A DNA stretch of 64,000 nt from Parapedobacter lycopersici (lineage in GTDB: Bacteria > Bacteroidota > Bacteroidia > Sphingobacteriales > Sphingobacteriaceae), in the NCBI RefSeq assembly GCF_024643285.1, contig NZ_JAMSLW010000003.1, positions 310,001 through 374,000 of the forward strand. Reading direction: 5' to 3'. The notes under the pieces were generated by a model. It did not search any database. It had not been told where the DNA came from and saw only the letters and a list, made by a program, of their open reading frames with translations. How positions within the stretch are numbered: the stretch's first letter is position 1; every line of letters starts with the position of its first letter. Shown here piece after piece: positions 1 to 64,000 of the stretch. A program made the position numbers and the translations under genes.

Positions 1-756
1 AGCTTCGGACTGTCTGTCAACAAAACCGTCAGCAAGATCGCCACCGGCGAGGCCAAGCCCTGTGGCGAGCATCATGTTGCAGGTGGTACGGAGAAGCCTT
101 TCCTCGCCCCACTGTCCATCCGCAAGATTCCTATGGTGGGCGAGAAGTCGTACGTACTGCTGCGTAATATGGGCATCCACCGTATCCGCACGCTGCAGGA
201 GATGGAGGTTTTCACGATGCGGCGGGTATTGGGCGAAAATGGGGTAACCATCTGGCGTAAGGCCAACGGGCTGGACGACAGTCCCGTGGTCCCGTTCCGT
301 GAGCAGAAATCGATGAGTAAGGAAACCACTTTCCATCAGGATACCATCGACATTACCCTGCTGCGCCGTACGTTGGTCGGCATGGTAGATGCATTGGCAT
401 TCGATCTCCGGCGCGATGCCAAGCTCACGGGCTGTGTTACGCTGAAAATCCGCTATTCCAATTTTGATACACATACGCAGCAGCTACGCGTCCCGTATAC
501 CAACTCGGACCGGACACTCACCGACACCGTGATGGAGCTGTTCAAGAAGCTGTACAGCCGCCGGATGCTTATCCGGCTCGTCGGCGTCAAGTTCTCGCAC
601 CTTATCCATGGCGCCTATCAGGTAGATTTGTTTAATGACAGCGAGGAGGAAGTGAACCTCATGCAGGCCATGGATCGTATCCGCACACGTTTCGGCGCGC
701 AATACATCATGAAAGGGATCTGCCTGCCGGAGGAGGGGGGTATCCATGCTACTTAA
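1..756 (+). CDS. dinB: DNA polymerase IV (DinB, Y family), 5' end cut off by the window
   Basis: Frame 1 is open from base 1. The first visible residues, around the stretch NKTVSKIATGEAKP, are typical of the region after the palm motifs of Y-family polymerases, and FLAPLSIRKIPMVGEK leads into the helix-hairpin-helix thumb. The C-terminal little-finger domain, about residues 100-251 of the visible part, is complete. The catalytic acidic motifs lie upstream and cannot be checked. The family does error-prone translesion synthesis. The gene overlaps the next polymerase gene by 11 bp, so the two are almost certainly co-transcribed and translationally coupled. The calls to family and partial status are firm; whether the enzyme is active is not visible. 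Confidence 0.93.
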   Translation, partial: SFGLSVNKTVSKIATGEAKPCGEHHVAGGTEKPFLAPLSIRKIPMVGEKSYVLLRNMGIHRIRTLQEMEVFTMRRVLGENGVTIWRKANGLDDSPVVPFREQKSMSKETTFHQDTIDITLLRRTLVGMVDALAFDLRRDAKLTGCVTLKIRYSNFDTHTQQLRVPYTNSDRTLTDTVMELFKKLYSRRMLIRLVGVKFSHLIHGAYQVDLFNDSEEEVNLMQAMDRIRTRFGAQYIMKGICLPEEGGIHAT

Positions 757-3682
757 CGTGCATAGTTATTTTTCGCTGCGTTACGGCACCCTGTCATTGG
801 AGGATTTACTACGCGGTATGCAGCAACACGGTTATGATACGGCCGTGCTCACCGATATCAACAACAGTACCGGTTCGCTGGATTTCCTGCAGAAGGGACG
901 CAAGGAAGGCCTGAATATCCTCGGTGGAATGGAATACCGTAACGGTGATGCCCTGCTGTATATCGGTATTGCGCAGAACAGTGATGGCTTCAGGGAACTC
1001 AATGAACTACGTACGCAGTATAACCGAGCCAATCGCGACCTGCCTGCACGGGCACCGGAGTTCGATAACGTGTACGTTGTTTATCCCTACGGTACGGTCA
1101 ACCCGCGGCAGCTGCGTGACAACGAATACATTGGCGTCCGCCCGGCGGAGCTTACCCGCATCCGCGTGGAACCTGTGGCCCATCAGCAACGGTACGTTAT
1201 GCTGGCCCCCGTCACCTTTGACCCGCAGGAGTACAAGCTCCATAGGCAACTTAGGGCGATCGATCACAACCTGCTGTTCTCCCAGGTGGAACCGCAGATG
1301 CTGGCTGCGGAAAATGAGGTGTTGATACCCAGGACCGAGCTCCTGGCGCTATACCGCGATTTCCCGCAGCTTATCGATAATACCCGCAGGTTACTCGGCA
1401 ACTGCTGCTTCGATTTCGATTTCAAGGTGATAAAAAACAAGCAGGTATTTACGGACAGCCACTATGGCGACAAACAGCGTCTGTATCAGCATACGGCCGA
1501 CGGATTCGCGCGGCGTTACGGAAAAGAGGACCAGACGGCATGGGTGCGCATTACACATGAACTGGAAATTATCGAGCAGCGGCACTTCGCCAGCTATTTC
1601 CTCATCACCGACGATATCTGCCGTTATGCCCGTGAGCGGAACTTTCACTACGTCGGCCGCGGCAGCGGGGCCAACAGTGCCGTGGCCTATTGCCTGGGTA
1701 TTACCGATGTCGACCCCATTGCGCTGCACCTGCCGTTTGAGCGGTTTTTGAATCCCAAACGGGATTCTCCGCCCGATTTTGATATTGACTTCAGTTGGAA
1801 TGAACGGGATGATATATACCGTTACATTTTCAATAAATACCCCTGCACTGCATTAATGGGTACGATGAGCACATTCCGTAGCCGCAGCATCCTGCGCGAA
1901 CTGGGCAAAGTATACGGCCTGCCTAAAGCAGAGATCGACCGGCTTGTGCACGAACCGGAACACGTACTCAACAAGAATGAGGTTACCGATACAATTCTTT
2001 CAGTATACGGCCGTATGGCCGATTTCCCCAACCAGCGTTCCATCCATGCCTCGGGTGTACTCATTTCCGAGCGGCCGCTTACCCACTATGCCGCCATGGA
2101 TTACCCACCCAAGGGACTGCTCACCATACAGCTGGACATGTATGTGGCCGAAAATATCGGCTTCGAGAAATTTGATATCCTCAGTCAGCGCGGCATCGGG
2201 CATATCAAAGACTGCCGGGAGATCGTCAAGGCAAATACCGGGCAAACCATCAGTACCGATAACCCTAAACGTTTCTTTACCGATCCCCGGATCGCCGCGC
2301 AGCTCAGCAGCGCCAACACCATCGGCTGCTTTTACATCGAATCGCCCGGCATGCGGCAGCTGCTCACCAAACTGCGCTGCGACAATTACCCCACCCTTGT
2401 GGCAGCATCCTCCATCATCCGTCCCGGTGTGGCCAGTAGCGGCATGATGGCCGAATACATCAGGCGGCATCACGACCCGACGGCCGTGACGTACCCGCAC
2501 CCTGTATTCCGGGAGCAGCTGGAGGAGACTTACGGCGTGATGGTTTACCAGGAAGACGTGATGAAGGTCGCCAATGCTTACGGCGGACTGGATATGGCCG
2601 ATGCCGACGTGTTGCGACGTATGATGAGTGGCAAGTACCGCGATAAGAAACCCCTGACCGAGATTGAAGACAGGTTCTTCGCCAATTGCGGGGCGCGTGG
2701 TTATGACAAACAGGTTAGCCGCGAAATCTGGCGGCAGATGGAGAGCTTCGCGGGCTACAGCTTCAACAAGGCACACTCCGCGTCTTTCGCCGTGGAGAGC
2801 TACCAGAGTCTCTACCTGAAAACTTATTATCCCAGGGAGTTCATGGTGGCCGTGCTCAACAACTACGGAGGTTTTTACAACCGGAAAGTTTATGTTAATG
2901 AAGCCAGAAGGGCAGGGGCGGAGCTTCACCTGCCGTGTGTAAACCACAGCGTTTTCAACACCACGATATATGGCAGCGACATCTACCTTGGTTTCGACTG
3001 CCTGCTCCACCTGGAAGATCGGCTTGCACGCCGCATACCCGAAGCGCGTGCAGAACACGGTAATTACACCAGTCTGGAGAATTTTGTGCTGCGCACCGGA
3101 GCTGCGCTGGAGCAGCTGGTTGTACTTATCCGCTGCGGGGCGCTGCGGTTCACGGGGATAGAAAAGAAAGCGCTGCTCTGGGAAGCCCACCTGTTGCTGT
3201 CGGGTAACAGGCGGTCGGGCGCGGAGGGTGCGCCACCGCTGTTTGAGAGCCTGCGCCGCAAACCCGTATTGCCCCGGCTGGAGACCTCGCCCGTGGAAGA
3301 CCTGTATGACGAGCTGGAACTCATTGGGTTCCCTGTATCAGGCAGTACGTTTGACCTGGCCCGGAGTAACTACCGCGGCGAGGTAATGGCGGCCGATCTG
3401 CTTGCGTACGAAGGCCGGACCATCCGCATGGTCGGCGATTTTGTAATCGATAAAAAAACGCGGACTAAACGGGGCGATGTAATGAAGTTTGGTACGTGGT
3501 TCGACGCGCGGGGTGATTTCTTTGATACGGTGCATTTCCCGCAAACGCTGCATCAGTACCCGCTGCGGGGCACCGGCCTATACCTTATTGAGGGTAAAGT
3601 GGTGGTCGATTTTGGCTGCCCAACGCTGGAAGTTACCCGCTGTGCAAAAATGCCGCTCAAGGCCGACCCCAGGAGTGAATAA
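746..3682 (+). CDS. DnaE-like DNA polymerase III alpha subunit (error-prone type, partner of DinB)
   Basis: This 978-residue C-family polymerase starts inside the end of dinB. The N-terminal PHP domain begins with NVHSYFSLRYGT, but the usual TDH metal motif reads LTDINN, so the PHP site looks degenerate. The palm carries PPDFDIDF, which supplies the two catalytic aspartates, and EKFDILSQRG, which supplies the third. Helix-hairpin-helix regions and an OB fold (about residues 880-970) follow. It is shorter than a replicative DnaE (about 1160 residues) and resembles the accessory DnaE2/ImuC lineage. With DinB it forms a two-gene translesion cassette, distinct from the imuA-imuB-dnaE2 set about 40 kb away. 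The family call is firm; the damage-tolerance role is inferred from context. Confidence 0.9.
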   Translation: MLLNVHSYFSLRYGTLSLEDLLRGMQQHGYDTAVLTDINNSTGSLDFLQKGRKEGLNILGGMEYRNGDALLYIGIAQNSDGFRELNELRTQYNRANRDLPARAPEFDNVYVVYPYGTVNPRQLRDNEYIGVRPAELTRIRVEPVAHQQRYVMLAPVTFDPQEYKLHRQLRAIDHNLLFSQVEPQMLAAENEVLIPRTELLALYRDFPQLIDNTRRLLGNCCFDFDFKVIKNKQVFTDSHYGDKQRLYQHTADGFARRYGKEDQTAWVRITHELEIIEQRHFASYFLITDDICRYARERNFHYVGRGSGANSAVAYCLGITDVDPIALHLPFERFLNPKRDSPPDFDIDFSWNERDDIYRYIFNKYPCTALMGTMSTFRSRSILRELGKVYGLPKAEIDRLVHEPEHVLNKNEVTDTILSVYGRMADFPNQRSIHASGVLISERPLTHYAAMDYPPKGLLTIQLDMYVAENIGFEKFDILSQRGIGHIKDCREIVKANTGQTISTDNPKRFFTDPRIAAQLSSANTIGCFYIESPGMRQLLTKLRCDNYPTLVAASSIIRPGVASSGMMAEYIRRHHDPTAVTYPHPVFREQLEETYGVMVYQEDVMKVANAYGGLDMADADVLRRMMSGKYRDKKPLTEIEDRFFANCGARGYDKQVSREIWRQMESFAGYSFNKAHSASFAVESYQSLYLKTYYPREFMVAVLNNYGGFYNRKVYVNEARRAGAELHLPCVNHSVFNTTIYGSDIYLGFDCLLHLEDRLARRIPEARAEHGNYTSLENFVLRTGAALEQLVVLIRCGALRFTGIEKKALLWEAHLLLSGNRRSGAEGAPPLFESLRRKPVLPRLETSPVEDLYDELELIGFPVSGSTFDLARSNYRGEVMAADLLAYEGRTIRMVGDFVIDKKTRTKRGDVMKFGTWFDARGDFFDTVHFPQTLHQYPLRGTGLYLIEGKVVVDFGCPTLEVTRCAKMPLKADPRSE

Positions 3683-3731
3683 TGAATACATCATCAATTA
3701 AGCGAAACAATAACGTTAAACATTAATAATT

Positions 3732-4109
3732 ATGGAACATGCAATTTTAGGACTCCGTACCACCATTTACCAGGTCGCGGACATCACGTTGGCTAAAAGC
3801 TGGTACGCCGCAGCATTCGGTACCCAGCCGTATTTCGATGAACCCTTTTACGTCGGTTTCAATATCGGCGGCTATGAGCTGGGCCTACAGCCCGAACGCA
3901 CCGCACCGGAAAATAAGGCCGAGAGCGGGGTCGCCTATTGGGGTGTAGAAGATCTCCGCGGGGCGTACCTCCACTTCATCAAATCAGGTGCAGTGGCATT
4001 TGAGGAACCCACTGATGTCGGTGGCGGCATTGCCGTGGCCAAAGTCAAGGACCCGTGGGACAATATTATCGGGCTGATCTATAACCCGCATTTTGTCGTA
4101 GGGAAGTAG
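3732..4109 (+). CDS. VOC-family (glyoxalase/dioxygenase-fold) protein
   Basis: This 125-residue protein has the paired beta-alpha-beta-beta-beta modules of the vicinal oxygen chelate fold. The N-terminus reads ILGLRTTIYQVADITLAKSW and the C-terminal module ends with VKDPWDNIIGLIYNP, the common D-P-x-G/D-N signature. Members include glyoxalases, metal-dependent dioxygenases and antibiotic-binding proteins, so the substrate cannot be assigned. It starts 49 bp after the polymerase stop and converges on the glycosidase gene. Confidence 0.85.
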   Translation: MEHAILGLRTTIYQVADITLAKSWYAAAFGTQPYFDEPFYVGFNIGGYELGLQPERTAPENKAESGVAYWGVEDLRGAYLHFIKSGAVAFEEPTDVGGGIAVAKVKDPWDNIIGLIYNPHFVVGK

Positions 4110-4151
4110 CTGCGGTATTTGTGTAGCGGCACAGCTAATGCAGTCGGCATG

Positions 4152-5711
4152 CTAAGGTTTAATAAATACAGGCGATCCGGTTAATGAAATGGTATTGGTT
4201 ACGCTGGTCTGTTTATTTTCCCAATCGAACTGTGTAGCCGTTTTAATGGCCAGGGATGCGGGGAAACTGTACTGCGCGGCGGCAGTTTCCGACGCATTGC
4301 CGGTTTTGGCCCACAGCACATATAGGTAGTCGTCATTGGCGGCACTATAAAAAGCCCCGCCGTCAACATTGGATGGCAGTTGCAATGCAGCCGTTGCAGC
4401 CGGGTCGTATTGCCGGGAGGCCAATAAACCACTCACCGTGCGCCATGCGATACCCCCGGGTGTAATGGTTGCCTGGTAAGGACCGGATGTAATTTGTTGG
4501 TAAAAACCCATCACCTGGTACGGGTCGGTGGCTTGGGCCAAAGGCACGTTCTCGGAAGGACCGTAGATGTACAGTCCGTTGATGCCCGCTTTTTGCGCCA
4601 CTATGGCGGCTTTTATTAAAAAATTCCGCTGTACCTCGTCACTGCCAACGTAGTTGCCAATGGCTTTACGGGGAACGTTGGTTTCGGTCACGATGAATGT
4701 TTTTGCAGGGTTTGCCGTTCCATTGTAGGCGTATTTATCCAGCACCGCCTGGAACTCATTTTTAAGATTAATAACAGCAGCAGCGGCTGCATCCGAATTA
4801 CGGTTATTTCCCAATGAATACATCGGATATACGTGGTAACTTAACCCCTCGAACCAATCACCGCCCTTTTTGGGATAATCGGCGCTCACGCCTCCGCCAT
4901 TGGGGTTATCCGTATTGCGTAATACCGCATCCAGAAAGCCGGGATAACCCAGACCACCTACGCAAACCACGCCATCCTTATCCAGTTGCTTAACGATCTC
5001 ATACGTAATCCGGAGCATGCGTACATACGACTGTACCGGTGCGGCAAAATTGGGTAAATCGCAGGGACTGGGGTCTGACTGCGCCCAGGTCTGGCTTGCA
5101 GGCCAGTTGTTAGTATAATCCGGTTCATTCCAGACCTCCCAGTACTTTACATAAGGTCCGTAGGTCTTTACCGTATGGTAAACATAGCTGGCGTAATAAT
5201 TATTGGGATTTACCTCTCCGGCGGCAGACCATATTGGTTCATATAGGTTGGCAAAAGTTTGCGACTGCACACCATTACAGTAACTTTTCTGTTCCCGGTG
5301 CCCATCCGCAGGCCCATTGAGAAAAACGGCGTGGTCCCTACCGCCCAGCTGGCGGTACATTTCAAAAGCGTTAACCCGGATGTCGTATCCCCATTCCTGT
5401 ACAAAACGGTCGTATAGCGCGGGGCGCAGGCTGTTTACTCCCGCACCGGCAATATTTTTTGCCGGATTACCCATTAATAGTTCGGCCAGCTGCTCGTCGG
5501 ACCAGCCCGCGTAACTGCCCATGTTGGAACCGTACAGGAACAACCCGTTTAAGTCGGAAGGTCCGGGGCCGGGAGGGGGAGACGGGTCAGGATTTGGATT
5601 GTCAGGATTCGAACTGTCGGGAGGAGAAACGATATCCGCCTTTTTCTTCGTACATGAACCCAAAGACAGGGTCAGGAATAATAAACAAAGAAGATAAATT
5701 CCACGAAACAT
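4152..5711 (-). CDS. Glycoside hydrolase-like lipoprotein (clan GH-A fold, GH39/GH5-like)
   Basis: The protein has about 519 residues. A signal peptide ends in lipobox LGSC, followed by a Ser/Pro/Asp-rich linker (PNPDPSPPPGPGP), so it is probably a surface lipoprotein. The catalytic region shows WEVWNEPDY, the Asn-Glu-Pro acid/base motif of clan GH-A, and later FIVTETNVPRK with the likely nucleophile Glu. A C-terminal beta-sandwich (about 420-519) fits GH39 and related families. I chose the ATG at 5711 (MFRGIYLL) over an in-frame TTG six bases upstream. The polysaccharide substrate is unknown. The clan call is good; the exact GH family is not certain. Confidence 0.75.
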   Translation of the reverse strand: MFRGIYLLCLLFLTLSLGSCTKKKADIVSPPDSSNPDNPNPDPSPPPGPGPSDLNGLFLYGSNMGSYAGWSDEQLAELLMGNPAKNIAGAGVNSLRPALYDRFVQEWGYDIRVNAFEMYRQLGGRDHAVFLNGPADGHREQKSYCNGVQSQTFANLYEPIWSAAGEVNPNNYYASYVYHTVKTYGPYVKYWEVWNEPDYTNNWPASQTWAQSDPSPCDLPNFAAPVQSYVRMLRITYEIVKQLDKDGVVCVGGLGYPGFLDAVLRNTDNPNGGGVSADYPKKGGDWFEGLSYHVYPMYSLGNNRNSDAAAAAVINLKNEFQAVLDKYAYNGTANPAKTFIVTETNVPRKAIGNYVGSDEVQRNFLIKAAIVAQKAGINGLYIYGPSENVPLAQATDPYQVMGFYQQITSGPYQATITPGGIAWRTVSGLLASRQYDPAATAALQLPSNVDGGAFYSAANDDYLYVLWAKTGNASETAAAQYSFPASLAIKTATQFDWENKQTSVTNTISLTGSPVFIKP

Positions 5712-5717
5712 GTACAA

Positions 5718-6123
5718 TTGTTTAAGTTGTGTTGATGTAAACCGCTATACTGTTTTCAATGCAACGCAGGTTGTATGAAAAAGCCTTCGGATAAACTCAA
5801 ATTTTGTACCAAACTATCTATCCTCCGGCATCGACCGGTCACCCTGCTGTCGGGTCAATGCCGACTCCTTCCCCGTGTTATGAATCTGCGGATATTCAAA
5901 AGTGTCCGTTATCACCGGCTCTGTCCGCCTTATACTTAAGCGACTTTGAATATCCTTATCTAGGTATTTGAAGGTGTATCATACGTTTAAAAACGCGAAG
6001 AATAAGTCTGTATAAATTATAAATCAACGAGATAACAAAAGCATGGGTAAAATTTATTTGTAATATTGTGTCTGTTTAATCGTCATATAAAAAGATAAAG
6101 CGTGCAAAATAAATGATTAAAAG
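5718..6123. promoter_or_regulatory. Intergenic region with two inverted repeats between divergent genes
   Basis: This 400-bp stretch holds no gene. Two structures are visible. One is an imperfect hairpin at 5826-5863, with arms CGGCAT-c-GACC and GGTC-a-ATGCCG. The other is a perfect 11-bp inverted repeat with arms GGATATTCAAA at 5890-5900 and TTTGAATATCC at 5945-5955. They lie between the divergent glycosidase and AraC genes, so they could be regulator sites or leader structures. No clear TAnnTTTG box was found for either gene. Confidence 0.4.
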
Positions 6124-6903
6124 TTGATAGATCCCACGACAATCATAGCCGATCACGATTTGGAACTATTCGTTAAGGAAGTTTTTGTATTGGAACAAAC
6201 GGCCGGTCCAAAAAAATCCAAGCTTCCGTTTTTTGCGGATGGCTATCCGGGAATTGTGTACCTTCAATCCGAAAAAGGTGTACTGCTTCCAAAGAAAAAA
6301 ATACTTACCTCCTTTTTCCTGTATGGGCAGATGATCGAACCCTTTGAGCTGTTGATCACAGGCCCTTATTTAATGATCGTTTTTCAGTTATACCCCGTTA
6401 CTTCCAAGTTGTTGTTTGATGTTGATCCCAAAAAGTTAAATGACGACTGTTATGATCTTTCCAACCTCCGGTGGGCGGCGGTGGAAAACCCGTTGGAGGC
6501 GTTGGATGCCGCTTCCAAAATAAGCCAGCAGCTTGAAATTGCGGCCCGGTTTCTTTCGGAATTAGCCCGGGAAAAAGGAATGGAAGAATACCGGGAAATT
6601 CAGCAAGCCATCCAGGTGATCATGGATCATAAAGGTACCATTGCTGTCAATGACCTGGCCAGGCACCTCCATGCCACCGAAAGAACATTACGGCGAAAGT
6701 TCAGCCGCTATGTCGGAATATCCCCAAAGAAATTCGCGAAAATAATACAGTTCCAAACCTCATTGGAACAGCTCTCCACGGGTGATTTTTCAAAACTGAC
6801 CGATGTAGTTTATGAAAACGGCTACGCCGACCAGTCGCATTTTATACGAAACATAAAGAAATTCACGGGTAAAAGACCTTTGCAGTTAAAAAAACCGCAA
6901 TAA
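6124..6903 (+). CDS. AraC-family transcriptional regulator
   Basis: This 259-residue protein has an N-terminal ligand-sensing region (about 1-150, DUF6597-like) and a C-terminal double helix-turn-helix. The first HTH contains LARHLHATERTLRRKFSRYV. The second contains VVYENGYADQSHFIRNIKKF, the usual AraC signature. A stop lies just upstream and there is no ATG until about residue 70, so translation probably starts at the TTG at 6124. It is divergent from the glycosidase gene and could regulate it; the link is only positional. Confidence 0.87.
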   Translation: MIDPTTIIADHDLELFVKEVFVLEQTAGPKKSKLPFFADGYPGIVYLQSEKGVLLPKKKILTSFFLYGQMIEPFELLITGPYLMIVFQLYPVTSKLLFDVDPKKLNDDCYDLSNLRWAAVENPLEALDAASKISQQLEIAARFLSELAREKGMEEYREIQQAIQVIMDHKGTIAVNDLARHLHATERTLRRKFSRYVGISPKKFAKIIQFQTSLEQLSTGDFSKLTDVVYENGYADQSHFIRNIKKFTGKRPLQLKKPQ

Positions 6904-6977
6904 TCGCTTTGACCGATTTGTTCAATTTCTGGTTTTATCCTTCCCGTACCTTTATTCCAGGTTTTAAATTGAAAAAT

Positions 6978-7130
6978 ATGGAAAACGAAGTTTTGGTATT
7001 TGGAACCTGTTTAACCCCCGATGACAGCTACGCCATCCGGATAGCGATGGCCTTAATCATAACCATTGGGTTGATCGCCTGTGCCTTTCCTATGAACGAG
7101 ATTCCGGTACGCATGGGCGTTACGAAATAG
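6978..7130 (+). CDS. Possible small membrane protein (50 residues)
   Basis: From an ATG at 6978 there is a 50-codon ORF with one strongly hydrophobic segment (AIRIAMALIITIGLIACAF). The frame continues upstream to a TTG at 6909, just after the AraC stop. I recognise no family. It may be a real single-span membrane peptide or chance coding in a 300-bp gap between two AraC genes. Confidence 0.25.
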   Translation: MENEVLVFGTCLTPDDSYAIRIAMALIITIGLIACAFPMNEIPVRMGVTK

Positions 7131-7215
7131 AAATAACGGCTAAGCGTATCCGGGATTTCCTGTCCCTCCTGCAAAGCCGGTGCGGCGGAATCCGTCGAAA
7201 AGTGTAACTTCGGGC

Positions 7216-8040
7216 ATGCTTATTCAGGTCAGCGCCGTTCACCCGCAAATTCAACATCAACCGGAAGACAGTCCGCTGTACCAGGTTTTTTTGCTTCCCG
7301 ATCCCGTGGAGGCAGTGATCGACTTCACCCTGTACCGAACTGATTCCGCATCGCTGCTGTTCCTTAGCCCTTACCAACATTTAACCTGGAAAAGGCCATT
7401 TTCACAACCGGTTATGCAGGTCTTATTTCATGGCGATTTTTACTGCATCGAGTACCACAAAAAGGAAGTGGCATGCAATGGATTGCTGTTTAATAATATT
7501 TACCTCCAGCCCTTTGTAACCGTTCCTGCTGTAACGTATCGTGAAATTGAGCGCATCATCCAGCGAATGGATAACGAGCTGGGTAATGACACGCCATTTT
7601 CGGCAGCCGTCCTAAAAGCATACCTCCAGCTTATTCTGGCATTGTCAAGCAAGGAAAAAAGGCAGCAGGTCGACCTCGATGTCGTTGCCGAAGGAGCGGA
7701 TATGCCGGAAGGGGCTGCCTTTCAGCAGTTGCTTGAGGCTAACTTTTCGGCACAGCGATCCGTGAATTTCTATGCCGAAAAGATGAACCTGACGTCCGAT
7801 GTGTTCAGCCGGAAAATAAAAAGCCAGCTGGGTAGGTTACCATCAGCACTTATCCGGGAACGCGTGGTGCTGGAATCCAAGAAGCTCCTGCACCTCACGT
7901 ACCTGTCGGTTAAGGAAATAGCCCTGAAACTGCATTTTGATGACGAACATTATTTCAGCAGGTACTTTAAAAAGTACGTTGGTGTCTCACCCACTGATTT
8001 CCGGTTACAGGTCGGTATTTCCATCGCCGCATCAAAATAA
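7216..8040 (+). CDS. AraC-family transcriptional regulator
   Basis: The protein has about 274 residues from the ATG at 7216 (MLIQVSAVHP). An in-frame GTG at 7180 lies upstream, but a TAACTTCG box, close to the TAnnTTTG -7 consensus, ends just before the ATG and favours the downstream start. The C-terminus carries the AraC double HTH, with EIALKLHFDDEHYFSRYFKKYVGVSP as its core. It sits 70 bp before an RclC-like DUF417 gene on the same strand. In E. coli the AraC-type RclR controls rclABC in response to reactive chlorine; a similar link here is an inference. Confidence 0.87.
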   Translation: MLIQVSAVHPQIQHQPEDSPLYQVFLLPDPVEAVIDFTLYRTDSASLLFLSPYQHLTWKRPFSQPVMQVLFHGDFYCIEYHKKEVACNGLLFNNIYLQPFVTVPAVTYREIERIIQRMDNELGNDTPFSAAVLKAYLQLILALSSKEKRQQVDLDVVAEGADMPEGAAFQQLLEANFSAQRSVNFYAEKMNLTSDVFSRKIKSQLGRLPSALIRERVVLESKKLLHLTYLSVKEIALKLHFDDEHYFSRYFKKYVGVSPTDFRLQVGISIAASK

Positions 8041-8088
8041 TCCATTACAAATACGCTTTTGTCCATTTATCGGCGCGGTTGTACCTGC

Positions 8089-8096
8089 TATCTTCG
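8089..8096 (+). promoter_or_regulatory. Promoter -7 box (TATCTTCG) for the DUF417 gene
   Basis: TATCTTCG is one base from the Bacteroidota -7 consensus TAnnTTTG and ends 13 bp before the ATG at 8110. It argues against the upstream TTG at 8059 as start codon. No convincing -33 TTG at the usual spacing is seen. Confidence 0.5.
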
Positions 8097-8109
8097 TACT
8101 GAAAATAGC

Positions 8110-8685
8110 ATGCGTATGAATTCGATACTACACACCCTTGCCGGCGCACAGCGGAACCTCGTTCATCTGTTGCGCATCTCCATTTTTATCGTTATGGCGT
8201 GGATCGGTGGACTCAAGGCCTTTCAATATGAGGCCGATGGCATCGTGCCGTTCGTTGCAAACAGTCCGCTGATGCAGTTTTTCTATTCGAAGGATGCCCC
8301 GGAATACCAGCAATATAAGAATCCCGAGGGAAAGACAGTCACGAAAAATATCGAATGGCACAAGGCAAATAGAACCTACCTTTTTTCGTATGGCCTGGGT
8401 ACGGTTATTGTCCTGATCGGATTGCTCACCCTGGCCGGGATCTGGTGGCCGGGGTTGGGGCTGGTCGGCGGACTTCTTACGTTCCTGATGTCGCTGGTCA
8501 CATTATCTTTCCTGATCACCACCCCGGAAGTATACGTGCCGAACCTGGGGGGAGATTTTCCCACCCCGCATTACGGGTTTCCCTACCTCTCGGGGGCCGG
8601 ACGATTGGTGCTAAAAGACGTGATTATGTTGGCAGCGGGACTGATTACCGCGTCGGATGCCGCGCAGCGGCTGCTCCAACGCTAA
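8110..8685 (+). CDS. DUF417 / RclC (YkgB)-like inner-membrane protein
   Basis: The protein has about 191 residues and four predicted membrane spans. It has the DUF417 signature: an N-terminal amphipathic start, then LRISIFIVMAWIGGLKAFQY, then EADGIVPFVANSPLM. E. coli RclC belongs to this family and is part of the reactive-chlorine resistance regulon, though its activity is not known. The start is the ATG at 8110 (a second lies at 8116), set by the promoter box just upstream. The preceding AraC gene is the obvious candidate regulator. Confidence 0.85.
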   Translation: MRMNSILHTLAGAQRNLVHLLRISIFIVMAWIGGLKAFQYEADGIVPFVANSPLMQFFYSKDAPEYQQYKNPEGKTVTKNIEWHKANRTYLFSYGLGTVIVLIGLLTLAGIWWPGLGLVGGLLTFLMSLVTLSFLITTPEVYVPNLGGDFPTPHYGFPYLSGAGRLVLKDVIMLAAGLITASDAAQRLLQR

Positions 8686-8730
8686 GCTGTCTTTTCATGC
8701 AGTGGCCTGTTTCGCAAAACGAATAATCGT

Positions 8731-8738
8731 TACCTTTG
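8731..8738 (+). promoter_or_regulatory. Promoter -7 box (TACCTTTG) for the LLM oxidoreductase gene
   Basis: A perfect TAnnTTTG match 27 bp before the ATG at 8766, in the gap after the DUF417 stop. It implies separate transcription of the oxidoreductase gene. Confidence 0.6.
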
Positions 8739-8765
8739 TAAACCGCAGTACCCAAAAGCGAGCTT

Positions 8766-9788
8766 ATGAAGAAAATCGGATTCCTGTCGTTTGGCCATTG
8801 GTCCAATCATCCCAACTATAGCGCCCGTACCGCCAGCGACACGTTGCTGCAATCCATTGACCTGGCTGTTGCTGCCGAAGAAATTGGCCTGGATGGCGCT
8901 TATTTCCGCGTACATCATTTTGCGGAACAGTTGGCATCGCCCTTTCCACTGCTATCGGCCATTGGCGCCAAAACCAGCAAAATAGAGATCGGTACCGGAG
9001 TGATTGATATGCGTTATGAAAATCCGCTGTATATGGTAGAAGATGCCGGTGCTGCCGATTTAATTTCGGAGGGACGGTTGCAGCTTGGCATCAGCAGGGG
9101 TTCGCCCGAGCAGGTTATTGACGGCTGGCGCTATTTCGGTTACGAACCGGCCGAAGGAGAAACCGATGCTGATATGGGACGCCGTAAGGGCCTGGAATTT
9201 CTGGAGCAACTGAAAGGAGTCGGGTTTGCCAAACCTAACCCACGTCCGATGTTTCCGAATCCACCGGGCCTGCTGCGCCTGGAACCCCATTCCGAAGGAC
9301 TGCGTGAGCGTATCTGGTGGGGCGCCGCGTCCAATGCTACCGCCATCTGGGCCGCCGAAAACGGAATGAACTTGCAGAGTTCTACCCTAAAATACGACGA
9401 GAGCGGTAAGCCGTTCCACGTGCAGCAGGCCGAGCAGATCAGGCTGTACAGGGAAGCGTGGAAAAAAGCGGGGCATGATCGCGAACCAAGGGTTTCAGTA
9501 AGCCGGTCTATTTTTGCGCTGGTAACCGATCAGGACCACTATTACTTTGGACAGGAGGCCGGCCGGGTCGATAAGGTCGGGTTTATTGAACAAAACAAGC
9601 GGGCCATTTTCGGACGCAGTTATGCGGCTGAACCGGACCAGCTTATCAAGGAACTGGCGCAGGACGAGGCCATTCAGGAGGCTGATACACTCCTGCTGAC
9701 GATTCCCAACACCTTAGGTGTAACATACAACGTACACGTATTGTCCGCTATTCTGGAACATGTGGCGCCTGGCTTGGGCTGGCGGTAA
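8766..9788 (+). CDS. LLM-class flavin-dependent oxidoreductase (luciferase-like)
   Basis: This 340-residue protein has the TIM-barrel pattern of bacterial luciferase-like monooxygenases. It begins with KKIGFLSFGHW and continues through AEEIGLDGAYFRVHHF and a GTGVIDMRYENPLYMVEDA segment, then GRLQLGISRGSPEQ and a WWGAASN stretch. Family members use reduced FMN or F420; in Bacteroidota FMN is likely. The substrate is unknown. It has its own promoter box and converges on the RibD-C gene, with one base between the stop codons. Confidence 0.88.
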   Translation: MKKIGFLSFGHWSNHPNYSARTASDTLLQSIDLAVAAEEIGLDGAYFRVHHFAEQLASPFPLLSAIGAKTSKIEIGTGVIDMRYENPLYMVEDAGAADLISEGRLQLGISRGSPEQVIDGWRYFGYEPAEGETDADMGRRKGLEFLEQLKGVGFAKPNPRPMFPNPPGLLRLEPHSEGLRERIWWGAASNATAIWAAENGMNLQSSTLKYDESGKPFHVQQAEQIRLYREAWKKAGHDREPRVSVSRSIFALVTDQDHYYFGQEAGRVDKVGFIEQNKRAIFGRSYAAEPDQLIKELAQDEAIQEADTLLLTIPNTLGVTYNVHVLSAILEHVAPGLGWR

Positions 9789-9789
9789 A

Positions 9790-10326
9790 TCAAACGTGAT
9801 CAATTTGATACCTGAGCGATACCAGCCCCGTCTCGTACGTTTTGTTTTCAAGAAGTGTCAGTCGCGTTCGGTTATCCCGGGGGCGGAAGAGCAGTTTTCC
9901 GCCACCTAATAGTATCGGGTGAACCGACAGCCACAACTCGTCCACCAATCCTTCCTGCATGAAGGCATCGGTCAGCGAGGCACCGCCATACAGCCAGATG
10001 GCTTTACCCGGCTGTGTTTTGATTTTACGTGCTTCATCGATCGCATTGTGCGATACCAGCACCGCACTGTCCTTTAAGCTTTTCAAGGTGGTTGAAAACA
10101 CATATGTTTTCACAGGCGGCATACCGGGTGCCAGCTGCCCGTCATTCTCCTTTGCGTATGCCTGGGCAACCTCGTAACTCTTCCGGCCGATGAAGACCGC
10201 ATCTATACGCGAGAAAAATTCATTCAACCCGTAATCCTGATCGGTAAAACACCAATCATATTCGCCATTGGGCCCTTCGATGTATCCATCCAGCGATACC
10301 GCCAATCCTAAAATTACTTTTCGCAT
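9790..10326 (-). CDS. Dihydrofolate reductase-family protein (RibD C-terminal domain)
   Basis: This 178-residue protein starts MRKVILGLAVSLDGYIEG and contains the GGASLTDAFMQEGLVDEL segment typical of the RibD C-terminal fold. These stand-alone proteins resemble dihydrofolate reductase but are usually of unknown activity; it should not be called a folate enzyme. A CAACTTTG sequence on the minus strand (10344-10351) resembles a -7 box 18 bp before the ATG. A second, more diverged member lies at 12313-12864. Confidence 0.85.
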   Translation of the reverse strand: MRKVILGLAVSLDGYIEGPNGEYDWCFTDQDYGLNEFFSRIDAVFIGRKSYEVAQAYAKENDGQLAPGMPPVKTYVFSTTLKSLKDSAVLVSHNAIDEARKIKTQPGKAIWLYGGASLTDAFMQEGLVDELWLSVHPILLGGGKLLFRPRDNRTRLTLLENKTYETGLVSLRYQIDHV

Positions 10327-10388
10327 TTGTTCTCGTTTTGATGCAAAGTTGCGGATTTCGGTTCATCGCCGATTGTACGAAACGGACA

Positions 10389-11171
10389 TCAATATAAAAT
10401 ATGCCGGGCCTGTGCCAGCTCGCCGGGCGTATAGCCCGCATAGTCTTTATAATCGCGGATGAAATGCGCCTGATCGTAATAGCCGCTTTCATAGGCTATT
10501 TCGGTAAGCGAGTGAAGCGGATAGCGCTTTAGGTGCTGCAACGACCGGATAAACCGGTTTACCCGTAAATACGCGTTCGGTGATAATCCCACGGCCTGCT
10601 GAAACTTCCGTGAAAGCTGTCGCTGGCTCATGCCCGTGATTCCGGTGAGTTTTCCTACAGTTAGCCGACCGTCCGAAAGCTGCACCCGCTGCAAGCAGCA
10701 GGCTACCTGTGGATCCTGCCTGCTCTTGGCCAGCAGTCCGCTCAGGTATTGCTGTACAATCATAACCCGGGCGCGATTGTCAGCCGCATGGGCCAACTTG
10801 TCTTCCAATTCGACCGCCAAGCCTTTCCATATTTCTTCCGCCGCTGTGGTGGTGTCGGTCAGCAGGTGCATTGGCAGGGACATGAACCGATAAGCCATGC
10901 CCGGGAAAAAGCAGATGGCCAGGCAGCCCGACCCTTTGCGCATCTGTACATCCATCGGCTTACTCATCCTGAAGGTGACGATACTGCGCCGATGCAGTTC
11001 ATCGCCGATAATTGCCACCGGCGTGCTGGTATAATTTACAAACAACTCCACGCAGGTGTCGGGCAGCACACGTATGTGGCGGGTATCCGCATCGTCATCG
11101 CAGTCCATCGTGCATATCAGTTTGATGAAGGGCTGCAGTTCCGGTATGATAGCGTATCGCTGCAAGTTCAT
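10389..11171 (-). CDS. AraC-family transcriptional regulator
   Basis: The protein has about 260 residues. The C-terminal double HTH includes LTGITGMSQRQLSRKFQQAV and IAYESGYYDQAHFIRDYKDY; the N-terminal half is a DUF6597-like sensor. The frame extends to a TTG at 11207, but a perfect TACCTTTG box lies between that codon and the ATG at 11171. The ATG is therefore the start, with a leader of only a few bases. It diverges from an SDR gene, a common pairing in which the regulator controls the enzyme. Confidence 0.87.
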   Translation of the reverse strand: MNLQRYAIIPELQPFIKLICTMDCDDDADTRHIRVLPDTCVELFVNYTSTPVAIIGDELHRRSIVTFRMSKPMDVQMRKGSGCLAICFFPGMAYRFMSLPMHLLTDTTTAAEEIWKGLAVELEDKLAHAADNRARVMIVQQYLSGLLAKSRQDPQVACCLQRVQLSDGRLTVGKLTGITGMSQRQLSRKFQQAVGLSPNAYLRVNRFIRSLQHLKRYPLHSLTEIAYESGYYDQAHFIRDYKDYAGYTPGELAQARHILY

Positions 11172-11177
11172 GGTATA

Positions 11178-11185
11178 CAAAGGTA
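11178..11185 (-). promoter_or_regulatory. Promoter -7 box (TACCTTTG) almost touching the AraC start codon
   Basis: On the minus strand TACCTTTG ends six bases before the ATG at 11171. Transcription in Bacteroidota starts a few bases after this box, so the mRNA would be leaderless or nearly so. Confidence 0.55.
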
Positions 11186-11249
11186 GCTGCGTGGGGTTCA
11201 AAAACAAATTCAGTTTTCTTTTTGTTTCCTGGCTGCAGGACAGCCCATT

Positions 11250-11265
11250 CTTAACCTAAGTTAAG
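11250..11265. promoter_or_regulatory. Inverted repeat CTTAAC-CTAA-GTTAAG between divergent AraC and SDR genes
   Basis: Perfect 6-bp arms with a 4-bp centre lie in the 164-bp divergent spacer. The position suits an operator for the AraC regulator or another dimeric protein; binding is not shown. Confidence 0.4.
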
Positions 11266-11335
11266 GAAATCCAGGGGCTAAAACCCGATTTTTGTGAATA
11301 AGGAATCAGATTTATACAATTAAAACATAGAAATA

Positions 11336-12097
11336 ATGGCAAAGTTAGAAAACAAGGTAGCCGTAATTACCGGAGGCTCCGGAGCGATCGGTTCTACCGC
11401 TGCAAAATTATTTTTAGCAGAAGGAGCAAAGGTCGTTTTGGTTGACATCAATGAAGAGGCGTTGAGTCAGGTTGCTTCCACACTGGACAGCAAAAATGTG
11501 AGTTATGTCGCCGCTGATGTTACCAAAGCTGCCGACGTGCAGAAATATGTCCAGCATACGGTAAAAACATTCGGAAAGATTGATGTATTCTTTAATAATG
11601 CCGGTGTCGAGGGCGTAGTGAAACCCATTGAGGAGTATCCCGAAGAAGTATTTGATAAGTTAATAGCCGTGAACGTCAAGGGCGTATGGCTGGGTATTAA
11701 ATACGTGTTGCCCGCAATGAACGATGGCGGAAGCATTATTAACACCTCTTCTGTTGCCGGATTAGCCGGTTCGCCCGCTGTAAGTCCGTACGTGACCAGC
11801 AAGCACGCCGTTATCGGCCTCACCCGGGCCATCGCCCTGGAGGCAGCTCCAAGAAAAATACGCGTTAACAGCATCCACCCCTCGCCAGTCGATAACCGCA
11901 TGATGCGTTCACTGGAAGAAGGCTATGCCCCTGGTTCTGGAGCGGAAGCCAAGAAAAATTTTGAAGCCGGTATTCCGCTGAACCGGTATGCAACAAATGA
12001 CGATATCGCAAAAGGCGCACTGTTCCTGGCCTCCGATGACAGTAAGTTTATCACCGGTACTAAACTCGTCATCGATGGGGGAATGACCATGGCCTGA
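11336..12097 (+). CDS. Short-chain dehydrogenase/reductase (SDR), classical type
   Basis: This 253-residue protein has the Rossmann cofactor motif TGGSGAIG (a variant of TGxxxGIG), the structural NNAGV, the catalytic Ser in NTSSVAG and the Tyr-x3-Lys in SPYVTSKHAV, then an FITGTKLVIDGGMTMA end typical of the family. It would oxidise or reduce an alcohol/ketone with NAD(P)H; substrate unknown. It is divergent from an AraC regulator and followed by a clear terminator, so it is a single-gene unit. Confidence 0.9.
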   Translation: MAKLENKVAVITGGSGAIGSTAAKLFLAEGAKVVLVDINEEALSQVASTLDSKNVSYVAADVTKAADVQKYVQHTVKTFGKIDVFFNNAGVEGVVKPIEEYPEEVFDKLIAVNVKGVWLGIKYVLPAMNDGGSIINTSSVAGLAGSPAVSPYVTSKHAVIGLTRAIALEAAPRKIRVNSIHPSPVDNRMMRSLEEGYAPGSGAEAKKNFEAGIPLNRYATNDDIAKGALFLASDDSKFITGTKLVIDGGMTMA

Positions 12098-12126
12098 TGA
12101 GCAGTTGTAAGCAGTCCGTATACAAC

Positions 12127-12156
12127 AGGTGTCTTCCGATGGGGGACACCTTTTTT
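12127..12156 (+). terminator. Rho-independent terminator after the SDR gene
   Basis: AGGTGTC (12127-12133) pairs with GACACCT (12145-12151), followed by a run of T. It lies 30 bp past the SDR stop. Confidence 0.75.
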
Positions 12157-12245
12157 GTTGCAGGCAGTAGCATGCTTCATGCATTTTGTCCTTTTTGCAC
12201 CTGCAGCTTGTCTTCTTTTCCCACCCGATTGCAGCATAGCAACGG

Positions 12246-12253
12246 TATCTTTG
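12246..12253 (+). promoter_or_regulatory. Promoter -7 box (TATCTTTG) for the RibD-C gene at 12313
   Basis: A perfect TAnnTTTG match about 60 bp before the ATG. It lies upstream of an in-frame TTG at 12259 that would give an odd 18-residue extension (MCCPRPGEAQQ), so it does not by itself settle the start; the conserved N-terminus does. Confidence 0.5.
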
Positions 12254-12312
12254 TGTAATTGTGCTGCCCGCGGCCGGGCGAAGCACAGCAATTAAAAACT
12301 GAAGGAAATCAC

Positions 12313-12864
12313 ATGGGAAAAGTAATAGCGGCCATCAATATGACGCTTGATGGGTTTTGCGACCACACGGTCGGGATTGCAGATGATGAATTACATGAGC
12401 ATTACAGTGCGCTGTTAAGCAGTGCCGGCACCATGCTATACGGGAGGATAACCTATCAGCTGATGGAGTATTGGCCACCGATTGTGAAAAATCCCACCGG
12501 CAACCAGTCAATAGACGAATTCGCAGTAATCATGGATATGGCACCCAAAGTTGTTTTTTCCAGGACGCTGAAAAAGACAGACTGGGAAAGTGCGCGGATA
12601 GCAACGCGAAGTATAGAGGAAGAAATTTCAATACTCAAGCAGCAATCAGATAAAGATATTTTGGTGGGTAGCCCGAGTTTGACTGTGGCCGTAACGGAAC
12701 TTAACCTGGTCGATCAATACCAGCTCTGTGTCCACCCCATTATCGCGGGGAAGGGCCTGCCGTTATTTAAAAACATCAGCGATATGAAATTTCTGAAGCT
12801 CACAAAAACTAAAACGTTTGGCTCGGGTGCGATCGTGCTTTATTATGAACCGATAAAGAAGTGA
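12313..12864 (+). CDS. Dihydrofolate reductase-family protein (RibD C-terminal domain)
   Basis: A 183-residue protein from the ATG at 12313 (MGKVIAAINMTLDGF). It has the family's GRITYQLMEYWP segment and a later DILVGSPSLTVAVTELNLVD region matching the NADPH-binding part of RibD-C. The gene ends with HPIIAGKGLPLFKNI, also conserved. Function unknown. An upstream in-frame TTG is rejected because the family normally starts at this ATG. Confidence 0.83.
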   Translation: MGKVIAAINMTLDGFCDHTVGIADDELHEHYSALLSSAGTMLYGRITYQLMEYWPPIVKNPTGNQSIDEFAVIMDMAPKVVFSRTLKKTDWESARIATRSIEEEISILKQQSDKDILVGSPSLTVAVTELNLVDQYQLCVHPIIAGKGLPLFKNISDMKFLKLTKTKTFGSGAIVLYYEPIKK

Positions 12865-12996
12865 GGCAAGCCGTCAAACCAGACCGATCCGGGGATGTGC
12901 CAAATATGAAGTACGGGATACTTGCACTATTTTTGTATGACTTCCATATATAGTAGGTAGCGTTGTCAAACTGCCCGGAAACATAATCGATTGGAT

Positions 12997-13347
12997 ATGA
13001 GAGTCAAACGGATAGTGGCCAATATAAGTGCCGGCCAAATTGGCGCGGCAAAGCGTTTTTACGGAGATGTACTGGGACTTGAAATCCTGATGGATCACGG
13101 ATGGATAACCACCTACGGCAATGAATCAAGTGCGCACGTTCAAATCAGTTTCGCAACAGCAGGTGGTTCCGGTACCCCTATGCCGGACCTATCGATCGAA
13201 GTCGATGATATCGAAGCGGCATATGCAAAAATGAGTGCATCGGAATTTGCAATCGAATACGGACCAGTTGACGAACCATGGGGTGTACGGCGGTTTTTTG
13301 TGAGAGACCCCTTTGGAAAACTGGTCAATATCCTTGCACATTTATAG
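12997..13347 (+). CDS. VOC-family protein (glyoxalase/bleomycin-resistance type)
   Basis: A 116-residue protein with two VOC modules; the first contains AAKRFYGDVLGLEILMDHGW and the second ends FVRDPFGKLVNILAHL. A TATTTTTG box at 12928-12935 is a likely -7 element. The start is the ATG at 12997 rather than the TTG six bases earlier. The substrate or ligand is not identifiable. Confidence 0.83.
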   Translation: MRVKRIVANISAGQIGAAKRFYGDVLGLEILMDHGWITTYGNESSAHVQISFATAGGSGTPMPDLSIEVDDIEAAYAKMSASEFAIEYGPVDEPWGVRRFFVRDPFGKLVNILAHL

Positions 13348-13387
13348 CATCGGTTTCCACCAATGTTGCCGATTACGCGAATGACGA

Positions 13388-13966
13388 TTATACCGAAATA
13401 GAAATACCTAACAGCTTGTAAAACGCTTTCAGAATCTCCTGATGTCCCGGCCAGGCCGGGGATGTCACAAGGTTGCCATCCAATACCGCCTGATCCGCAG
13501 GGACATTTTTCCAGGTCCCTCCGGCCAGTTCAATGTCGGGTCCAACAGCCACGTATGCGGTCAGTGTCCGCCCTTTCAATACCTTTGCTGCTGTTAACAC
13601 CTGAATGCCGTGACAGATAGCAGCTACCGGCTTATTAGCCTCAAAGAAGTGTTGCGTAATTTCCAGCACCCGCTGGTTGAGGCGGATGTATTCGGCCGAC
13701 CGGCCGCCGGCGATGTACAGCCCGTCATATTCCGCCGGGTCCACCGCGTTAAAATTTTTATTGATTGCGAAATTGTGGCCACGCAGCTCCTTGTAGGTTT
13801 GGTCGCCGGTAAAATCATGTACTGCTGTTGGTACCACGTCTCCATTTTTGCGGTCGGGGGCAATGGCGTGTACTTCAATGCCCACTGATCCCATGGCCTG
13901 AAACGGCACCATGGCCTCATAATCTTCCACGAAGTCGCCAACCAATAATAATACTTTCTTTGCCAT
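13388..13966 (-). CDS. DJ-1/PfpI-family protein (class I glutamine amidotransferase-like)
   Basis: A 192-residue protein from MAKKVLLLVGD. The nucleophile elbow is AAICHGIQ, with the conserved Cys; an acidic residue near the N-terminus (FVEDYE) and GLYIAGGRSAEY also fit. Relatives are glyoxalase III/deglycase-like or stress proteins; the exact activity is open. The ATG at 13966 is preferred over an upstream non-ATG extension. Confidence 0.87.
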   Translation of the reverse strand: MAKKVLLLVGDFVEDYEAMVPFQAMGSVGIEVHAIAPDRKNGDVVPTAVHDFTGDQTYKELRGHNFAINKNFNAVDPAEYDGLYIAGGRSAEYIRLNQRVLEITQHFFEANKPVAAICHGIQVLTAAKVLKGRTLTAYVAVGPDIELAGGTWKNVPADQAVLDGNLVTSPAWPGHQEILKAFYKLLGISISV

Positions 13967-14073
13967 GATGATGAAGTTTTGATGTTGATACAATATTATA
14001 TTAACGAATAAAAACCCGAATGCGTGTGCCTGTTGGGTTTTATTGGGCTAAACCGGAATTCACGTCATACCAA

Positions 14074-14637
14074 TCAAAATGACACATTAATGCCGTATTT
14101 GCCTAAAAGTCCGGGAAGGCCAGCGACGGAAAACCGCGCTTTCTTAATCCGGTTGATTTCCGGATCAATGGAATAATGAAACGCCGTCCGGAAGTCGGCC
14201 CGCTCCAGTACCGAACGGTCAAAAGTGGCCTGTGCCAGGTCACAATTGTCAAATATGGCATCTGTAAGGTCCGTTTCCGAAAAATCCGCCCCCTGCAGCT
14301 GCGAGTTTCCAAAAATCGTCTTTTTGATCTTTAAGCCGTAAAACGATGTATGATTTAACAGGCAGTCCGCGAATGCAAAAGAAAGCCCGAACTTATCGCA
14401 GGTATCAAACCGAAGGCCCAGCATCTTGCAGCCATTGAACGTTACGTCCTGAAAAACGGTATTATTCAGCTTTGCCATGCTGAAATTGCAATTGTTAAAT
14501 GTGCATTCCGAGAATTTAAAACCGGAAAGGTCGCCGTCGGCAAAGTTGCAGCTGTTAAAAATACAACTTTCATATTCGCCCTGGGCCGGCACATCGCTAC
14601 GGTCAAAAGTTTTATCCTGTATATATGTTTCCTGCAT
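14074..14637 (-). CDS. Pentapeptide-repeat protein (Qnr/McbG-like)
   Basis: The protein has about 187 residues. Nearly all of it is built of A(D/N)LxF-like pentapeptides, for example CIFNSCNFADGDLSGFKF and ADFSETDLTDAIFDNCDL, giving a right-handed quadrilateral helix. Qnr-type members protect gyrase from quinolones by mimicking DNA; most chromosomal homologues have no proven role. The start is the ATG at 14637 because tandem TATTTTTG boxes lie 20-36 bp upstream, inside the longer open frame. It is divergent from the ANT(6)-like gene. Confidence 0.82.
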   Translation of the reverse strand: MQETYIQDKTFDRSDVPAQGEYESCIFNSCNFADGDLSGFKFSECTFNNCNFSMAKLNNTVFQDVTFNGCKMLGLRFDTCDKFGLSFAFADCLLNHTSFYGLKIKKTIFGNSQLQGADFSETDLTDAIFDNCDLAQATFDRSVLERADFRTAFHYSIDPEINRIKKARFSVAGLPGLLGKYGINVSF

Positions 14638-14657
14638 CAGCCTGTCTGTCGTTTGAG

Positions 14658-14673
14658 CAAAAATACAAAAATA
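14658..14673 (-). promoter_or_regulatory. Two tandem TATTTTTG -7 boxes for the pentapeptide-repeat gene
   Basis: On the minus strand TATTTTTG occurs twice back to back (14673-14666 and 14665-14658), each matching TAnnTTTG. Either could set a start site 20-30 bases before the ATG. Confidence 0.5.
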
Positions 14674-14710
14674 AGCCGGTAGGGTGTCCACCATTAACCC
14701 ATTCGAAACA

Positions 14711-14718
14711 TACCTTTG
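14711..14718 (+). promoter_or_regulatory. Promoter -7 box (TACCTTTG) for the ANT(6)-like gene
   Basis: A perfect TAnnTTTG match 64 bp before the ATG at 14783; an in-frame ATG at 14684 lies upstream of this box, which excludes it as the start. Confidence 0.55.
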
Positions 14719-14782
14719 TAAGATGGCAGGGCGGCCCTCCGGGAGTACATTCAGCAAGCAAAATGCCGTAAACGGGTTTCAT

Positions 14783-15670
14783 ATGGAATACAGCAATCAA
14801 TCAATAGTAAGAACAGCGAAGCTACATCGCATTACAGCATGGGCTGAGGAGAATCATGATATCCGGGTTGTATTGCTCACCAGTTCCCTGGTCAACCCAA
14901 TGGCACCGGTGGATGATTTCAGCGACCTTGATATCGAGTTTGTTTTTGAAAACAATGCGCATTATGTCACCGATGCCGAATGGGTGAAAACCTTCGGCCG
15001 GCCGATTGCCATGGTTGAGGAAGACGATTCTTATTTTGACCATAAGCACGCGATGAAAATGGTACTGTATGACGATCAGGTAAAAGTTGATTTTAAGCTG
15101 TATAGCAAGGCCAAATTCCTGGAAGAAGCGAAACAGGATGTACTGCCTGAGGACTGGGATATTGGTTACCGCGTGCTGGTGGATAAAGACCAGCTGACCC
15201 ACCAGCTGAAAAAGCCGACTTACCAGGTTTCCATAATCACGCGGCCCACCGAACAGCAGTTCCGGCAGGTATTAAACGATTTCTGGTGGGATACCACTTA
15301 CGTTGCGAAATGCCTTGCACGGGATGAACTGTTCTTTGCCAAGTTTATGTCGGAGAACAACATCCGCACCGGGTACTTGCTCCCTTTGATTGAGTGGAAA
15401 ATTGCAAGTGAGCATAACTGGAGCATCACAACCAATAAGTACGGCCGACTCTTTAAAAAATACCTGTCGCCGGCATTATGGCGTAAAATAGAACATACCT
15501 TTGCCGGCAGTAGTGTGGAGGATAACTGGGATGCACTGTTTGCCATGGCAGGTTTGGTAAATGAGCTGGGTGTTGAACTCGCCGGAAAGCTCGGCTATCC
15601 CTATCCCTACCAGCTGGAAAAGGACATTAGGCAATACTTAAGTGCCATAAAGCAAAAAAATATTGATTAA
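14783..15670 (+). CDS. Aminoglycoside 6-adenylyltransferase-like nucleotidyltransferase (ANT(6)/AadK family)
   Basis: A 295-residue protein with the nucleotidyltransferase core: SSLVNPMAPVDDFSDLDIEF gives the D-x-D metal pair, and VKVDFKLYS the third carboxylate. The C-terminal helical part (about 160-290) matches AadK-like enzymes, which adenylylate streptomycin at O-6. Whether it acts on a drug is unproven; chromosomal homologues are common and often silent. It is followed after 11 bp by a GNAT gene, an apparent two-gene operon. Confidence 0.85.
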   Translation: MEYSNQSIVRTAKLHRITAWAEENHDIRVVLLTSSLVNPMAPVDDFSDLDIEFVFENNAHYVTDAEWVKTFGRPIAMVEEDDSYFDHKHAMKMVLYDDQVKVDFKLYSKAKFLEEAKQDVLPEDWDIGYRVLVDKDQLTHQLKKPTYQVSIITRPTEQQFRQVLNDFWWDTTYVAKCLARDELFFAKFMSENNIRTGYLLPLIEWKIASEHNWSITTNKYGRLFKKYLSPALWRKIEHTFAGSSVEDNWDALFAMAGLVNELGVELAGKLGYPYPYQLEKDIRQYLSAIKQKNID

Positions 15671-15681
15671 TAACATATACG

Positions 15682-16179
15682 ATGACTGAACGTCCACTTA
15701 CGCTAACTAAGTATAATCCGGCTGATTTCGATAACTATTACGAATTGGTGCGCAGCGATATCCTAATGCAATATATTACCGGAAAAGGATTAACTGAGCA
15801 GGAAGCCCGGACAAAATTCCGCTCCATCATGGAAATAAATGAAAGGGAAGAAAAAATCGGATACTTCAAGGTTTACGATGCAGACGGCATATTTATCGGT
15901 GATTGTAAACTGGAGCGTTATCAAAAAGACCAAACATTGCTTGAAATAGGCTATATACTGAAAAAGCCATTTTGGCGCATGGGTTACGGTACAATGATTT
16001 GCACGGAGTTGCTCGCCCTCGCCGATGCGGTTGCCCCAACGGTTGATGTCATCGGTATTATTGACCCTGACAACGCAGCGTCTAAAAGACTACTTGAAAG
16101 GTTCAATTTCAGGCGCTATTTCATTGGAGATGAAGATGACCTGCCTACGGAGAAACTTAAGTTATCAAGGCCGTTTTGA
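15682..16179 (+). CDS. GNAT N-acetyltransferase (RimJ/RimL-like)
   Basis: A 165-residue protein. The acetyl-CoA-binding loop appears around GYILKKPFWRMGYGTMICTE, and IGIIDPDNAASKRLLERFNF is the typical RimJ/RimL motif. It may acetylate a protein N-terminus or a small amine. It lies 11 bp after the ANT(6)-like gene, so the two are likely co-transcribed, and ends before a hairpin terminator. Confidence 0.86.
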   Translation: MTERPLTLTKYNPADFDNYYELVRSDILMQYITGKGLTEQEARTKFRSIMEINEREEKIGYFKVYDADGIFIGDCKLERYQKDQTLLEIGYILKKPFWRMGYGTMICTELLALADAVAPTVDVIGIIDPDNAASKRLLERFNFRRYFIGDEDDLPTEKLKLSRPF

Positions 16180-16235
16180 TGTGTCATTTGCGTGGCGCTA
16201 CAATCGATGTATTTAAAGACTGAAGCTCATCTTTA

Positions 16236-16258
16236 CGCGCTTACCGATATTAAGCGCG
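16236..16258 (+). terminator. Hairpin between the GNAT and metallo-beta-lactamase genes
   Basis: Perfect 8-bp arms CGCGCTTA (16236-16243) and TAAGCGCG (16251-16258) with a 7-nt loop. There is no long T run, so termination is likely but not certain. Confidence 0.5.
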
Positions 16259-16265
16259 CACCCGG

Positions 16266-16295
16266 TTTGAATAGTTAATTCCTGTCGTATCTTTG
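16266..16295 (+). promoter_or_regulatory. Bacteroidota promoter TTTG-N18-TATCTTTG before the metallo-beta-lactamase
   Basis: The -33 TTTG (16266-16269) and -7 TATCTTTG (16288-16295) are separated by 18 bp, close to the primary sigma consensus of Bacteroidota. It fixes the start codon of the next gene at the ATG at 16317. Confidence 0.7.
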
Positions 16296-16316
16296 CTATC
16301 TGACACCCCCATACCG

Positions 16317-17072
16317 ATGAAACAATGCCCCGCTTTCCTGCTGCTTTTTTCCTGCCTGATAGCAACGCAGCTGCTTTTTGGACAAACCCTCGATGCCGGC
16401 CGGGACAGCCTGGTTACCGATGAGCTGGTGATCCGGCCCATCGCCGAAGGCGTTTACGTGCATACCTGTTTTCTCCAGACCAACGACTTCGGTAAGGTAC
16501 CCTGTAATGGTATGATCGTCGTTTCCGGAGGCGAAGCCATCATTTTTGATACACCAACCACGGATAGCAGTTCTGCCGAACTCATCCGGTGGATCGAAGA
16601 CCGGTTACATTGCCGCGTTACCGGCGTTATTGCCACCCATTTCCATGATGACTGCCTGGGCGGGCTCAATGAGTTTCATCGCCGCGGCATCCCATCTTAT
16701 GCTAACCGGCTCACCCAGCGGTTTGCACAGGAAAACCATGCGCCCGTCCCACAGCATGGCTTTGATGATCAGCTTCAACTCGCTGTTGGTAGCCAGCCGG
16801 TCATTGCGGATTTTGTAGGGGAGGGGCACACCCGTGATAATGTCATCGGCTATTTTCCCGCAGCCCACGTCCTGTTCGGCGGTTGTCTGGTAAAGGAGCT
16901 GGGTGCCGGTGAAGGGTATCTTGGCGATGCTTCTGTTGGCGCCTGGTCATCCACGGTCAGCCGTGCCAGGGCAGCCTATCCCGAAGCAACGCAAGTGATC
17001 CCCGGCCACGGTATCCCCGGAGATGTTTCACTGCTTGATTATACCATCAAGCTATTCGCACCTTACCGATAA
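16317..17072 (+). CDS. Subclass B1 metallo-beta-lactamase-like protein
   Basis: A 251-residue protein with a signal peptide (LLLFSCLIATQLLFGQ), so it is periplasmic. All six zinc ligands of subclass B1 appear in order: HFHDDCLGG (His-x-His-x-Asp), GEGHTRDN (His), LFGGCLVKE (Cys) and VIPGHG (His). The stretch YLGDASVGAWSSTV after the Cys is a B1 hallmark. B1 enzymes hydrolyse penicillins, cephalosporins and carbapenems; the family call is strong, but the spectrum must be measured. The upstream in-frame ATG at 16293 overlaps the promoter box and is rejected. Confidence 0.9.
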   Translation: MKQCPAFLLLFSCLIATQLLFGQTLDAGRDSLVTDELVIRPIAEGVYVHTCFLQTNDFGKVPCNGMIVVSGGEAIIFDTPTTDSSSAELIRWIEDRLHCRVTGVIATHFHDDCLGGLNEFHRRGIPSYANRLTQRFAQENHAPVPQHGFDDQLQLAVGSQPVIADFVGEGHTRDNVIGYFPAAHVLFGGCLVKELGAGEGYLGDASVGAWSSTVSRARAAYPEATQVIPGHGIPGDVSLLDYTIKLFAPYR

Positions 17073-17157
17073 GGCAGGTAGCAATGGCGTGTCGACTATA
17101 CTGCTTTGAAAACCGCATTATTTTTATTCTCTTTGCCGGAAATAATAAAACTGGTTT

Positions 17158-17688
17158 ATGAAGTATCTTCAGGGATTATTTTTCGGCTTATTGGTTGCGT
17201 GTTTGAGCGCACCAGCAGCAGCACAGGAACGGAAAGTGGACTTTTACGAAACAGGCAACCGAGCCCAGTCGTTTTATGTAGAGCTGGGCGGTCCCGGTTT
17301 TATTTCAGCCAATTACGACGTCCGGTTTCAGCAGACACGCAACGGGTTAGGTGCCCGGGCCGGTATCGGCTATTTTTCGATAGAAGGCGAGTCTTTTCTG
17401 ACCATTCCGGTACAACTGAATTACCTGCTGGGCAAAGCCGGCCACTATTTCGAAATGGGTATCGGTGCATCGTATGTGAGCAATTCGTACGACGCGCACT
17501 ATTGGACCGGCAATGCGGAATATACTGACCGGACAACGGATAGCAAGGCCCTGGGGTCTCTCGTTTTCGGCTACCGCAAACAACCTGTCGATGGTGGATT
17601 TAATTTCCGTGCGGGACTTTCGCCCATTCTATTTGATGGCAATTTCATACCCTACCTGCCCTATGTTTCCTTCGGTTATTCGTTCTGA
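17158..17688 (+). CDS. Secreted outer-membrane beta-barrel-like protein
   Basis: A 176-residue protein with a signal peptide ending APAAAQ. The rest has alternating aromatic and polar residues and ends YVSFGYSF, a terminal Phe typical of barrel strands inserted by the BAM complex. No specific function recognised. It follows the beta-lactamase gene by 85 bp. Confidence 0.7.
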   Translation: MKYLQGLFFGLLVACLSAPAAAQERKVDFYETGNRAQSFYVELGGPGFISANYDVRFQQTRNGLGARAGIGYFSIEGESFLTIPVQLNYLLGKAGHYFEMGIGASYVSNSYDAHYWTGNAEYTDRTTDSKALGSLVFGYRKQPVDGGFNFRAGLSPILFDGNFIPYLPYVSFGYSF

Positions 17689-17928
17689 AGCGGCAGTGAT
17701 AGAACCTTGGGGAATCCTGACACTTTTCAACGGTCAGGCTATGTCCGTATTTTAAGCATTCTCACCTAACTGTCCGGGACCATTGCCATCATTTTGAACC
17801 TCAGTTAAACTTGATTGGCAGCCCTGAACGCCACAATGCTTGTCGATGAATATTACCTTGCCATCCATAAGGTGCCGGGCTGTCAGTCGTTGCCGGGCGT
17901 GAAACGTTGATTTTGGTTTGCGTGCTGG

Positions 17929-18303
17929 TTAGGCAATCACCGTAAAAACAAATGCAATCAAAGCGGGGAGGCCCTGTTTAAAAAAAATACTTTTAGCTGC
18001 GGTCAACGCACCGTAAATGGCGGCTATAATCACACAGCCCAAGAAGAATAACGCGACATGCTGCTGCCAGTGAGCGTCCTCAATCAGCAAAGACCAAATC
18101 AGGCCGGCTGCCAAAAAGCCATTGTAAAGCCCTTGGTTGGCGGCTAGGTTTTTCGTCTCCGCAAATAGATGACTAGGTAGCGAAGTAAACGTTTTCTTTC
18201 CTTTCGTTTCCCACGCAAACATTTCTATCCATAAAATGTATAGATGTTCCAATGCCACTACGCCGATCATAATTTTTGCGATTATTCCAATTGTACCTTC
18301 CAT
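17929..18303 (-). CDS. DUF1304 membrane protein
   Basis: A 124-residue protein with four hydrophobic spans. VALEHLYILWIEMFAW and NQGLYNGFLAAGLIW are the DUF1304 motifs. Function unknown. Its ATG overlaps the stop of the upstream gene in TAATG, so translation is coupled. Confidence 0.85.
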   Translation of the reverse strand: MEGTIGIIAKIMIGVVALEHLYILWIEMFAWETKGKKTFTSLPSHLFAETKNLAANQGLYNGFLAAGLIWSLLIEDAHWQQHVALFFLGCVIIAAIYGALTAAKSIFFKQGLPALIAFVFTVIA

Positions 18304-18878
18304 TAATTCTCTTTTTTAGGGGATGAATAACCAGTTGTTTGCAGGCGATCCCAGAAAGGTAATATACTTCGTCTATATTCCGCATACCCCTCTGGAAGAT
18401 GTTCAAAAGCCTCCATGACAAAAGTAACGGGCTTGTCCGGCGGCCACGTCCAGTAATTTCCCTCCAAAACAGCGGTCGAAGACCGAATATTCCACTCGGG
18501 GATATTTATCATCGAGAACCCAGTTGCCGCATCGAAACCAATACCGGCCTTTTCCAGCGATTCGGGGTCGGTGTAACTTACTTGTATATCGGCATTCAGC
18601 AGTAGATTACTGCTGTGTAGCAAAACCTTTTCTATGGTAAAACCATTTTCCCCGGCCTTTTCGCCATGCTGTGCAATGACGAGGATCCGCTGCAGCTCAT
18701 TTACTACCGCAACGCTATCTTCCGGCATTACGATGATGGAAAAAAGATCTTCCTGTGCTATTTCAATGGTTTTAGTGGCAGGATTAAACGTCACCGAAAC
18801 TTTCCTGCTTACAATCCTGGCTTCCTCCATGCCCATGAAGGAAGCCAGTACAAAGAATAAAATGTTTACCGGATTCAT
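18303..18878 (-). CDS. Hypothetical protein coupled to DUF1304
   Basis: The protein has about 191 residues from the ATG at 18878 (MNPVNILFFVLASF), a probable signal peptide or N-terminal anchor. I do not recognise the rest, which is mainly beta-rich with a YWTWPPDKPVTFVMEAFEHL segment. A TATTTTTG box on the minus strand (18921-18928) covers the alternative upstream TTG start and argues against it. Stop overlaps the next ATG. Confidence 0.6.
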   Translation of the reverse strand: MNPVNILFFVLASFMGMEEARIVSRKVSVTFNPATKTIEIAQEDLFSIIVMPEDSVAVVNELQRILVIAQHGEKAGENGFTIEKVLLHSSNLLLNADIQVSYTDPESLEKAGIGFDAATGFSMINIPEWNIRSSTAVLEGNYWTWPPDKPVTFVMEAFEHLPEGYAEYRRSILPFWDRLQTTGYSSPKKEN

Positions 18879-19078
18879 TGTTCCATTCTTGCTGACATGC
18901 GCTATGATTGATCCGCCTTTCAAAAATAACAGGATTTATCGGAGAACCGTTCCCCCGGAACTGTTTTTTTCGAACTGTGCAATCACTAAGCGGTTCAGCG
19001 TCGGATACCGACCTGGTTGTTGTTGCCGAAAACGGAACGTACCGCGCCGGGCACAGCCAGTAAGTGACCGACGTCCGG

Positions 19079-19909
19079 TTAACGGTTCACCCTCAGGTGG
19101 TATAGGGCAGTCGTCTGTTCGCCGTTGTCCGGGTCCTCGCAAAGGAAAAACGTCAGGTATTTTGTGTCTGCTGCAACAAACGTTATTCCCTCAAATTTAT
19201 GTGCATCCGAAATCAGGGTGTAATCCTCCAGGGTAAGGTCGGGCAGCGACAACGTACCCAGTAGCGTCCCGTTTACGGCTCCGTCATGGTACACCGACTC
19301 TGTGTCTTCAGCGGCGGCGAGAAAGTATACCGTGTTGCCCACCGCAACCGCATCGGTAAAGGCAGTCCGCACGCCACCCAGTTCCGGCAATTCTACAGGC
19401 AGAAAGGTCGTGTCCCGGCTTGCAGCGTCCAGCTTAAAGATGCCGTTCATCTGGTTAGGGCCATTCCCCCGGTTAAACAGATAGACTTTCCCGTCGCGAT
19501 GGATGGCGCCCTCCAAGTTAAAGTCGTCTTCCGTCAGGCCGACGAGCTCCCTTAGCCGGGCATAGCTATGCGTTACATCTTCAACGGTATCCGGTTGTCG
19601 GCCTTCCATATCAAGCGCAATCCGCAGGTTCCGTTTCCCGTTGTCACTTGACCCCGACCCATAAATATAAAACCGGTCTCCGTCGGCTGCGACCGCCTCA
19701 AAATCCCGTTTTTGCTTTTTGGGGAGCTGTTCGTCAAGACTGTCGGCTACCAGTAGTACCTTGCTGAGCGTATTGGCGGATAACGAGTAACGGTACAGGT
19801 AATTGCTGTCGTCGGAAATCACGTATACCGAATCATCACGGAAAAACAATCCCGAAGCGGCGCCCACGCCAATAATGGTTGCTACTACCTTTAATGCAAA
19901 ATCACTCAT
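19079..19909 (-). CDS. DUF6929-like beta-propeller protein, probably exported
   Basis: The protein has about 276 residues. The N-terminal segment MSDFALKVVATIIGVGAASG may be a signal or anchor. The rest has repeated blades with DFEAVAADGDRFYIYGSGS, FNLEGAIHRDGKVYLFNRG and DAHKFEGITFVA, a phytase-like propeller pattern. Function unknown. Start chosen at ATG 19909; a TACCTTTG box on the minus strand (19970-19977) lies 60 bp upstream. Confidence 0.65.
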   Translation of the reverse strand: MSDFALKVVATIIGVGAASGLFFRDDSVYVISDDSNYLYRYSLSANTLSKVLLVADSLDEQLPKKQKRDFEAVAADGDRFYIYGSGSSDNGKRNLRIALDMEGRQPDTVEDVTHSYARLRELVGLTEDDFNLEGAIHRDGKVYLFNRGNGPNQMNGIFKLDAASRDTTFLPVELPELGGVRTAFTDAVAVGNTVYFLAAAEDTESVYHDGAVNGTLLGTLSLPDLTLEDYTLISDAHKFEGITFVAADTKYLTFFLCEDPDNGEQTTALYHLRVNR

Positions 19910-20135
19910 GCCCAATGCTGTTAATACACATACCTAATAATGTCCCCATCGTTCCGTAAAATTATCATCCAAAGGTATCAAATTGATTTTCCATTTTACG
20001 CTCGGTTTACCGCGGGATGGAAAGACAGATCAAAGTCGGGTGTGCAAACCGAATTCAAAATCAGGATACACGGCTTAAGTGTAGTTGTTTTTTTAGATAT
20101 TGCCGGGTATTTATCCATAAATATCAACCAATAGT

Positions 20136-21038
20136 ATGCATGTAAAATTTTATGATTCCGATCCATTGCTGAAAGCGCATATTTTAATGTTTGCCTATGC
20201 CGAATTATCGGCAGAAGAGCTTTCAAAAACCAAATTTCTGCCAGACAATGCCACATCACTTACCCTGTTCCTCAATACCGATCCGTCGGTAACCGATTAT
20301 TTCACAGGCAATACGGTGGCTTATCGGGTTGCTTTTGCCGGGCAGCATTCCGTATCCGTATGTTATACACCACGCGAACATATTCGCATCATCAACGTAG
20401 ATTTTCTTCCGTGGGGTGCTTATTCCGTTTTTGGCCTGGAGCAAGCAGCCTTGCATAATGTAACGTCGGATGCCACGGAGCTGTTTCCCGGTCTGAAGGA
20501 TTTTATGCCCGAACTGGAATCCCATTTACACGATGAAGACCATTGTTTGCGGGTTATTGAACAGTTCCTTCTGGCCGAATTGAAGAAAAGGACGAGGTAT
20601 GCGGATGAACGGATTATCAACGCCTGCAGGCAAATCACGGAAAGCAGGGGAAATTTACAGATCAGGGAACTCTGCAGCACCGTGGGCATGTCTCACTCCG
20701 GGCTTACCCGCTATTTCTCGGAAATGATAGGCGTTACCCCTAAAATATTCGGCCGGGTTGCGCGGTTTACCGCTGTTCAGAAATTTTTGGGAGAAAACCC
20801 CGATGCCGGCTGGGGCGACATCGTACATCAATTTGATTATTTTGATCAGAACCACTTTATCCGCGAGTTTAAGCAGTTTACCGGTGCGGTTCCAAAGGAC
20901 CGGAGGCAGTGGGAAGCCCTGTTTGACCCACTGAAAAAGGCCATGGAAGAAGGTTTTGCAACCGATGCCGAGCAGATGCAGCGATACCGGGATACCTCAT
21001 TGTATCAGATACTGCATTATATTCAACGAAACGCCTGA
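20136..21038 (+). CDS. AraC-family transcriptional regulator
   Basis: A 300-residue protein: N-terminal DUF6597-type region, then a C-terminal double HTH with LCSTVGMSHSGLTRYFSEMI and IVHQFDYFDQNHFIREFKQF. A C-terminal tail of about 40 residues follows the HTH. It diverges from the propeller gene, which it may control. Confidence 0.86.
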   Translation: MHVKFYDSDPLLKAHILMFAYAELSAEELSKTKFLPDNATSLTLFLNTDPSVTDYFTGNTVAYRVAFAGQHSVSVCYTPREHIRIINVDFLPWGAYSVFGLEQAALHNVTSDATELFPGLKDFMPELESHLHDEDHCLRVIEQFLLAELKKRTRYADERIINACRQITESRGNLQIRELCSTVGMSHSGLTRYFSEMIGVTPKIFGRVARFTAVQKFLGENPDAGWGDIVHQFDYFDQNHFIREFKQFTGAVPKDRRQWEALFDPLKKAMEEGFATDAEQMQRYRDTSLYQILHYIQRNA

Positions 21039-21182
21039 TTACCCCCTGAAACCAGACAATCCATGGCATAAAATCCATTTGACGATTTTATGCTATTTTT
21101 TTGTATAGCTTTTTCCGTGTTTTGCCCGCTACTTTGGGTTGCGAATCAACCCATACAGGCTAACATCTACATACAGGAACTT

Positions 21183-21983
21183 ATGAAAGCAACAAACACC
21201 CTTTTCCGAACAATTTTATTTGTTTTTATTGCCGCATTTGCGGTTGCGGCTTGCAGCCCCGACGACGGGATAGACGGGTTGGATGGGATAGATGGCATTA
21301 ATGGCGTTGACGGGAAAAACGGCATTGATGGCAAAAATGGCGTTGACGGCAAAAATGGCACTAATGGTAAAGATGGCGCCCGGGGCCCCGCCGGCCCGCG
21401 CGGTCCAGCCGGTGCCGATGGAGAGGATGGAAAGGACGGTATTCAGGGCCCCGCCGGTCCCCGCGGCCCTGGCGGCCCCGCTGGTCCCGCCGGCAAAGAT
21501 GGCGAAAATGGCAAAGATGGCAACGCCAATGTGTTTTCCTCCCTGTGGAAAAGCATTACCACCTCCGAGCAGATTCCACCGTATCCGATAGACCTGCTGA
21601 ACCGGGTCAAAGACACGGTGTTTGACGGTTCCAACTACAGCATCGGAGGAATCCGGGCGCCGGAGTTTACACCAACCCGGCTGGCAAACTCGGTTGTCAT
21701 GGTGTACATGCGGTATTACGATTCAAATCATCTAACCGCTTTTAACCTCCCTTACGTTTCAGCTGCCAGCGGCAAAGTAAGCACGGTTAGTTTCTATACA
21801 CAGCCGTATGCGCTACGCCTACTCCGCTTTGCTCATGACAACTCCAACACCGTTAAGTTGAATTATTCACTGCAGTTTAAGTACGTTATTATTCCAAAGG
21901 GGCTTGTGGCAAATGCCCGGTCCAACGGAGTCGATCTCAACAACCTGGCACAGACTGCCGCTTATTTCAAACTTGAAGATTAA
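21183..21983 (+). CDS. Collagen-like repeat lipoprotein
   Basis: The protein has about 266 residues. Signal peptide with lipobox AVAAC, then roughly 80 residues of Gly-x-y triplets (GIDGLDGIDGINGVDG, GPAGPRGPAGADGEDG), then a C-terminal globular domain of about 155 residues. The repeats should form a collagen-type triple helix on a surface-anchored lipoprotein. The C-terminal domain probably drives trimerisation; its family is not recognised. The longer upstream frame from 21090 has no signal-peptide logic and is rejected. Confidence 0.8.
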   Translation: MKATNTLFRTILFVFIAAFAVAACSPDDGIDGLDGIDGINGVDGKNGIDGKNGVDGKNGTNGKDGARGPAGPRGPAGADGEDGKDGIQGPAGPRGPGGPAGPAGKDGENGKDGNANVFSSLWKSITTSEQIPPYPIDLLNRVKDTVFDGSNYSIGGIRAPEFTPTRLANSVVMVYMRYYDSNHLTAFNLPYVSAASGKVSTVSFYTQPYALRLLRFAHDNSNTVKLNYSLQFKYVIIPKGLVANARSNGVDLNNLAQTAAYFKLED

Positions 21984-22018
21984 TCTTTTTATTTCAATAA
22001 CTTAATGCGTCCCGACCG

Positions 22019-22534
22019 ATGTATACGCTAATATATAAACTTGAATTTTCGCGCTTATTGAAGCAAATCACATTCACACTCTTAACCCTGACGTTGTTTC
22101 TTGCTGCCTGTGGTAAAGATGATCCGCAGGCCGATCCTATCCAAAACGAAACAATACAGGGAAAATGGAAGGTCACCCATGTCGAGGGAAAGCTCTTTGT
22201 CAACGTGCCCGGTATTCCCGAAACGGAAGCACCCCTGGGCACTTTTTGGGAAAGTAAAATCTTCTTTTTCCAAAGCGGCAACCAGTTGAGCGTGCTTGAA
22301 GACCAGGCCGAAATCTTCGACTTCGGCCCATATACCTTAAGTGGCAACAAGCTAACCGTTGCCAATTATCCCGGAGTGCTGTACGTCGATCTATCTGATG
22401 CTGCAACAATGAAACTCACCAGCCAGCAGGATGATTACTACCGGATGATGGCCTTCTACACTGGACAGTCCGAGGCCGAGCTCCGGCAGATGTACCGGGT
22501 GGAGGGTGATATCGTATTCCGGTTGGCCCGTTAG
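22019..22534 (+). CDS. Lipocalin-like lipoprotein
   Basis: A 171-residue protein with lipobox LFLAAC. The mature part begins IQGKWKVTHVEG, the start of lipocalin-like families in Bacteroidota, and ends in beta strands. Ligand unknown. Separated by a hairpin from the acylase gene downstream. Confidence 0.65.
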   Translation: MYTLIYKLEFSRLLKQITFTLLTLTLFLAACGKDDPQADPIQNETIQGKWKVTHVEGKLFVNVPGIPETEAPLGTFWESKIFFFQSGNQLSVLEDQAEIFDFGPYTLSGNKLTVANYPGVLYVDLSDAATMKLTSQQDDYYRMMAFYTGQSEAELRQMYRVEGDIVFRLAR

Positions 22535-22641
22535 CCTGCAGCAGCCATCACAGGCAGCGTTTCGTTTCAGATAAAACGGATATATTTCGTGATTACACCG
22601 TAAGTTACTTGCCGGGGCGGGCATCCGGTATTTAGGGCATG

Positions 22642-22667
22642 ATGCGCTGCAAATTCCTGCAGCGCAT
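22642..22667 (+). terminator. Hairpin between lipoprotein and acylase genes
   Basis: Perfect 10-bp arms ATGCGCTGCA and TGCAGCGCAT around a 6-nt loop, followed by a T-rich but broken tract. A plausible terminator. Confidence 0.5.
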
Positions 22668-22721
22668 TCCTTATTACCGATTATTTTTAAGAACTTCGTA
22701 ATCAATCATATCCCTAACTAA

Positions 22722-25109
22722 ATGAAACTAATTACCCATATCCTCGCTGTATTATGCCTTTATGCCTGCAGTCCAGCAACGGACGGCCAGCTCACCGTTA
22801 CCGGATTACATGAACCGGTTGAAATCATACGCGATGAGTGGGGGGTAAACCACATCTATGCGAAAAACCAGCACGACCTGTTTTTCGCCCAAGGGTATGC
22901 AGCGGCAAAAGACCGGCTTTTCCAGTTTGAAATATGGCGCCGGCAGGCCACCGGTACCGTAGCCGAAATGCTGGGACCGCGCGAACTGAAGCGGGACATA
23001 GGCACCAGGCTTTTCAGATTCCGTGGAGATATCACAGCGGAAATGAACCATTACCACCGCGACGGGGCCGAAATCATCACCGCGTTTACCGATGGCGTAA
23101 ATGCCTATATCGATGAAATACGGCAGACCCCTGAAAAGCTGCCGGTCGAGTTCAACGTGCTGGGCATCGTCCCCGAAAAGTGGACCCCTGAAGTCGTCAT
23201 ATCAAGGCACCAGGGCCTCCTCGGTAATATCGGCGCCGAACTGAAAACCGGACGGGCCGTTGCCGCACTGGGCGCAGACGTAACGAAGGACCTTTCCTGG
23301 TTCCACCCAATGGACCCGGACATCAACCTGGACCCCAGCATCAATAAAGAACTGTTGTCTGCCGATATTCTGGAACTTTATAACGCCTTCCGTGCGCCGC
23401 TGCAATTTGAGCAGCAGGATATACAGACCGCCTTCCGCCCTTCGGACACAGCAGCGCTGGCACAACGGTATGATGAAAAAGAGGAAGATATCCTTTCCAT
23501 CGGAAGCAACAACTGGATCATCAGCGGCGCACACACGGCAGATGGCAACACCTATATGGCCAATGACCCGCACCGGGCTATCACCGTCCCCTCCCTGCGG
23601 TATATGGCACACCTCGTTGCGCCGGGGTGGAACGTTATCGGCGGCGGCGAGCCCGAGATCCCCGGCATTTCCATCGGGCATAATGAATACGGCGCCTGGG
23701 GGCTTACGGTGTTCAGCACCGATGGCGAAGACCTCTATGTTTATGATACCAACCCGGACAACCCGAAACAGTACCTATACCGGGGCGAATGGTCGGATAT
23801 GGAAACAATTTCAGAAACCATTTCCGTGAAAGGCCAGGAGGCCGTAACCGTGGAGCTGCTGTATACGCGGCACGGCCCGGTCGTATATACGGATTCTATA
23901 CACCATAAGGCCTATGCTGTACGGTGTGCATGGCTCGAGACCGGAGGCGCACCCTATATGGCTTCGCTGCGGTTCAACCAGGCCAAAAACTGGGACGAAT
24001 TTCGCGAAGCCTGCAGCTACAGCCATATCCCCGGCGAAAACATGGTCTGGGCAGACCAAGCCGGCGATATCGGGTGGCAGGCCGTGGGCATTGCACCCAT
24101 CCGCCGGAATTTCAGCGGCCTTGTTCCCGTGCCCGGCGACGGCCGGTACGAGTGGGACGGCTACCTGCCCATCACCGAAAAACCCCATGCGCTGAATCCA
24201 TCAAAAGGTTTTTTTGCCACGGCCAACCAAAATGTCACACCTGAAGATTATGACCATTGGGATGCCATCGGATTCTCCTGGGCAGACGCGTTCCGTGGCG
24301 ACCGGATCAATGAAGTACTCAGCACCGGCCAAAAATTCACGATAGCTGACATGCAGGCCCTTCAGGTTGATTACCTGTCTGTACCGGCGCGGACACTCGT
24401 GCCATTGCTCGACTCCCTTACGTTATCAGGCAGGGCAGCAGAAGCAAGGAGCCAGCTCAGCGGCTGGAACCTCCAACTGGCACCCCGATCCATTGAAGCT
24501 GCCATTTACGTGGCCTGGGAAAACGAAATAAAAGCCCTTGCCGCAAAGCGGTTTATCCCGGTAGCCGCCCGGGATATGATCGGCAGTATACCGCTGACCA
24601 AACTGCTCGGCTGGCTCACCGCGCCTGATGCCCGGTTTGGCCCGAACTCGCGGGAAGGCCGAAACACATTTTTAAGTGAAGCCTTTACCAATGGGATTAA
24701 TTACCTAGCAGCAAATCTGGGCAGCGATATGGACAACTGGCAATATGGCCAGGAAAAGTTCAAACATACCTACCTGCAGCACGCGCTGGGCAACCTGGTT
24801 AACGAAGGCCTCCAAAAGAAGCTGAACCTCGGGCCACTGCCAAGGGGAGGAAACGCGTATACCGTGGGTTCAACAGGTGAAAATAACCGGCAGGCAACCG
24901 GTGCCTCATTCCGGATGATCGTCAATACCGGTGATTGGGATGCCGCCATTGCCACCAACGGCCCCGGGCAGTCCGGCAATCCGGAAAGCCCCTTCTACAG
25001 TAACCTGTTTGCACCCTGGGCAAATGATGAATATTTCCCGTTGTATTATTCCAGGGAAAAAATAGCAACTGCGGAAGCTGGAAAAACGATCCTGAATCCT
25101 AAGGAGTAA
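22722..25109 (+). CDS. Penicillin acylase-family lipoprotein (Ntn hydrolase)
   Basis: A 795-residue protein with a short signal peptide and lipobox LYAC. The alpha-chain region (EIIRDEWGVNHIYA, YAAAKDRLFQFEIWRRQ) and the beta-chain start SIGSNNWIISG are diagnostic: the Ser of GSNNW becomes the N-terminal nucleophile after autocatalytic cleavage at about residue 259. An Asn needed for catalysis is expected in the later beta-chain. Relatives hydrolyse penicillins or acyl-homoserine lactones; the substrate cannot be told from sequence. Anchored in the periplasm or outer membrane. Confidence 0.9.
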   Translation: MKLITHILAVLCLYACSPATDGQLTVTGLHEPVEIIRDEWGVNHIYAKNQHDLFFAQGYAAAKDRLFQFEIWRRQATGTVAEMLGPRELKRDIGTRLFRFRGDITAEMNHYHRDGAEIITAFTDGVNAYIDEIRQTPEKLPVEFNVLGIVPEKWTPEVVISRHQGLLGNIGAELKTGRAVAALGADVTKDLSWFHPMDPDINLDPSINKELLSADILELYNAFRAPLQFEQQDIQTAFRPSDTAALAQRYDEKEEDILSIGSNNWIISGAHTADGNTYMANDPHRAITVPSLRYMAHLVAPGWNVIGGGEPEIPGISIGHNEYGAWGLTVFSTDGEDLYVYDTNPDNPKQYLYRGEWSDMETISETISVKGQEAVTVELLYTRHGPVVYTDSIHHKAYAVRCAWLETGGAPYMASLRFNQAKNWDEFREACSYSHIPGENMVWADQAGDIGWQAVGIAPIRRNFSGLVPVPGDGRYEWDGYLPITEKPHALNPSKGFFATANQNVTPEDYDHWDAIGFSWADAFRGDRINEVLSTGQKFTIADMQALQVDYLSVPARTLVPLLDSLTLSGRAAEARSQLSGWNLQLAPRSIEAAIYVAWENEIKALAAKRFIPVAARDMIGSIPLTKLLGWLTAPDARFGPNSREGRNTFLSEAFTNGINYLAANLGSDMDNWQYGQEKFKHTYLQHALGNLVNEGLQKKLNLGPLPRGGNAYTVGSTGENNRQATGASFRMIVNTGDWDAAIATNGPGQSGNPESPFYSNLFAPWANDEYFPLYYSREKIATAEAGKTILNPKE

Positions 25110-25173
25110 GAAGCATCAAAATCGATTGCTTCGCTTTTCCGTGCCAAACGGATATTTCCAGCGCGATCATTTA

Positions 25174-25203
25174 TTGAACTGACCGCCCGGAATTGTAAAT
25201 TTG
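25174..25203 (+). promoter_or_regulatory. Promoter TTG-N19-TAAATTTG for the VOC/hypothetical pair
   Basis: TTG at 25174-25176 and TAAATTTG at 25196-25203 match the Bacteroidota consensus in both sequence and spacing, 17 bp before the ATG. Confidence 0.65.
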
Positions 25204-25220
25204 CTTTTTCGCTTTTTACA

Positions 25221-25607
25221 ATGAAAATAAGCCAGCTGCACCACATTGCCATTATCTGCTCAAATTATGAAGCCTCCAAAAAATTCTATACCGAAGTTTT
25301 AGGCTTTACGGTCGTGAATGAAGTTTACCGGAAAGCGCGTCAATCGTACAAACTGGATTTATCCCTGAACGGGCAGTACCTGATCGAGTTGTTCTCTTTT
25401 CCAGATCCGCCGGCACGCCCCACCACGCCCGAAGCAACCGGGCTGCGGCACATTGCCTTCGGGGTGGATGATATTTCAGCATGGGTTACTTTTCTCCAAT
25501 CCCGTAATATCACCGTGGAGCCGATACGGATTGATGAATACACGCAGAAGAAATTTACATTTTTTAGGGACCCCGACCAGTTACCTATCGAATTATACGA
25601 GTTATGA
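25221..25607 (+). CDS. VOC-family protein (YaeR/GloA2-like)
   Basis: A 128-residue protein with ISQLHHIAIICSNYEASKKF, TGLRHIAFGVDDI and FRDPDQLPIELYEL. These give the metal-binding His and Glu pattern of the YaeR/GloA2 glyoxalase-like group. Reaction unproven. Its stop overlaps the next gene's ATG (ATGA). Confidence 0.85.
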   Translation: MKISQLHHIAIICSNYEASKKFYTEVLGFTVVNEVYRKARQSYKLDLSLNGQYLIELFSFPDPPARPTTPEATGLRHIAFGVDDISAWVTFLQSRNITVEPIRIDEYTQKKFTFFRDPDQLPIELYEL

Positions 25608-26872
25608 CATCCCTAAAACTAAGAGGATTGCTTATCGCCCTCTTCCTGCTGGGTAGACTTTTACCGGGCCTGGCCCAGGTAAAGCAGGCGGCGATGACCG
25701 AAGACGATCAGCTGCGAGCACAGATCGATGAATGGATGCTGCCCTACCGGCATGAGAAGCGGGCTGAATTGACTGCCTTTTCCCGTGCGGAACAGCACAC
25801 ACCAGCCACCATCAAACAGCATCCCGTGTACAAACGGATGCAGCAGTTTTATGAAGCCCACCAAACCACCTACCACAAACTCCGTTTGGAAAGCCTAAGG
25901 CGTTACCCGCCTGCACCGGCAGAACTGCCCGGATATGAGCCAGTGGATATGGCCTATATCGAACGGGATTTTAAGGGCGAAGCAATCGGGCTCTATGACG
26001 TTATCGATGTCGTGCAGGACTTTTCCAATATCCGTACGTTGGATGCCAGCGATACCCAGACAGCCCTGGGCGTCCTGTCGGGCTTTGCATTTCGTTACCT
26101 TACCGAGGAACGCGGAATGAGCCGGACGGATATGGCCGTGCGGATGGCCTCCGGGAGCATGCTGTTTGCAGATCAGCTTGCCGCAACTGAATGGAAACTC
26201 ACTTACCTAAACCGGTTATATGCTATTCGTTTCCATTGGGATATCCACACCAATGGGATAACCGGTCTGGAGCTGCTGGTGCATACCGGTGCGCCTCAGG
26301 CAGCCGGATGGATACAGGATGTGCAGGTTGACGGCTACACACCGCGGCTGAAACTTCTCCATGAAATCCAGGCATTCCGCTGGTCGCTTTATGATCAGTC
26401 AGTAACGACGCCATCCTCCGGAGGGGCGGAACAGCTGACCTGGGATTTCATCCGGGCACACCGTGCTGAATACACTGAAATGAGGAAATCGGCATTGGCC
26501 CGGCTCCCGCGTCCGGATGAGGCATGGCAAGCAGCCTACCGGCAGGAAGCTGCCGGATTGCTGGGTGATTTGCTGTATGGCCTTGGGATAGTTGGCAGTG
26601 AACAGCTGCTCCCGGCTGCTGTTTCCTTTGCTGAAATCGGCTATGAAGAGGTGTTTACCCAATTCCAGCTGCAGATTGCCCAACGGGAGGATACCCCGAA
26701 TGCCGGTGAGCACTTTTTGTTTTCGTGGCTTGTTGGCAAGGAAGTATATGCCCGGGAAATCCGGGAAAACGTGTGGGAAATTATTGCTTTTGTTGACGAA
26801 TACGCACTTCAGTATACCTGGAATATCGCCACGGATGAACTAACGGAAATTACCTGCTGGCAGAAAAAATAA
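25604..26872 (+). CDS. Exported hypothetical protein
   Basis: A 422-residue protein with a signal peptide ending LPGLAQ. The remainder is helix-rich with many aromatic and charged residues; I recognise no domain. It starts in a 4-bp overlap with the VOC gene, so the two are translationally coupled. Confidence 0.6.
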   Translation: MTSLKLRGLLIALFLLGRLLPGLAQVKQAAMTEDDQLRAQIDEWMLPYRHEKRAELTAFSRAEQHTPATIKQHPVYKRMQQFYEAHQTTYHKLRLESLRRYPPAPAELPGYEPVDMAYIERDFKGEAIGLYDVIDVVQDFSNIRTLDASDTQTALGVLSGFAFRYLTEERGMSRTDMAVRMASGSMLFADQLAATEWKLTYLNRLYAIRFHWDIHTNGITGLELLVHTGAPQAAGWIQDVQVDGYTPRLKLLHEIQAFRWSLYDQSVTTPSSGGAEQLTWDFIRAHRAEYTEMRKSALARLPRPDEAWQAAYRQEAAGLLGDLLYGLGIVGSEQLLPAAVSFAEIGYEEVFTQFQLQIAQREDTPNAGEHFLFSWLVGKEVYAREIRENVWEIIAFVDEYALQYTWNIATDELTEITCWQKK

Positions 26873-26927
26873 CGTTGCTGATTCACCCAAAAACACGACA
26901 TTTACCCGGGTAAGAACCGATTGAACG

Positions 26928-27767
26928 ATGATGAAGTTCCTTTTCCTTCCGCTGCTGTTTCTATTACCCGGCCTGGGTGCCTCCGCGCAATTTGCAGGCT
27001 ACTACATCGCACCGGCGAAAACTGATGGCCAGCCCGAGGTACGGCTGGTGATCGAGGAGGTTGGGCGTTATCACCTGTTTGCCAATGAGCGGTATTATCA
27101 GGGCAAGTGGCACTCCCTTGACAAGCAAAAGGCCGAATTAGTGATTGATAACCCGGATGCTGTTGAACTCTATGTATCCACCGGTAACGAAAACGGCGGG
27201 CAGATCCTGTTCACCGGATTTGGCGACCAGCAGGCCTTTTTCCAGCTGGGCAGCACCGGCTCATTCCGGCCCATTTTTAAGGAAGAACCAACATGTCCGT
27301 ACAGCAATACCCAGCAGCTCGGCGTCTACCGGTCAGATTTCGATGAGGTAACCGTAGCGATAAACCGTCCGGCCGATCAGGGAGATTCTCTCACCACGCT
27401 GTATACCTATCAGATCCCGAAAGAATACGATGAGCTTTATGTTGATGTCAATTCAATTGCTACCTATGCAGGCAAAAAGCTAACCCTTGAACAGCAGGAC
27501 AATCAATACGTCGTAGAAGGCATATCATTCGAAAAACAGCCTGATTCAACCCCGATACTGAAGGTGCTGGTTGAGCAGTTGCGGTTATTGCACAATGTGC
27601 AGGTCGATCATTTCAAGATGGTACACTACCTCCAGTCAGACCGCATTAAGCGGATAACGCCGCGCATCTCGCGCCGGGTGATCCGTACCAGTGATGTCCC
27701 TATTTTCAGTATCGAGTGCCCGGACGTAAACGATTTCCCGGTGGAAGCACCTATGCCGCCGAGGTAA
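26928..27767 (+). CDS. Exported hypothetical protein
   Basis: A 279-residue protein with a signal peptide ending GASAQ. The mature part is beta-rich at the N-terminus (FAGYYIAPAKTDGQPEVRLV). No family recognised. It follows the previous exported protein by 55 bp and may be in the same operon. Confidence 0.6.
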   Translation: MMKFLFLPLLFLLPGLGASAQFAGYYIAPAKTDGQPEVRLVIEEVGRYHLFANERYYQGKWHSLDKQKAELVIDNPDAVELYVSTGNENGGQILFTGFGDQQAFFQLGSTGSFRPIFKEEPTCPYSNTQQLGVYRSDFDEVTVAINRPADQGDSLTTLYTYQIPKEYDELYVDVNSIATYAGKKLTLEQQDNQYVVEGISFEKQPDSTPILKVLVEQLRLLHNVQVDHFKMVHYLQSDRIKRITPRISRRVIRTSDVPIFSIECPDVNDFPVEAPMPPR

Positions 27768-27793
27768 TTGTACGCCAACATTACGCCAAACCC

Positions 27794-28198
27794 TTATGAC
27801 AACGCTTTTTTAATCCGTTCAATTTTCCAATGCCGGTCAAGCACGTATGTGCTGTCTGTTTTTTCCAGATGCTCATAAATAGTCAAGCATTGTGCATACA
27901 GTTTTTTGTGATCGCCAGGGTTGTTATCCGCAATGAATAAAAGTATGTCAGCAAGTTTATCTAAACTTTCATTGGTTAGCCCCTGCTGTGTTTTGAGTGT
28001 GTCTATCAAGTTGTCGGAGGGAATGTCAGCCAGTTTCTGGATGTCAAGGCCCAACCCGTTTTCAAGCGCTTGGTTTATGGTTTCAATCCCATCGTTCAGT
28101 TGGCCCTTATCTTTCCGTCCGAGTAAGTCGGAAAACAACCTGGCCAATACAAGTCCAAGCTGGTCAATTTGTTTTTTCAAGTAGTCTTCTTGTGCCAT
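27794..28198 (-). CDS. DUF6483-like hypothetical protein
   Basis: A 134-residue, mostly helical cytoplasmic protein starting MAQEDYLKKQIDQLG. The N-terminal DQLGLVLARLFSDLLG and the pattern of short helices resemble DUF6483. The ATG at 28198 is chosen over a TTG six bases upstream. Function unknown. Confidence 0.6.
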   Translation of the reverse strand: MAQEDYLKKQIDQLGLVLARLFSDLLGRKDKGQLNDGIETINQALENGLGLDIQKLADIPSDNLIDTLKTQQGLTNESLDKLADILLFIADNNPGDHKKLYAQCLTIYEHLEKTDSTYVLDRHWKIERIKKALS

Positions 28199-28302
28199 AC
28201 TCAATAAATATACGCAATAATCTCACGGTAGAATAATGCCGATCCCAATACCCCTTTATTTGTTAATTAATGTAAAGAAAGTTAAAATTGTTAAATGTCT
28301 GA

Positions 28303-28330
28303 TTGTCTGTAATTTGGTTGGTTAAGTTTG
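28303..28330 (+). promoter_or_regulatory. Promoter TTG-N17-TAAGTTTG for the barrel gene (copy A)
   Basis: TTG at 28303-28305 and TAAGTTTG at 28323-28330. In the duplicated copy at about 31.2 kb the -7 box has changed to TGAGTTTG, losing the conserved A of the TA step. Confidence 0.6.
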
Positions 28331-28347
28331 CGGCATACAATTACGTT

Positions 28348-28917
28348 ATGCACAAACATCAACTTTTCATTGTGGCCGTTCTAGTAGCTATTACGGTCAC
28401 AGCAAACGCGCAAACCGTTCCTTCGCCACAACAGAAGCATTACCTTGATCTGGGTGCCCTTGCCGGCTACAACCCGCACACCAAGGGAATCGTATACGGC
28501 GGTGGGCTCAACTATGAATACCGGCCGGTGAAGCAATGGGGTTTTACCGCCGGATTTAATTACGACTTCACCAAGACCGATCAATCCGGTATATGGACAA
28601 CCGGCGCTCCCGGGGTTACCAGCACAAAAGCCGATTATTGGGGGCTGGGGATGTATTCTGCAAGTGTAGGAGCAAGGCGTTACATCGGCCGTTTCTTTGT
28701 CGGCGCTTCATTTGGTCTGGCCTATGAAAGAAGCTGGGCAAAAATGGACGATGGCGTCCGTACCGCCGTTACCGATCGTTATGGATTCCATCAACATTAT
28801 TATGTGGGTTACCAGATCCCGCTGGGGAACAACCAATATTTAGAGATTATCGGCGGAGCCTTCGGTGCCGGGCCGCTGAAAGTAGGCGGGGGGCTGCGCT
28901 ACAAATTTGGTCTGTAG
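28348..28917 (+). CDS. Outer-membrane beta-barrel-like protein (intact copy A)
   Basis: A 189-residue protein with a signal peptide ending ANAQ. Alternating Gly/aromatic strands and a terminal GGLRYKFGL suggest a small outer-membrane barrel. Nothing more specific is recognised. Its 5' two-thirds reappear as a pseudogene at 31208-31487, and a palindromic element follows its stop by 24 bp. Confidence 0.75.
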   Translation: MHKHQLFIVAVLVAITVTANAQTVPSPQQKHYLDLGALAGYNPHTKGIVYGGGLNYEYRPVKQWGFTAGFNYDFTKTDQSGIWTTGAPGVTSTKADYWGLGMYSASVGARRYIGRFFVGASFGLAYERSWAKMDDGVRTAVTDRYGFHQHYYVGYQIPLGNNQYLEIIGGAFGAGPLKVGGGLRYKFGL

Positions 28918-28941
28918 CCGGTATCCGGTATAAGGATGTTA

Positions 28942-28976
28942 AATCCCGGCTATTCTGATTCGGAATAGCCGGGATT
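28942..28976. repeat. Dispersed palindrome, copy 1 (14-bp perfect arms)
   Basis: AATCCCGGCTATTC (28942-28955) and GAATAGCCGGGATT (28963-28976) flank a 7-nt loop. Diverged copies lie at 31461-31492 and 46157-46187. It follows the barrel gene and directly abuts a truncated DUF6624 fragment, so it may be both a terminator-like hairpin and a breakpoint. Confidence 0.75.
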
Positions 28977-29052
28977 CACTGGAAATCAGTAAAATGGCGA
29001 GAACCGGTAAAACCATCCTTTTCAGCCAAACAGCCATTACACTTGCTATCAT
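28977..29052 (-). pseudogene. 5' fragment of a DUF6624-type lipoprotein gene
   Basis: On the minus strand from ATG 29052 the reading is MIASVMAVWLKRMVLPVLAI and onward for about 25 codons. It matches the start of the intact gene at 30399-31079 (MIASVMVFCLKRMAMPGLLI). The similarity stops at the palindrome, so this is the broken end of a paralogue. Confidence 0.7.
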
Positions 29053-29215
29053 CAACGTATATATAGCCAAATTTTGTTTCGGAAATTTGCAAACTGCGGA
29101 TGCCGGAGGGCAACCACGAACCTGCTAACGCTTCAAAACGCCATGCAGCTGCCGCACCTTGCCCACGGGTACACGGTCAGCAGTAAACGCGAGCTGTACT
29201 TCCCCGGAATATTCC

Positions 29216-29223
29216 TATTTTTG
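29216..29223 (+). promoter_or_regulatory. Promoter -7 box (TATTTTTG) for the SDR gene
   Basis: A perfect TAnnTTTG match 25 bp before the ATG at 29249. Confidence 0.5.
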
Positions 29224-29248
29224 AACGAATCAACGAATACAAACAAAG

Positions 29249-29965
29249 ATGAGTAGTTTAAAAGGAAAAAAGGCGATCATAACAGGCGGGGGCCGTGGCT
29301 TAGGGAAAGCCATTGCATTGGCTTTTGCCGCTGAAGGTGTAAATGTCGGTATTACCGGACAACATGAGGAAAACCTGCAAACGGCGATGTCCGAGCTTCG
29401 CGGGCATGGTGTGGAGGCGAGCTATGCGGCATTTAATGTGGCAAATGAGGCCGAAGTGAACAGCGGCATCAAGCAGCTGGCCGACGCATTGGGCGGTGTA
29501 GATATTTTAATCAATAATGCCGGCGTTGCGCAATTTGGTACTGTGATGGAGCTGTCCCCGGCAGATTTTAAGAAAGTTTTTGATACCAACCTCTACGGCG
29601 TTTACTATGTTGCCAGAGCCGTGTATCCATACCTGAAAGCATCCGGACAGGGAGATGTGGTGAATGTGGCTTCTACCGCCGGACTGAAAGCGGGGGCTGG
29701 CATGTCTGCCTATGCCGCATCCAAAGCCGCGGTGATCTCCCTTTCACAGTCGATGATGGCCGAATGGCGTAAAGATGATATCCGTGTCATTACCCTGACC
29801 CCGAGCACCATCGCTACCGATATGAGCAAGCAGTTGAACTTAACCGATGGCAATCTCGAGAAAGTGCTGCAGCCCGAAGATTTTGCGCAGTGGGTATTGG
29901 ATATCCTGAAGATGAATCGCCGTGCACTGATTGCCAATGGGTCCATTTTCAGTACAAACCCGTAG
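29249..29965 (+). CDS. SDR family 3-ketoacyl-ACP reductase-like protein
   Basis: A 238-residue protein with TGGGRGLG (cofactor), INNAGVAQFG, a catalytic Ser in NVASTAGLKAG and Tyr-x3-Lys in SAYAASKAAV. This is the FabG-like subgroup, often annotated as 3-ketoacyl-ACP reductase. The true substrate is uncertain because such enzymes outnumber fatty-acid genes and no fab gene is nearby. Confidence 0.9.
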   Translation: MSSLKGKKAIITGGGRGLGKAIALAFAAEGVNVGITGQHEENLQTAMSELRGHGVEASYAAFNVANEAEVNSGIKQLADALGGVDILINNAGVAQFGTVMELSPADFKKVFDTNLYGVYYVARAVYPYLKASGQGDVVNVASTAGLKAGAGMSAYAASKAAVISLSQSMMAEWRKDDIRVITLTPSTIATDMSKQLNLTDGNLEKVLQPEDFAQWVLDILKMNRRALIANGSIFSTNP

Positions 29966-30049
29966 ATTGGCTTTGCCGGCATAAGAAACCAGGGCCCGTT
30001 ATGCTGATGCCGGACAACACTAAAAGACTTATCGCTATAAAAAGCAACC

Positions 30050-30334
30050 ATGGAAATACTATTGAAAGAGAACGATGCCAAGGGCGCTGCCATCGCGCAG
30101 GAAAATGGTGAACGTGCAGGGATGATGAGCTATTCCATCGCCGGAACGGCCTTGATTATCATAGACCATACCGAAGTTGAGCCGGCGTATAATGGTAAAG
30201 GGGTGGGCAAGCAAATGCTATACAAAATCGTGGAAATGGCCAGGGCGAAAAACATCAAGATTATGCCGTTATGTCCGTTTGCGGCAAGCCTATTCAAAAA
30301 ACTCGAAGATATTCAGGATGTTTTAAAAACATAA
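30050..30334 (+). CDS. Small GNAT-family N-acetyltransferase (YjdJ type)
   Basis: A 94-residue protein with VEPAYNGKGVGKQMLYKIVE, which includes the acetyl-CoA loop (Q/R-x-x-G-x-G/A), and the IKIMPLCPFAASLFKK end of the short YjdJ-like group. Substrate unknown. Starts 84 bp after the SDR stop. Confidence 0.86.
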   Translation: MEILLKENDAKGAAIAQENGERAGMMSYSIAGTALIIIDHTEVEPAYNGKGVGKQMLYKIVEMARAKNIKIMPLCPFAASLFKKLEDIQDVLKT

Positions 30335-30398
30335 ACTACCGCCGTCAACTAAGTACCTTCAATTCCAGTTAACAAAGCAAACAAGTCCGTTGGTAAAA

Positions 30399-31079
30399 TC
30401 AGTCTTTGACTGCTTTGGGCAATTCCTGCTTTGGATTGTACCGGACACCCAGTCGTTCCGCGTTTTCCTCTACCGTTAGGTCGAAGCCTTTCTCCCTGCG
30501 CAATTGATTGACCCGTTCCGGGTCTTTGATCGGCCAAACGAAGCCACCGCCTGTCGTATCGCCCGAAGCCTGTGTGCCGTAGATCTGCTTTTTGCCCTCA
30601 TACATCAGCAGCCTATCTTCCATCATGGCTGCATGGGTGGCTTTTGCTTCGTTTTGTTTGACCTGTTTTTTTAAATGGGGGAGATGTTCCCGGATCAGTT
30701 CCTCCCCACCATGCTGCACAACCAGAAAAATCGCATCGGAGGCCTTTTCGCCCACCTTAGTCTGTGGAAGCCAACCATAGGCCGACAGGATCGTTTTGAC
30801 TTTCATTTGATTTACTGAATCAATTTGCGCCATGCCGCTGAATAACTTTCCCACATCTCCACCCCAGGAAGCTATGAGCTCTTGCCTGATCGCTTGATCT
30901 GCATCGTACACCGCTTCAAGTACAAGCCTTAGTGAATCGTAAGGCACTGAATCCGTTGCCATGTTTTGCCCTCCTGTATCATCGCTGAGCGTACTGCAGC
31001 TGGTTTGGGCAATCAATAAAATCAGGAGACCCGGCATAGCCATCCTTTTTAGACAAAAGACCATTACGCTTGCTATCAT
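30399..31079 (-). CDS. DUF6624-like lipoprotein
   Basis: A 226-residue protein from ATG 31079. Signal peptide with lipobox-like end AQTSC. The body has AYGWLPQTKVGEKASDAIFL and a C-terminal YGTQASGDTTGGGFVWPIKD with RVNQLRREKGF, the DUF6624 pattern. Function unknown. A truncated paralogue lies at 28977-29052. Confidence 0.75.
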   Translation of the reverse strand: MIASVMVFCLKRMAMPGLLILLIAQTSCSTLSDDTGGQNMATDSVPYDSLRLVLEAVYDADQAIRQELIASWGGDVGKLFSGMAQIDSVNQMKVKTILSAYGWLPQTKVGEKASDAIFLVVQHGGEELIREHLPHLKKQVKQNEAKATHAAMMEDRLLMYEGKKQIYGTQASGDTTGGGFVWPIKDPERVNQLRREKGFDLTVEENAERLGVRYNPKQELPKAVKD

Positions 31080-31116
31080 TGAGGTAAATATAACCAATCT
31101 TGTTCGATCAGATGAC

Positions 31117-31451
31117 TATTTGTTAATTAATGTAAAGAAAGTTAAAATTGTTAAATGTCTGATTGTCTGTAGTTTGGTTGGTTGAGTTTGCGACATACAA
31201 TTACATTGTGCACAAACATCAACTTTTCATTGTGGCCGTTCTAGTAGCTATTACGGCCACAGCAAATGCAAACCGACCCATCGCCACAACAGAAGCATTA
31301 CCTTGATCTGGGTGCCCTTGCCGGCTATAACCCGAACACCAAGGGAATTGTATACGGCGGCGGACTGAACTATGAATACCGACCCGTAAAGCAATGGGGT
31401 TTAACCGCCGGATTTAATTATGACTTCACCAAAACCGATCAATCCGGTATA
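31117..31451 (+). repeat. Duplicated segment of 28257-28593 (offset about 2860 bp)
   Basis: Almost every base matches 28257-28593, covering promoter and the first part of the barrel gene. Differences include a 2-bp deletion (GCGCAAACC to GCAAACC context near 31268) and a promoter change in the -7 box. It ends at a TCCGGTATA 9-mer that also occurs at 28585 and 28924 in copy A. Confidence 0.85.
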
Positions 31452-31487
31452 AGGAAGTTAAATCCAGGCTATTCTGGTCCGGAATAG
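31208..31487 (+). pseudogene. Truncated, frameshifted barrel gene (copy B)
   Basis: The start codon is GTG instead of ATG, a 2-bp deletion in the signal-peptide end shifts the frame, and a 339-bp internal deletion (113 codons) has removed the rest. The deletion endpoints are the two TCCGGTATA 9-mers of copy A, the pattern expected from short-homology recombination. The remaining frame reads QQKHYLDLGALAGYNPNTKG as in copy A. Confidence 0.85.
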
Positions 31488-31492
31488 TCGGG
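31461..31492. repeat. Dispersed palindrome, copy 2 (degenerate)
   Basis: AATCCAGGCTATTC and GGAATAGTCGGG match the copy at 28942-28976 with several changes that weaken the pairing. It follows the barrel pseudogene at the same distance as in copy A. Confidence 0.7.
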
Positions 31493-31617
31493 AGCTATTA
31501 TCCGTGTTGTTTTCATCAGCTACCTGTTTTATCCTTACCGTCATTCTTTTCAGCTTTTCCCCCAGTGCCTGCCTAATTTGTTGTTAACCTAACCGATTCA
31601 GCAATATTAATCTGCAT

Positions 31618-31722
31618 TCACAGCAAGTAAAAACCCCCTTCCAGCATTTCCACACTTTTCGATGCTTTTTCGAAATGAGGCGGAAAGCTCCAGCCCCTGC
31701 CTATAAAGGGTATTTTCTCCAT
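31618..31722 (-). pseudogene. Truncated GPW/gp25 baseplate gene start
   Basis: A 34-codon ORF from ATG 31722 begins MEKIPFIGRGWSFPPHFEKA and reads KSVEMLEGG before breaking into an unrelated end and a stop. The GxGWSFPP-x-F and VxMxxG motifs start gp25-like (Afp9) baseplate proteins, which are normally about 140 residues. The rest of the gene is gone. It follows the PAAR gene by 3 bp on the same strand, in the right neighbourhood. Confidence 0.7.
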
Positions 31723-31725
31723 GCT

Positions 31726-32016
31726 TTATCCTCCGATAATTACAGTCGGCAGCCCGATCACTATGGTGCCGCCATGCGCGGTACTGTCGCCCAGTCGGGC
31801 CGCGGGTTTTCCGCTGATCATCACTGTGGATGATCCTTTGATAATGGTATCCGGCGGACCTGTGCAGGTGCATAGATCGCCTAAGCAGGCGGCCGGCTGA
31901 CCGCCGATTAATACCGTTGGCGCTCCGGGTGGCATCACCGGACCGCCGACATGGGGGGTAGGCCCCGTGAACATCGGGCATACATGCATATCTCCGATTC
32001 TTGCTGCTGGCGGCAT
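31726..32016 (-). CDS. PAAR-domain tip protein
   Basis: A 96-residue protein with two PAAR halves: MPPAARIGDMHVCPMFTG, then PTVLIGGQPAACLGDLCTC and KPAARLGDSTAHGG. PAAR proteins cap the spike of contractile injection systems and can carry effectors. It lies 1 bp after the spike gene, so it is part of that operon. Confidence 0.88.
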   Translation of the reverse strand: MPPAARIGDMHVCPMFTGPTPHVGGPVMPPGAPTVLIGGQPAACLGDLCTCTGPPDTIIKGSSTVMISGKPAARLGDSTAHGGTIVIGLPTVIIGG

Positions 32017-32017
32017 A

Positions 32018-33763
32018 TCAGTTAATTTGTACGATTGAACCTTTAATTGTTGTCGTTCCGCTGGACTTAGCTTCGAGGCTTGCCGAGCCTTCTGCCGTAA
32101 ATCCCGTGTTGGCTTTCATATTCACATTCATTCCTTCGGCTTCAAAATCCTTTTGCGCTTTCAGGGTGATTTTTCCTTGTGTTTCAATGGTAATGCCGTT
32201 GCTGTCCATGGTGATGGCGTTGTTATGGTCGTCTTCCAGTTTGATCAGGTCGGCATCTTCGTCCATCGTGATTTTTTTTCCAGCCGGGGTTTCAATAATC
32301 AACGATTTTTTATTGTCGTTAAAGATCACCTTCATCTTGCTCCGTGTGACGATCCCTTTTTCATGATTTTCATCCGATGCCTGCAGTGGGGCAGGTTTGG
32401 CGCTGCTGTTGAGCATGCCCAGCACCACCGGTTGGCGTGGGTCATCGTTCAGAAAACCGACGATCACCTCGTCGCCAACTTCCGGGAGGAAAAAGCTTCC
32501 CCTTTCGTCTCCGGCATCGAGCGTGGCCACGCGGGCCCAGATTCCCTGTTCATCAGGGTTGATGATCGGCAGGCGCACCAATATCCTGCATTCACTGTCC
32601 GGATCGCTTTCCAACTGCGATACCAGCCCAATCTGCAAGCCGGAAACAGCCGGAATCAATGCCGAAGCGGGCCTGATGCTGGTCTCAAATTTCTCGGTAA
32701 ACCAATCAGGTTCCAGCCCCAGCTGCGCATCGAGCTGCCAGTTCCCGGCAATGATGGTATGCTGTATGCCACTTACAAAAGCTTTCCCATTAAAACGGTC
32801 GCTCAGGCTGTTCAGCTCGACCAGCATGCCCGGCTTAAGCGTATGCACGCCCTTGAACCGCACCCGGCCGCGAACCTTACTCAACACCTGTTTCAGCTTT
32901 AAGGTATCGGCCCAAGCCTTCAGTTCCTGTTGCGGAATATTGCCTCCATGATTCAGGTTGATGTCGTCGGAAAATACATTGGCCAAATCGCTCACCGTCA
33001 GGTTCCCGTTAAGTTCCGAAGGCGCCTGTGCTTCAGCTTCGTCTATGGCCTGGTCGGCCGGTGTCCACGATCGACTTTTGATTTCTGGGTGCTGATTACG
33101 TGCATCGATTTCGGCATCCAGCTCCAGTATAGTCGCGCCGAAAGTCAGCGGCAGGGCAGTACCCTGCGAAAGGTCAGGCTTTTTGACAACCAGGGTTCCA
33201 TCGTCCGTATATACCAGTTTACCATTCACTTCGGCTCGGTTGACGATGAAATCCCAGTCAGAAGCCTCATACTGGATCAGGTTTTTGTGCGAAGTATCGG
33301 TTGTTTCAATATCCGTGTTCAGGCCGCTGTAATCGCGGGCTATCTCGCTGATCGCATCGCTGTCTTTCGTATTGTCAGGAAAATACTTGCTCCGGCGAGA
33401 CAAGGTCATGGCGATGGCTTTATCCCGGCATTCGACAACCAGTTTAGATGTGCCAGTTCTGATCTTAATGGCATGTTTAATGATTATTCCCTTAAACAAG
33501 GTATACGTGTCTGATTCGTATCCGCAGGCAATTTCAATTTCCTTGCCGGGAATAAACAGGTTTTCGTTGCTGGCTTTGAACTGCTCACCGGCAGCATCGC
33601 CGTCAATGAAGATCACCCGCGCTGAGGAGATGCGGTTAACCGCCTTTTCCACCACAATGCTCTCGATATTAAACGTACGTGCAATCTCCGCTCCGTCAAT
33701 TTTAATAAGGGGAGTAACAACAGTACTGGGGCGCGTGGTTTCTATGATCCGGCTGTCTGGCAT
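32018..33763 (-). CDS. VgrG/gpV-like spike protein of a contractile injection system (Afp8-like)
   Basis: A 581-residue protein. The N-terminal gp27-like hub covers about residues 1-370. The gp5-like OB fold follows at about 380-480 (EVGDEVIVGFLNDDPRQPVV is diagnostic). The C-terminus is a repetitive beta-helix of GKITLKAQKDFEAEG type. The size and architecture match eCIS and Bacteroidota spike proteins rather than phage ones. It begins 3 bp after the LysM-like ORF. Confidence 0.87.
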   Translation of the reverse strand: MPDSRIIETTRPSTVVTPLIKIDGAEIARTFNIESIVVEKAVNRISSARVIFIDGDAAGEQFKASNENLFIPGKEIEIACGYESDTYTLFKGIIIKHAIKIRTGTSKLVVECRDKAIAMTLSRRSKYFPDNTKDSDAISEIARDYSGLNTDIETTDTSHKNLIQYEASDWDFIVNRAEVNGKLVYTDDGTLVVKKPDLSQGTALPLTFGATILELDAEIDARNQHPEIKSRSWTPADQAIDEAEAQAPSELNGNLTVSDLANVFSDDINLNHGGNIPQQELKAWADTLKLKQVLSKVRGRVRFKGVHTLKPGMLVELNSLSDRFNGKAFVSGIQHTIIAGNWQLDAQLGLEPDWFTEKFETSIRPASALIPAVSGLQIGLVSQLESDPDSECRILVRLPIINPDEQGIWARVATLDAGDERGSFFLPEVGDEVIVGFLNDDPRQPVVLGMLNSSAKPAPLQASDENHEKGIVTRSKMKVIFNDNKKSLIIETPAGKKITMDEDADLIKLEDDHNNAITMDSNGITIETQGKITLKAQKDFEAEGMNVNMKANTGFTAEGSASLEAKSSGTTTIKGSIVQIN

Positions 33764-33765
33764 CT

Positions 33766-33987
33766 TTATTTGGCTAAGGGTGGAAACTTGATCTTTGTTC
33801 GTTTAGCGAGGTAGCGAAAGTTTTGGAGCTTATTTACTTTCGCCACTTCGATGTAATATTTCGAGTCGCCATAGATTTGGTAGCAGAGCAGCGGCAGGGT
33901 ATCGCCCTCGTTAACCACACGCACGTGGGTCAGATCGGGCGAGCTGGCATTTTCCTGGACATAAACGCCCGGTGTTTTATAGGCCAT
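33766..33987 (-). pseudogene. Chimeric LysM protein: sheath N-terminus fused to Afp7-like C-terminus
   Basis: A 73-codon ORF. The first ten residues, MAYKTPGVYV, match the start of the sheath protein at 35447. The remainder (ENASSPDLTHVRVV, then GDTLPLLCYQIYGDSKYYIE) is the C-terminal LysM part of the injection-system protein that is normally about 220 residues long. The codons differ from the sheath gene's, so the donor was a diverged sheath paralogue. The simplest reading is a deletion that joined a second sheath gene's start to the LysM gene's end. It may be translated. Confidence 0.7.
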
Positions 33988-33998
33988 GATCTTGGTTA

Positions 33999-35447
33999 TT
34001 AAGGAGTTTGAACCATTTTGTGACTAAAGCGCAGAATAATGAATTCAGCAGGCCGTACCACGGCCATTCCGATTTCGACAATCAGGCGCCCTTCAAGAAT
34101 ATCCAGCGCGGTCATGGTTTCGCCGAGCCCGACTTTGACAAAAAAGGCTTCTTCCGGTTTGGCGCCCTGTAAGGCACCAGCCCGCCATTGCAGCGTCAGG
34201 AAATTTTCGATCATGCCGCGCACTTTCGACCAGGTATTGCCATCGTTCGGCTCGAAAACAAAGGGTTCCGTTGATTTTTTTACCGACTCTTCCACCATAT
34301 TAAAGAACCGCCTGACCGAGATATAACGCCATTCATTATCATTCCCGGCCAGCGTACGTGCACCCCAGACCAAAATACCCTTTCCGCTGAAAGCGCGGAT
34401 GGCATTTACCGATTTTCCGGTGCTGGTTACGTTCATATCGGTCTGATCTTCGTCATCAATTTTCACCATCGGCTCTTTCACCAGGTTCAGACTCACATTG
34501 GCCGGAGCCTTCCACACGCCGCGGGTATTGTCTACATAGGCATAAATGCCCGCTACAGCCGGTGATGGAGGTGCAATAATGGTAAACTTACTAATCTCCT
34601 TATGGATAACATTATAGAGATCACTGTTCACGTGGTAGATGGATGCGGTTGGGTTCTCATCGTCCCGGAGCACAGCATTGTTGGGAATTTCGGCCGCCGA
34701 AGCGCCTGTTCCCCTTACAACGGGCTGCAGTTTTTCATTGAGCGCATAGGGCAGTGTGGTTCTGAGCCACGGATAATAAGCCGCACCATAGCTGAGGTTA
34801 TTTACACCTATCTTTGTCCTGAAATCAGTCGCCAGGTCGGCAAACGACTTAATCCCCTTATCTGCGGCATCGATATAGAGATCAACCAGTACGACGCGGT
34901 CTTTCAGAAAGGCGGCCTGCGCAAGCCCCTTGGAGGTATAAAGTCCGTAATATTGATCGATGGTCAGTGTCAATGCGTCCGTCATCAGCAGCATGGTCGG
35001 TTCATCTTCCTTTTGCAGGGCGTCAAATGCTTTTTCAAAATCAGCCAACGCCGGATCAACCGCCGCACCTGTCTGTCCGCACGAGGCGATATAGCAAGGT
35101 CCACCTCCATTGGCATAAAACAATTGCAGGCTATAGTATAACCTGAATTTCAAGGCAGAAAACGGGTCTGTAATCGCTCCGTCGGTCACGAAACGGTTAC
35201 CCCTTTTATTGATCTTCAGGCCGGTTGCCCCCGCTGTGCTGAAAACGGTGTTTTCGGCAAACCCGAAAACCTCCTCGTACTCCTTCAGCGATTTGATCCG
35301 CGTCGGTTTGTAAAGTAGTGGTAAACCATTGTACGAAATATTTTGTGTATAGCCGATAAAGGCTGGGATTGCCGTTTCGACTTCTGCTACAGATGGTGGG
35401 AGACGTGGGGTTTCTTCTACATAGACACCGGGGGTTTTGTATGCCAT
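33999..35447 (-). CDS. Contractile tail sheath protein (Afp2/3-like)
   Basis: A 482-residue protein. It starts MAYKTPGVYVEETPRLPPSV and ends GRLIVEIGMAVVRPAEFIIL with RFSHKMVQ, both hallmarks of contractile sheaths of extracellular injection systems. Full length for the family. No tube gene (Afp1/5) lies beside it, which would be required for a working device. Confidence 0.88.
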   Translation of the reverse strand: MAYKTPGVYVEETPRLPPSVAEVETAIPAFIGYTQNISYNGLPLLYKPTRIKSLKEYEEVFGFAENTVFSTAGATGLKINKRGNRFVTDGAITDPFSALKFRLYYSLQLFYANGGGPCYIASCGQTGAAVDPALADFEKAFDALQKEDEPTMLLMTDALTLTIDQYYGLYTSKGLAQAAFLKDRVVLVDLYIDAADKGIKSFADLATDFRTKIGVNNLSYGAAYYPWLRTTLPYALNEKLQPVVRGTGASAAEIPNNAVLRDDENPTASIYHVNSDLYNVIHKEISKFTIIAPPSPAVAGIYAYVDNTRGVWKAPANVSLNLVKEPMVKIDDEDQTDMNVTSTGKSVNAIRAFSGKGILVWGARTLAGNDNEWRYISVRRFFNMVEESVKKSTEPFVFEPNDGNTWSKVRGMIENFLTLQWRAGALQGAKPEEAFFVKVGLGETMTALDILEGRLIVEIGMAVVRPAEFIILRFSHKMVQTP

Positions 35448-35468
35448 GATTTTTTTATTTACTATATT

Positions 35469-35723
35469 TTAGACATATATTTCTGAGAAGACCTGGTTCG
35501 TTTCCGGTTTGATCATCTGAACCGCAGGATTTGGAAGCTCTGTCGTGGTCAGTACACCGTTCTTATCTTTTACCTTGACCGGGATAAACCCCTGCCGGGT
35601 AAGCAGTAGTGTGGTATCGCTCACCGAGTTGGCGCCAAAATCAACCCCGATATACCGCCAGAACGTATACCTGTTCTTGAACCGGAGCGTAAAAACCGTT
35701 TGGTACATTAAATTCAGGTTCAT
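35469..35723 (-). pseudogene. C-terminal remnant of an injection-system-associated protein
   Basis: An 84-codon ORF starting MNLNLMYQ. The part FTLRFKNRYTFWRYIGVDFG with LPNPAVQMIKPE resembles the last domain of a much larger protein (about 400 residues) that in Bacteroidota loci sits between DUF4255 and the sheath. The resemblance is from memory of the family, not a search. It may still be expressed. Confidence 0.45.
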
Positions 35724-35761
35724 TGGGCTAGTTTAAAAAGTAACCCACCCGCACAAAATCC

Positions 35762-36346
35762 CTAACTGATACTGTTGTTCAATTCTATTTCTTTGATAAT
35801 TCCGCGGCTTTCTGTCCGGTTGTCTCTGAATACTTCCACAAGCCGCATCCGGTATAAAACATGTGGGAACTGTTTTCCCCCAAGCGTACTCCATAAGTAA
35901 TTGGCCTGTTCAAAGGTGGGAGAAAAAAGGTCCAGTGTAAATTTAAAGTTGTTCAGGTCCTCGTTGAGGGTTGGGCTATTCTGATTGGTAAATGTGTTCT
36001 TCCCCTGGAAGAACGCGACAATCTGGGAAAGGTAGCTGAGCGACTTCTCGTATGATTTGGTTACGCAACTGGAAAACAGCACATACATGTTGAGGTATAC
36101 GGGCGCATTTCGGTAAATGGTAGAGCCACCTTCCTGCTTGTAATTCGGAATATTCTTCATGGTCGATTCTTCCGAGATATTGACCAGCGTAATAAACACA
36201 TTATCCAGCGCCATGCTTTCCTGTTCCGTAAGTTGTGCCACATTCTTTAAGACAACAAACTTTTCGGGCAAATCGGCATTTTCCTCAAGAGTCTGGAGGT
36301 AGGCATTCACCTGTTCCGTAAGGAAACTCAACGACTGGTATATCAT
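35762..36346 (-). CDS. DUF4255 protein (Afp16/Pvc16 N-terminal type)
   Basis: A 194-residue protein starting MIYQSLSFLTEQVNAYLQ and containing NVFITLVNISEESTMKNIPN with the YKQEGGSTIYRNAPVYLNMY segment, the DUF4255 signature of injection-system terminator proteins. It is the first gene of the operon. The gene order DUF4255 - remnant - sheath - LysM - spike - PAAR - gp25 follows typical eCIS order, with many genes missing. Confidence 0.85.
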   Translation of the reverse strand: MIYQSLSFLTEQVNAYLQTLEENADLPEKFVVLKNVAQLTEQESMALDNVFITLVNISEESTMKNIPNYKQEGGSTIYRNAPVYLNMYVLFSSCVTKSYEKSLSYLSQIVAFFQGKNTFTNQNSPTLNEDLNNFKFTLDLFSPTFEQANYLWSTLGGKQFPHVLYRMRLVEVFRDNRTESRGIIKEIELNNSIS

Positions 36347-36630
36347 AGAAGAAATTCAAAACGTGTTATAATTGGTCGATTATATGAGTTACAGGTCTAA
36401 GATAACAATATTTAACTAAATTATATTTTTTTTAATAATCTTTTCATGCAGAATGATCGCTTTCTGACATGTATGCGTATTCTTGCTAAATAATGGTTTA
36501 CAGGTTGTTACAAGCACCTACTCCAAAAACTTAACTTCCGTGTTAACCACCTGCCGTAGGAGGCTAACCGATCTTGGTCGATTAAATGACTAATCTGCTT
36601 AACATACTTGAATCTATAACGAAAGGACCA

Positions 36631-37188
36631 CTACACCCCAACGACGAACGTGTAAAACGTCTTAACCGTGACGGTTATAGATTTGGTCGTACCTCTCCTT
36701 GGTTTGACATTTAGCTTATAGTCAAACTTTCCCTTCATCATATACGGTTTCAGATCCACTGCACCGTCTGTTACCGGAATGGACAGTGAGGTTTTGTATA
36801 CATCCGGATTGTTGGCAATCTCCGCGATAACCTTCTCTCCAACACCATCGGCTCCGACCGCCACCCGGATCGTTTCCAGGTTCTGGAGGTTGTTGTCTTC
36901 GTCGGCATCTGCCAGTTCGATGGTAATACCGGTGAGATTAATCTTCCTGACATTATCGGCACTGACCAAAGGGGCATTTAGCTGGATAATCGCATCCAGA
37001 TCCATCGCTACCTCCTTGGTCACTTCAAAGTCCACGCCGGCAATCGGTACCGCTGGTATAGTGAAGGTAATGGCCTCTGCTTCATAGTCAAAATCTGCTT
37101 TCAGATTTTCTTTGATTTTGCTGCAAGAAGTTAAAAAGCCTGCGGCGAAAATCAAAATGAATACTAAAACTGGGTGAATCGTTTTCAT
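36631..37188 (-). CDS. Lipoprotein of unknown function
   Basis: A 185-residue protein with lipobox LTSC. The mature part is beta-rich (ADFDYEAEAITFTIPAVPIA). No family recognised. It stands alone between two 280-bp gaps. Confidence 0.6.
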   Translation of the reverse strand: MKTIHPVLVFILIFAAGFLTSCSKIKENLKADFDYEAEAITFTIPAVPIAGVDFEVTKEVAMDLDAIIQLNAPLVSADNVRKINLTGITIELADADEDNNLQNLETIRVAVGADGVGEKVIAEIANNPDVYKTSLSIPVTDGAVDLKPYMMKGKFDYKLNVKPRRGTTKSITVTVKTFYTFVVGV

Positions 37189-37460
37189 ACGAATGATTAA
37201 AATTTTGTCGTAGTGTGCGTGATTTCATCAGCACGCTTATTGTATTTTAACCAAAACGGATGCCAAAAAGCCATTGGCCCTACAGATTACTCCACCATCG
37301 CTTGGACAACCCCTATATATGCGGAAGAATGTTTGCCGTTTTCCCGAGCATCCATCACACAGCACCTTCTGACTCCCCAAGGCTCATTTGTCGGGCCATA
37401 GGGAAGGGGAACGGGCAGTTTTTCGAATGGTTAGATTTAAGCTTGAAACACAATTCACTC

Positions 37461-38081
37461 TTACGATGGTTCGAGAAGGCTCAGCAGCGCGTTAACGGCC
37501 TCGGCCTCACTCGCCTGTTTTGGGCCAGCTTCGTATATTTCTTGTGTCATTACGGAGCCGGCGGGAACGTCGAAACCGCCAAAAACAGTTATTTTAGCAT
37601 TAATATAGGTGCCACTATCGTCTAAAATAAACATGATATAGCGCCAATTTGGCTTATCGTTATCATTGTTAGAGAAAATCTCAATGTTGGAATAGGGAGG
37701 TTTCCCAAGCCGGTAATCATTGATGGGTTCATGATACGGGTTGTTATTTTCGCTCTCTCTGAGGAATGTTTTTTCGGCAAGAATATGGCCGAGTACTCCT
37801 CTATCATAACTAAAGATTCCGGCTGTTCCCATTTCTCCCCATGAGACTACAAATTGCCGATCGGTAACGCCAGCAAGGAAATCTGCGTAATTGGAGTTAA
37901 CCGTATTATATCCGTGGTATCCCGTTAGGAAATCTCCAAGAGCTTGTTTTATTTCGCTGTCTGATTTAAACATCCGGAATTTGCTGGTTTTGCTTACCGG
38001 CACCTCCGCTTTTTTACTACAGGCTGCTATGTTTACCATTACCAAGACAAGTAATAGGGTTAGTTTTGGTCGGTTCATCAT
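37461..38081 (-). CDS. Lipoprotein of unknown function
   Basis: A 206-residue protein with lipobox NIAAC. It contains MFILDDSGTYINAKITVFGG and a DFLTGYHGYNTVNSN region. Not recognised. The start could be the ATG at 38081 or 38078. Confidence 0.6.
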   Translation of the reverse strand: MMNRPKLTLLLVLVMVNIAACSKKAEVPVSKTSKFRMFKSDSEIKQALGDFLTGYHGYNTVNSNYADFLAGVTDRQFVVSWGEMGTAGIFSYDRGVLGHILAEKTFLRESENNNPYHEPINDYRLGKPPYSNIEIFSNNDNDKPNWRYIMFILDDSGTYINAKITVFGGFDVPAGSVMTQEIYEAGPKQASEAEAVNALLSLLEPS

Positions 38082-38323
38082 GTTTAAGTTAGTGTATCAA
38101 ATATAGTTATCTTTTTATTCAACTTATCAGCCTTACTTTTTTGACTATCTTTCGCGCCTATTTAAACTAATCGATCTAAATTTATTCGTTATCCTATACG
38201 TATTAATTGACAGGTCCTGGTATTACGGTGACATCGGCCTCCTGACCATTAACCAAACGAGCCGACAGCATCAACAATATGCTTGGCAGTAATTTACATT
38301 TTTCCATTCAGTTCTTTTTATCA

Positions 38324-38704
38324 CTATAAGAATTGTTCTTCAATTTTCCTTCCATCGAGGTAATTTTGGCGGATCATCGGTTTACCCTCGTCGTCATAAA
38401 TGATGGTTTCCCCACACAATACCAGATCTTTGAAATGGTTGTCAAACCGTTTCAGCCCATTTTCATCATAGATAATTACCCGTGTCACGCCGTTGCCTAA
38501 AAAAAAGGTTTCGCTCATCCCCGTTTTCAGCTGTACCGACTGGTAAACAAGCACCCCATTTTCAAATTTTTGGATGATCCAATCGGTTTCATCCGTTGTA
38601 AATCCGCAGCTCCCCGTAAAAAGCTTGTCAGGGTTATCTTTTTCATATGCCAGTTTATTCACGTACACGATCTTATCGGTATATGGCGGAGATTTCTGTT
38701 TCAT
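38324..38704 (-). CDS. Hypothetical protein
   Basis: A 126-residue cytoplasmic protein with IIYDENGLKRFDNHFKDLVL and a repeat-like YDDEGKPMIRQNYLDG, which resembles single MORN/YwqK-type toxin-immunity repeats. The resemblance is weak. Starts 8 bp after the stop of the small ORF at 38713-38862, so they share a transcript. Confidence 0.55.
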   Translation of the reverse strand: MKQKSPPYTDKIVYVNKLAYEKDNPDKLFTGSCGFTTDETDWIIQKFENGVLVYQSVQLKTGMSETFFLGNGVTRVIIYDENGLKRFDNHFKDLVLCGETIIYDDEGKPMIRQNYLDGRKIEEQFL

Positions 38705-38712
38705 AAGTTTTG

Positions 38713-38862
38713 CTATTTATTCCTGATCATCGCTGAAATTCCCCGAGTCTCCTTAAAGTGCTCAGTAAAACGTAGCGCTTCCGACCTGTCGTCGAAAATC
38801 GCGAAGGGCGGATCAATGTAGTTTTCCTCAGAATACACCAAATGGATCATCTGGTTTTTCAT
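38713..38862 (-). CDS. Small hypothetical protein (49 residues)
   Basis: From ATG 38862: MKNQMIHLVYSEENYIDPPF, then AIFDDRSEALRFTEHFKETRG, then TAG 8 bp before the next gene. The balanced composition, tight operon spacing and absence of a competing frame support a real gene. Not recognised. Confidence 0.55.
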   Translation of the reverse strand: MKNQMIHLVYSEENYIDPPFAIFDDRSEALRFTEHFKETRGISAMIRNK

Positions 38863-39139
38863 GGCTTATTAGGTTTTGCGGCTCACCGCGTGAAAATCAG
38901 CCGTCAAGAGTTTGGCTGGGTTAGTTGTTAGCTAAAGGTAGGGGTTTATAATCCAAAATCCAAAACTGGAAAGGTCATCCGTTGAAAGTAGGAGGGGTAA
39001 GCCCTCTTCTCCAGCAACCGTTTTCGAATCCGGGCAAGCCAACAACTAGTAGGACGGCCCCACAGAACGGTTCTAAATTAAAATCGGACTGCCCGAGCTG
39101 TCCCGGAATGTTCTACTTTTGAGTTTTTAGTAATTTCCT

Positions 39140-39364
39140 ATGGCAAAAACAAGACTTACCATTAATAATAATGGGTCAGTGAAAATAGAAGGCGATTTTG
39201 AAATCGTCGATAAAAGTGGCAACGCGTATGGTCTTCAGGGACGCACAGTGTTAGGTATCTGTCGATGTGGAATGTCTAAAAACAAGCCTTTCTGTGATGG
39301 CTCACACAATGGGCATTTTGAGCATGAAGCCGTAGCATTTGATCTGCCTCCAAAAAAGCAGTAA
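39140..39364 (+). CDS. CDGSH iron-sulphur domain protein
   Basis: A 74-residue protein with CRCGMSKNKPFCDGSH, which gives the full CxC-x2-S-x3-P-x-CDGSH cluster-binding motif (three Cys and one His for a 2Fe-2S cluster). Bacterial members are small cytoplasmic redox or cluster-transfer proteins. A TACTTTTG -7 box lies at 39114-39121, 18 bp upstream. Confidence 0.92.
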   Translation: MAKTRLTINNNGSVKIEGDFEIVDKSGNAYGLQGRTVLGICRCGMSKNKPFCDGSHNGHFEHEAVAFDLPPKKQ

Positions 39365-39443
39365 TTCGTATTTAAAGGCCCGGCGACGGAGGGAATTCCC
39401 GCAGTGTAACGCGCGCGCCCCGGAATTCTTTAGTTTTGGGTGG

Positions 39444-39737
39444 CTAGCGCCAGATATAATAGCCACTACTTGATCTGATAGTCAAGGGCTCTAAAAACCG
39501 TCGGCTTTTTACTTCCAAAAAATACCCTTCGTTACTTACGCCCTGGATTACGCGGAATTCACTGCCAATATCACCCGTGACAAATCAACGGAATATCTCC
39601 CTTCCTGATTTTTAGAACCGCTGAATTGAACGTCCCCGTACTGAAAACATCTGTTGATTAAACAAGTAAAGGTCTGTTGCAGTAGCTGGCAAATAATATT
39701 TTCCGTCGCTGGTGTTGTCCTTCAGAAAAAATTCCAT
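39444..39737 (-). pseudogene. Decayed gene with at least two frameshifts
   Basis: On the minus strand from ATG 39737 the reading is MEFFLKDNTSDGKYYLPATA, to FSVRG. It resumes in a second frame with DVQFSGSKNQEGRYSVDLSR, then in a third with GDIGSEFRVIQGVSNEGYF, ending at TAG 39444. Each frame is open only where it carries on the same continuous protein, so this is a broken gene of about 95 codons. The parent family is not recognised. It fills most of a 440-bp gap. Confidence 0.65.
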
Positions 39738-39826
39738 TGACGCAGATACACTGCACAGTCAACTCCTATAATTGTTCATGATTTTAGCTATTTAAACCTT
39801 TTTTTAGTTTGAAACATTGTAGCAAA

Positions 39827-40417
39827 ATGAGACAACCACATATCTATACACAAAATGAAATCGAAAAAGCAGGTAACATCCTTATCTATTTTGCAGAGCG
39901 GATTCCTGATTTGTCCAAAAATAAATTACTCAAACTCATATACTTTATAGAGGAAACAGCCATAGAAGCCTATGCGCGGCCTGTTTTGAATTTAGATTTC
40001 GAAGTTTGGCAACTTGGTCCAGTTGCAAAGGATCTCTTTGTGGATCTCAGTTCCAGTGAGCAGCAGCTGTTAAGGAATTACATAGAAACCTCACTAGATG
40101 AGGGAGGAAGGGCATATGTGTCGGCCAAAAGGCCGTTTGATGATGGTGAATTTTCCGATAACGAAATAGCCCTTATGGATCACGTCATCGATCGGTTTGG
40201 GAAATGTACTGCCAAGGAACTGGTCAATCTCACCCACCGCCCACATTCACCATGGACGATGACTGCTCAAAAAAATGGTGTATTGGAAGGGCTACTTGCC
40301 GAAAAGATTATGACCACCGATCATCAAATCGATTTCAGTACCCTGTTGGATGACGAAGGAAAACGACGTTATGTAGATCATATCAAATACCTCGACATGT
40401 CCAAGTCGATGAAGTAA
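39827..40417 (+). CDS. Panacea-domain (SocA/DUF4065-like) antitoxin-type protein
   Basis: A 196-residue protein from ATG 39827; a TTG at 39809 is an alternative. LLKLIYFIEETAIEAYARPVL and FEVWQLGPVAKDLFVDL are the Panacea hallmarks. ELVNLTHRPHSPWTMT closes the domain. Panacea proteins neutralise many unrelated toxins, usually encoded next door. No toxin-like gene is adjacent here, so it is an orphan or has a different role. Confidence 0.8.
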   Translation: MRQPHIYTQNEIEKAGNILIYFAERIPDLSKNKLLKLIYFIEETAIEAYARPVLNLDFEVWQLGPVAKDLFVDLSSSEQQLLRNYIETSLDEGGRAYVSAKRPFDDGEFSDNEIALMDHVIDRFGKCTAKELVNLTHRPHSPWTMTAQKNGVLEGLLAEKIMTTDHQIDFSTLLDDEGKRRYVDHIKYLDMSKSMK

Positions 40418-40545
40418 GTATTGTATTTGCCTACTAGTCAACTCTACATTCCACACTATGTTTCAGCCCAGCACCTTTATTTTCAATCCATGTTATTTTT
40501 CGAGCAGCCCGGTCTTGGTATCCCAGCCACATCTATAATTACCTC

Positions 40546-42048
40546 CTAAGCGAAAAACCCATGGATAAACCACCGCTTGGGGCGTTCATCGTCATAATGC
40601 CCCGAGCGGAACAGCCAGTACCGTCGGCCCTGGTCGTCCTCCACATAGTAGTAATCCCGGTGCTCGCCTTCGTCCATCCACCATTCACGTGCAATACGCT
40701 CGGGTCCATCCGCCCTTTTTACCTGGTGCACCGTGCCCTGGTACCGGAATACCATGGGTGGGTAATCCGGTATGGGCGCCGTTACATCTATCGGTTCCGG
40801 CCTGGCCAGCAGCCGCACGGGCCGGGGCCGGTCAGTGCGCCAGGCACTGGCAACCGGCTCGCTAATGGCCGTTGCCCGCCTGATCGACCGTTCCGGCCAG
40901 TGGTGCTCGTCGGGCAGGTAACGGCTTACCGTACAGCAGTTGTCCCTGCCCGTCAGCCGGTCCAGCAGCTCGGCCAGTGCGGTATCTCCAAGCCCCTGTT
41001 CGCTGCCCCACAGCGCTTCCTGCACCGGGTCCGCATCTTCCACCTTCGGTGCCTGCAATACAAACAGCTCAATGCCCAGGCCCGGTTCCAGCAGGGGTGT
41101 TTTCAGCGCGAAAAGCTTAAACAGGTGTGCGGCGTTGGCCGTAGCGCGGTTGGTGCCGATAGCTACCTGCACGGTTTTGCCATCAATGCGATAACCCATC
41201 AGCGTCGCCTTTCGCAGTCCCTTGCCCTCGCCGAGCAGCCGTCGGCATAAGGTCTCCAGTAGCCGTTGTACCGCAATCTCAATTCCGGTGGCCGTGCAGA
41301 TGGGTTCCAGGCAGGGCAGCCGCTCCTCATACGGAGGCACCGGCTGCAGGGGCTGCAGGTATTCCGCCTCCTGGCCCAGCGCCTGCCGCAGCCGTAGCAG
41401 CAGCCCGTCACCAAAGCGCCGGCGCAGCACGGCCGGTGGCATGCCCATAAATGTGCCGATAGTGCGGAGCCCTAATTTCTCCAACCGCAGCAGCACCTCC
41501 GGCGGCAGGCGCAGCGCGGCAGGAGGGAGGGCAGGCAGGATGTCCAGCTGGGTACCCCGTTTTACAATAGCTGCCCCCGTCCCGAAGCGCGCTACCGCCC
41601 AGGCAGTGCCGATGGTATCGGCAATGGCTATCCGCACCTGATAGCCCTTACTGCCCAGCCGGGTAGCGATCTCTTCGAGGTATAACTGCTCACCGCCCCA
41701 CAGATGCGCGCAGCCGCTGATATCCAGTGTCAGTCCGTCGGGTGGGGCTACGGCCACCGTAGGCGTATAGCGGATGCACCACAACCCCAGCGCTTTCAGC
41801 AGCCTGCCGGCCAGCCCCGGCCGGTCGTCCAGCACCAGCAACTGCGGCACGGACGCCCGGGCATCCGCCGCCGCCATTCCGGCGGTTACACCCTGCGCCT
41901 CCGCCGCTGGGCTAACCGCTGATATCACCATGCGACCATGAACGGGTGCCGCAAGGGCAAAAAGCCCGCCCCGCAGTTCCGGCCGGCGGATAGCCAGCCA
42001 GTCCGTCGTTAAATAACGGAACCATATGGCAGCAAAGCGTCCTGTCAT
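40546..42048 (-). CDS. imuB: ImuB, inactive Y-family polymerase of the mutasome
   Basis: A 500-residue protein of Y-family fold. The palm region reads IWFRYLTTDW at the first catalytic position and LTLDISGCAHLWGGE at the second, so the acidic metal ligands are missing, as in known ImuB. In Caulobacter, Pseudomonas and Mycobacterium ImuB is a hub that links DnaE2, ImuA and the beta clamp. The C-terminal part (about 410-500) ends with YYYVEDDQGRRYWLFRSGHY, the DUF6504-type tail. It starts 6 bp after imuA stops. Confidence 0.9.
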   Translation of the reverse strand: MTGRFAAIWFRYLTTDWLAIRRPELRGGLFALAAPVHGRMVISAVSPAAEAQGVTAGMAAADARASVPQLLVLDDRPGLAGRLLKALGLWCIRYTPTVAVAPPDGLTLDISGCAHLWGGEQLYLEEIATRLGSKGYQVRIAIADTIGTAWAVARFGTGAAIVKRGTQLDILPALPPAALRLPPEVLLRLEKLGLRTIGTFMGMPPAVLRRRFGDGLLLRLRQALGQEAEYLQPLQPVPPYEERLPCLEPICTATGIEIAVQRLLETLCRRLLGEGKGLRKATLMGYRIDGKTVQVAIGTNRATANAAHLFKLFALKTPLLEPGLGIELFVLQAPKVEDADPVQEALWGSEQGLGDTALAELLDRLTGRDNCCTVSRYLPDEHHWPERSIRRATAISEPVASAWRTDRPRPVRLLARPEPIDVTAPIPDYPPMVFRYQGTVHQVKRADGPERIAREWWMDEGEHRDYYYVEDDQGRRYWLFRSGHYDDERPKRWFIHGFFA

Positions 42049-42054
42049 CGTACA

Positions 42055-42810
42055 TCACCCTGTTCGTTGTTCCGGCACCAGCCGTTCCGGCAGTGCCACC
42101 GTCTGTTTGTGCGGGTCAGCCACCGGAGCAAACCGGCCTGCAGCCCATTCCAGTGTCCAGGCCCCCGGACTGCCATTGCGCACTTTTAGCAGTTCCACCC
42201 GCCAGCGGGGCAGTCCCACGCCCGGCATCCCCGCCTCCGGCGCGCTGGGAGCCGGACTAACCTGCCAGCGGGCAGCACAGGCCGTATTGCCTATGCGGAG
42301 CGGCTGGCTGCGCAGCACAAAGCCCGTCACGCGGCTTTGCTCCACGGCCAGCTGCAGCCGCCGCGACTGCGCAAAATCCAGCTCGCGCAGCTCGGCCACC
42401 ACAGCCGCCAGGCCGCTGCACTTAAGCGCTTCCTCCGTGGCCCATAAAATATCTCTTTCGCGTTTCATATCAATAAAAACAATGCGGTCCGGCGTTACGC
42501 CAAAAGCCCCGATCGCCGGGGGGAAAAGCGTCCGCGATGCACTGATCCAGAGGCACACACCTTCCTGCCGCATAAGCCGGGTCAGCAGCCCCCCGATAAA
42601 CCCGCTGGAAGCCGCTGCCTGCTCCGGGGCCGCAGCGATAAACTCGTGGATGCTGCCGGCGGGAAACACCCCGTTCGGAAATGCCCGTTCCACCGGCCCC
42701 AGGCTCATGCGCACAGTATGCCTGGCCGTTGCCTGATAGCCCTGCCAATGCAGCATTTTCCGCTGCAACTGGCTGATTACCTCCCTTTTGTTTTCCGCTG
42801 TTACTATCAT
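42055..42810 (-). CDS. imuA: ImuA, RecA-like mutasome accessory protein
   Basis: A 251-residue protein. FPAGSIHEFIAAAPEQAAAS is the ImuA/SulA-type version of the RecA fold, without a normal Walker A, and FVLRSQPLRIGNTACAARW matches the conserved second half. ImuA is required for DnaE2-dependent mutagenesis in species that carry it. First gene of the imuA-imuB operon, divergent from dnaE2. Confidence 0.88.
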   Translation of the reverse strand: MIVTAENKREVISQLQRKMLHWQGYQATARHTVRMSLGPVERAFPNGVFPAGSIHEFIAAAPEQAAASSGFIGGLLTRLMRQEGVCLWISASRTLFPPAIGAFGVTPDRIVFIDMKRERDILWATEEALKCSGLAAVVAELRELDFAQSRRLQLAVEQSRVTGFVLRSQPLRIGNTACAARWQVSPAPSAPEAGMPGVGLPRWRVELLKVRNGSPGAWTLEWAAGRFAPVADPHKQTVALPERLVPEQRTG

Positions 42811-42841
42811 GGCTCCATCCGTTACCCTCCTGGGCAGTAAG

Positions 42842-42866
42842 CAAAGTTAACACTAATAATATTAGT
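42842..42866 (-). promoter_or_regulatory. imuA promoter -7 box with operator copy 1
   Basis: On the minus strand TAACTTTG (42849-42842) is a TAnnTTTG box 32 bp before the ATG. Immediately upstream is a perfect inverted repeat, ACTAATA-a-TATTAGT (42852-42866), whose core is CTAAT-N3-ATTAG. A repressor bound there would block the promoter. Confidence 0.65.
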
Positions 42867-42928
42867 AATAAACTGTTTTGTTTAATATTGTTTTTATCTA
42901 AATTATTGAAACACCACTAAATCAATGC

Positions 42929-42959
42929 TTGACGGCTAATATAATTAGTAATATATTTG
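42929..42959 (+). promoter_or_regulatory. dnaE2 promoter with operator copy 2 between -33 and -7
   Basis: TTG (42929-42931) and TATATTTG (42952-42959) are 20 bp apart. CTAAT-ATA-ATTAG (42936-42948), the same core as copy 1 and followed by the same TAATA, sits between them. It is the natural place for SOS-type repression of the mutasome; the regulator is not in the window. Confidence 0.65.
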
Positions 42960-43005
42960 TCCAATACACCCGAAATTGCCAATAATATGGCTTAAAACGT
43001 GCAGT

Positions 43006-46149
<3,144 letters not shown>

Positions 46150-46156
46150 CCACTGG

Positions 46157-46187
46157 TCCCAGCTATTCTGATCCGGAATAGCCGGGA
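46157..46187. repeat. Dispersed palindrome, copy 3
   Basis: TCCCAGCTATTC and GAATAGCCGGGA flank the same TGATCCG-type loop as at 28942. It follows the dnaE2 stop by 8 bp, about 17 kb from copy 1, so the element recurs downstream of unrelated genes. Confidence 0.7.
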
Positions 46188-46346
46188 ATCATTGGCTTAC
46201 GTACTAATTTCCCGCAATACCCATATCACTAAGCGTTCTAAAGAAATTAACCCACTATACAGCAGATTTAGATATTCTGCAATCATCCTTATACCACATC
46301 CCCGTAAAACTCCCTATCTTTAGCTCTCAAACCGAAGTATCTGGAC

Positions 46347-46676
46347 ATGAGCGATTGGCAAACCCTTATCAACAAACTCAAGGAATTCAATGAAGCGCGC
46401 GATTGGGCACAGTTTCATAATGCCAAAGACCTGGCGTTGGCCTTAAGCATTGAAGCCGCCGAGTTAAACGAACTTTTCTTGTGGAAGAAAGCCGAAGAAG
46501 CCGATCCCGAAAAAGTCAAAGAAGAACTGGCTGATGTATTTGCCTTTGCCCTGCAGCTTGCCGCCAAATATAACCTGGATGTCAACCAGATTGTGTTAGA
46601 TAAAATTGCCAAAAACGCAACCAAATACCCGGTAGAGAAAGCCAAGGGCAGCGCTACCAAGTATACCGACCTATGA
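46347..46676 (+). CDS. MazG-like nucleotide pyrophosphohydrolase
   Basis: A 109-residue all-helical protein with SIEAAELNELFLWK and KEELADVFAFALQLA, which supply the E-x-x-E and E-x-x-D metal sites of MazG/RS21-C6. It hydrolyses nucleoside triphosphates to monophosphates. A TATCTTTA box lies at 46315-46322, near the consensus. Its stop overlaps the next ATG by 4 bp (ATGA), so it is coupled to the DUF2075 protein. Confidence 0.87.
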   Translation: MSDWQTLINKLKEFNEARDWAQFHNAKDLALALSIEAAELNELFLWKKAEEADPEKVKEELADVFAFALQLAAKYNLDVNQIVLDKIAKNATKYPVEKAKGSATKYTDL

Positions 46677-48544
46677 TTGTTTACAGCCGAACAAAGGAGG
46701 ATTTCAGTAATGATATCCTCACCAATGATATAGACCACATCATTTCACAGCATTTGCTTGAGAAAGCCGGGCTTCGTGTAGCCCAGGCCGAACTCAATGC
46801 CTTCAAGCATTCGCTGGGCTATATGGAGCGCGTCATGAGCGATCGCGATATTCCGGACGATTGCGGTATCAGCATTGAATACCACATCCCGCAAACCTCC
46901 AAGCGCATTGATTTCATTATTAGCGGTACCGATGGCGCGCAGGAAAACGTAATCATTGTAGAGCTTAAGGGATGGAAAAGCGCAAGCCTTACCCAAAAAG
47001 ATGGGCTGGTGGTTACCCAATACAAAAAGGGCCTTGCCGAAACAAGCCACCCAGCATACCAAGCCTGGTCATACGCCGCGCTATTGCAGGCATTCAACGC
47101 TACCGTGCATGAAGAAAACATCCAGCTGCACCCCTGTGCTTACCTGCATAACTATGTGCCGGATGATGTTATTGCAAATCCCTTTTATGACTACTACCTC
47201 AAAAAGGCACCCATCTTTCTTAAGCCAGATGCATTGCAGCTGCGCGCTTTTATCAAGCAGTTTATCAAACAGGGCGATAAGGCCAATATCCTATACCGTA
47301 TAGACCACGGCAAAATACGCCCCACCAAAACACTTGCCGATAGCCTAAAGAGCATGATTCAGGGCAACAAAGAATTTCTGATGATCGATGATCAGAAAGT
47401 CGTCTATGAAAATGCGAAGAACCTTGCCCTGCATTCGCACGAGCAAAATAAAAACGTACTCATCGTAGAAGGCGGGCCGGGAACCGGTAAATCCGTCATT
47501 GCCGTCAACCTGCTCATCAACCTCATTCGCAGCGGCAAGATGGCGCAGTATGTAACCAAAACCTCCGCTCCGCGCGATGTCTATTTCGATAAACTTTCCG
47601 GCGAGCGGAAAAAGGTAGAGCTACGGTCGCTCTTCGTCGGCTCCGGCTCCTACATCCACGCGTTACCCAACAGTATATCTACGCTTATTGTAGATGAGGC
47701 ACACCGCCTTACCAAACAAACCGGCCCCTACCGGAACGGAGAGGATCAGATCAAAGAGATTCTGCGTACTGCCTGCTGTTCCATCTTTTTCATAGATGAA
47801 AACCAGCGTGTACACATCGATGACTATGGCGATATCGCGCGTATCGAGCAGTTTGCTGGCGAGATGGGCATTAAGGTACACAAGCTGCAATTGGAGTCAC
47901 AGTTCCGCTGCAACGGTTCGGACGGCTACCTAGCGTGGGTAGATCACGTGCTTCAAATCCGGGACACGGCTAACCCCGTATTTTCAGCCGCTGATTTTGA
48001 GTTTGATTTCCGGGTAATGGACAATCCTAAGGCGTTACAGGAGCTTATTTATGAGAAGAACAAGGAAGCGAATAAGGCCCGCTTGGTAGCTGGGTATTGC
48101 TGGGATTGGGACAGTAAGAACAACAAGTCAGCCTATGATATCGAATTCCCCGAATACGATTTCCGCATGCGATGGAATTTGAAGGATTATGGTGGCCGAT
48201 TCATTATCGATCCCGGTTCGGTTACGGAGGTAGGCTGCATCCACACGGCCCAAGGCTTAGAGGTAGACTACATCGGTGTCATCGTAGGTGATGACCTTAT
48301 CGTTCGCAATGGTGAAGTACTGGTAGACCCCAAGCAACGCTCCTCGATGGATAAAAGCATCCATGGGTGGAAGAAAATGATGAAGGAACGGCCGGAACAT
48401 GCTAAATCCCTTCTCCGGGCAATCATCAAAAACACCTATCGTACCTTGCTTACGCGAGGGATGAAAGGTTGTTATGTTTATTTTACGGATGAGGAAACGG
48501 CGGCGTATTTTAGGGAGCAGATAATAGGTCAAGAATTACGATAG
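46673..48544 (+). CDS. DUF2075 ATPase/helicase with N-terminal nuclease-like domain
   Basis: A 623-residue protein. About residues 60-110 show KRIDFIISG and NVIIVELKGWKS, a PD-(D/E)xK-type arrangement. Walker A is EGGPGTGKSV, Walker B is TLIVDEAHRL, and QLESQFRCNGSDGYLAW matches DUF2075 motif III. The last part includes HTAQGLEVDYIGVI, like superfamily 1 helicases. Often found in defence islands; direct substrates are not known. Strictly coupled to the MazG-like gene. Confidence 0.85.
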   Translation: MIVYSRTKEDFSNDILTNDIDHIISQHLLEKAGLRVAQAELNAFKHSLGYMERVMSDRDIPDDCGISIEYHIPQTSKRIDFIISGTDGAQENVIIVELKGWKSASLTQKDGLVVTQYKKGLAETSHPAYQAWSYAALLQAFNATVHEENIQLHPCAYLHNYVPDDVIANPFYDYYLKKAPIFLKPDALQLRAFIKQFIKQGDKANILYRIDHGKIRPTKTLADSLKSMIQGNKEFLMIDDQKVVYENAKNLALHSHEQNKNVLIVEGGPGTGKSVIAVNLLINLIRSGKMAQYVTKTSAPRDVYFDKLSGERKKVELRSLFVGSGSYIHALPNSISTLIVDEAHRLTKQTGPYRNGEDQIKEILRTACCSIFFIDENQRVHIDDYGDIARIEQFAGEMGIKVHKLQLESQFRCNGSDGYLAWVDHVLQIRDTANPVFSAADFEFDFRVMDNPKALQELIYEKNKEANKARLVAGYCWDWDSKNNKSAYDIEFPEYDFRMRWNLKDYGGRFIIDPGSVTEVGCIHTAQGLEVDYIGVIVGDDLIVRNGEVLVDPKQRSSMDKSIHGWKKMMKERPEHAKSLLRAIIKNTYRTLLTRGMKGCYVYFTDEETAAYFREQIIGQELR

Positions 48545-48656
48545 ACGATATTGATTAAATGAAATTTATATCACTTTCATAAATCTATACTAAGAATGTG
48601 TTTAGTGCCCCAGAATGATAGATTTACATCATAGCTTCTTGCCAGAAAACCATCTA

Positions 48657-49688
48657 TCATGTAAACGACGCAGTCTGTAGGTGATTTAGGGATATGTCAA
48701 AATATCGTTCATTAGAGAACATACTTCTTTTTCGTTGGCTCCAACTTTCTAAATAAGCCTGAACGACCTGCTTTTCAAATGTTCTTTCTTTTTTTACGAT
48801 ATAATCGATTGACGATAATAATTCTAATCCAAAGTCCGAATAAAACCCCTCAAGGAAGCGCATCGTTTTCTTAGCGATTTCCAAAAGTTCAGGTCTACTT
48901 TCAATATAAGATTTTACTGTCTCATAACCATCGGCCACTAAAGTCAATGGCTCGAAAGCCTTTTTGTCTTTATCGCTATATCCCATGATGTAGCTGCCAT
49001 TCAACGCATATAATACATGACGTACTTTTCCTGAATAAGGACCATAAAAATTAGGTTGAAAATCTAGTTTAAAATATTTCTTGGCTCCGAAGCGCTGTAA
49101 AAAATAGCAAACCTTTTCACACGAGAATTCCGATACATACTCTCCATTTTTAACAAGGTCGTAAAGTACATACAAAAGCAAAGCCCTTGCCGCTGTCAAT
49201 TTTGTTCGTTCCTTTTTTAAATACTCTTTTATCTGTGTTGTTGGTTCAAATACATATATATCTGTATCCAAATGTCCAAGTTTAACCTCAATTATTCTTT
49301 TCACGTTCTCCCATTCAAGCCCTCCATTTCCGGCACCAAGAGGAGGTATAGCTATGCTTCTTATGTTGTATTCATTTATTGTCGAGACCAACTTATCGAG
49401 TCCCACTTCAATAAAAGAATACTCAGAAGGTCTTCGCCAGTCTTTTTTTGTAGGAAAGTTGATAATTAATTTCTCGCCAGCGTCGAGATTACTATCATGT
49501 GTCACTAAAAGCTTACCAATTTCAACTTCTCCGTTTTTACAAGCTTCAGCGTAAGCTTTGAAATTACTTGGAAATGCTTTTTTGAATTGCAAAGCGATAC
49601 CTTTGCCCATGACGCCTACAGTATTCACTGTATTTACCAATGCCTCGGCATCGCTTTCTAAGATATTACCTTTTAGATATTTAATCAT
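48657..49688 (-). CDS. darG: DarG, macro-domain antitoxin
   Basis: A 343-residue protein from ATG 49688. The macro domain (about 1-150) has KGNILESDAEALVNTVNTVG and PPLGAGNGGLEWENV. It removes ADP-ribose from thymidine on DNA. The C-terminal part (about 170-340) matches the DarG extension that binds and blocks DarT. It starts 7 bp after darT stops. An upstream extension from 49721 overlaps darT and is rejected. Confidence 0.9.
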   Translation of the reverse strand: MIKYLKGNILESDAEALVNTVNTVGVMGKGIALQFKKAFPSNFKAYAEACKNGEVEIGKLLVTHDSNLDAGEKLIINFPTKKDWRRPSEYSFIEVGLDKLVSTINEYNIRSIAIPPLGAGNGGLEWENVKRIIEVKLGHLDTDIYVFEPTTQIKEYLKKERTKLTAARALLLYVLYDLVKNGEYVSEFSCEKVCYFLQRFGAKKYFKLDFQPNFYGPYSGKVRHVLYALNGSYIMGYSDKDKKAFEPLTLVADGYETVKSYIESRPELLEIAKKTMRFLEGFYSDFGLELLSSIDYIVKKERTFEKQVVQAYLESWSQRKRSMFSNERYFDISLNHLQTASFT

Positions 49689-49695
49689 CGTCTTG

Positions 49696-50352
49696 TTAAT
49701 AATACGCTCGGGGTACCACATTTATTGTTTCTTCGTTGATACCGAATGCCATAAGCTTTCTTTTTGCGCCTTCATTGTAACATCCTATCGATGCAATAAA
49801 ATCAGAGGGCAAATCATTTTCTACTAAAAGCTCAGCTTGCTTTTTACGCTTAAGATTTAAGTTTTCCTGACCACTCCAATAAGAAGCTCGTACAGCCGAC
49901 CAATCAATAATAGAGGACAACTCATTTATTTTGTCGCGATTATAAAATGTAGTGAAACCATCAGTTGCATGCCCATCTGTAAAATAGAAATTAAAACCCG
50001 AGTCGACAATTTTAGAAACTGAACACGCTAAATATATAATTTCTTCCGCAGGTGTTGCTCTCTCAACAAAATTACCTCCAATTTGCATGACATACAACAT
50101 TGGCATCCTTACCCCAAAATAAAATGGGATAAAATCGCCTAATACAATCGATGGCGGGTCAATTATTGTGTAATCTCCATTGTTTATGAAAACTTGTTTT
50201 ATATTCCTGGTATTAATTAACGTAACGTCGCCAATAGTAATGAAATGTGGATTTGCATTAGGCGATTTATAATGGGTAATTCCGTATTGCAGCAAATGAG
50301 GGACATTCTCTATATGCGTCATGCGGTATACTTTTATATTCGCTAATTCCAT
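49696..50352 (-). CDS. darT: DarT, DNA-targeting ADP-ribosyltransferase toxin
   Basis: A 218-residue protein. The opening VYRMTHIENVPHLLQYGITH is the DUF4433 signature, and KRKKQAELLVEND carries the catalytic Glu. DarT adds ADP-ribose to thymidine in single-stranded DNA; DarTG systems act in phage defence. AT-rich DNA, like the rest of this block. Confidence 0.9.
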   Translation of the reverse strand: MELANIKVYRMTHIENVPHLLQYGITHYKSPNANPHFITIGDVTLINTRNIKQVFINNGDYTIIDPPSIVLGDFIPFYFGVRMPMLYVMQIGGNFVERATPAEEIIYLACSVSKIVDSGFNFYFTDGHATDGFTTFYNRDKINELSSIIDWSAVRASYWSGQENLNLKRKKQAELLVENDLPSDFIASIGCYNEGAKRKLMAFGINEETINVVPRAYY

Positions 50353-50451
50353 AAATATATACTATAGCGTCGATAATTAAAGTCAAATATAATATATAGT
50401 TGACTTCATTTCTTTCCTCTGTCTCATATATCAACACCCTTGTGTTAAAGC

Positions 50452-51390
50452 TTACAGATCTAAGGTGAATTGCCTTTCAGGATTTACTTTATCTTGATAC
50501 GCTTCTTTTTCTGTCAATTCAATTGGCAACGCTTGTGTTGCAAGAGCTGTAGTGTAATGCTTATTCACCCACACAACTTCAATTCTCTCTTGTACTATAC
50601 CCTTGGAACCCTTGGTTGACGCCTTTATTTCACGACGGCTCCACCCATTATTTTCGCTTAACAATAAGTCATACAAGTCGTTGTGATATCCGCTAATGAA
50701 TATCATACAATTTGCTTGGTTTGCTAAGTTTAAAAGTTTTGTATGGTACTCTTCGTCGTTAGCGTCCCAAGTATATCCATTCGCCCTGTCTCCTAAATAG
50801 GGTGGATCTAAATACACCAGTGTCGCAGGACGATTAATAAATCTTTTAAGAATGGTAAGTGCATCCTTATTTTCGATACGTACACTTTTAAGTCGATCCA
50901 CTACTGCCTTAAGTCGTTTTGGAAGGTTATTCCAACGATTTACTCGGGCGTCATGTCCGTTTCTAGTGTACGAGTCAGTGTAGGAAAACCCCCCTTTCTC
51001 CTTACCGAACACCCCATTAATTGCCATCATGGCTTGTACTAAAAAGCGCCTTGCCCGTTCGAGATCGCTAATGCCTTCGGATTCTTTTCTTGCTTCAATT
51101 AATTCTTGCTCCGCGTATGGCGTTAATTCAATAGCCTCGCACAATGCCTTATCACGGTCGCGCAACTGCCTAAATAAGTTTACAATTTCGCCATCAATAT
51201 CATTAATTATTTCAATAGGAGCCGGTGCTTTTCGCAATGTTAACGAAGCTGATCCACAGAAAGCCTCTACCCAACAATTATGAGGAGGCAAGTTACTACA
51301 TAGCTCCAGTGCTATTTTATTTTTAGAGCCAAAATATCCAAATGGAGGACTTATTTTTTTATTACCTCTTTTTGTATTATTATTTTTCAA
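50452..51390 (-). CDS. D12-class adenine-N6 DNA methyltransferase (Dam-like)
   Basis: A 312-residue protein. PPFGYFGSKNKIALELCSNL is the SAM-binding start and LVYLDPPYLG is the DPPY catalytic motif. Such enzymes methylate adenine at GATC-type sites in many species; the target here is unknown. It starts at TTG 51390 after an A-rich stretch, 9 bp beyond the helicase stop; no ATG start is available. Last gene of the defence operon. Confidence 0.87.
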   Translation of the reverse strand: MKNNNTKRGNKKISPPFGYFGSKNKIALELCSNLPPHNCWVEAFCGSASLTLRKAPAPIEIINDIDGEIVNLFRQLRDRDKALCEAIELTPYAEQELIEARKESEGISDLERARRFLVQAMMAINGVFGKEKGGFSYTDSYTRNGHDARVNRWNNLPKRLKAVVDRLKSVRIENKDALTILKRFINRPATLVYLDPPYLGDRANGYTWDANDEEYHTKLLNLANQANCMIFISGYHNDLYDLLLSENNGWSRREIKASTKGSKGIVQERIEVVWVNKHYTTALATQALPIELTEKEAYQDKVNPERQFTLDL

Positions 51391-51399
51391 TTTTTTCTT

Positions 51400-53292
51400 C
51401 TAATTCCTTTTGAATAACCGTTTGTATGCCGTCACGTCATCATCTGCACTGTGGTACAAATCTAAGTCGTATATTTCATAATCTTGCTCAATAATATCAT
51501 ACATCTTTTGAGCCTTATTGTTGACATTAGCTATTATGTCTTGATCAATTGAATTTTCATATTGTAAAAAATAATAATGAGCCTGGTTGAATTCAGATCC
51601 TCCTACCCGGTGTATCCTATCTAGCGATTGGATATATTGAGCTGCATTATAAGATAAATCATAGTATATTGCATGAAAACATGTCTTATGCAGTGATATA
51701 GATTCTGCACATGCTGCAGGGTTGGCAATTAAAATATTTAACCCACTTTTAGGATCAACAAATTCGTCCCGAATATCTTCTCTTGTTTTTTCATCATCAA
51801 TTTCTATTACATTGTTTTTCCTGACCGGTGTTTTTCCATAAATAAGTTCACAATTTTCGCCCCTCGATAGAAAATGACTTTTAATCAATTCTAATGTGCC
51901 GATAAAATTTGACCAAATCAATACTTTTTGATCATTCGCCCGTAATTTGGTGACCAAACTAGTCAGCTCTAATAGCTTGTTAGGAATTTCTAGCCTATCA
52001 TACGAATGAATTTTAAGAGCTAAATTTGAATCTCTTACTATGTCCTCTGCGTATTCATCAATGGCAGAAAGCAATAATTTTGGATAGGACACCGCCTGAC
52101 GTAATCTCATCATTCTTCCTCTCCATAATTTATTCAATACCTCTTCATTTGTGAAGTAGTCGCCTTCTGCAAGGTCAAAAAGTCTTGCCTTAATATACTG
52201 ATAGATGTTTTCTTCGACTACGTTCATTTTAAGCACAATCGGCGGGTGAAATATGGGGGGAATAAGCCCTAAATCATTTTTGCGAACACGGTAAAATAAT
52301 GGGCCTATTTTTTTATGAAGTAATTCCTTTATCTGCTCATTCCTTTTTTGTTTTTCCCATAATTCAATTTGTATTTTGTCATCCTCAGTTAGAGGAGATT
52401 GGTGTTGCCATAAAAAATCAAAAAGATTAAAAATATCTCTGTAACTTTTCGGAATAGGTGTACCTGTTAAAATACATTTATATGATGCATGTTGCCCAAT
52501 TTTAAGTAGAGAATTTGCCCACGATCCTCCGATTTGTTTCATGTAATGGGCTTCATCGACTATTAAAAAAGCGAAAACGCCCCGCTGGGAAAGAAATTTA
52601 GCTATTTCAAGGTAGTCATTTAATGCAGTTTGAAAGGTGCATAGGTACAGCTCGCAAGAATCTTTTTGGGATTTAAAGTACTCGGAACGTCTGAACTCTT
52701 TGGTGTTGCCAGATAAAATTACAGAATCGCTGTCGCGGCCAAGTGTCGCCTCAAACTCGTGTCTCCACGGTTGAAAACATGAGGGAGGACCGATGATAAA
52801 TAAGGTGTTGCATTTGCCTTCAATACGGAGTTTCTCATATACAGAAAGTACTACTGAAGTCTTCCCACTACCAGGCACTGAAAAATTAGCGCCGTTTCCA
52901 ATACTATATAAATGATATGCTGCTTTTATTTGATGATCCTTTAGTTTCCGCGGTAGCTTAGTGAGGAATAAATTAAAGTTATCAAATGATTGGGCTTTTA
53001 TTTTTCCATTTTTAATCTCTTGAGCGTTTTTAAATATTTTTGTGATTTCTTTGTTTTGTTTGTCAAAGTCTTCCAAAAAATTGATAGCACCTTCTGTTAC
53101 GGTAACATTAATTCCTTCTTGTTCAAAATAAGCAACCATTTGAGCAAGGTCGGTGTTGAAATTGCTTGACTCCTTTTGTAATGTAGATTCAATGTGTTTA
53201 AAACCATAAAAATACAATTGAGAGACTTGATATTTTTTTAAATCTTCAATACCACTAATAATAATGGAAGTATTATGAATTGCAATTTTCAC
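51400..53292 (-). CDS. SNF2-family helicase (DEAD/DEAH box, SF2)
   Basis: A 630-residue protein. Walker A is FSVPGSGKTS, motif II is LIVDEAHYMK and motif III is ILTGTPIPKS. The C-terminal lobe carries SLDRIHRVGG (motif VI). The first 110 residues are unlike known families. It starts at GTG 53292, directly after the TAG of the HNH gene, with no gap. SNF2 helicases in R-M-like systems move along DNA and are often partners of nucleases. Confidence 0.87.
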   Translation of the reverse strand: MKIAIHNTSIIISGIEDLKKYQVSQLYFYGFKHIESTLQKESSNFNTDLAQMVAYFEQEGINVTVTEGAINFLEDFDKQNKEITKIFKNAQEIKNGKIKAQSFDNFNLFLTKLPRKLKDHQIKAAYHLYSIGNGANFSVPGSGKTSVVLSVYEKLRIEGKCNTLFIIGPPSCFQPWRHEFEATLGRDSDSVILSGNTKEFRRSEYFKSQKDSCELYLCTFQTALNDYLEIAKFLSQRGVFAFLIVDEAHYMKQIGGSWANSLLKIGQHASYKCILTGTPIPKSYRDIFNLFDFLWQHQSPLTEDDKIQIELWEKQKRNEQIKELLHKKIGPLFYRVRKNDLGLIPPIFHPPIVLKMNVVEENIYQYIKARLFDLAEGDYFTNEEVLNKLWRGRMMRLRQAVSYPKLLLSAIDEYAEDIVRDSNLALKIHSYDRLEIPNKLLELTSLVTKLRANDQKVLIWSNFIGTLELIKSHFLSRGENCELIYGKTPVRKNNVIEIDDEKTREDIRDEFVDPKSGLNILIANPAACAESISLHKTCFHAIYYDLSYNAAQYIQSLDRIHRVGGSEFNQAHYYFLQYENSIDQDIIANVNNKAQKMYDIIEQDYEIYDLDLYHSADDDVTAYKRLFKRN

Positions 53293-55191
53293 CTATTTTG
53301 CCTTTTTGCCCAAGGAGTTGTATTTTCCTCGTTCCTTATCTATTAATTCATATAGTTCATCTGCCTTAGCTGAGATGTCTCTACAAAAGCCAAGAGCAAG
53401 TTTGTAATTTTCAACGCCCAGTTCATCAATTTTCATGTTTTCGTGATTCAACTTTTTCAAAGAGTCTTCTAGTAATTCAAGTGGCTTTATTCTTTCTATA
53501 TGATTATTGACCGCTTTATAGGCTTTCATTAGATTACCTAATACGCCTTTTTTAACAGCGGTTGTGTTAGACCATTTTTCATCGATCTCTCTTTCACTGT
53601 ATCTATTACCTTCTTTATCGAACTTTTCGCTTTCAGGGATATCTTCATCTACCTCTTTAGCTATATTTATCAAATGTTTTTTTGCACTATCATTACCTAA
53701 ATATTTTTTTAAATTGCCTCCTCTTACAAAAGCATGGACTTTACCCAGTGCTTTTTCTATCTCTGTTGATTTTAAATTTCTTTTGCGAATAATTTTAAAA
53801 ATGGCATTTTCTATTAAGCCTATCTCTGATTCAATTATGCCAAATTTTATTCTGGCTGTGGGGTTGTTTAAAGTGCTATAGTAAAAATTGCTATAATCAA
53901 TAAAAGCTTGCCATCTTCCTTCCTTATCACCCGCACTTTCCGAAATAGTGTTATATAATCCCTCTCTATTAAACGTCTTTAAATACCTATCCACACATTC
54001 AAGAGGCAGCAAATATTCTTTCTCAAAACGTTTTTCAATCGTATTCAATTCTTGTGGGGCTTTATCAGAATACTGAGGATCATCCATTAGCTGAGCCCTT
54101 AACGAATAGTTTTCTTTAATATTTTCTCTAATCGTTAATGCTCTGTTTAGACCATGGTATTCTGACTTTCCATCATCCTGTAATTGATACCTGTTTTCAA
54201 TCCTTTTAATGTCAAATAATGACACATTTTCGGGTAGGATAACTACCCTCATTTTCTCGAATTTTGAATTTTTATGATGTTCTTCATAAAGTTCTTCAAG
54301 AATCATTTTGCGCCTATTGCCATTTATTAAAAATCCGTCACAGGTAATTATTGCGGGTTGTAGTTGCCCCTTATGTTTTATTTGCTGTTTTAATACCTCT
54401 TTCTTTTCTGGATCATTTTTACTTAGAAAACCTCTTAATAAGTCTTGTGTTGCATCACTTAATTCATCCAGCAACCCATTAATTTTTTCATAGCTTTCAA
54501 CTTCCGCCTTAATTCGACCATTCTCCTTTCTAAATTTTAATTCTTTAACTGGTAATTCATATATTTTACTTGTTTTGCCCTTAAACAGATTGTTTTGAAA
54601 ATCGATGACGTCTTCAGTGGGCGGTGTTGCATCGTCTCTCAGCTTGTCTAATTTCTCTTTCAAACTTTTATTTACTGAGCGCATAGGCTCAGTAAATGAA
54701 AATTCCTTCTCTTGCGTGGATGATTGAAAAATGTTCTGAGTACCAATCTGAGTGCCAATAATTTGATGTTTGGCTTGGTTATTAAATTGTGTTCCAGAGC
54801 CCTCATTTTTGTTATGTTTTTCCATATATTTATGAATTGCTTGGTCAACGATATTATCTGTTACTGAAAGTTGCTCTCTCACGAATTTTTCCTCGTGCAA
54901 TGATTTATATTTTCGTAATTCGGGAGATGGGTATTTTTTAACATCATTAGTAATTTTATGATGAATTGGACAAAGCAGGATTAAGTTTTCAAAACTTCTT
55001 CTATAATCATCATTAGAATCCTTATTAAACCTTTCACCTCCTTGCTCGGCCGCCTCTATGTGGCAAATTTCTCCAATTACTATTCCCGAGCTTTCCACGA
55101 TATGTTGATCACACCCAGGGAAAGCGCATTGATTGCCAGATAGTGCAAAGAGCTTTTTAATAACAGATGGTTTTAGTTGAAGCCGTGCCAT
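53293..55191 (-). CDS. HNH nuclease fused to a ParB/sulfiredoxin-like domain
   Basis: A 632-residue protein. The N-terminus (about 1-100) is an HNH unit with zinc-binding Cys22, Cys27 and Cys74 and the H-N-H set His44, Asn69 and His78 (NLILLCPIHHK). The middle has ILPENVSLFDIKRIENRYQL after a ParB-like NGNRRK motif, typical of ParB/Srx nuclease-ATPase folds. The C-terminal 250 residues are helical and unfamiliar. The fusion is unusual. The domain calls rest on motifs; the ParB-like call is weaker than HNH. Confidence 0.7.
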   Translation of the reverse strand: MARLQLKPSVIKKLFALSGNQCAFPGCDQHIVESSGIVIGEICHIEAAEQGGERFNKDSNDDYRRSFENLILLCPIHHKITNDVKKYPSPELRKYKSLHEEKFVREQLSVTDNIVDQAIHKYMEKHNKNEGSGTQFNNQAKHQIIGTQIGTQNIFQSSTQEKEFSFTEPMRSVNKSLKEKLDKLRDDATPPTEDVIDFQNNLFKGKTSKIYELPVKELKFRKENGRIKAEVESYEKINGLLDELSDATQDLLRGFLSKNDPEKKEVLKQQIKHKGQLQPAIITCDGFLINGNRRKMILEELYEEHHKNSKFEKMRVVILPENVSLFDIKRIENRYQLQDDGKSEYHGLNRALTIRENIKENYSLRAQLMDDPQYSDKAPQELNTIEKRFEKEYLLPLECVDRYLKTFNREGLYNTISESAGDKEGRWQAFIDYSNFYYSTLNNPTARIKFGIIESEIGLIENAIFKIIRKRNLKSTEIEKALGKVHAFVRGGNLKKYLGNDSAKKHLINIAKEVDEDIPESEKFDKEGNRYSEREIDEKWSNTTAVKKGVLGNLMKAYKAVNNHIERIKPLELLEDSLKKLNHENMKIDELGVENYKLALGFCRDISAKADELYELIDKERGKYNSLGKKAK

Positions 55192-55212
55192 AAAAAAGAT
55201 TGATTTGTTATT

Positions 55213-56310
55213 TTAGCTAGTAAGACCATATTTTCTTGCATAATACAAATAAGAAAAAGGCGAGTTCCTTATCGCTGCCCTACGTTGGTTTCTGTTTTCG
55301 ATATGGGAATAGCCAATTTGTAGAGTTGCAACAGTAGCTAATCCAAATCCAGTAACATCAAATGGTAGCATTAACAACCCGGCTTTGCTTAAACCTCCTG
55401 CTGCTGCTAAAAGAGTCGTTGGTGATCTTATATTTATCAGTGATGTTAAGGACTTACCAACATGACTAATATTTGAATCCGCTAAAACATCGGATATATC
55501 TCTAACTCCCAAAGAAATTGTGTCTTGGAAGTTGAATGATATTTCCTTCAGTTCAGATAACGAAGTCGAACTTGAAATTTTACTATTAAATTCTGATAAT
55601 AATAATCTGAAACTTTTCAAATTGTCTATTCGTCTACGCTTAAAATCAATAATTTTCTCTAAAGGTACATTTTCGGCGGGGGTGGGAAGTATATTATTGA
55701 GTGCTACTCTTATAGCCGGGAATCCTTCTTTTTTAGCCACTCGTCTAAAATTTAGAGTTTCATATGCATTGGCATCTGTCCCTATTGTCATCTGCTCGGG
55801 ATTAATATCAGCAAGGTACTTCGCCAGCAAAGACATATATATTAATCCCGTGTTGTTTTCAAAACTCAGCCATTCGGGGTCTTCTTGTCTATTTGCTAAT
55901 CCTCGCTCTGCAAGGAAATCATAAATTTGATATGTCGTTTTACTAGCATGTATTCTTGATTGTTCACCAATTCTTAACTTATCCTGATGAATGTTGTACG
56001 TCACGGGTTTGCTTAGCCTATTTACTACCCGTAAAAATCTTTCGTTTAGAATAATTTCTTTAAATTCATCAACGAAATCATTTAAAAATTCATAAGAGTT
56101 AGGACTGGATAACAAGGATTCCGGATCTATTGATCGATATTGGCCCTCGTCAATTAAATAACGTATGTCTGTCGATAGGAATTCATCTTCTCGACCTGAA
56201 AAAGTTCTCGGGACGATTGAGCAGACTTCATCCCAGTACATCAAGGCATTTCTAAGCCAAGTTGAGCTGGGGATATTTATTTTTGGGTAATATAGAATTG
56301 ACCTCTTCAT
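55213..56310 (-). CDS. DUF6236-like protein of the defence operon
   Basis: A 365-residue protein starting MKRSILYYPKINIPSSTWLR and containing ALMYWDEVCSIVPRTF, a pattern I associate with DUF6236. A hydrophobic stretch (about 300-330) includes LLAAAGGLSKAGLLMLPFDV. No enzyme motif is seen. It starts the four-gene operon, 22 bp before the HNH-ParB gene. Function unknown; the DUF assignment is uncertain. Confidence 0.55.
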   Translation of the reverse strand: MKRSILYYPKINIPSSTWLRNALMYWDEVCSIVPRTFSGREDEFLSTDIRYLIDEGQYRSIDPESLLSSPNSYEFLNDFVDEFKEIILNERFLRVVNRLSKPVTYNIHQDKLRIGEQSRIHASKTTYQIYDFLAERGLANRQEDPEWLSFENNTGLIYMSLLAKYLADINPEQMTIGTDANAYETLNFRRVAKKEGFPAIRVALNNILPTPAENVPLEKIIDFKRRRIDNLKSFRLLLSEFNSKISSSTSLSELKEISFNFQDTISLGVRDISDVLADSNISHVGKSLTSLINIRSPTTLLAAAGGLSKAGLLMLPFDVTGFGLATVATLQIGYSHIENRNQRRAAIRNSPFSYLYYARKYGLTS

Positions 56311-56423
56311 CTGATAGTTCTCAATTTCATATAAGAATTAAATAAACACCCAATCACTCCTATGCCATTCAGGATTTCTCATTTAGGTTGCAGAATTTAG
56401 GTTAATGATTGGTTGGGGCTTTA

Positions 56424-56678
56424 TCACCCCTTAATATTTCGTTTAAATTGCTCATACGTTATCATCGTACTTTTAGACCAGTTACTCTCGTATAAAAGTT
56501 CCCGGATATCAACCCTTAATAGCTCGGCTATCTTGTTTAGGTCACCCAAAGTCGGTTGCCTTCTATTATTGCGCCATTTTGAAACAGTGCCTTCTGATTT
56601 TTTCACATAATTTGCAATCACTCTATTAGTGATTTTCCTTTCTTCGAAAACTTCGTCAAGACGATTAATAATAGCCAT
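56424..56678 (-). CDS. XRE-family HTH regulator of the defence operon
   Basis: An 84-residue protein from ATG 56678. The HTH is IANYVKKSEGTVSKWRNNRR, the Cro/CI type. A palindromic operator lies 23-43 bp upstream of its ATG. It sits 113 bp before the DUF6236-like gene and probably represses itself and the operon. Confidence 0.82.
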   Translation of the reverse strand: MAIINRLDEVFEERKITNRVIANYVKKSEGTVSKWRNNRRQPTLGDLNKIAELLRVDIRELLYESNWSKSTMITYEQFKRNIKG

Positions 56679-56700
56679 CAATAAAATTCTTTTCAATAAA

Positions 56701-56721
56701 GTTTGTCGTTTAACGACCAAC
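56701..56721. promoter_or_regulatory. Palindromic operator upstream of the XRE gene
   Basis: Core GTCGTT-t-AACGAC (56705-56717) is perfect; the extended 21-bp site GTTTGTCGTTTAACGACCAA plus one base is matched at 9 of 10 positions per arm. A partly similar cGACaac/tGTCGTtg pair follows to 56767. Confidence 0.6.
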
Positions 56722-56855
56722 TTGTTATATTTGTATCAAATAGCGACAACAATGTGATGTGTCGTTGATGCATCGCTGTACGATGTCACTCGTTCGAAAT
56801 CCGCCAGATTTTACCCACGAGTTGACGATGGAGTCGCCCTGTTAGCTGGATTTTA

Positions 56856-56994
56856 TACCTTTGTATATATATCCAGTAGGGCGTCTTCCTATCAGACTTT
56901 TGTGGGTAACTCTCAACTTCGTGTAAGTTCGGGAGGGGGCTTCTGGCGGAGCCACGAGCGAAAGCATGGAGGGCGCCCTACTGGTTTTAACCAG
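56856..56994 (+). ncRNA. Candidate structured RNA with its own promoter
   Basis: A perfect TACCTTTG box (56856-56863) is followed by an 11-nt arm CCAGTAGGGCG (56873-56883). This pairs exactly with CGCCCTACTGG (56974-56984) about 90 nt later. Inside are small hairpins, for example AACTT-cgtgt-AAGTT near 56915 and a GAAA-tetraloop in GAGCGAAAGC. CTGGTTTTAACCAG follows. No ORF fits. The RNA would be about 115-125 nt long and closed by its ends; it does not match tRNA, tmRNA or SRP RNA motifs I know. Confidence 0.5.
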
Positions 56995-57048
56995 TTGGCC
57001 ACTTCCTTTGCTTTCGGAGTTGACATCGTTTCATAACCAAAACAGATT

Positions 57049-57183
57049 ATGAAAACGAACCAAAAACCGCCAAGCCATCCATTCCGCAAACTAACTGTGG
57101 GAGGTGTTGCTTTATGCAATACCCGGATAGCGCCCCAACCATTACCTAACCTAACAAAGAACGTTAAGCGAAATCCGGAATAA
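57049..57183 (+). CDS. Small protein with C-terminal KNVKRNPE (copy 1)
   Basis: A 44-codon ORF starting MKTNQKPPSHPFRK and ending PNLTKNVKRNPE. A second short ORF at 57460-57630 ends in the same octapeptide, and the two share GGVxL and Asn-x-x-Lys. The matching codons differ only at third (or synonymous) positions, which is good evidence for translation. Function unknown. Confidence 0.55.
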   Translation: MKTNQKPPSHPFRKLTVGGVALCNTRIAPQPLPNLTKNVKRNPE

Positions 57184-57459
57184 CTGAAAAACACAGCCTG
57201 GGGAGGGTAGGAGCCTGTAAAAAATAATGGCCTGCCTAGTATGGTGCCTGTCATATCGGCACCGATTCCCGGATGTAGCCGACCCCATGCCAAAAAAAGA
57301 AACAACGCGTTTGCTTATATTGGAACAGGTTCAGTTTAATAGGTTTCGCAAATTCTTTTAAAAGTAGAACCTAAATCCCATAAATCCAAATTTGGGTTAA
57401 AATAGCAACTGGTTTCTTAGGCATGGTGGTTTGGTTAATGTCAATTAATCCATGCGCCA

Positions 57460-57630
57460 ATGAACAGAATATTCGCACACAGTACCGGTATAACAGCCAC
57501 TCCAATAAACAAAAATAGGAGGGGAGTACGCACTTGTTTTGCCCTGGCTGGCGGTGTCGGATTGATTACAAGCGCTTGGGAAGTAAGTATCGCAAACCGA
57601 TATAAGAACGTGAAAAGGAACCCGGAATGA
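57460..57630 (+). CDS. Small protein with C-terminal KNVKRNPE (copy 2)
   Basis: A 56-codon ORF starting MNRIFAHSTGITAT and ending SIANRYKNVKRNPE. Homologous to the ORF at 57049-57183 over about 40 residues. The rest of this 1-kb region has no other gene. It ends 66 bp before the long TlpA frame begins. Confidence 0.55.
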   Translation: MNRIFAHSTGITATPINKNRRGVRTCFALAGGVGLITSAWEVSIANRYKNVKRNPE

Positions 57631-57790
57631 CCCGTGCGGCGAAAGCCGATACTGACCAAGCTAACCACTTAATTCCTTATACCTAAATACAACCAAATGA
57701 GTCAAAATTTACTTGAAGGGGAGGGGTGTGCCTTTTCCGAAAATATAAAATCGCACACAAAAAAACATAATGCGAGGATTTACATGAAGT

Positions 57791-58032
57791 CTTCGGCCAA
57801 TATTCGGGTAATGTTGCAGGCGGCTTCGACATTTGTTCGGGATTCCTTCGGGACTGCTTCGGGGATTCCTCGAAGCTCTTCGGAACGCAACGGATTGCAC
57901 TGCGAGCAGCCCCGAAGCGCTGTCGAAGCGGAGTCGAAGCCGACTCGAACAAAGGTCGAACAAGTCTCGAAGAGCAGTCGAAGCGCACTCGAACAACCCT
58001 CGAAGCACGCTCGAAGGGTAGTCGAAGAATAT
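57791..58032. repeat. 11-bp-period array with TTCG and TCGAA arms
   Basis: The right part (57923-58032) is ten consecutive 11-mers, each beginning TCGAA, such as TCGAAGCGGAG and TCGAAGAGCAG. The left part (57791-57867) has 11-mers with TTCG in the same phase, such as CTTCGGGACTG and CTTCGGGGATT, the inverse of the right-arm core. About 22 units in all, with a few degenerate ones. It has no stop codon in the TlpA frame but encodes low-complexity sequence there. It may act as an RNA hairpin or a binding-site array. Confidence 0.8.
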
Positions 58033-58088
58033 TTGAATACGGAATTAGTAGTTCACTCGCCCAGGTTTATTTCCAAGGGCGCTCGTGG

Positions 58089-58121
58089 AACCTGTGTAAC
58101 CTTACATGGGCTACACAGGTT
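58089..58121. promoter_or_regulatory. Perfect 10-bp inverted repeat before tlpA-like gene
   Basis: AACCTGTGTA (58089-58098) and TACACAGGTT (58112-58121) with a 13-nt loop, just before the probable GTG start. It could be a leader hairpin or an operator. Confidence 0.5.
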
Positions 58122-58125
58122 TCAT

Positions 58126-59493
58126 GTGTGCAGCCATTTGCGCAGGCCCCTGACCAACCCCACATGGGGCCTCGCATTTGGTGTTTTGCTTGTGCTACTG
58201 TTTGCTATAAGCAAACCGTCATTTGCCCAGCAAATGCCGGCACCGATTGCGATCGGCGAATATGCGCCCGATTTCCATGCAGATCAGTTGCTTAATAATC
58301 CTAATGGCGCGTTGAAACTCTCCGATTATACAGGCAAGTTAATAATCCTGGATTTCTGGGCGACCTGGTGCCAGCCATGTATTGCCAAAATTCCGGAAAT
58401 GGAGCGGCTGCAGCGGGAATTTGATGGGCGGCTGCAGTTTATCAGCGTAACAAGCCAAAGCCGAACTGAAATCCAACAGTTTCTGGACCGCAGGGAAAAA
58501 GGCCAGCGCACACCATCAAACATCCCATATATTGTGGAAGACAACCAGCTGAAAAATGCGTTTCCGCATGGTTCCATCCCGCACTATGTATGGCTAGCCG
58601 GAAACGGCAAGGTGCTGGCCATTACTGGATCAGAAGAGGTTAACGAGGCCAACATCCGGCAGATGCTGATCGAACCGGTTGCGTTGAAACAGAAAACGGA
58701 GTTGATTCGCCAATATGACCGACGCGAGCCGCTGCTGTTTGATATGGAAACGATAGCGGAAACCAATTTATTCTTTAACCGCGCACTGGTGGGCTATATT
58801 CCCGGTATTGGCGGAGGCATGGTGCAAACGATAACCAGCGACAGCACCAGTGAGTTCATTAAAGGACAGGGTAATTACCGACGCATTACCGTGCGGAATC
58901 AAAGCGTGGCGGGGCTATACCAGGTTGCCTTTAAGGATGGGAAGCGAAATTTTCGTTGGGAGAATACCATACTCAAGGTGCAGGAACCCGGTAAACTCTC
59001 TTCGGAAAAACACGGTGCTCCATATACGGAATGGCTGGCCGATGGTAATGGGTTCTGCTATGAACTGATTGTACCAAAGAACCAGGCACACCGCGCCTGG
59101 GATTTGATGAAGGAAGACCTCCGGCGCTGGTTTCCGCAATACACTGCGACAGTGGAAAAACGTGCAACACCCAGCATCTGCCTGGTGCGTACCACGGAAC
59201 CCGACCTCCTTAAATCAAAGGGCGGCGAGCCAATGGTTAACATGGGGCCATTCGGTGGCGAACTGCGCAACGTAAACCTCGGATATCTCGTGCTTGAACT
59301 GTATATCAAGGGGCTGAAAGTCCACAAAAAGCCGGTGATTAACCTGACGGGCTACCGCAATCCGGTGGACATGAAGATCAATGCAGACCTCTCCAGCCTG
59401 GAAAGTATCAATGGCGCGTTGGAGCCGTATGGACTGGCATTAGTAGAGCAGGATCACGAAGTGGAAAACCTGGTGATACGCGACAGCGAATAA
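58126..59493 (+). CDS. TlpA-like thioredoxin-fold protein with C-terminal DUF3738-like region
   Basis: The protein has about 455 residues. The probable starts are GTG 58126 or TTG 58138, followed by signal peptide LAFGVLLVLLFAISKPSFAQ. The thioredoxin domain (about 35-165) contains DFWATWCQPCIAKIPEMERL with the redox CxxC. The C-terminus (about 370-455) ends INADLSSLESINGALEPYGL and DUF3738-type strands. The open frame runs back to 57697 through the 11-bp array, but that part is not protein-like. It precedes SusC and SusD, a common Bacteroidota arrangement. Periplasmic. Confidence 0.75.
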   Translation: MCSHLRRPLTNPTWGLAFGVLLVLLFAISKPSFAQQMPAPIAIGEYAPDFHADQLLNNPNGALKLSDYTGKLIILDFWATWCQPCIAKIPEMERLQREFDGRLQFISVTSQSRTEIQQFLDRREKGQRTPSNIPYIVEDNQLKNAFPHGSIPHYVWLAGNGKVLAITGSEEVNEANIRQMLIEPVALKQKTELIRQYDRREPLLFDMETIAETNLFFNRALVGYIPGIGGGMVQTITSDSTSEFIKGQGNYRRITVRNQSVAGLYQVAFKDGKRNFRWENTILKVQEPGKLSSEKHGAPYTEWLADGNGFCYELIVPKNQAHRAWDLMKEDLRRWFPQYTATVEKRATPSICLVRTTEPDLLKSKGGEPMVNMGPFGGELRNVNLGYLVLELYIKGLKVHKKPVINLTGYRNPVDMKINADLSSLESINGALEPYGLALVEQDHEVENLVIRDSE

Positions 59494-59523
59494 CCTTTCT
59501 CATAACCTAAAGACTAATTAAAA

Positions 59524-62500
59524 ATGATGAAACCAATTGTTTTATTATTGGCGCTTTGCTTATCCCTGGGCGCGGCGGCACAGCAGGATATTGAAGGGAA
59601 AATCCTTTCCTCGGATTCGCGGGAACCATTAAGGGGTGTGAATATACATGCCATAGGCACGGATGCTGTTTGGCAAAGCGATAACAACGGTGCTTTTTCG
59701 CTGCGGAACATAAAGCCGGATAGCCGGCTGGAATTTACGTATGTAGGTTACCGCACGCTGCAACTTACTGCGGGTGCGCTCATCGACAATCCAATTGTAT
59801 TACTTTATGTCGAGGAGAGCCAACTGGAGGAAGTGCAGATTTCCACAGGCTACCAGCGGATTTCAAAAGAGCGGACTACCGGATCATACATCACGGTAGA
59901 TAATAAACTCCTGAACCGGACGGTGAATACAGACATTATCAGCAAGCTGGATGGCGTTGTGCCGGGGATGCTGTTTAACCGGAACAGCAACTTTAAGATC
60001 AACATCCGCGGGCAGAGCACGCTATTCTCCAACATGGAGCCGCTGATTGTGCTGGATAATTTTCCATTCGAAAGGGATATCCTGGATATCAATCCCAATG
60101 ACATTGAAAGCGTGACCGTGCTGAAAGATGCTGCTGCGGCAAGTATCTGGGGTGCCCGGGCGGCCAATGGCGTGATTGTATTGACCAGCAAGAAAGGCCG
60201 GCGCAACCAACCCTTGCAGATCGATTTCCGCAGTAACATCAGCATCGTGGAAAAGCCGGATATATACTATCAGCCCCGTATGTCGAGCGCGGATTTTATT
60301 GATATCGAGGAAATGCTTTTTGAACGGGGGGTATATGCATCCGCAGAAAACTCCATTTTGAAAACGCCGTATACACCGGTGGTGCAGTTGCTGATTGCGA
60401 AACGGGACGGGACAATGGATGCCGCATCGGTGGATGCGCAGCTGGCCCGCCTGAAACAGGCTGATATCCGTGACGACCTGAGCCGGTATGTTTACCGGAA
60501 AGAGATTAAACAGCAATACGCGCTTAACCTGAGCGGCGGAAGTAACATCAACCACTTTTATGTGTCGTTGGGTTATGACCAGAACCGCGACGAACTGGTG
60601 CGCAACGGCATGAAGCGGTTTTCATTGATGGCAAAGAATACGTTGTCATTGTGGAAGGACCGGCTGGAGGTGTATACCGGCCTTGAGCTGAGCAACCGGA
60701 TCGCGGCAAACCCGAATTCGGGAGCGGTGGGATTGGGAATGGGTGGGCAAAGCCGCTTATACCCCTATGCCAGCCTCATGGATGAATCGGGCAACTACGC
60801 CCGGACGGTGCGGAACTATGCACTGCCATTTATCGATGCTGCCTATGAACAGGGATTGCTCGACTGGAGTTACCGCCCGCTGGAGGGGGTATACCTGAAC
60901 GACCAATCGACCAAATACGCACAGTACCGTGTTAATACGGGTGTACAGGCGAAGATTTTGCCCGGGCTGGATGCGGGGTTGCTGTTCCAGTACATCAACG
61001 GCGCCAGCGATTACCGCAGGTACCGTTCGGTGGATACCTGGTACGCACGTGACATGATCAATAATTTAACAACGGTAAATGAAGACGGTTCGTTGACCCG
61101 GCCGATACCGTTGGGTGGTATTCTGGATAACAGCTATGGGCGGTCTGCGAGCTACAATTTCCGCGGGCAGCTGAACTTTGCCCGGGACGTCGCCGAGGGG
61201 CAGCACCTCACGGCAATGCTCGGCTATGAAGTGCGGGATAATCGGTATACGAGTAACTCCAGCCGGATGTATGGCTATAATGACAACCTGGCCATTGGCA
61301 CCAATGTGGATTTTGTGAACCGCTTTCCGCGGTATGTATACCCCGCATCGACTGCCGCCATTGCAAATAATCAGGAGGTTAGTGAACTCATTGACCGCTA
61401 CCGATCGGTATACGGGAATGTTTCCTATACGCTCCGCGGGCGCTACGTATTGTATGGCAGCGCCCGTTTGGATCAATCGAACCTGTTCGGGGTACGTACC
61501 AATCAGAAGGGGGTACCGCTGTGGTCGGCGGGTGCGGCGTATACCCTGTCATCGGAAGATTTTTACGGTATAGATTGGCTACCGTACCTGAAACTGCGGG
61601 CTTCCTACGGCTATAACGGCAACGCCAATAAATCGGTTACAGCGTATACCACCGTGCGCTATGACGACGGCCGCTTTACCCGGTCGCGGTTACCTTATGC
61701 GCGCATTACCAACCCTCCGAACCCGGAACTGCGGTGGGAAAAGGTAAAGGTGGTGAACCTGGGGGTGGATTTTGCGTTGCGTAAGAATATGATCAGCGGA
61801 ACGGTGGAATACTACCGGAAGAAGGGCCTCGACCTGATCGGCGAAACACCGTATGCTCCCTCTAGCGGTGTGCAGGAGTTTACCAGGAATTATGCGCATA
61901 CAAAAGGGCAGGGGATAGATGTGCAATTGCATAGCCAAAATACCCGTGGCCGGTTCGTATGGACGTCAGATGCGGTATTTTCCTGGGTGCAGGATGAGGT
62001 AACGCATTACCTGGCGGATCTATCGTCGGCATCAAGTTATGTTAACGCGGCACATCAGAATCCGGTAGTAGGCCGTCCGCAATTTTCGATATACAGTTTT
62101 GACTATGTCGGACTCGATGGACAGACGGGAAATCCGGTGGGTTACCTAAATGGTGAGCCGAGTGAGGATTACCTCGCTATCCTGTCAGGCAGTTCGCTGG
62201 ATGACCTGGTATTCCACGGAAGTGCCCGCCCCACATTTTTCGGCGGGCTGCGCAACACTTTTCAATGGAACCGGTTTTCGCTTTCGGCCAACGTGGTGTT
62301 CCGGGCAGGTTATTATTTCCGCCGGAGTACGGTAAACTTTGCTACGGTATGGCGCGGAACGGAACAGCATGGCGATTACGCGCTGCGCTGGCAGCAACCG
62401 GGCGATGAACGGCACACCGTGGTGCCGTCTATGCCGGAAACGGCCAACCCGGCCCGCGATCTTTTCTATGCCAATACAGGGGCTTTTGTGGAGCGGGGCG

Positions 62501-62712
62501 ATCATATCCGGCTACAGGATGTAAACCTTACCTACAGCCTGCCGGAACGGCTGGCGCAGGTGGCTCATGTGAAGGCGTTGGATGTGTACCTGTTTATGGA
62601 AAATCTGGGTGTCCTGTGGAAAGCGACGGACCTGGGTTTAGATCCGGACCATGCTTATGCGGATTACGTACCACCGCGCTCCATTGCACTGGGTATTAAT
62701 GTGAAATTTTAA
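59524..62712 (+). CDS. SusC/RagA-family TonB-dependent outer-membrane receptor
   Basis: A 1062-residue protein. Signal peptide ends LGAAAQ. The N-terminal CarboxypepD_reg-like domain has EGKILSSDSREPLRGVNIHA. The plug includes NVNGQ-type INIRGQSTLFSNMEPLIVLD and VLKDAAAASIWGARAANGVI, diagnostic for SusC. The barrel ends YVPPRSIALGINVKF. It imports a glycan or oligopeptide together with SusD; the substrate is unknown. Starts 30 bp after the TlpA-like stop. Confidence 0.93.
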   Translation: MMKPIVLLLALCLSLGAAAQQDIEGKILSSDSREPLRGVNIHAIGTDAVWQSDNNGAFSLRNIKPDSRLEFTYVGYRTLQLTAGALIDNPIVLLYVEESQLEEVQISTGYQRISKERTTGSYITVDNKLLNRTVNTDIISKLDGVVPGMLFNRNSNFKINIRGQSTLFSNMEPLIVLDNFPFERDILDINPNDIESVTVLKDAAAASIWGARAANGVIVLTSKKGRRNQPLQIDFRSNISIVEKPDIYYQPRMSSADFIDIEEMLFERGVYASAENSILKTPYTPVVQLLIAKRDGTMDAASVDAQLARLKQADIRDDLSRYVYRKEIKQQYALNLSGGSNINHFYVSLGYDQNRDELVRNGMKRFSLMAKNTLSLWKDRLEVYTGLELSNRIAANPNSGAVGLGMGGQSRLYPYASLMDESGNYARTVRNYALPFIDAAYEQGLLDWSYRPLEGVYLNDQSTKYAQYRVNTGVQAKILPGLDAGLLFQYINGASDYRRYRSVDTWYARDMINNLTTVNEDGSLTRPIPLGGILDNSYGRSASYNFRGQLNFARDVAEGQHLTAMLGYEVRDNRYTSNSSRMYGYNDNLAIGTNVDFVNRFPRYVYPASTAAIANNQEVSELIDRYRSVYGNVSYTLRGRYVLYGSARLDQSNLFGVRTNQKGVPLWSAGAAYTLSSEDFYGIDWLPYLKLRASYGYNGNANKSVTAYTTVRYDDGRFTRSRLPYARITNPPNPELRWEKVKVVNLGVDFALRKNMISGTVEYYRKKGLDLIGETPYAPSSGVQEFTRNYAHTKGQGIDVQLHSQNTRGRFVWTSDAVFSWVQDEVTHYLADLSSASSYVNAAHQNPVVGRPQFSIYSFDYVGLDGQTGNPVGYLNGEPSEDYLAILSGSSLDDLVFHGSARPTFFGGLRNTFQWNRFSLSANVVFRAGYYFRRSTVNFATVWRGTEQHGDYALRWQQPGDERHTVVPSMPETANPARDLFYANTGAFVERGDHIRLQDVNLTYSLPERLAQVAHVKALDVYLFMENLGVLWKATDLGLDPDHAYADYVPPRSIALGINVKF

Positions 62713-62721
62713 ACCTTACAA

Positions 62722-64000
62722 ATGAGATCAGTCATGAAAAATATACTTTTTGGTGTTTGCTGCCTATTCCTGTCATGCAGCGAAGGTTTTTTAGACGCCA
62801 AGCCTGATAAGGCGCTTGTAGTACCGGCCACGTTACAGGATTACCGGGCGTTGCTGGATGATTCGGAACAGCAGATCAGCCAAACTCCGGGGCTTACCGA
62901 ATTATCGACGGATGACTTATATTGCATAGATGGTTTTTGGGATACGGGAAACCTTACCCGGGGCAATGCGTATGTGTGGAAGGCGGATATTTATGCGGGA
63001 GAGGATGCTTTTATGGGCGGGGACTGGACCAAGATGTATGCGCAGGTATTGCGGATGAACGTGGTGTTAGAAGGGCTTAATGATATCGAACGGAACGACC
63101 GGAATGGTGCGCTTTACGACGAGCTGAAGGGCGAGTCATTGTTCTTCCGGGCATGGCATTTTTTTGCATTGCTGCAAAGCTTTTCCCTGCCGTATGATCC
63201 GGCCACGGCAAACCAGGATTTGGGAATTATATTAAAGCTGAGCGCGGACATTAACGAAAAGACCAACCGTGCGGATGTGGAAACCTCTTACCAGCGGGTG
63301 CTGGCCGATTTAACGGCTGCGGTGGAACTATTGCCACAGCAGACGGCTTATGTATCGCGGCCGAATTTAGCAGCTGCCTATGCGCTGCTGGCAAGGGTAT
63401 ACCTGAGCCGGTTCGACTATGAAAATGCTGGTAAATTCGCCAACTTAGCTTTGGAACAACAGGATGATCTGATGGATTTTAATATGCTTGACTTAAATGG
63501 AAGGTTTCCAGATCCGTTTACGGATGATAACCCGGAAATGATGCTCTATTCGATGCCGATTTTGTTTTCGTCAGCCTTTTTCCGGGAGGGGTATGTGGCC
63601 GATGAGCTTTATGCCGATTACCGGGAAAGTGACCTCAGAAAACCGATGTTTTTCAGCGAAGATGGGGAAGGCCATGCAAGGATTAAGGCGACTTATTATG
63701 CCAGTGATGTATTTCCGATGACGGGTTTAACAACTCCGGAACTTTACCTGATCAAAGCGGAATGCCTCGTCCGGGAGGGGCAGACCGATGCGGGGTTGAA
63801 TGTGTTGGACGACTTGTTGCGAACGCGTTGGGATACGGAGGCAGACTATTCACCCACAACGGCGTCAGATGATGAGGAAGCCCTGCGCATCGTTTTGACG
63901 GAGCGACGGAAGGAACTGGTGTTTAAAGGGCTGCGTTGGTATGATCTGCGGCGCTTGAATAAAGATCCCAGATTTGCGAAAACGTTGACCCGGACATACA
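62722..64000 (+). CDS. SusD/RagB-family lipoprotein, 3' end cut off by the window
   Basis: The frame is open from ATG 62722 (or 62734) to the window end, 426 codons. Lipobox LFLSC is followed by SEGFLDAKPDKALVVPATLQ. The TPR-like helices, PELYLIKAECLVREGQTDAG and a LTERRKELVFKGLRWYDLRR segment are SusD hallmarks. It starts 9 bp after susC and binds the substrate at the outer surface. Confidence 0.92.
   Translation, partial: MRSVMKNILFGVCCLFLSCSEGFLDAKPDKALVVPATLQDYRALLDDSEQQISQTPGLTELSTDDLYCIDGFWDTGNLTRGNAYVWKADIYAGEDAFMGGDWTKMYAQVLRMNVVLEGLNDIERNDRNGALYDELKGESLFFRAWHFFALLQSFSLPYDPATANQDLGIILKLSADINEKTNRADVETSYQRVLADLTAAVELLPQQTAYVSRPNLAAAYALLARVYLSRFDYENAGKFANLALEQQDDLMDFNMLDLNGRFPDPFTDDNPEMMLYSMPILFSSAFFREGYVADELYADYRESDLRKPMFFSEDGEGHARIKATYYASDVFPMTGLTTPELYLIKAECLVREGQTDAGLNVLDDLLRTRWDTEADYSPTTASDDEEALRIVLTERRKELVFKGLRWYDLRRLNKDPRFAKTLTRTY

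What the first reader, a model, noticed from the sequence alone, without database searches (positions are those of the whole stretch)
42811..43005. Twin CTAAT-N3-ATTAG operators on the divergent imuA and dnaE2 promoters
Two copies of CTAAT-N3-ATTAG-TAATA lie 83 bp apart. One touches the imuA -7 box (TAACTTTG), the other lies between the -33 TTG and -7 TATATTTG of dnaE2. The symmetry suggests one dimeric repressor silencing both arms. The motif is not the E. coli or Gram-positive SOS box. No lexA-like gene is in the window, so the repressor acts in trans. It could define the damage-response box of this lineage.
Basis: partly seen in the sequence, partly recalled or inferred. Interest (0 to 1): 0.75.

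Follow-up and report, generated by a model that had tools for sequence, protein, structure and literature searches.

The report
Twin SOS boxes on split mutasome genes
The two palindromes are the already-described DNA-damage (SOS) switch sites of the Bacteroidetes LexA-like repressor, one for each half of an error-prone DNA-copying gene cassette that in this bacterium is unusually arranged back to back instead of as one operon.

Summary
Two perfect CTAAT-N3-ATTAG sites lie 83 bp apart in the 195-bp spacer between divergent imuA-imuB and dnaE2. Each ends exactly 3 nt before a Bacteroidetes -7 box (TAnnTTTG), in mirror image (none in shuffles). The motif is not new. It is the CTAA-N5-TTAG SOS box of the non-canonical LexA proteins of Bacteroidetes (Sanchez-Osuna 2021, PMC8565304), shown there by gel shift, with imuA-imuB-dnaE2 listed as a target. 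The genome encodes the matching regulator in trans: HTH_3 + Peptidase_S24, 257 aa, with Ala-Gly cleavage site, Ser/Lys dyad and its own box at -38. Its orthologues in all 24 family genomes examined carry the box. Further perfect boxes precede dinB-dnaE, a DnaQ/GIY-YIG exonuclease, an SplB-like gene, uvrA and a 2'-5' RNA ligase-like gene. What is unusual is the arrangement. In all 75 related loci where imuA was found, imuA-imuB-dnaE2 is one co-directional operon. Here the cassette is split and divergent, with one box per arm. One relative in the genus has a different split, each piece again boxed. Verdict: new member of a known regulon, with an uncommon gene arrangement. Repression itself is inferred, not measured.

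The parts
42853..42865 (-). SOS box 1 (CTAATATTATTAG read with imuA), between -33 and -7 of the imuA promoter
   Evidence: exact match; geometry
42842..42849 (-). -7 element TAACTTTG of imuA, 3 nt after box 1
   Evidence: consensus TTTG/TAnnTTTG from PMC6847099
42936..42948 (+). SOS box 2 (CTAATATAATTAG) between -33 and -7 of the dnaE2 promoter
   Evidence: exact match; geometry
42952..42959 (+). -7 element TATATTTG of dnaE2, 3 nt after box 2; TTG at 42929-42931 is the -33, 20 nt upstream
42055..42810 (-). imuA (251 aa)
   Evidence: NCBIfam NF033429 ImuA, E 8.9e-21, below the curated cut-off; 42-67% identical to ImuA next to imuB-dnaE2 in relatives
40546..42048 (-). imuB (500 aa), Y-family polymerase homologue
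   Evidence: Pfam IMS; 51-70% identical to ImuB of relatives
43006..46149 (+). dnaE2 (1047 aa), error-prone DNA polymerase
   Evidence: NCBIfam PRK05672 error-prone polymerase, 1377 bits over the cut-off of 939
1..754 (+). 3' part of dinB (gene starts 411 bp before base 1; its SOS box CTAAAATAATTAG lies 427-439 bp before base 1, contig C16:309562-309574)
749..3680 (+). second dnaE-type gene following dinB, same SOS promoter by position
   Evidence: TIGR00594 over cut-off

Best explanation
The two palindromes are LexA-type SOS operators of the Bacteroidetes CTAA-N5-TTAG class. A dimer of the genome's CI-like S24 repressor (257 aa, contig C1:146213-146983) sits on each box, between the -33 and -7 elements, and blocks RNA polymerase at both the imuA-imuB and dnaE2 promoters. 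On DNA damage, RecA filaments trigger self-cleavage of the repressor at Ala-Gly; both arms are released together and the ImuA-ImuB-DnaE2 mutasome is made. In this genome the usual imuA-imuB-dnaE2 operon has been split into two divergent units, and co-regulation is kept by one box per unit. Shown by sequence: boxes, promoter geometry, regulator with cleavage residues and own box, regulon, conservation, unusual gene order. Inferred: binding, cleavage, induction, and cooperation of the three proteins.
For: Motif identity with the published box and target list, tested there by gel shift and mutagenesis (PMC8565304). Regulator: HTH_3 + Peptidase_S24, KASAGY cleavage site, GDSM and VYKR, own box at -38. 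All 24 family orthologues carry a perfect box within 110 bp. Regulon in this genome: dinB-dnaE, exonuclease/GIY-YIG (465 aa), PA0069/SplB-like radical SAM, uvrA, 2'-5' RNA ligase-like, lexA. recA has a one-mismatch CGAA-N5-TTAG in all 9 genus genomes. dinB box perfect in 6 of 7 close orthologues; RNA ligase-like box perfect in 8 of 9. Of 39 boxes at imuA/solo dnaE2 promoters of related Bacteroidota, 27 have TAnnTTTG exactly 3 nt downstream, against 0.002 per position. Layout: 75 of 75 related loci with imuA are co-directional.
Against: No binding or expression data for this organism. The regulator's orthology to the tested proteins was judged by domains, motif, residues and autoregulation, not by aligning to the published accession. 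About half of the 19 perfect genome sites lie in genes, a terminator or a TetR locus, and the reversed control pattern is commoner (80), so the bare motif is a weak predictor.
Confidence: 0.9

Rival explanations
1. The palindromes are chance AT-rich matches in an AT-rich spacer, without function.
For: In 64 kb 0.88 CTAA-N5-TTAG are expected by chance; the spacer is 68% A+T.
Against: Two in one spacer in 1 of 20,000 shuffles; identical 3-nt spacing to both -7 boxes with 0 expected; same module before imuA in relatives.
Confidence: 0.03
2. The sites bind a different dimeric regulator, for instance one of the two other S24 proteins (C16:137262, C18:218429) rather than the LexA-like protein.
For: Two other S24-domain proteins exist in the genome.
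Against: No perfect CTAA-N5-TTAG site of the genome lies at either of these two genes, and neither shows an obvious Ala-Gly before the peptidase domain when read by eye. Only the C1 gene has the self-operator, shared by its orthologues.
Confidence: 0.05
3. The two operators form one cooperative unit: dimers 83 bp apart, about 8 helical turns, on one face, loop or contact each other so that the arms switch together, beyond independent repression.
For: 83 bp is 7.9 turns at 10.5 bp; in another genus of the family, six nth-recA spacers examined also have two boxes 82-83 bp apart.
Against: No structural or binding evidence; the nth-side box is at the 3' end of a coding sequence; single boxes stand before imuA in relatives; the spacing search itself was limited to 68-98 bp.
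Confidence: 0.08

Closest known systems
Non-canonical LexA / CTAA-N5-TTAG SOS system of Bacteroidetes (Sanchez-Osuna et al. 2021, PMC8565304)
   Same: Same palindrome, same regulator architecture, self-regulation, and overlapping target list (dinB, exonuclease/GIY-YIG, splB, imuA-imuB-dnaE2); recA here has only a one-mismatch box
   Different: Here the cassette is divergent with one box per arm; uvrA and a 2'-5' RNA ligase-like gene are also preceded by boxes, neither of which is mentioned in the paper's main text
imuA-imuB-dnaE2 adaptive mutagenesis cassette
   Same: All three genes, adjacent, under SOS boxes
   Different: Divergent units instead of one operon. Split cassettes are known in mycobacteria (imuA'-imuB / dnaE2; PMC6511836)
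   Same: imuAB and dnaE2 separately transcribed, each with its own box
   Different: The pieces lie apart (imuAB on another contig) and there are two solo dnaE2 genes; no shared divergent spacer

Membership tests
Bacteroidetes non-canonical LexA SOS regulon (CTAA-N5-TTAG group) | CTAA-N5-TTAG palindrome in the promoter | tested here: met
   two perfect copies
Bacteroidetes non-canonical LexA SOS regulon (CTAA-N5-TTAG group) | regulator with PF01381-type HTH and S24 peptidase, Ala-Gly site and Ser/Lys dyad | tested here: met
Bacteroidetes non-canonical LexA SOS regulon (CTAA-N5-TTAG group) | regulator gene carries its own box | tested here: met
   CTAATTTATTTAG at -38; 24 of 24 family orthologues have a box
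Bacteroidetes non-canonical LexA SOS regulon (CTAA-N5-TTAG group) | boxes at core SOS genes (recA, dinB, splB, error-prone polymerases) | tested here: met
   recA only with one mismatch
Bacteroidetes non-canonical LexA SOS regulon (CTAA-N5-TTAG group) | sequence-specific binding and damage induction | not testable with these tools
   needs gel shift and RT-qPCR
imuA-imuB-dnaE2 cassette | all three genes adjacent | tested here: met
imuA-imuB-dnaE2 cassette | single co-directional operon, as usual in relatives | tested here: not met
   divergent here; 75 of 75 related loci with imuA co-directional. Split cassettes are accepted as the same system in mycobacteria (PMC6511836)

The most novel reading that the evidence does not exclude
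A previously undescribed layout of the mutagenesis cassette: imuA-imuB and dnaE2 as divergent units with mirror-image LexA-controlled promoters in one 195-bp spacer, possibly switching cooperatively, showing that when the operon breaks each piece keeps or regains its own SOS box at the same promoter position.
Probability: 0.4. Interest if true: 0.4.

Novelty: new member of a known kind. Interest (0 to 1): 0.3.

Why it matters
It extends a published SOS network to a genus not named in the main text of that paper and gives a precise rule for where the repressor sits (box, 3 nt, -7 element). It also offers a clean example of an operon broken into separately promoted parts that stay under the same repressor, which is a testable case of how regulons survive rearrangement. 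It does not reveal a new regulator or a new damage box.

Tried and rejected
The idea that the window's dnaE2 promoter is the old operon promoter left behind after loss of imuA-imuB looked tempting (TAATATATTTGT...CCAA shared with Olivibacter imuA promoters, and a leftover ATGGCTTAA), but it did not beat shuffles (47 of 300 as good). The same test does support it for one solo dnaE2 of genome G003 (0 of 300). Trees of dnaE2 and imuB did not place the window's genes with useful support, so whether the two arms share one history is open. A family-wide search for twin boxes 68-98 bp apart was read in detail for 30 loci only; none but the window's own was an imuA/dnaE2 pair. The bare palindrome count is not significant by itself and was not used as evidence.

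Full report
OBSERVATION. The spacer 42811-43005 separates imuA (42055-42810, minus; followed by imuB, 40546-42048, minus) from dnaE2 (43006-46149, plus). It holds CTAATAATATTAG at 42853-42865 and CTAATATAATTAG at 42936-42948, 83 bp apart. The palindrome alone is unremarkable in 64 kb (0.88 expected), so the case rests on placement. Two copies in a 195-bp spacer occurred in 1 of 20,000 dinucleotide shuffles for CTAA-N5-TTAG and in none for CTAAT-N3-ATTAG. Each copy ends exactly 3 nt before a TAnnTTTG element on the strand of the gene it serves; this full module occurs only at these two places in the window, with 0.00 expected. TTTG/TAnnTTTG is the known -33/-7 promoter of Bacteroidetes (PMC6847099). 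The dnaE2 side has TTG 20 nt before its -7 element; the imuA side has a weaker TTT.

WHAT IT IS. The motif is the published SOS box CTAA-N5-TTAG of the non-canonical LexA proteins of Bacteroidetes (PMC8565304). That work found the box upstream of umuDC, recA, recN, dinB, ruvB, splB, imuA-imuB-dnaE2 and others, showed by gel shift and mutagenesis that the Pontibacter actiniarum protein needs both arms and the spacer length, and reports that several regulated promoters carry two or more boxes. Sphingobacteriaceae are named there as having large regulons of this type. The nearest genomes here are Parapedobacter and Olivibacter, in that family.

THE REGULATOR. The genome has three S24 proteins. 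One, at C1:146213-146983 (257 aa), has an HTH_3 domain and a Peptidase_S24 domain, the cleavage context KASAGY, GDSM and VYKR, and a perfect box CTAATTTATTTAG 38 bp before its start, with a second near-box CTAATTTTATTGG 23 bp further upstream. Its orthologues in all 24 family genomes examined, this one included, carry a perfect box within 110 bp of the start.

THE REGULON. The rest lie mostly in or beside genes unrelated to repair, a terminator or a TetR-efflux locus. In the genus, the dinB box is perfect in 6 of 7 close orthologues and the RNA ligase-like box in 8 of 9; recA has CGAA-N5-TTAG, one mismatch, in all nine genomes.

CONSERVATION AND GEOMETRY. Among 80 loci of related dnaE2 genes, 39 boxes precede imuA or a solo dnaE2; 27 of them have TAnnTTTG exactly 3 nt after the box, against 0.002 per position by chance. 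The repressor therefore sits at a fixed place between -33 and -7, and both window promoters follow this rule. Many of the more distant loci (for example Prolixibacter, Flavobacterium) show no perfect box.

THE UNUSUAL PART. In all 75 of these loci where imuA was found it reads in the same direction as imuB and dnaE2, and none of those 75 has a box within 400 bp before dnaE2. Genus and family genomes searched separately agree. The window's genome is the only one seen with divergent units. A second genus member, G003, is split differently: imuAB alone with a box, and two solo dnaE2 genes, each with a box. One of these solo genes retains a recognisable imuA promoter (0 of 300 shuffles as good), implying loss of imuA-imuB from a cassette copy; the window's dnaE2 promoter gave no such signal (47 of 300), and trees were unresolved. 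How the divergent layout arose is unknown.

MECHANISM. Best reading (0.9): independent repression of both arms by the same LexA-like dimer, released by RecA-driven cleavage. Sequence evidence covers boxes, promoter geometry, regulator and regulon; binding, cleavage and induction are inferred from the tested relatives. Cooperation between the boxes (83 bp, about 8 turns) is possible but unsupported.

VERDICT. Observation confirmed, interpretation supported, motif and regulator already known. The remaining new element is the divergent, doubly boxed cassette.

Noticed in passing
window 1-3680 and contig C16:309562-309574: A dinB-dnaE cassette crosses the start of the window; its perfect SOS box lies 427-439 bp before base 1, with a one-mismatch box 34 bp further upstream.
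   Followed up: yes
L013 1501-2127 (C12:201553); L248-L256: A 2'-5' RNA ligase superfamily gene has a perfect SOS box 30-45 bp before its start in 8 of 9 genomes of the genus, often with a second near-box about 62 bp upstream: a conserved SOS target not mentioned in the main text of PMC8565304.
   Followed up: partly
L164, L166, L169, L177, L182, L185: In another genus of the family (code g13) the nth-recA spacer has two CTAA-N5-TTAG boxes 82-83 bp apart, one at the 3' end of nth and one at the recA promoter, nearly the spacing of the window's pair.
   Followed up: partly
L022 1536-1548 (C21:85435-85447): Perfect box CTAAAAAAATTAG about 80 bp upstream of uvrA.
   Followed up: no
L147, L144, L191 (genome G003): The cassette is broken into imuA-imuB and two solo dnaE2 genes, each with its own SOS box; one solo promoter is clearly a former imuA promoter.
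   Followed up: partly
L010/L011 (C1:695028 and 695685): Two CTAAC-N3-GTTAG palindromes lie about a TetR-like gene next to an efflux-like gene: probably a TetR operator that only mimics the SOS box.
   Followed up: no

Follow-up and report, generated by a model that had tools for sequence, protein, structure and literature searches.

The genes at 50452-55191 of the window (the whole 64,000-nucleotide stretch of Parapedobacter lycopersici DNA analyzed here) form, judging from sequence comparison, a conserved restriction-like unit of three genes, a putative defense system that has apparently not been described before. The unit consists of an HNH-ParB fusion, an SNF2-family motor and a Dam-family methyltransferase (MTase), and its effector appears in related loci as a replaceable module on a ParB-SNF2 core, an exchange that the original prediction did not see. 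The genes and domains of the locus and of the neighboring DarTG system are as follows:

50452..51390, minus strand: Dam/D12-family adenine-N6 DNA methyltransferase, 312 aa, TTG start (PF02086, MethyltransfD12/Dam, E = 4e-20)
51400..53292, minus strand: SNF2-family SF2 translocase, 630 aa, GTG start (PF00176, E = 1.5e-20)
53293..55191, minus strand: HNH-ParB fusion, whole gene, 632 aa (full-length homologues in loci L002, L003 and L010)
54862..55191, minus strand: N-terminal HNH nuclease domain of the fusion, residues 1-110, CBASS-effector-like (PADLOC and PDB matches)
54166..54570, minus strand: ParB/Srx-fold domain of the fusion, residues 208-342 (AlphaFold model against ParB/Noc crystal structures, and invariant columns)
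55213..56310, minus strand: DUF6236-like gene, 365 aa (PF19749, E = 6e-13)
56424..56678, minus strand: XRE-family regulator (HTH_3, E = 9e-9), not conserved with the core
49696..50352, minus strand: DarT toxin of the neighboring system (NF048013, 159 bits; cut-off 150)
48657..49721, minus strand: DarG antitoxin of the neighboring system (NF048014, 396 bits; cut-off 250)

The five minus-strand open reading frames at 50452-56720 are intact, co-directional and packed as tightly as had been claimed from the letters of the sequence. The TAG stop codon of the HNH-ParB gene touches the GTG start of the SNF2 gene (0 bp), and the MTase gene, which starts with TTG at 51390, follows the SNF2 gene after 9 bp, both as predicted; the gap between the DUF6236-like and HNH-ParB genes measures 21 bp, not 22 bp, and that between the XRE and DUF6236-like genes 113 bp. 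The block is indeed AT-rich relative to its surroundings, with a GC content of 31-39% over 49-57 kb versus 57-65% at 41-46 kb and about 50-54% downstream (from 58 kb). No convincing direct repeats marking a mobile unit flank it, none of eight other genomes of the genus has a counterpart of the downstream flanking gene that could serve for an empty-site comparison, and a promoter scan of the locus gave a signal at background level.

When genomes were scanned with the HNH-ParB protein, nine loci came up; in each, an SNF2 gene immediately follows ParB and a Dam-type MTase lies close by. Four further close loci (L018, L039, L040 and L135) emerged from profile searches covering 1,998 genomes. In the close set of 14 loci that these make up together with the window, ParB and SNF2 are adjacent in 14/14 and a Dam-type MTase is present in 13/14, while the remaining locus (L135) carries a beta-class N6/N4 MTase (PF01555, E = 8e-47). 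The loci are spread over Bacteroidota, Planctomycetota, Hydrogenedentota, Neomarinimicrobiota and Proteobacteria, and since other phyla have the ParB-SNF2-MTase set too, its clustering is not a matter of chance. The family is nevertheless rare and patchy: in the order to which the window belongs, 2 of 201 genomes carry it, and in the phylum, 2 of 395 do so at high similarity. This patchiness and the AT-richness of the block are the traits that the original prediction had expected of acquired defense, and the conservation of gene order it anticipated in other genomes holds for ParB, SNF2 and MTase but not for the XRE and DUF6236-like genes, which are absent from the relatives checked.

The predicted fusion of HNH and ParB in the 632-residue protein is borne out by profile and structure searches, the HNH part by sequence and the ParB part by modeling. 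In PADLOC, the HNH domain matches PDC-M68A (E = 7e-24) and the effector "Endonuclease" (E = 2e-20), within a series of HNH-effector matches that runs from E = 7e-24 to 1e-15 and takes in SAVED-HNH proteins as well as endonuclease effectors of CBASS; among solved proteins, it matches the HNH endonuclease 9om4 (E = 1e-13), and SAVED-HNH chains also match. Its characteristic positions are C22/C27, H44, N69 and H77/H78; H44, N69 and H77/H78 are retained. The conserved ParB core spans residues about 170-632 and contains the ParB/Srx-fold domain, in which the motifs GQ (275-276), NGNRR (290-294) and EN (332-333) are invariant columns in ten aligned homologues; this domain may be capable of NTP binding or hydrolysis. 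An AlphaFold model of the fusion has a mean pLDDT of 69 and reaches mostly 80-90 in the ParB part; the HNH part, at under 50, does not allow its fold to be judged, and its identity is taken from sequence. Residues 209-342 of the model align with crystal structures of ParB, Noc and KorB (Z 9.9-11.0 for ParB/Noc), including Myxococcus ParB-CDP (7bnk; Z 11.0, 1.6 Å over 91 residues). Pfam gave no match to ParB at E 0.1, a sequence comparison of the ParB part with solved chains gave nothing significant, and Foldseek found no match under E 0.001 for the whole model; the assignment comes from structural alignment with VIA-align and from the motifs, which support membership of residues 209-342 in the ParB fold.

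As regards the two partners, the SNF2 protein is composed of SNF2-rel_dom and Helicase_C domains (Pfam), and its Walker A (GSGKT, 141-145), DEAH (246-249) and motif VI (Q555/R559/R562) residues are invariant in nine homologues. Its nearest solved relatives are SNF2/ISWI-type motors, although these matches are generic. The MTase matches PADLOC MTase_II (E = 1.5e-52) and displays a DPPY motif at residues 195-198, with FCGS and DPPY both invariant in ten aligned sequences. The catalytic motifs of the HNH, SNF2 and MTase components and the ParB motifs are all intact in the window copy. With a MTase, a motor and a nuclease whose catalytic motifs are intact and whose order is kept in other genomes, the restriction-modification-like character originally proposed for this locus stands. 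We rejected the reading of the MTase as an orphan methylase, since it is kept, or swapped for another MTase, across the loci.

When each of the 14 close loci was scanned for three effector modules, HNH, NOV_C and PNP proved mutually exclusive, occurring in 4, 8 and 2 loci, respectively. HNH is fused to ParB in the window, L002, L003 and L010 and is missing from the ten others. Eight loci (L004-L009, L018 and L135) instead have a separate NOV_C (DUF3883) gene of about 320 aa after SNF2, detected by Pfam and by profile. NOV_C exhibits an invariant E...D...ExK signature (E189, D221, E239 and K241) in 11 sequences from Dam- and C5-linked versions, and its AlphaFold model fits the Holliday-junction resolvase Hjc (Z 9.5, 2.6 Å over 104 residues) as well as the restriction endonucleases NhoI, DpnI, MspI and SwaI (Z 7-9.5 for Hjc and these enzymes), so that modeled fold and conserved residues both support a PD-(D/E)XK nuclease. 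DUF3883 is already termed a novel restriction endonuclease domain in the literature (PMC3710099). In L039 and L040, which are without HNH or NOV_C, a PNP_UDP_1 gene lies directly upstream of ParB, with gaps of 17 and 3 bp. The PNP proteins match the PADLOC CBASS effector "PN-superfamily" (E = 4e-25 and 5e-19) and structures of MTAN (MTA/SAH nucleosidase), and they have the MEG and ISD motifs; their link to the core is one of adjacency. Because both loci come from Bacteroidota and have ParB proteins that group in a single clade, the PNP replacement may have happened just once.

The modification enzyme is exchanged as well. In addition to the beta-class enzyme of L135, where the core includes NOV_C, a C5 MTase stands beside ParB-SNF2-NOV_C in more distant cousins from Bacteroidota (L019-L022) and in prophage Javan191 (L032), and in trees that include L019, L020 and L032, this C5 group forms one side of a branch with 100/100 support. 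Vsr adjoins L020 and probably also L022. Rhizobium, Azospirillum, Kozakia and Streptomyces harbor plasmid members with DUF3883-type genes, and in Enterococcus and Limosilactobacillus, distant ParB-SNF2 pairs come right behind type III mod-res genes. In the Dam tree, the MTases of L002 (HNH form) and L039 (PNP form) group together with 100/100 support, whereas the ParB and SNF2 proteins of these two loci do not pair, which argues that the modules recombine. NOV_C, being found in both Dam- and C5-linked groups, is likely the older effector, with HNH and PNP likely replacements that could each have arisen in one event.

We read these parts, with their intact motifs, conserved order and mutually exclusive effectors, as a methylation-licensed restriction-like defense in which ParB-SNF2 would sense unmodified DNA and fire an exchangeable effector, and we give this reading a probability of roughly 0.6. 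The Dam-type MTase would, as its family suggests, mark the host genome at adenine within a target motif. The ParB-fold protein and SNF2 would form a surveillance complex in which SNF2 would track along duplex DNA and ParB would serve as a DNA clamp or sensor gated by NTP, and recognition of incoming unmodified DNA would trigger the effector. In the window, the ParB-fused HNH would then cut the invading DNA, possibly after oligomerization as in Cap5, whose HNH cuts DNA after tetramerization (PMC12804361). Elsewhere, the same core is accompanied by a gene for a PD-(D/E)XK nuclease or for a PNP/MTAN-like nucleosidase; some members would thus degrade DNA and others deplete the nucleotide pool, and the PNP effector of Detocs is known to cleave ATP (PMC11249213).

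If this reading is correct, methylation sensing of the restriction-modification kind could be linked to an abortive immunity that depletes nucleotides. Restriction-modification is usually viewed as DNA sensing and cutting in one dedicated enzyme; here, three unrelated effectors, including one that is not a nuclease, accompany a ParB-SNF2-methylase core. The reading would also mean a likely defense sensing role for the ParB fold, which is known as a DNA-segregation CTPase. More tentative, and to our mind at somewhat worse than even odds, is the proposition that the family constitutes a separate immunity class, with one ParB-fold/SNF2 chassis that would read methylation status, power three or more unrelated killing enzymes (HNH, PD-(D/E)XK and nucleosidase) and combine with three or more unrelated methylase families; it would couple a self/non-self check of the restriction-modification kind to interchangeable effectors in the style of CBASS, including abortive nucleotide depletion. 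The genes described here would supply markers for finding many more members, among them the plasmid- and prophage-borne C5/Vsr cousins.

The alternative that survives best is an ordinary ATP-dependent restriction-modification system, in which HNH-ParB and SNF2 cut unmarked DNA and the PNP of L039 and L040 is an unrelated neighbor or Abi add-on, with ParB itself as the nuclease there. The combination of MTase, motor and nuclease does follow the type I/III plan, nuclease activity has been reported for ParB-superfamily domains (PMC5512222), and the PNP form is known from just two loci. However, these two loci are divergent, both place PNP immediately upstream of ParB and have neither HNH nor NOV_C, and PNP as well as HNH is already recognized as an effector module, which makes the ordinary system unlikely, if still credible. 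Like type I/III systems, the unit pairs a modification enzyme with a machinery resembling ATP-dependent translocating restriction, but it differs in its separate ParB-fold subunit and exchangeable effector, and neither HsdR-HsdM-HsdS nor Mod-Res was found among the operon proteins and scanned neighbors. It resembles type II systems in that a Dam-family MTase shares the operon with an HNH or NOV_C nuclease, presumably its cognate partner; type II systems restrict without an NTP-driven translocase, and the SNF2 motor conserved here with intact Walker A and DEAH motifs speaks against that mode of action.

Other known systems share parts with the unit but not its core. Class 1 DISARM (DrmD SNF2 helicase and DrmMI adenine MTase) and ARMADA likewise have an SNF2-type motor beside an adenine MTase in a defense setting. 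The SNF2 protein, however, scores 46.8 bits against DrmD (cut-off 610), no DrmB or DrmC was found among the scanned neighbors, so that the class 1 set (DrmA, DrmB and DrmC with DrmD and DrmMI) is incomplete, and the unit is without the DrmA/YprA helicase, DrmB/DUF1998 and PLD nuclease. It has a ParB-fold core protein and HNH, NOV_C or PNP effectors instead, and its MTase is small and Dam-type, unlike the PglX-like enzyme of DISARM. Swapping of effectors is typical of CBASS, and the HNH and PNP modules are related to those of CBASS Cap5 (HNH-SAVED), the PN-superfamily effectors and the Detocs PNP effector, but the ParB-SNF2-MTase core comes without CD-NTase, SAVED domain, kinase or receptor; no CD-NTase gene was found among operon proteins or scanned neighbors. 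The same set gave no match to BREX PglZ or BrxX/PglX; ZorA and ZorB of Zorya are absent from the scanned neighbors, and the SNF2 helicase has only partial similarity to ZorD (E = 1e-16). Restriction-modification operons of the Ava_2192 group, which include HEPN genes, also combine SNF2 with the NOV_C/DUF3883 family, but fused in one protein beside a HEPN-AAA+ protein, and a ParB-SNF2-MTase core is not described in the corresponding section of that work (PMC3710099). In agreement with the claim that the locus matches no named system, we found no name for the whole in Pfam, NCBIfam or PADLOC and no description among the searched open-access papers, and a name in subscription papers or REBASE is possible.

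It is quite improbable that the unit serves a mobile element rather than host defense, whether through post-segregational restriction-modification addiction or by modifying and protecting transferred DNA in the manner of DarB. SNF2-adenine MTase pairs are known from phages and conjugative elements (PMC5512222), and the C5-type and other distant cousins reside on plasmids and in prophage Javan191. The close loci, however, are on cellular contigs, a search of IMG/VR found no ParB relative and, for SNF2, only generic phage helicases (20-24% identity), and the dedicated slot holds nucleases or a nucleosidase.

Very improbable is a modification-dependent, type IV-like nuclease, in which HNH-ParB and SNF2 would attack modified phage DNA as GmrSD does, while the MTase would be an epigenetic or decoy enzyme with no link to them. 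GmrSD and BrxU do join a ParB-like DUF262 domain to HNH (PMC10952713; PMC12839542), and the joining of a ParB-superfamily domain to an HNH nuclease is common to them and the fusion here. Yet we found no match to DUF262 or DUF1524 at E 0.1, the domain order is reversed, with an HNH of CBASS-effector type at the opposite end, and the MTase and SNF2 are constant partners. Retention of the MTase in 13 Dam-type loci and its replacement by other DNA MTases elsewhere are in keeping with self-marking and not with a bystander.

The comparison trims the five-gene operon of the original prediction to the three genes of the unit. A five-gene operon with functional DUF6236 and XRE parts is hardly tenable, since the tight 21-bp spacing of DUF6236 to HNH-ParB and the shared strand and composition are outweighed by the failure of either gene to recur with the other loci checked. 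Neither is present in the three other HNH-ParB loci, BLAST against the neighbors in L002-L010, L018, L039 and L040 gave no match to them, and we rejected both as members of the unit. DUF6236 is found in 0 of 199 other related genomes, its two plasmid matches are both in unrelated contexts, and no mention of it was found in the open-access literature; it is probably a passenger or local accessory. The HMM search proposed for this 365-residue protein did return a match to PF19749, which covers its C-terminal half only. The XRE gene more likely starts with the ATG at 56678 (84 aa) than with the TTG at 56720.

The predicted adjacency to DarTG holds, as both DarT and DarG exceed NCBI's curated cut-offs. 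A Schlafen-group helicase also lies on the DarT/DarG side of the block, and while DarTG adjoins the locus in the window, AbiE adjoins L010.

The ParB-SNF2-NOV_C gene set (NOV_C, or DUF3883, being the PD-(D/E)XK nuclease of the relatives) also occurs with a C5 methyltransferase, and the clusters of three distant Bacteroidota cousins (L019, L020 and L022) and of prophage Javan191 (L032) are a second, distant system type, which, like the window's system, apparently has no name.

L019 4878-10936: C5 methyltransferase, ParB, SNF2 and NOV_C
L020 4872-11338: same C5-type cluster
L022 4633-11841: same C5-type cluster
L032 918-6613: same C5-type cluster

Pfam places a Vsr gene with the C5 methyltransferase in L020, and a Vsr-like gene was judged by eye in the L022 cluster. 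A further cousin, L021, is also a C5-type locus, and transposase-like ORFs appear to interrupt its SNF2 gene (3636-6865). The modification enzyme varies closer to the window as well, since in L135 (1524-6648) a beta-class N6/N4 methyltransferase follows ParB-SNF2-NOV_C in place of the Dam-type enzyme. On two Enterococcus plasmids (L033 1831-7506; L028 1899-7560), the gene immediately 5' of the ParB-SNF2 pair encodes a protein of about 860 aa, with a sigma-like HTH in L033; no methyltransferase was seen adjoining either set, which is possibly a further variant.

Within the HNH-ParB fusion, the linker joining HNH to ParB, NKNxGxG[TS]QFNNQ...QIGxQ, is conserved in all four fused forms and may be an oligomerisation or coupling element.

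Window 54700-54820: conserved linker of HNH-ParB, residues about 125-165

In Zunongwangia (L010), an AbiEi/AbiEii toxin-antitoxin pair (6150-7994) ends 6 bp short of the HNH-ParB gene. In the window, a Schlafen group 3 helicase (46673-48544), with a borderline NERD nuclease match, adjoins DarTG on the opposite strand. The palindrome GTCGTTAAACGAC (56705-56717) precedes the probable start of XRE by ~26 bp and is a candidate operator for autorepression.

An ImuB/DnaE2-like mutagenesis cassette (40546-46149; 57-65% GC), called by eye from ORFs, flanks the AT-rich defence block, and a second DnaE-like ORF lies at 746-3682. Contractile tail-sheath/baseplate-like genes were likewise called by eye at 32018-35447, and a similar sheath gene (L019 786-2861) adjoins the C5-type system.
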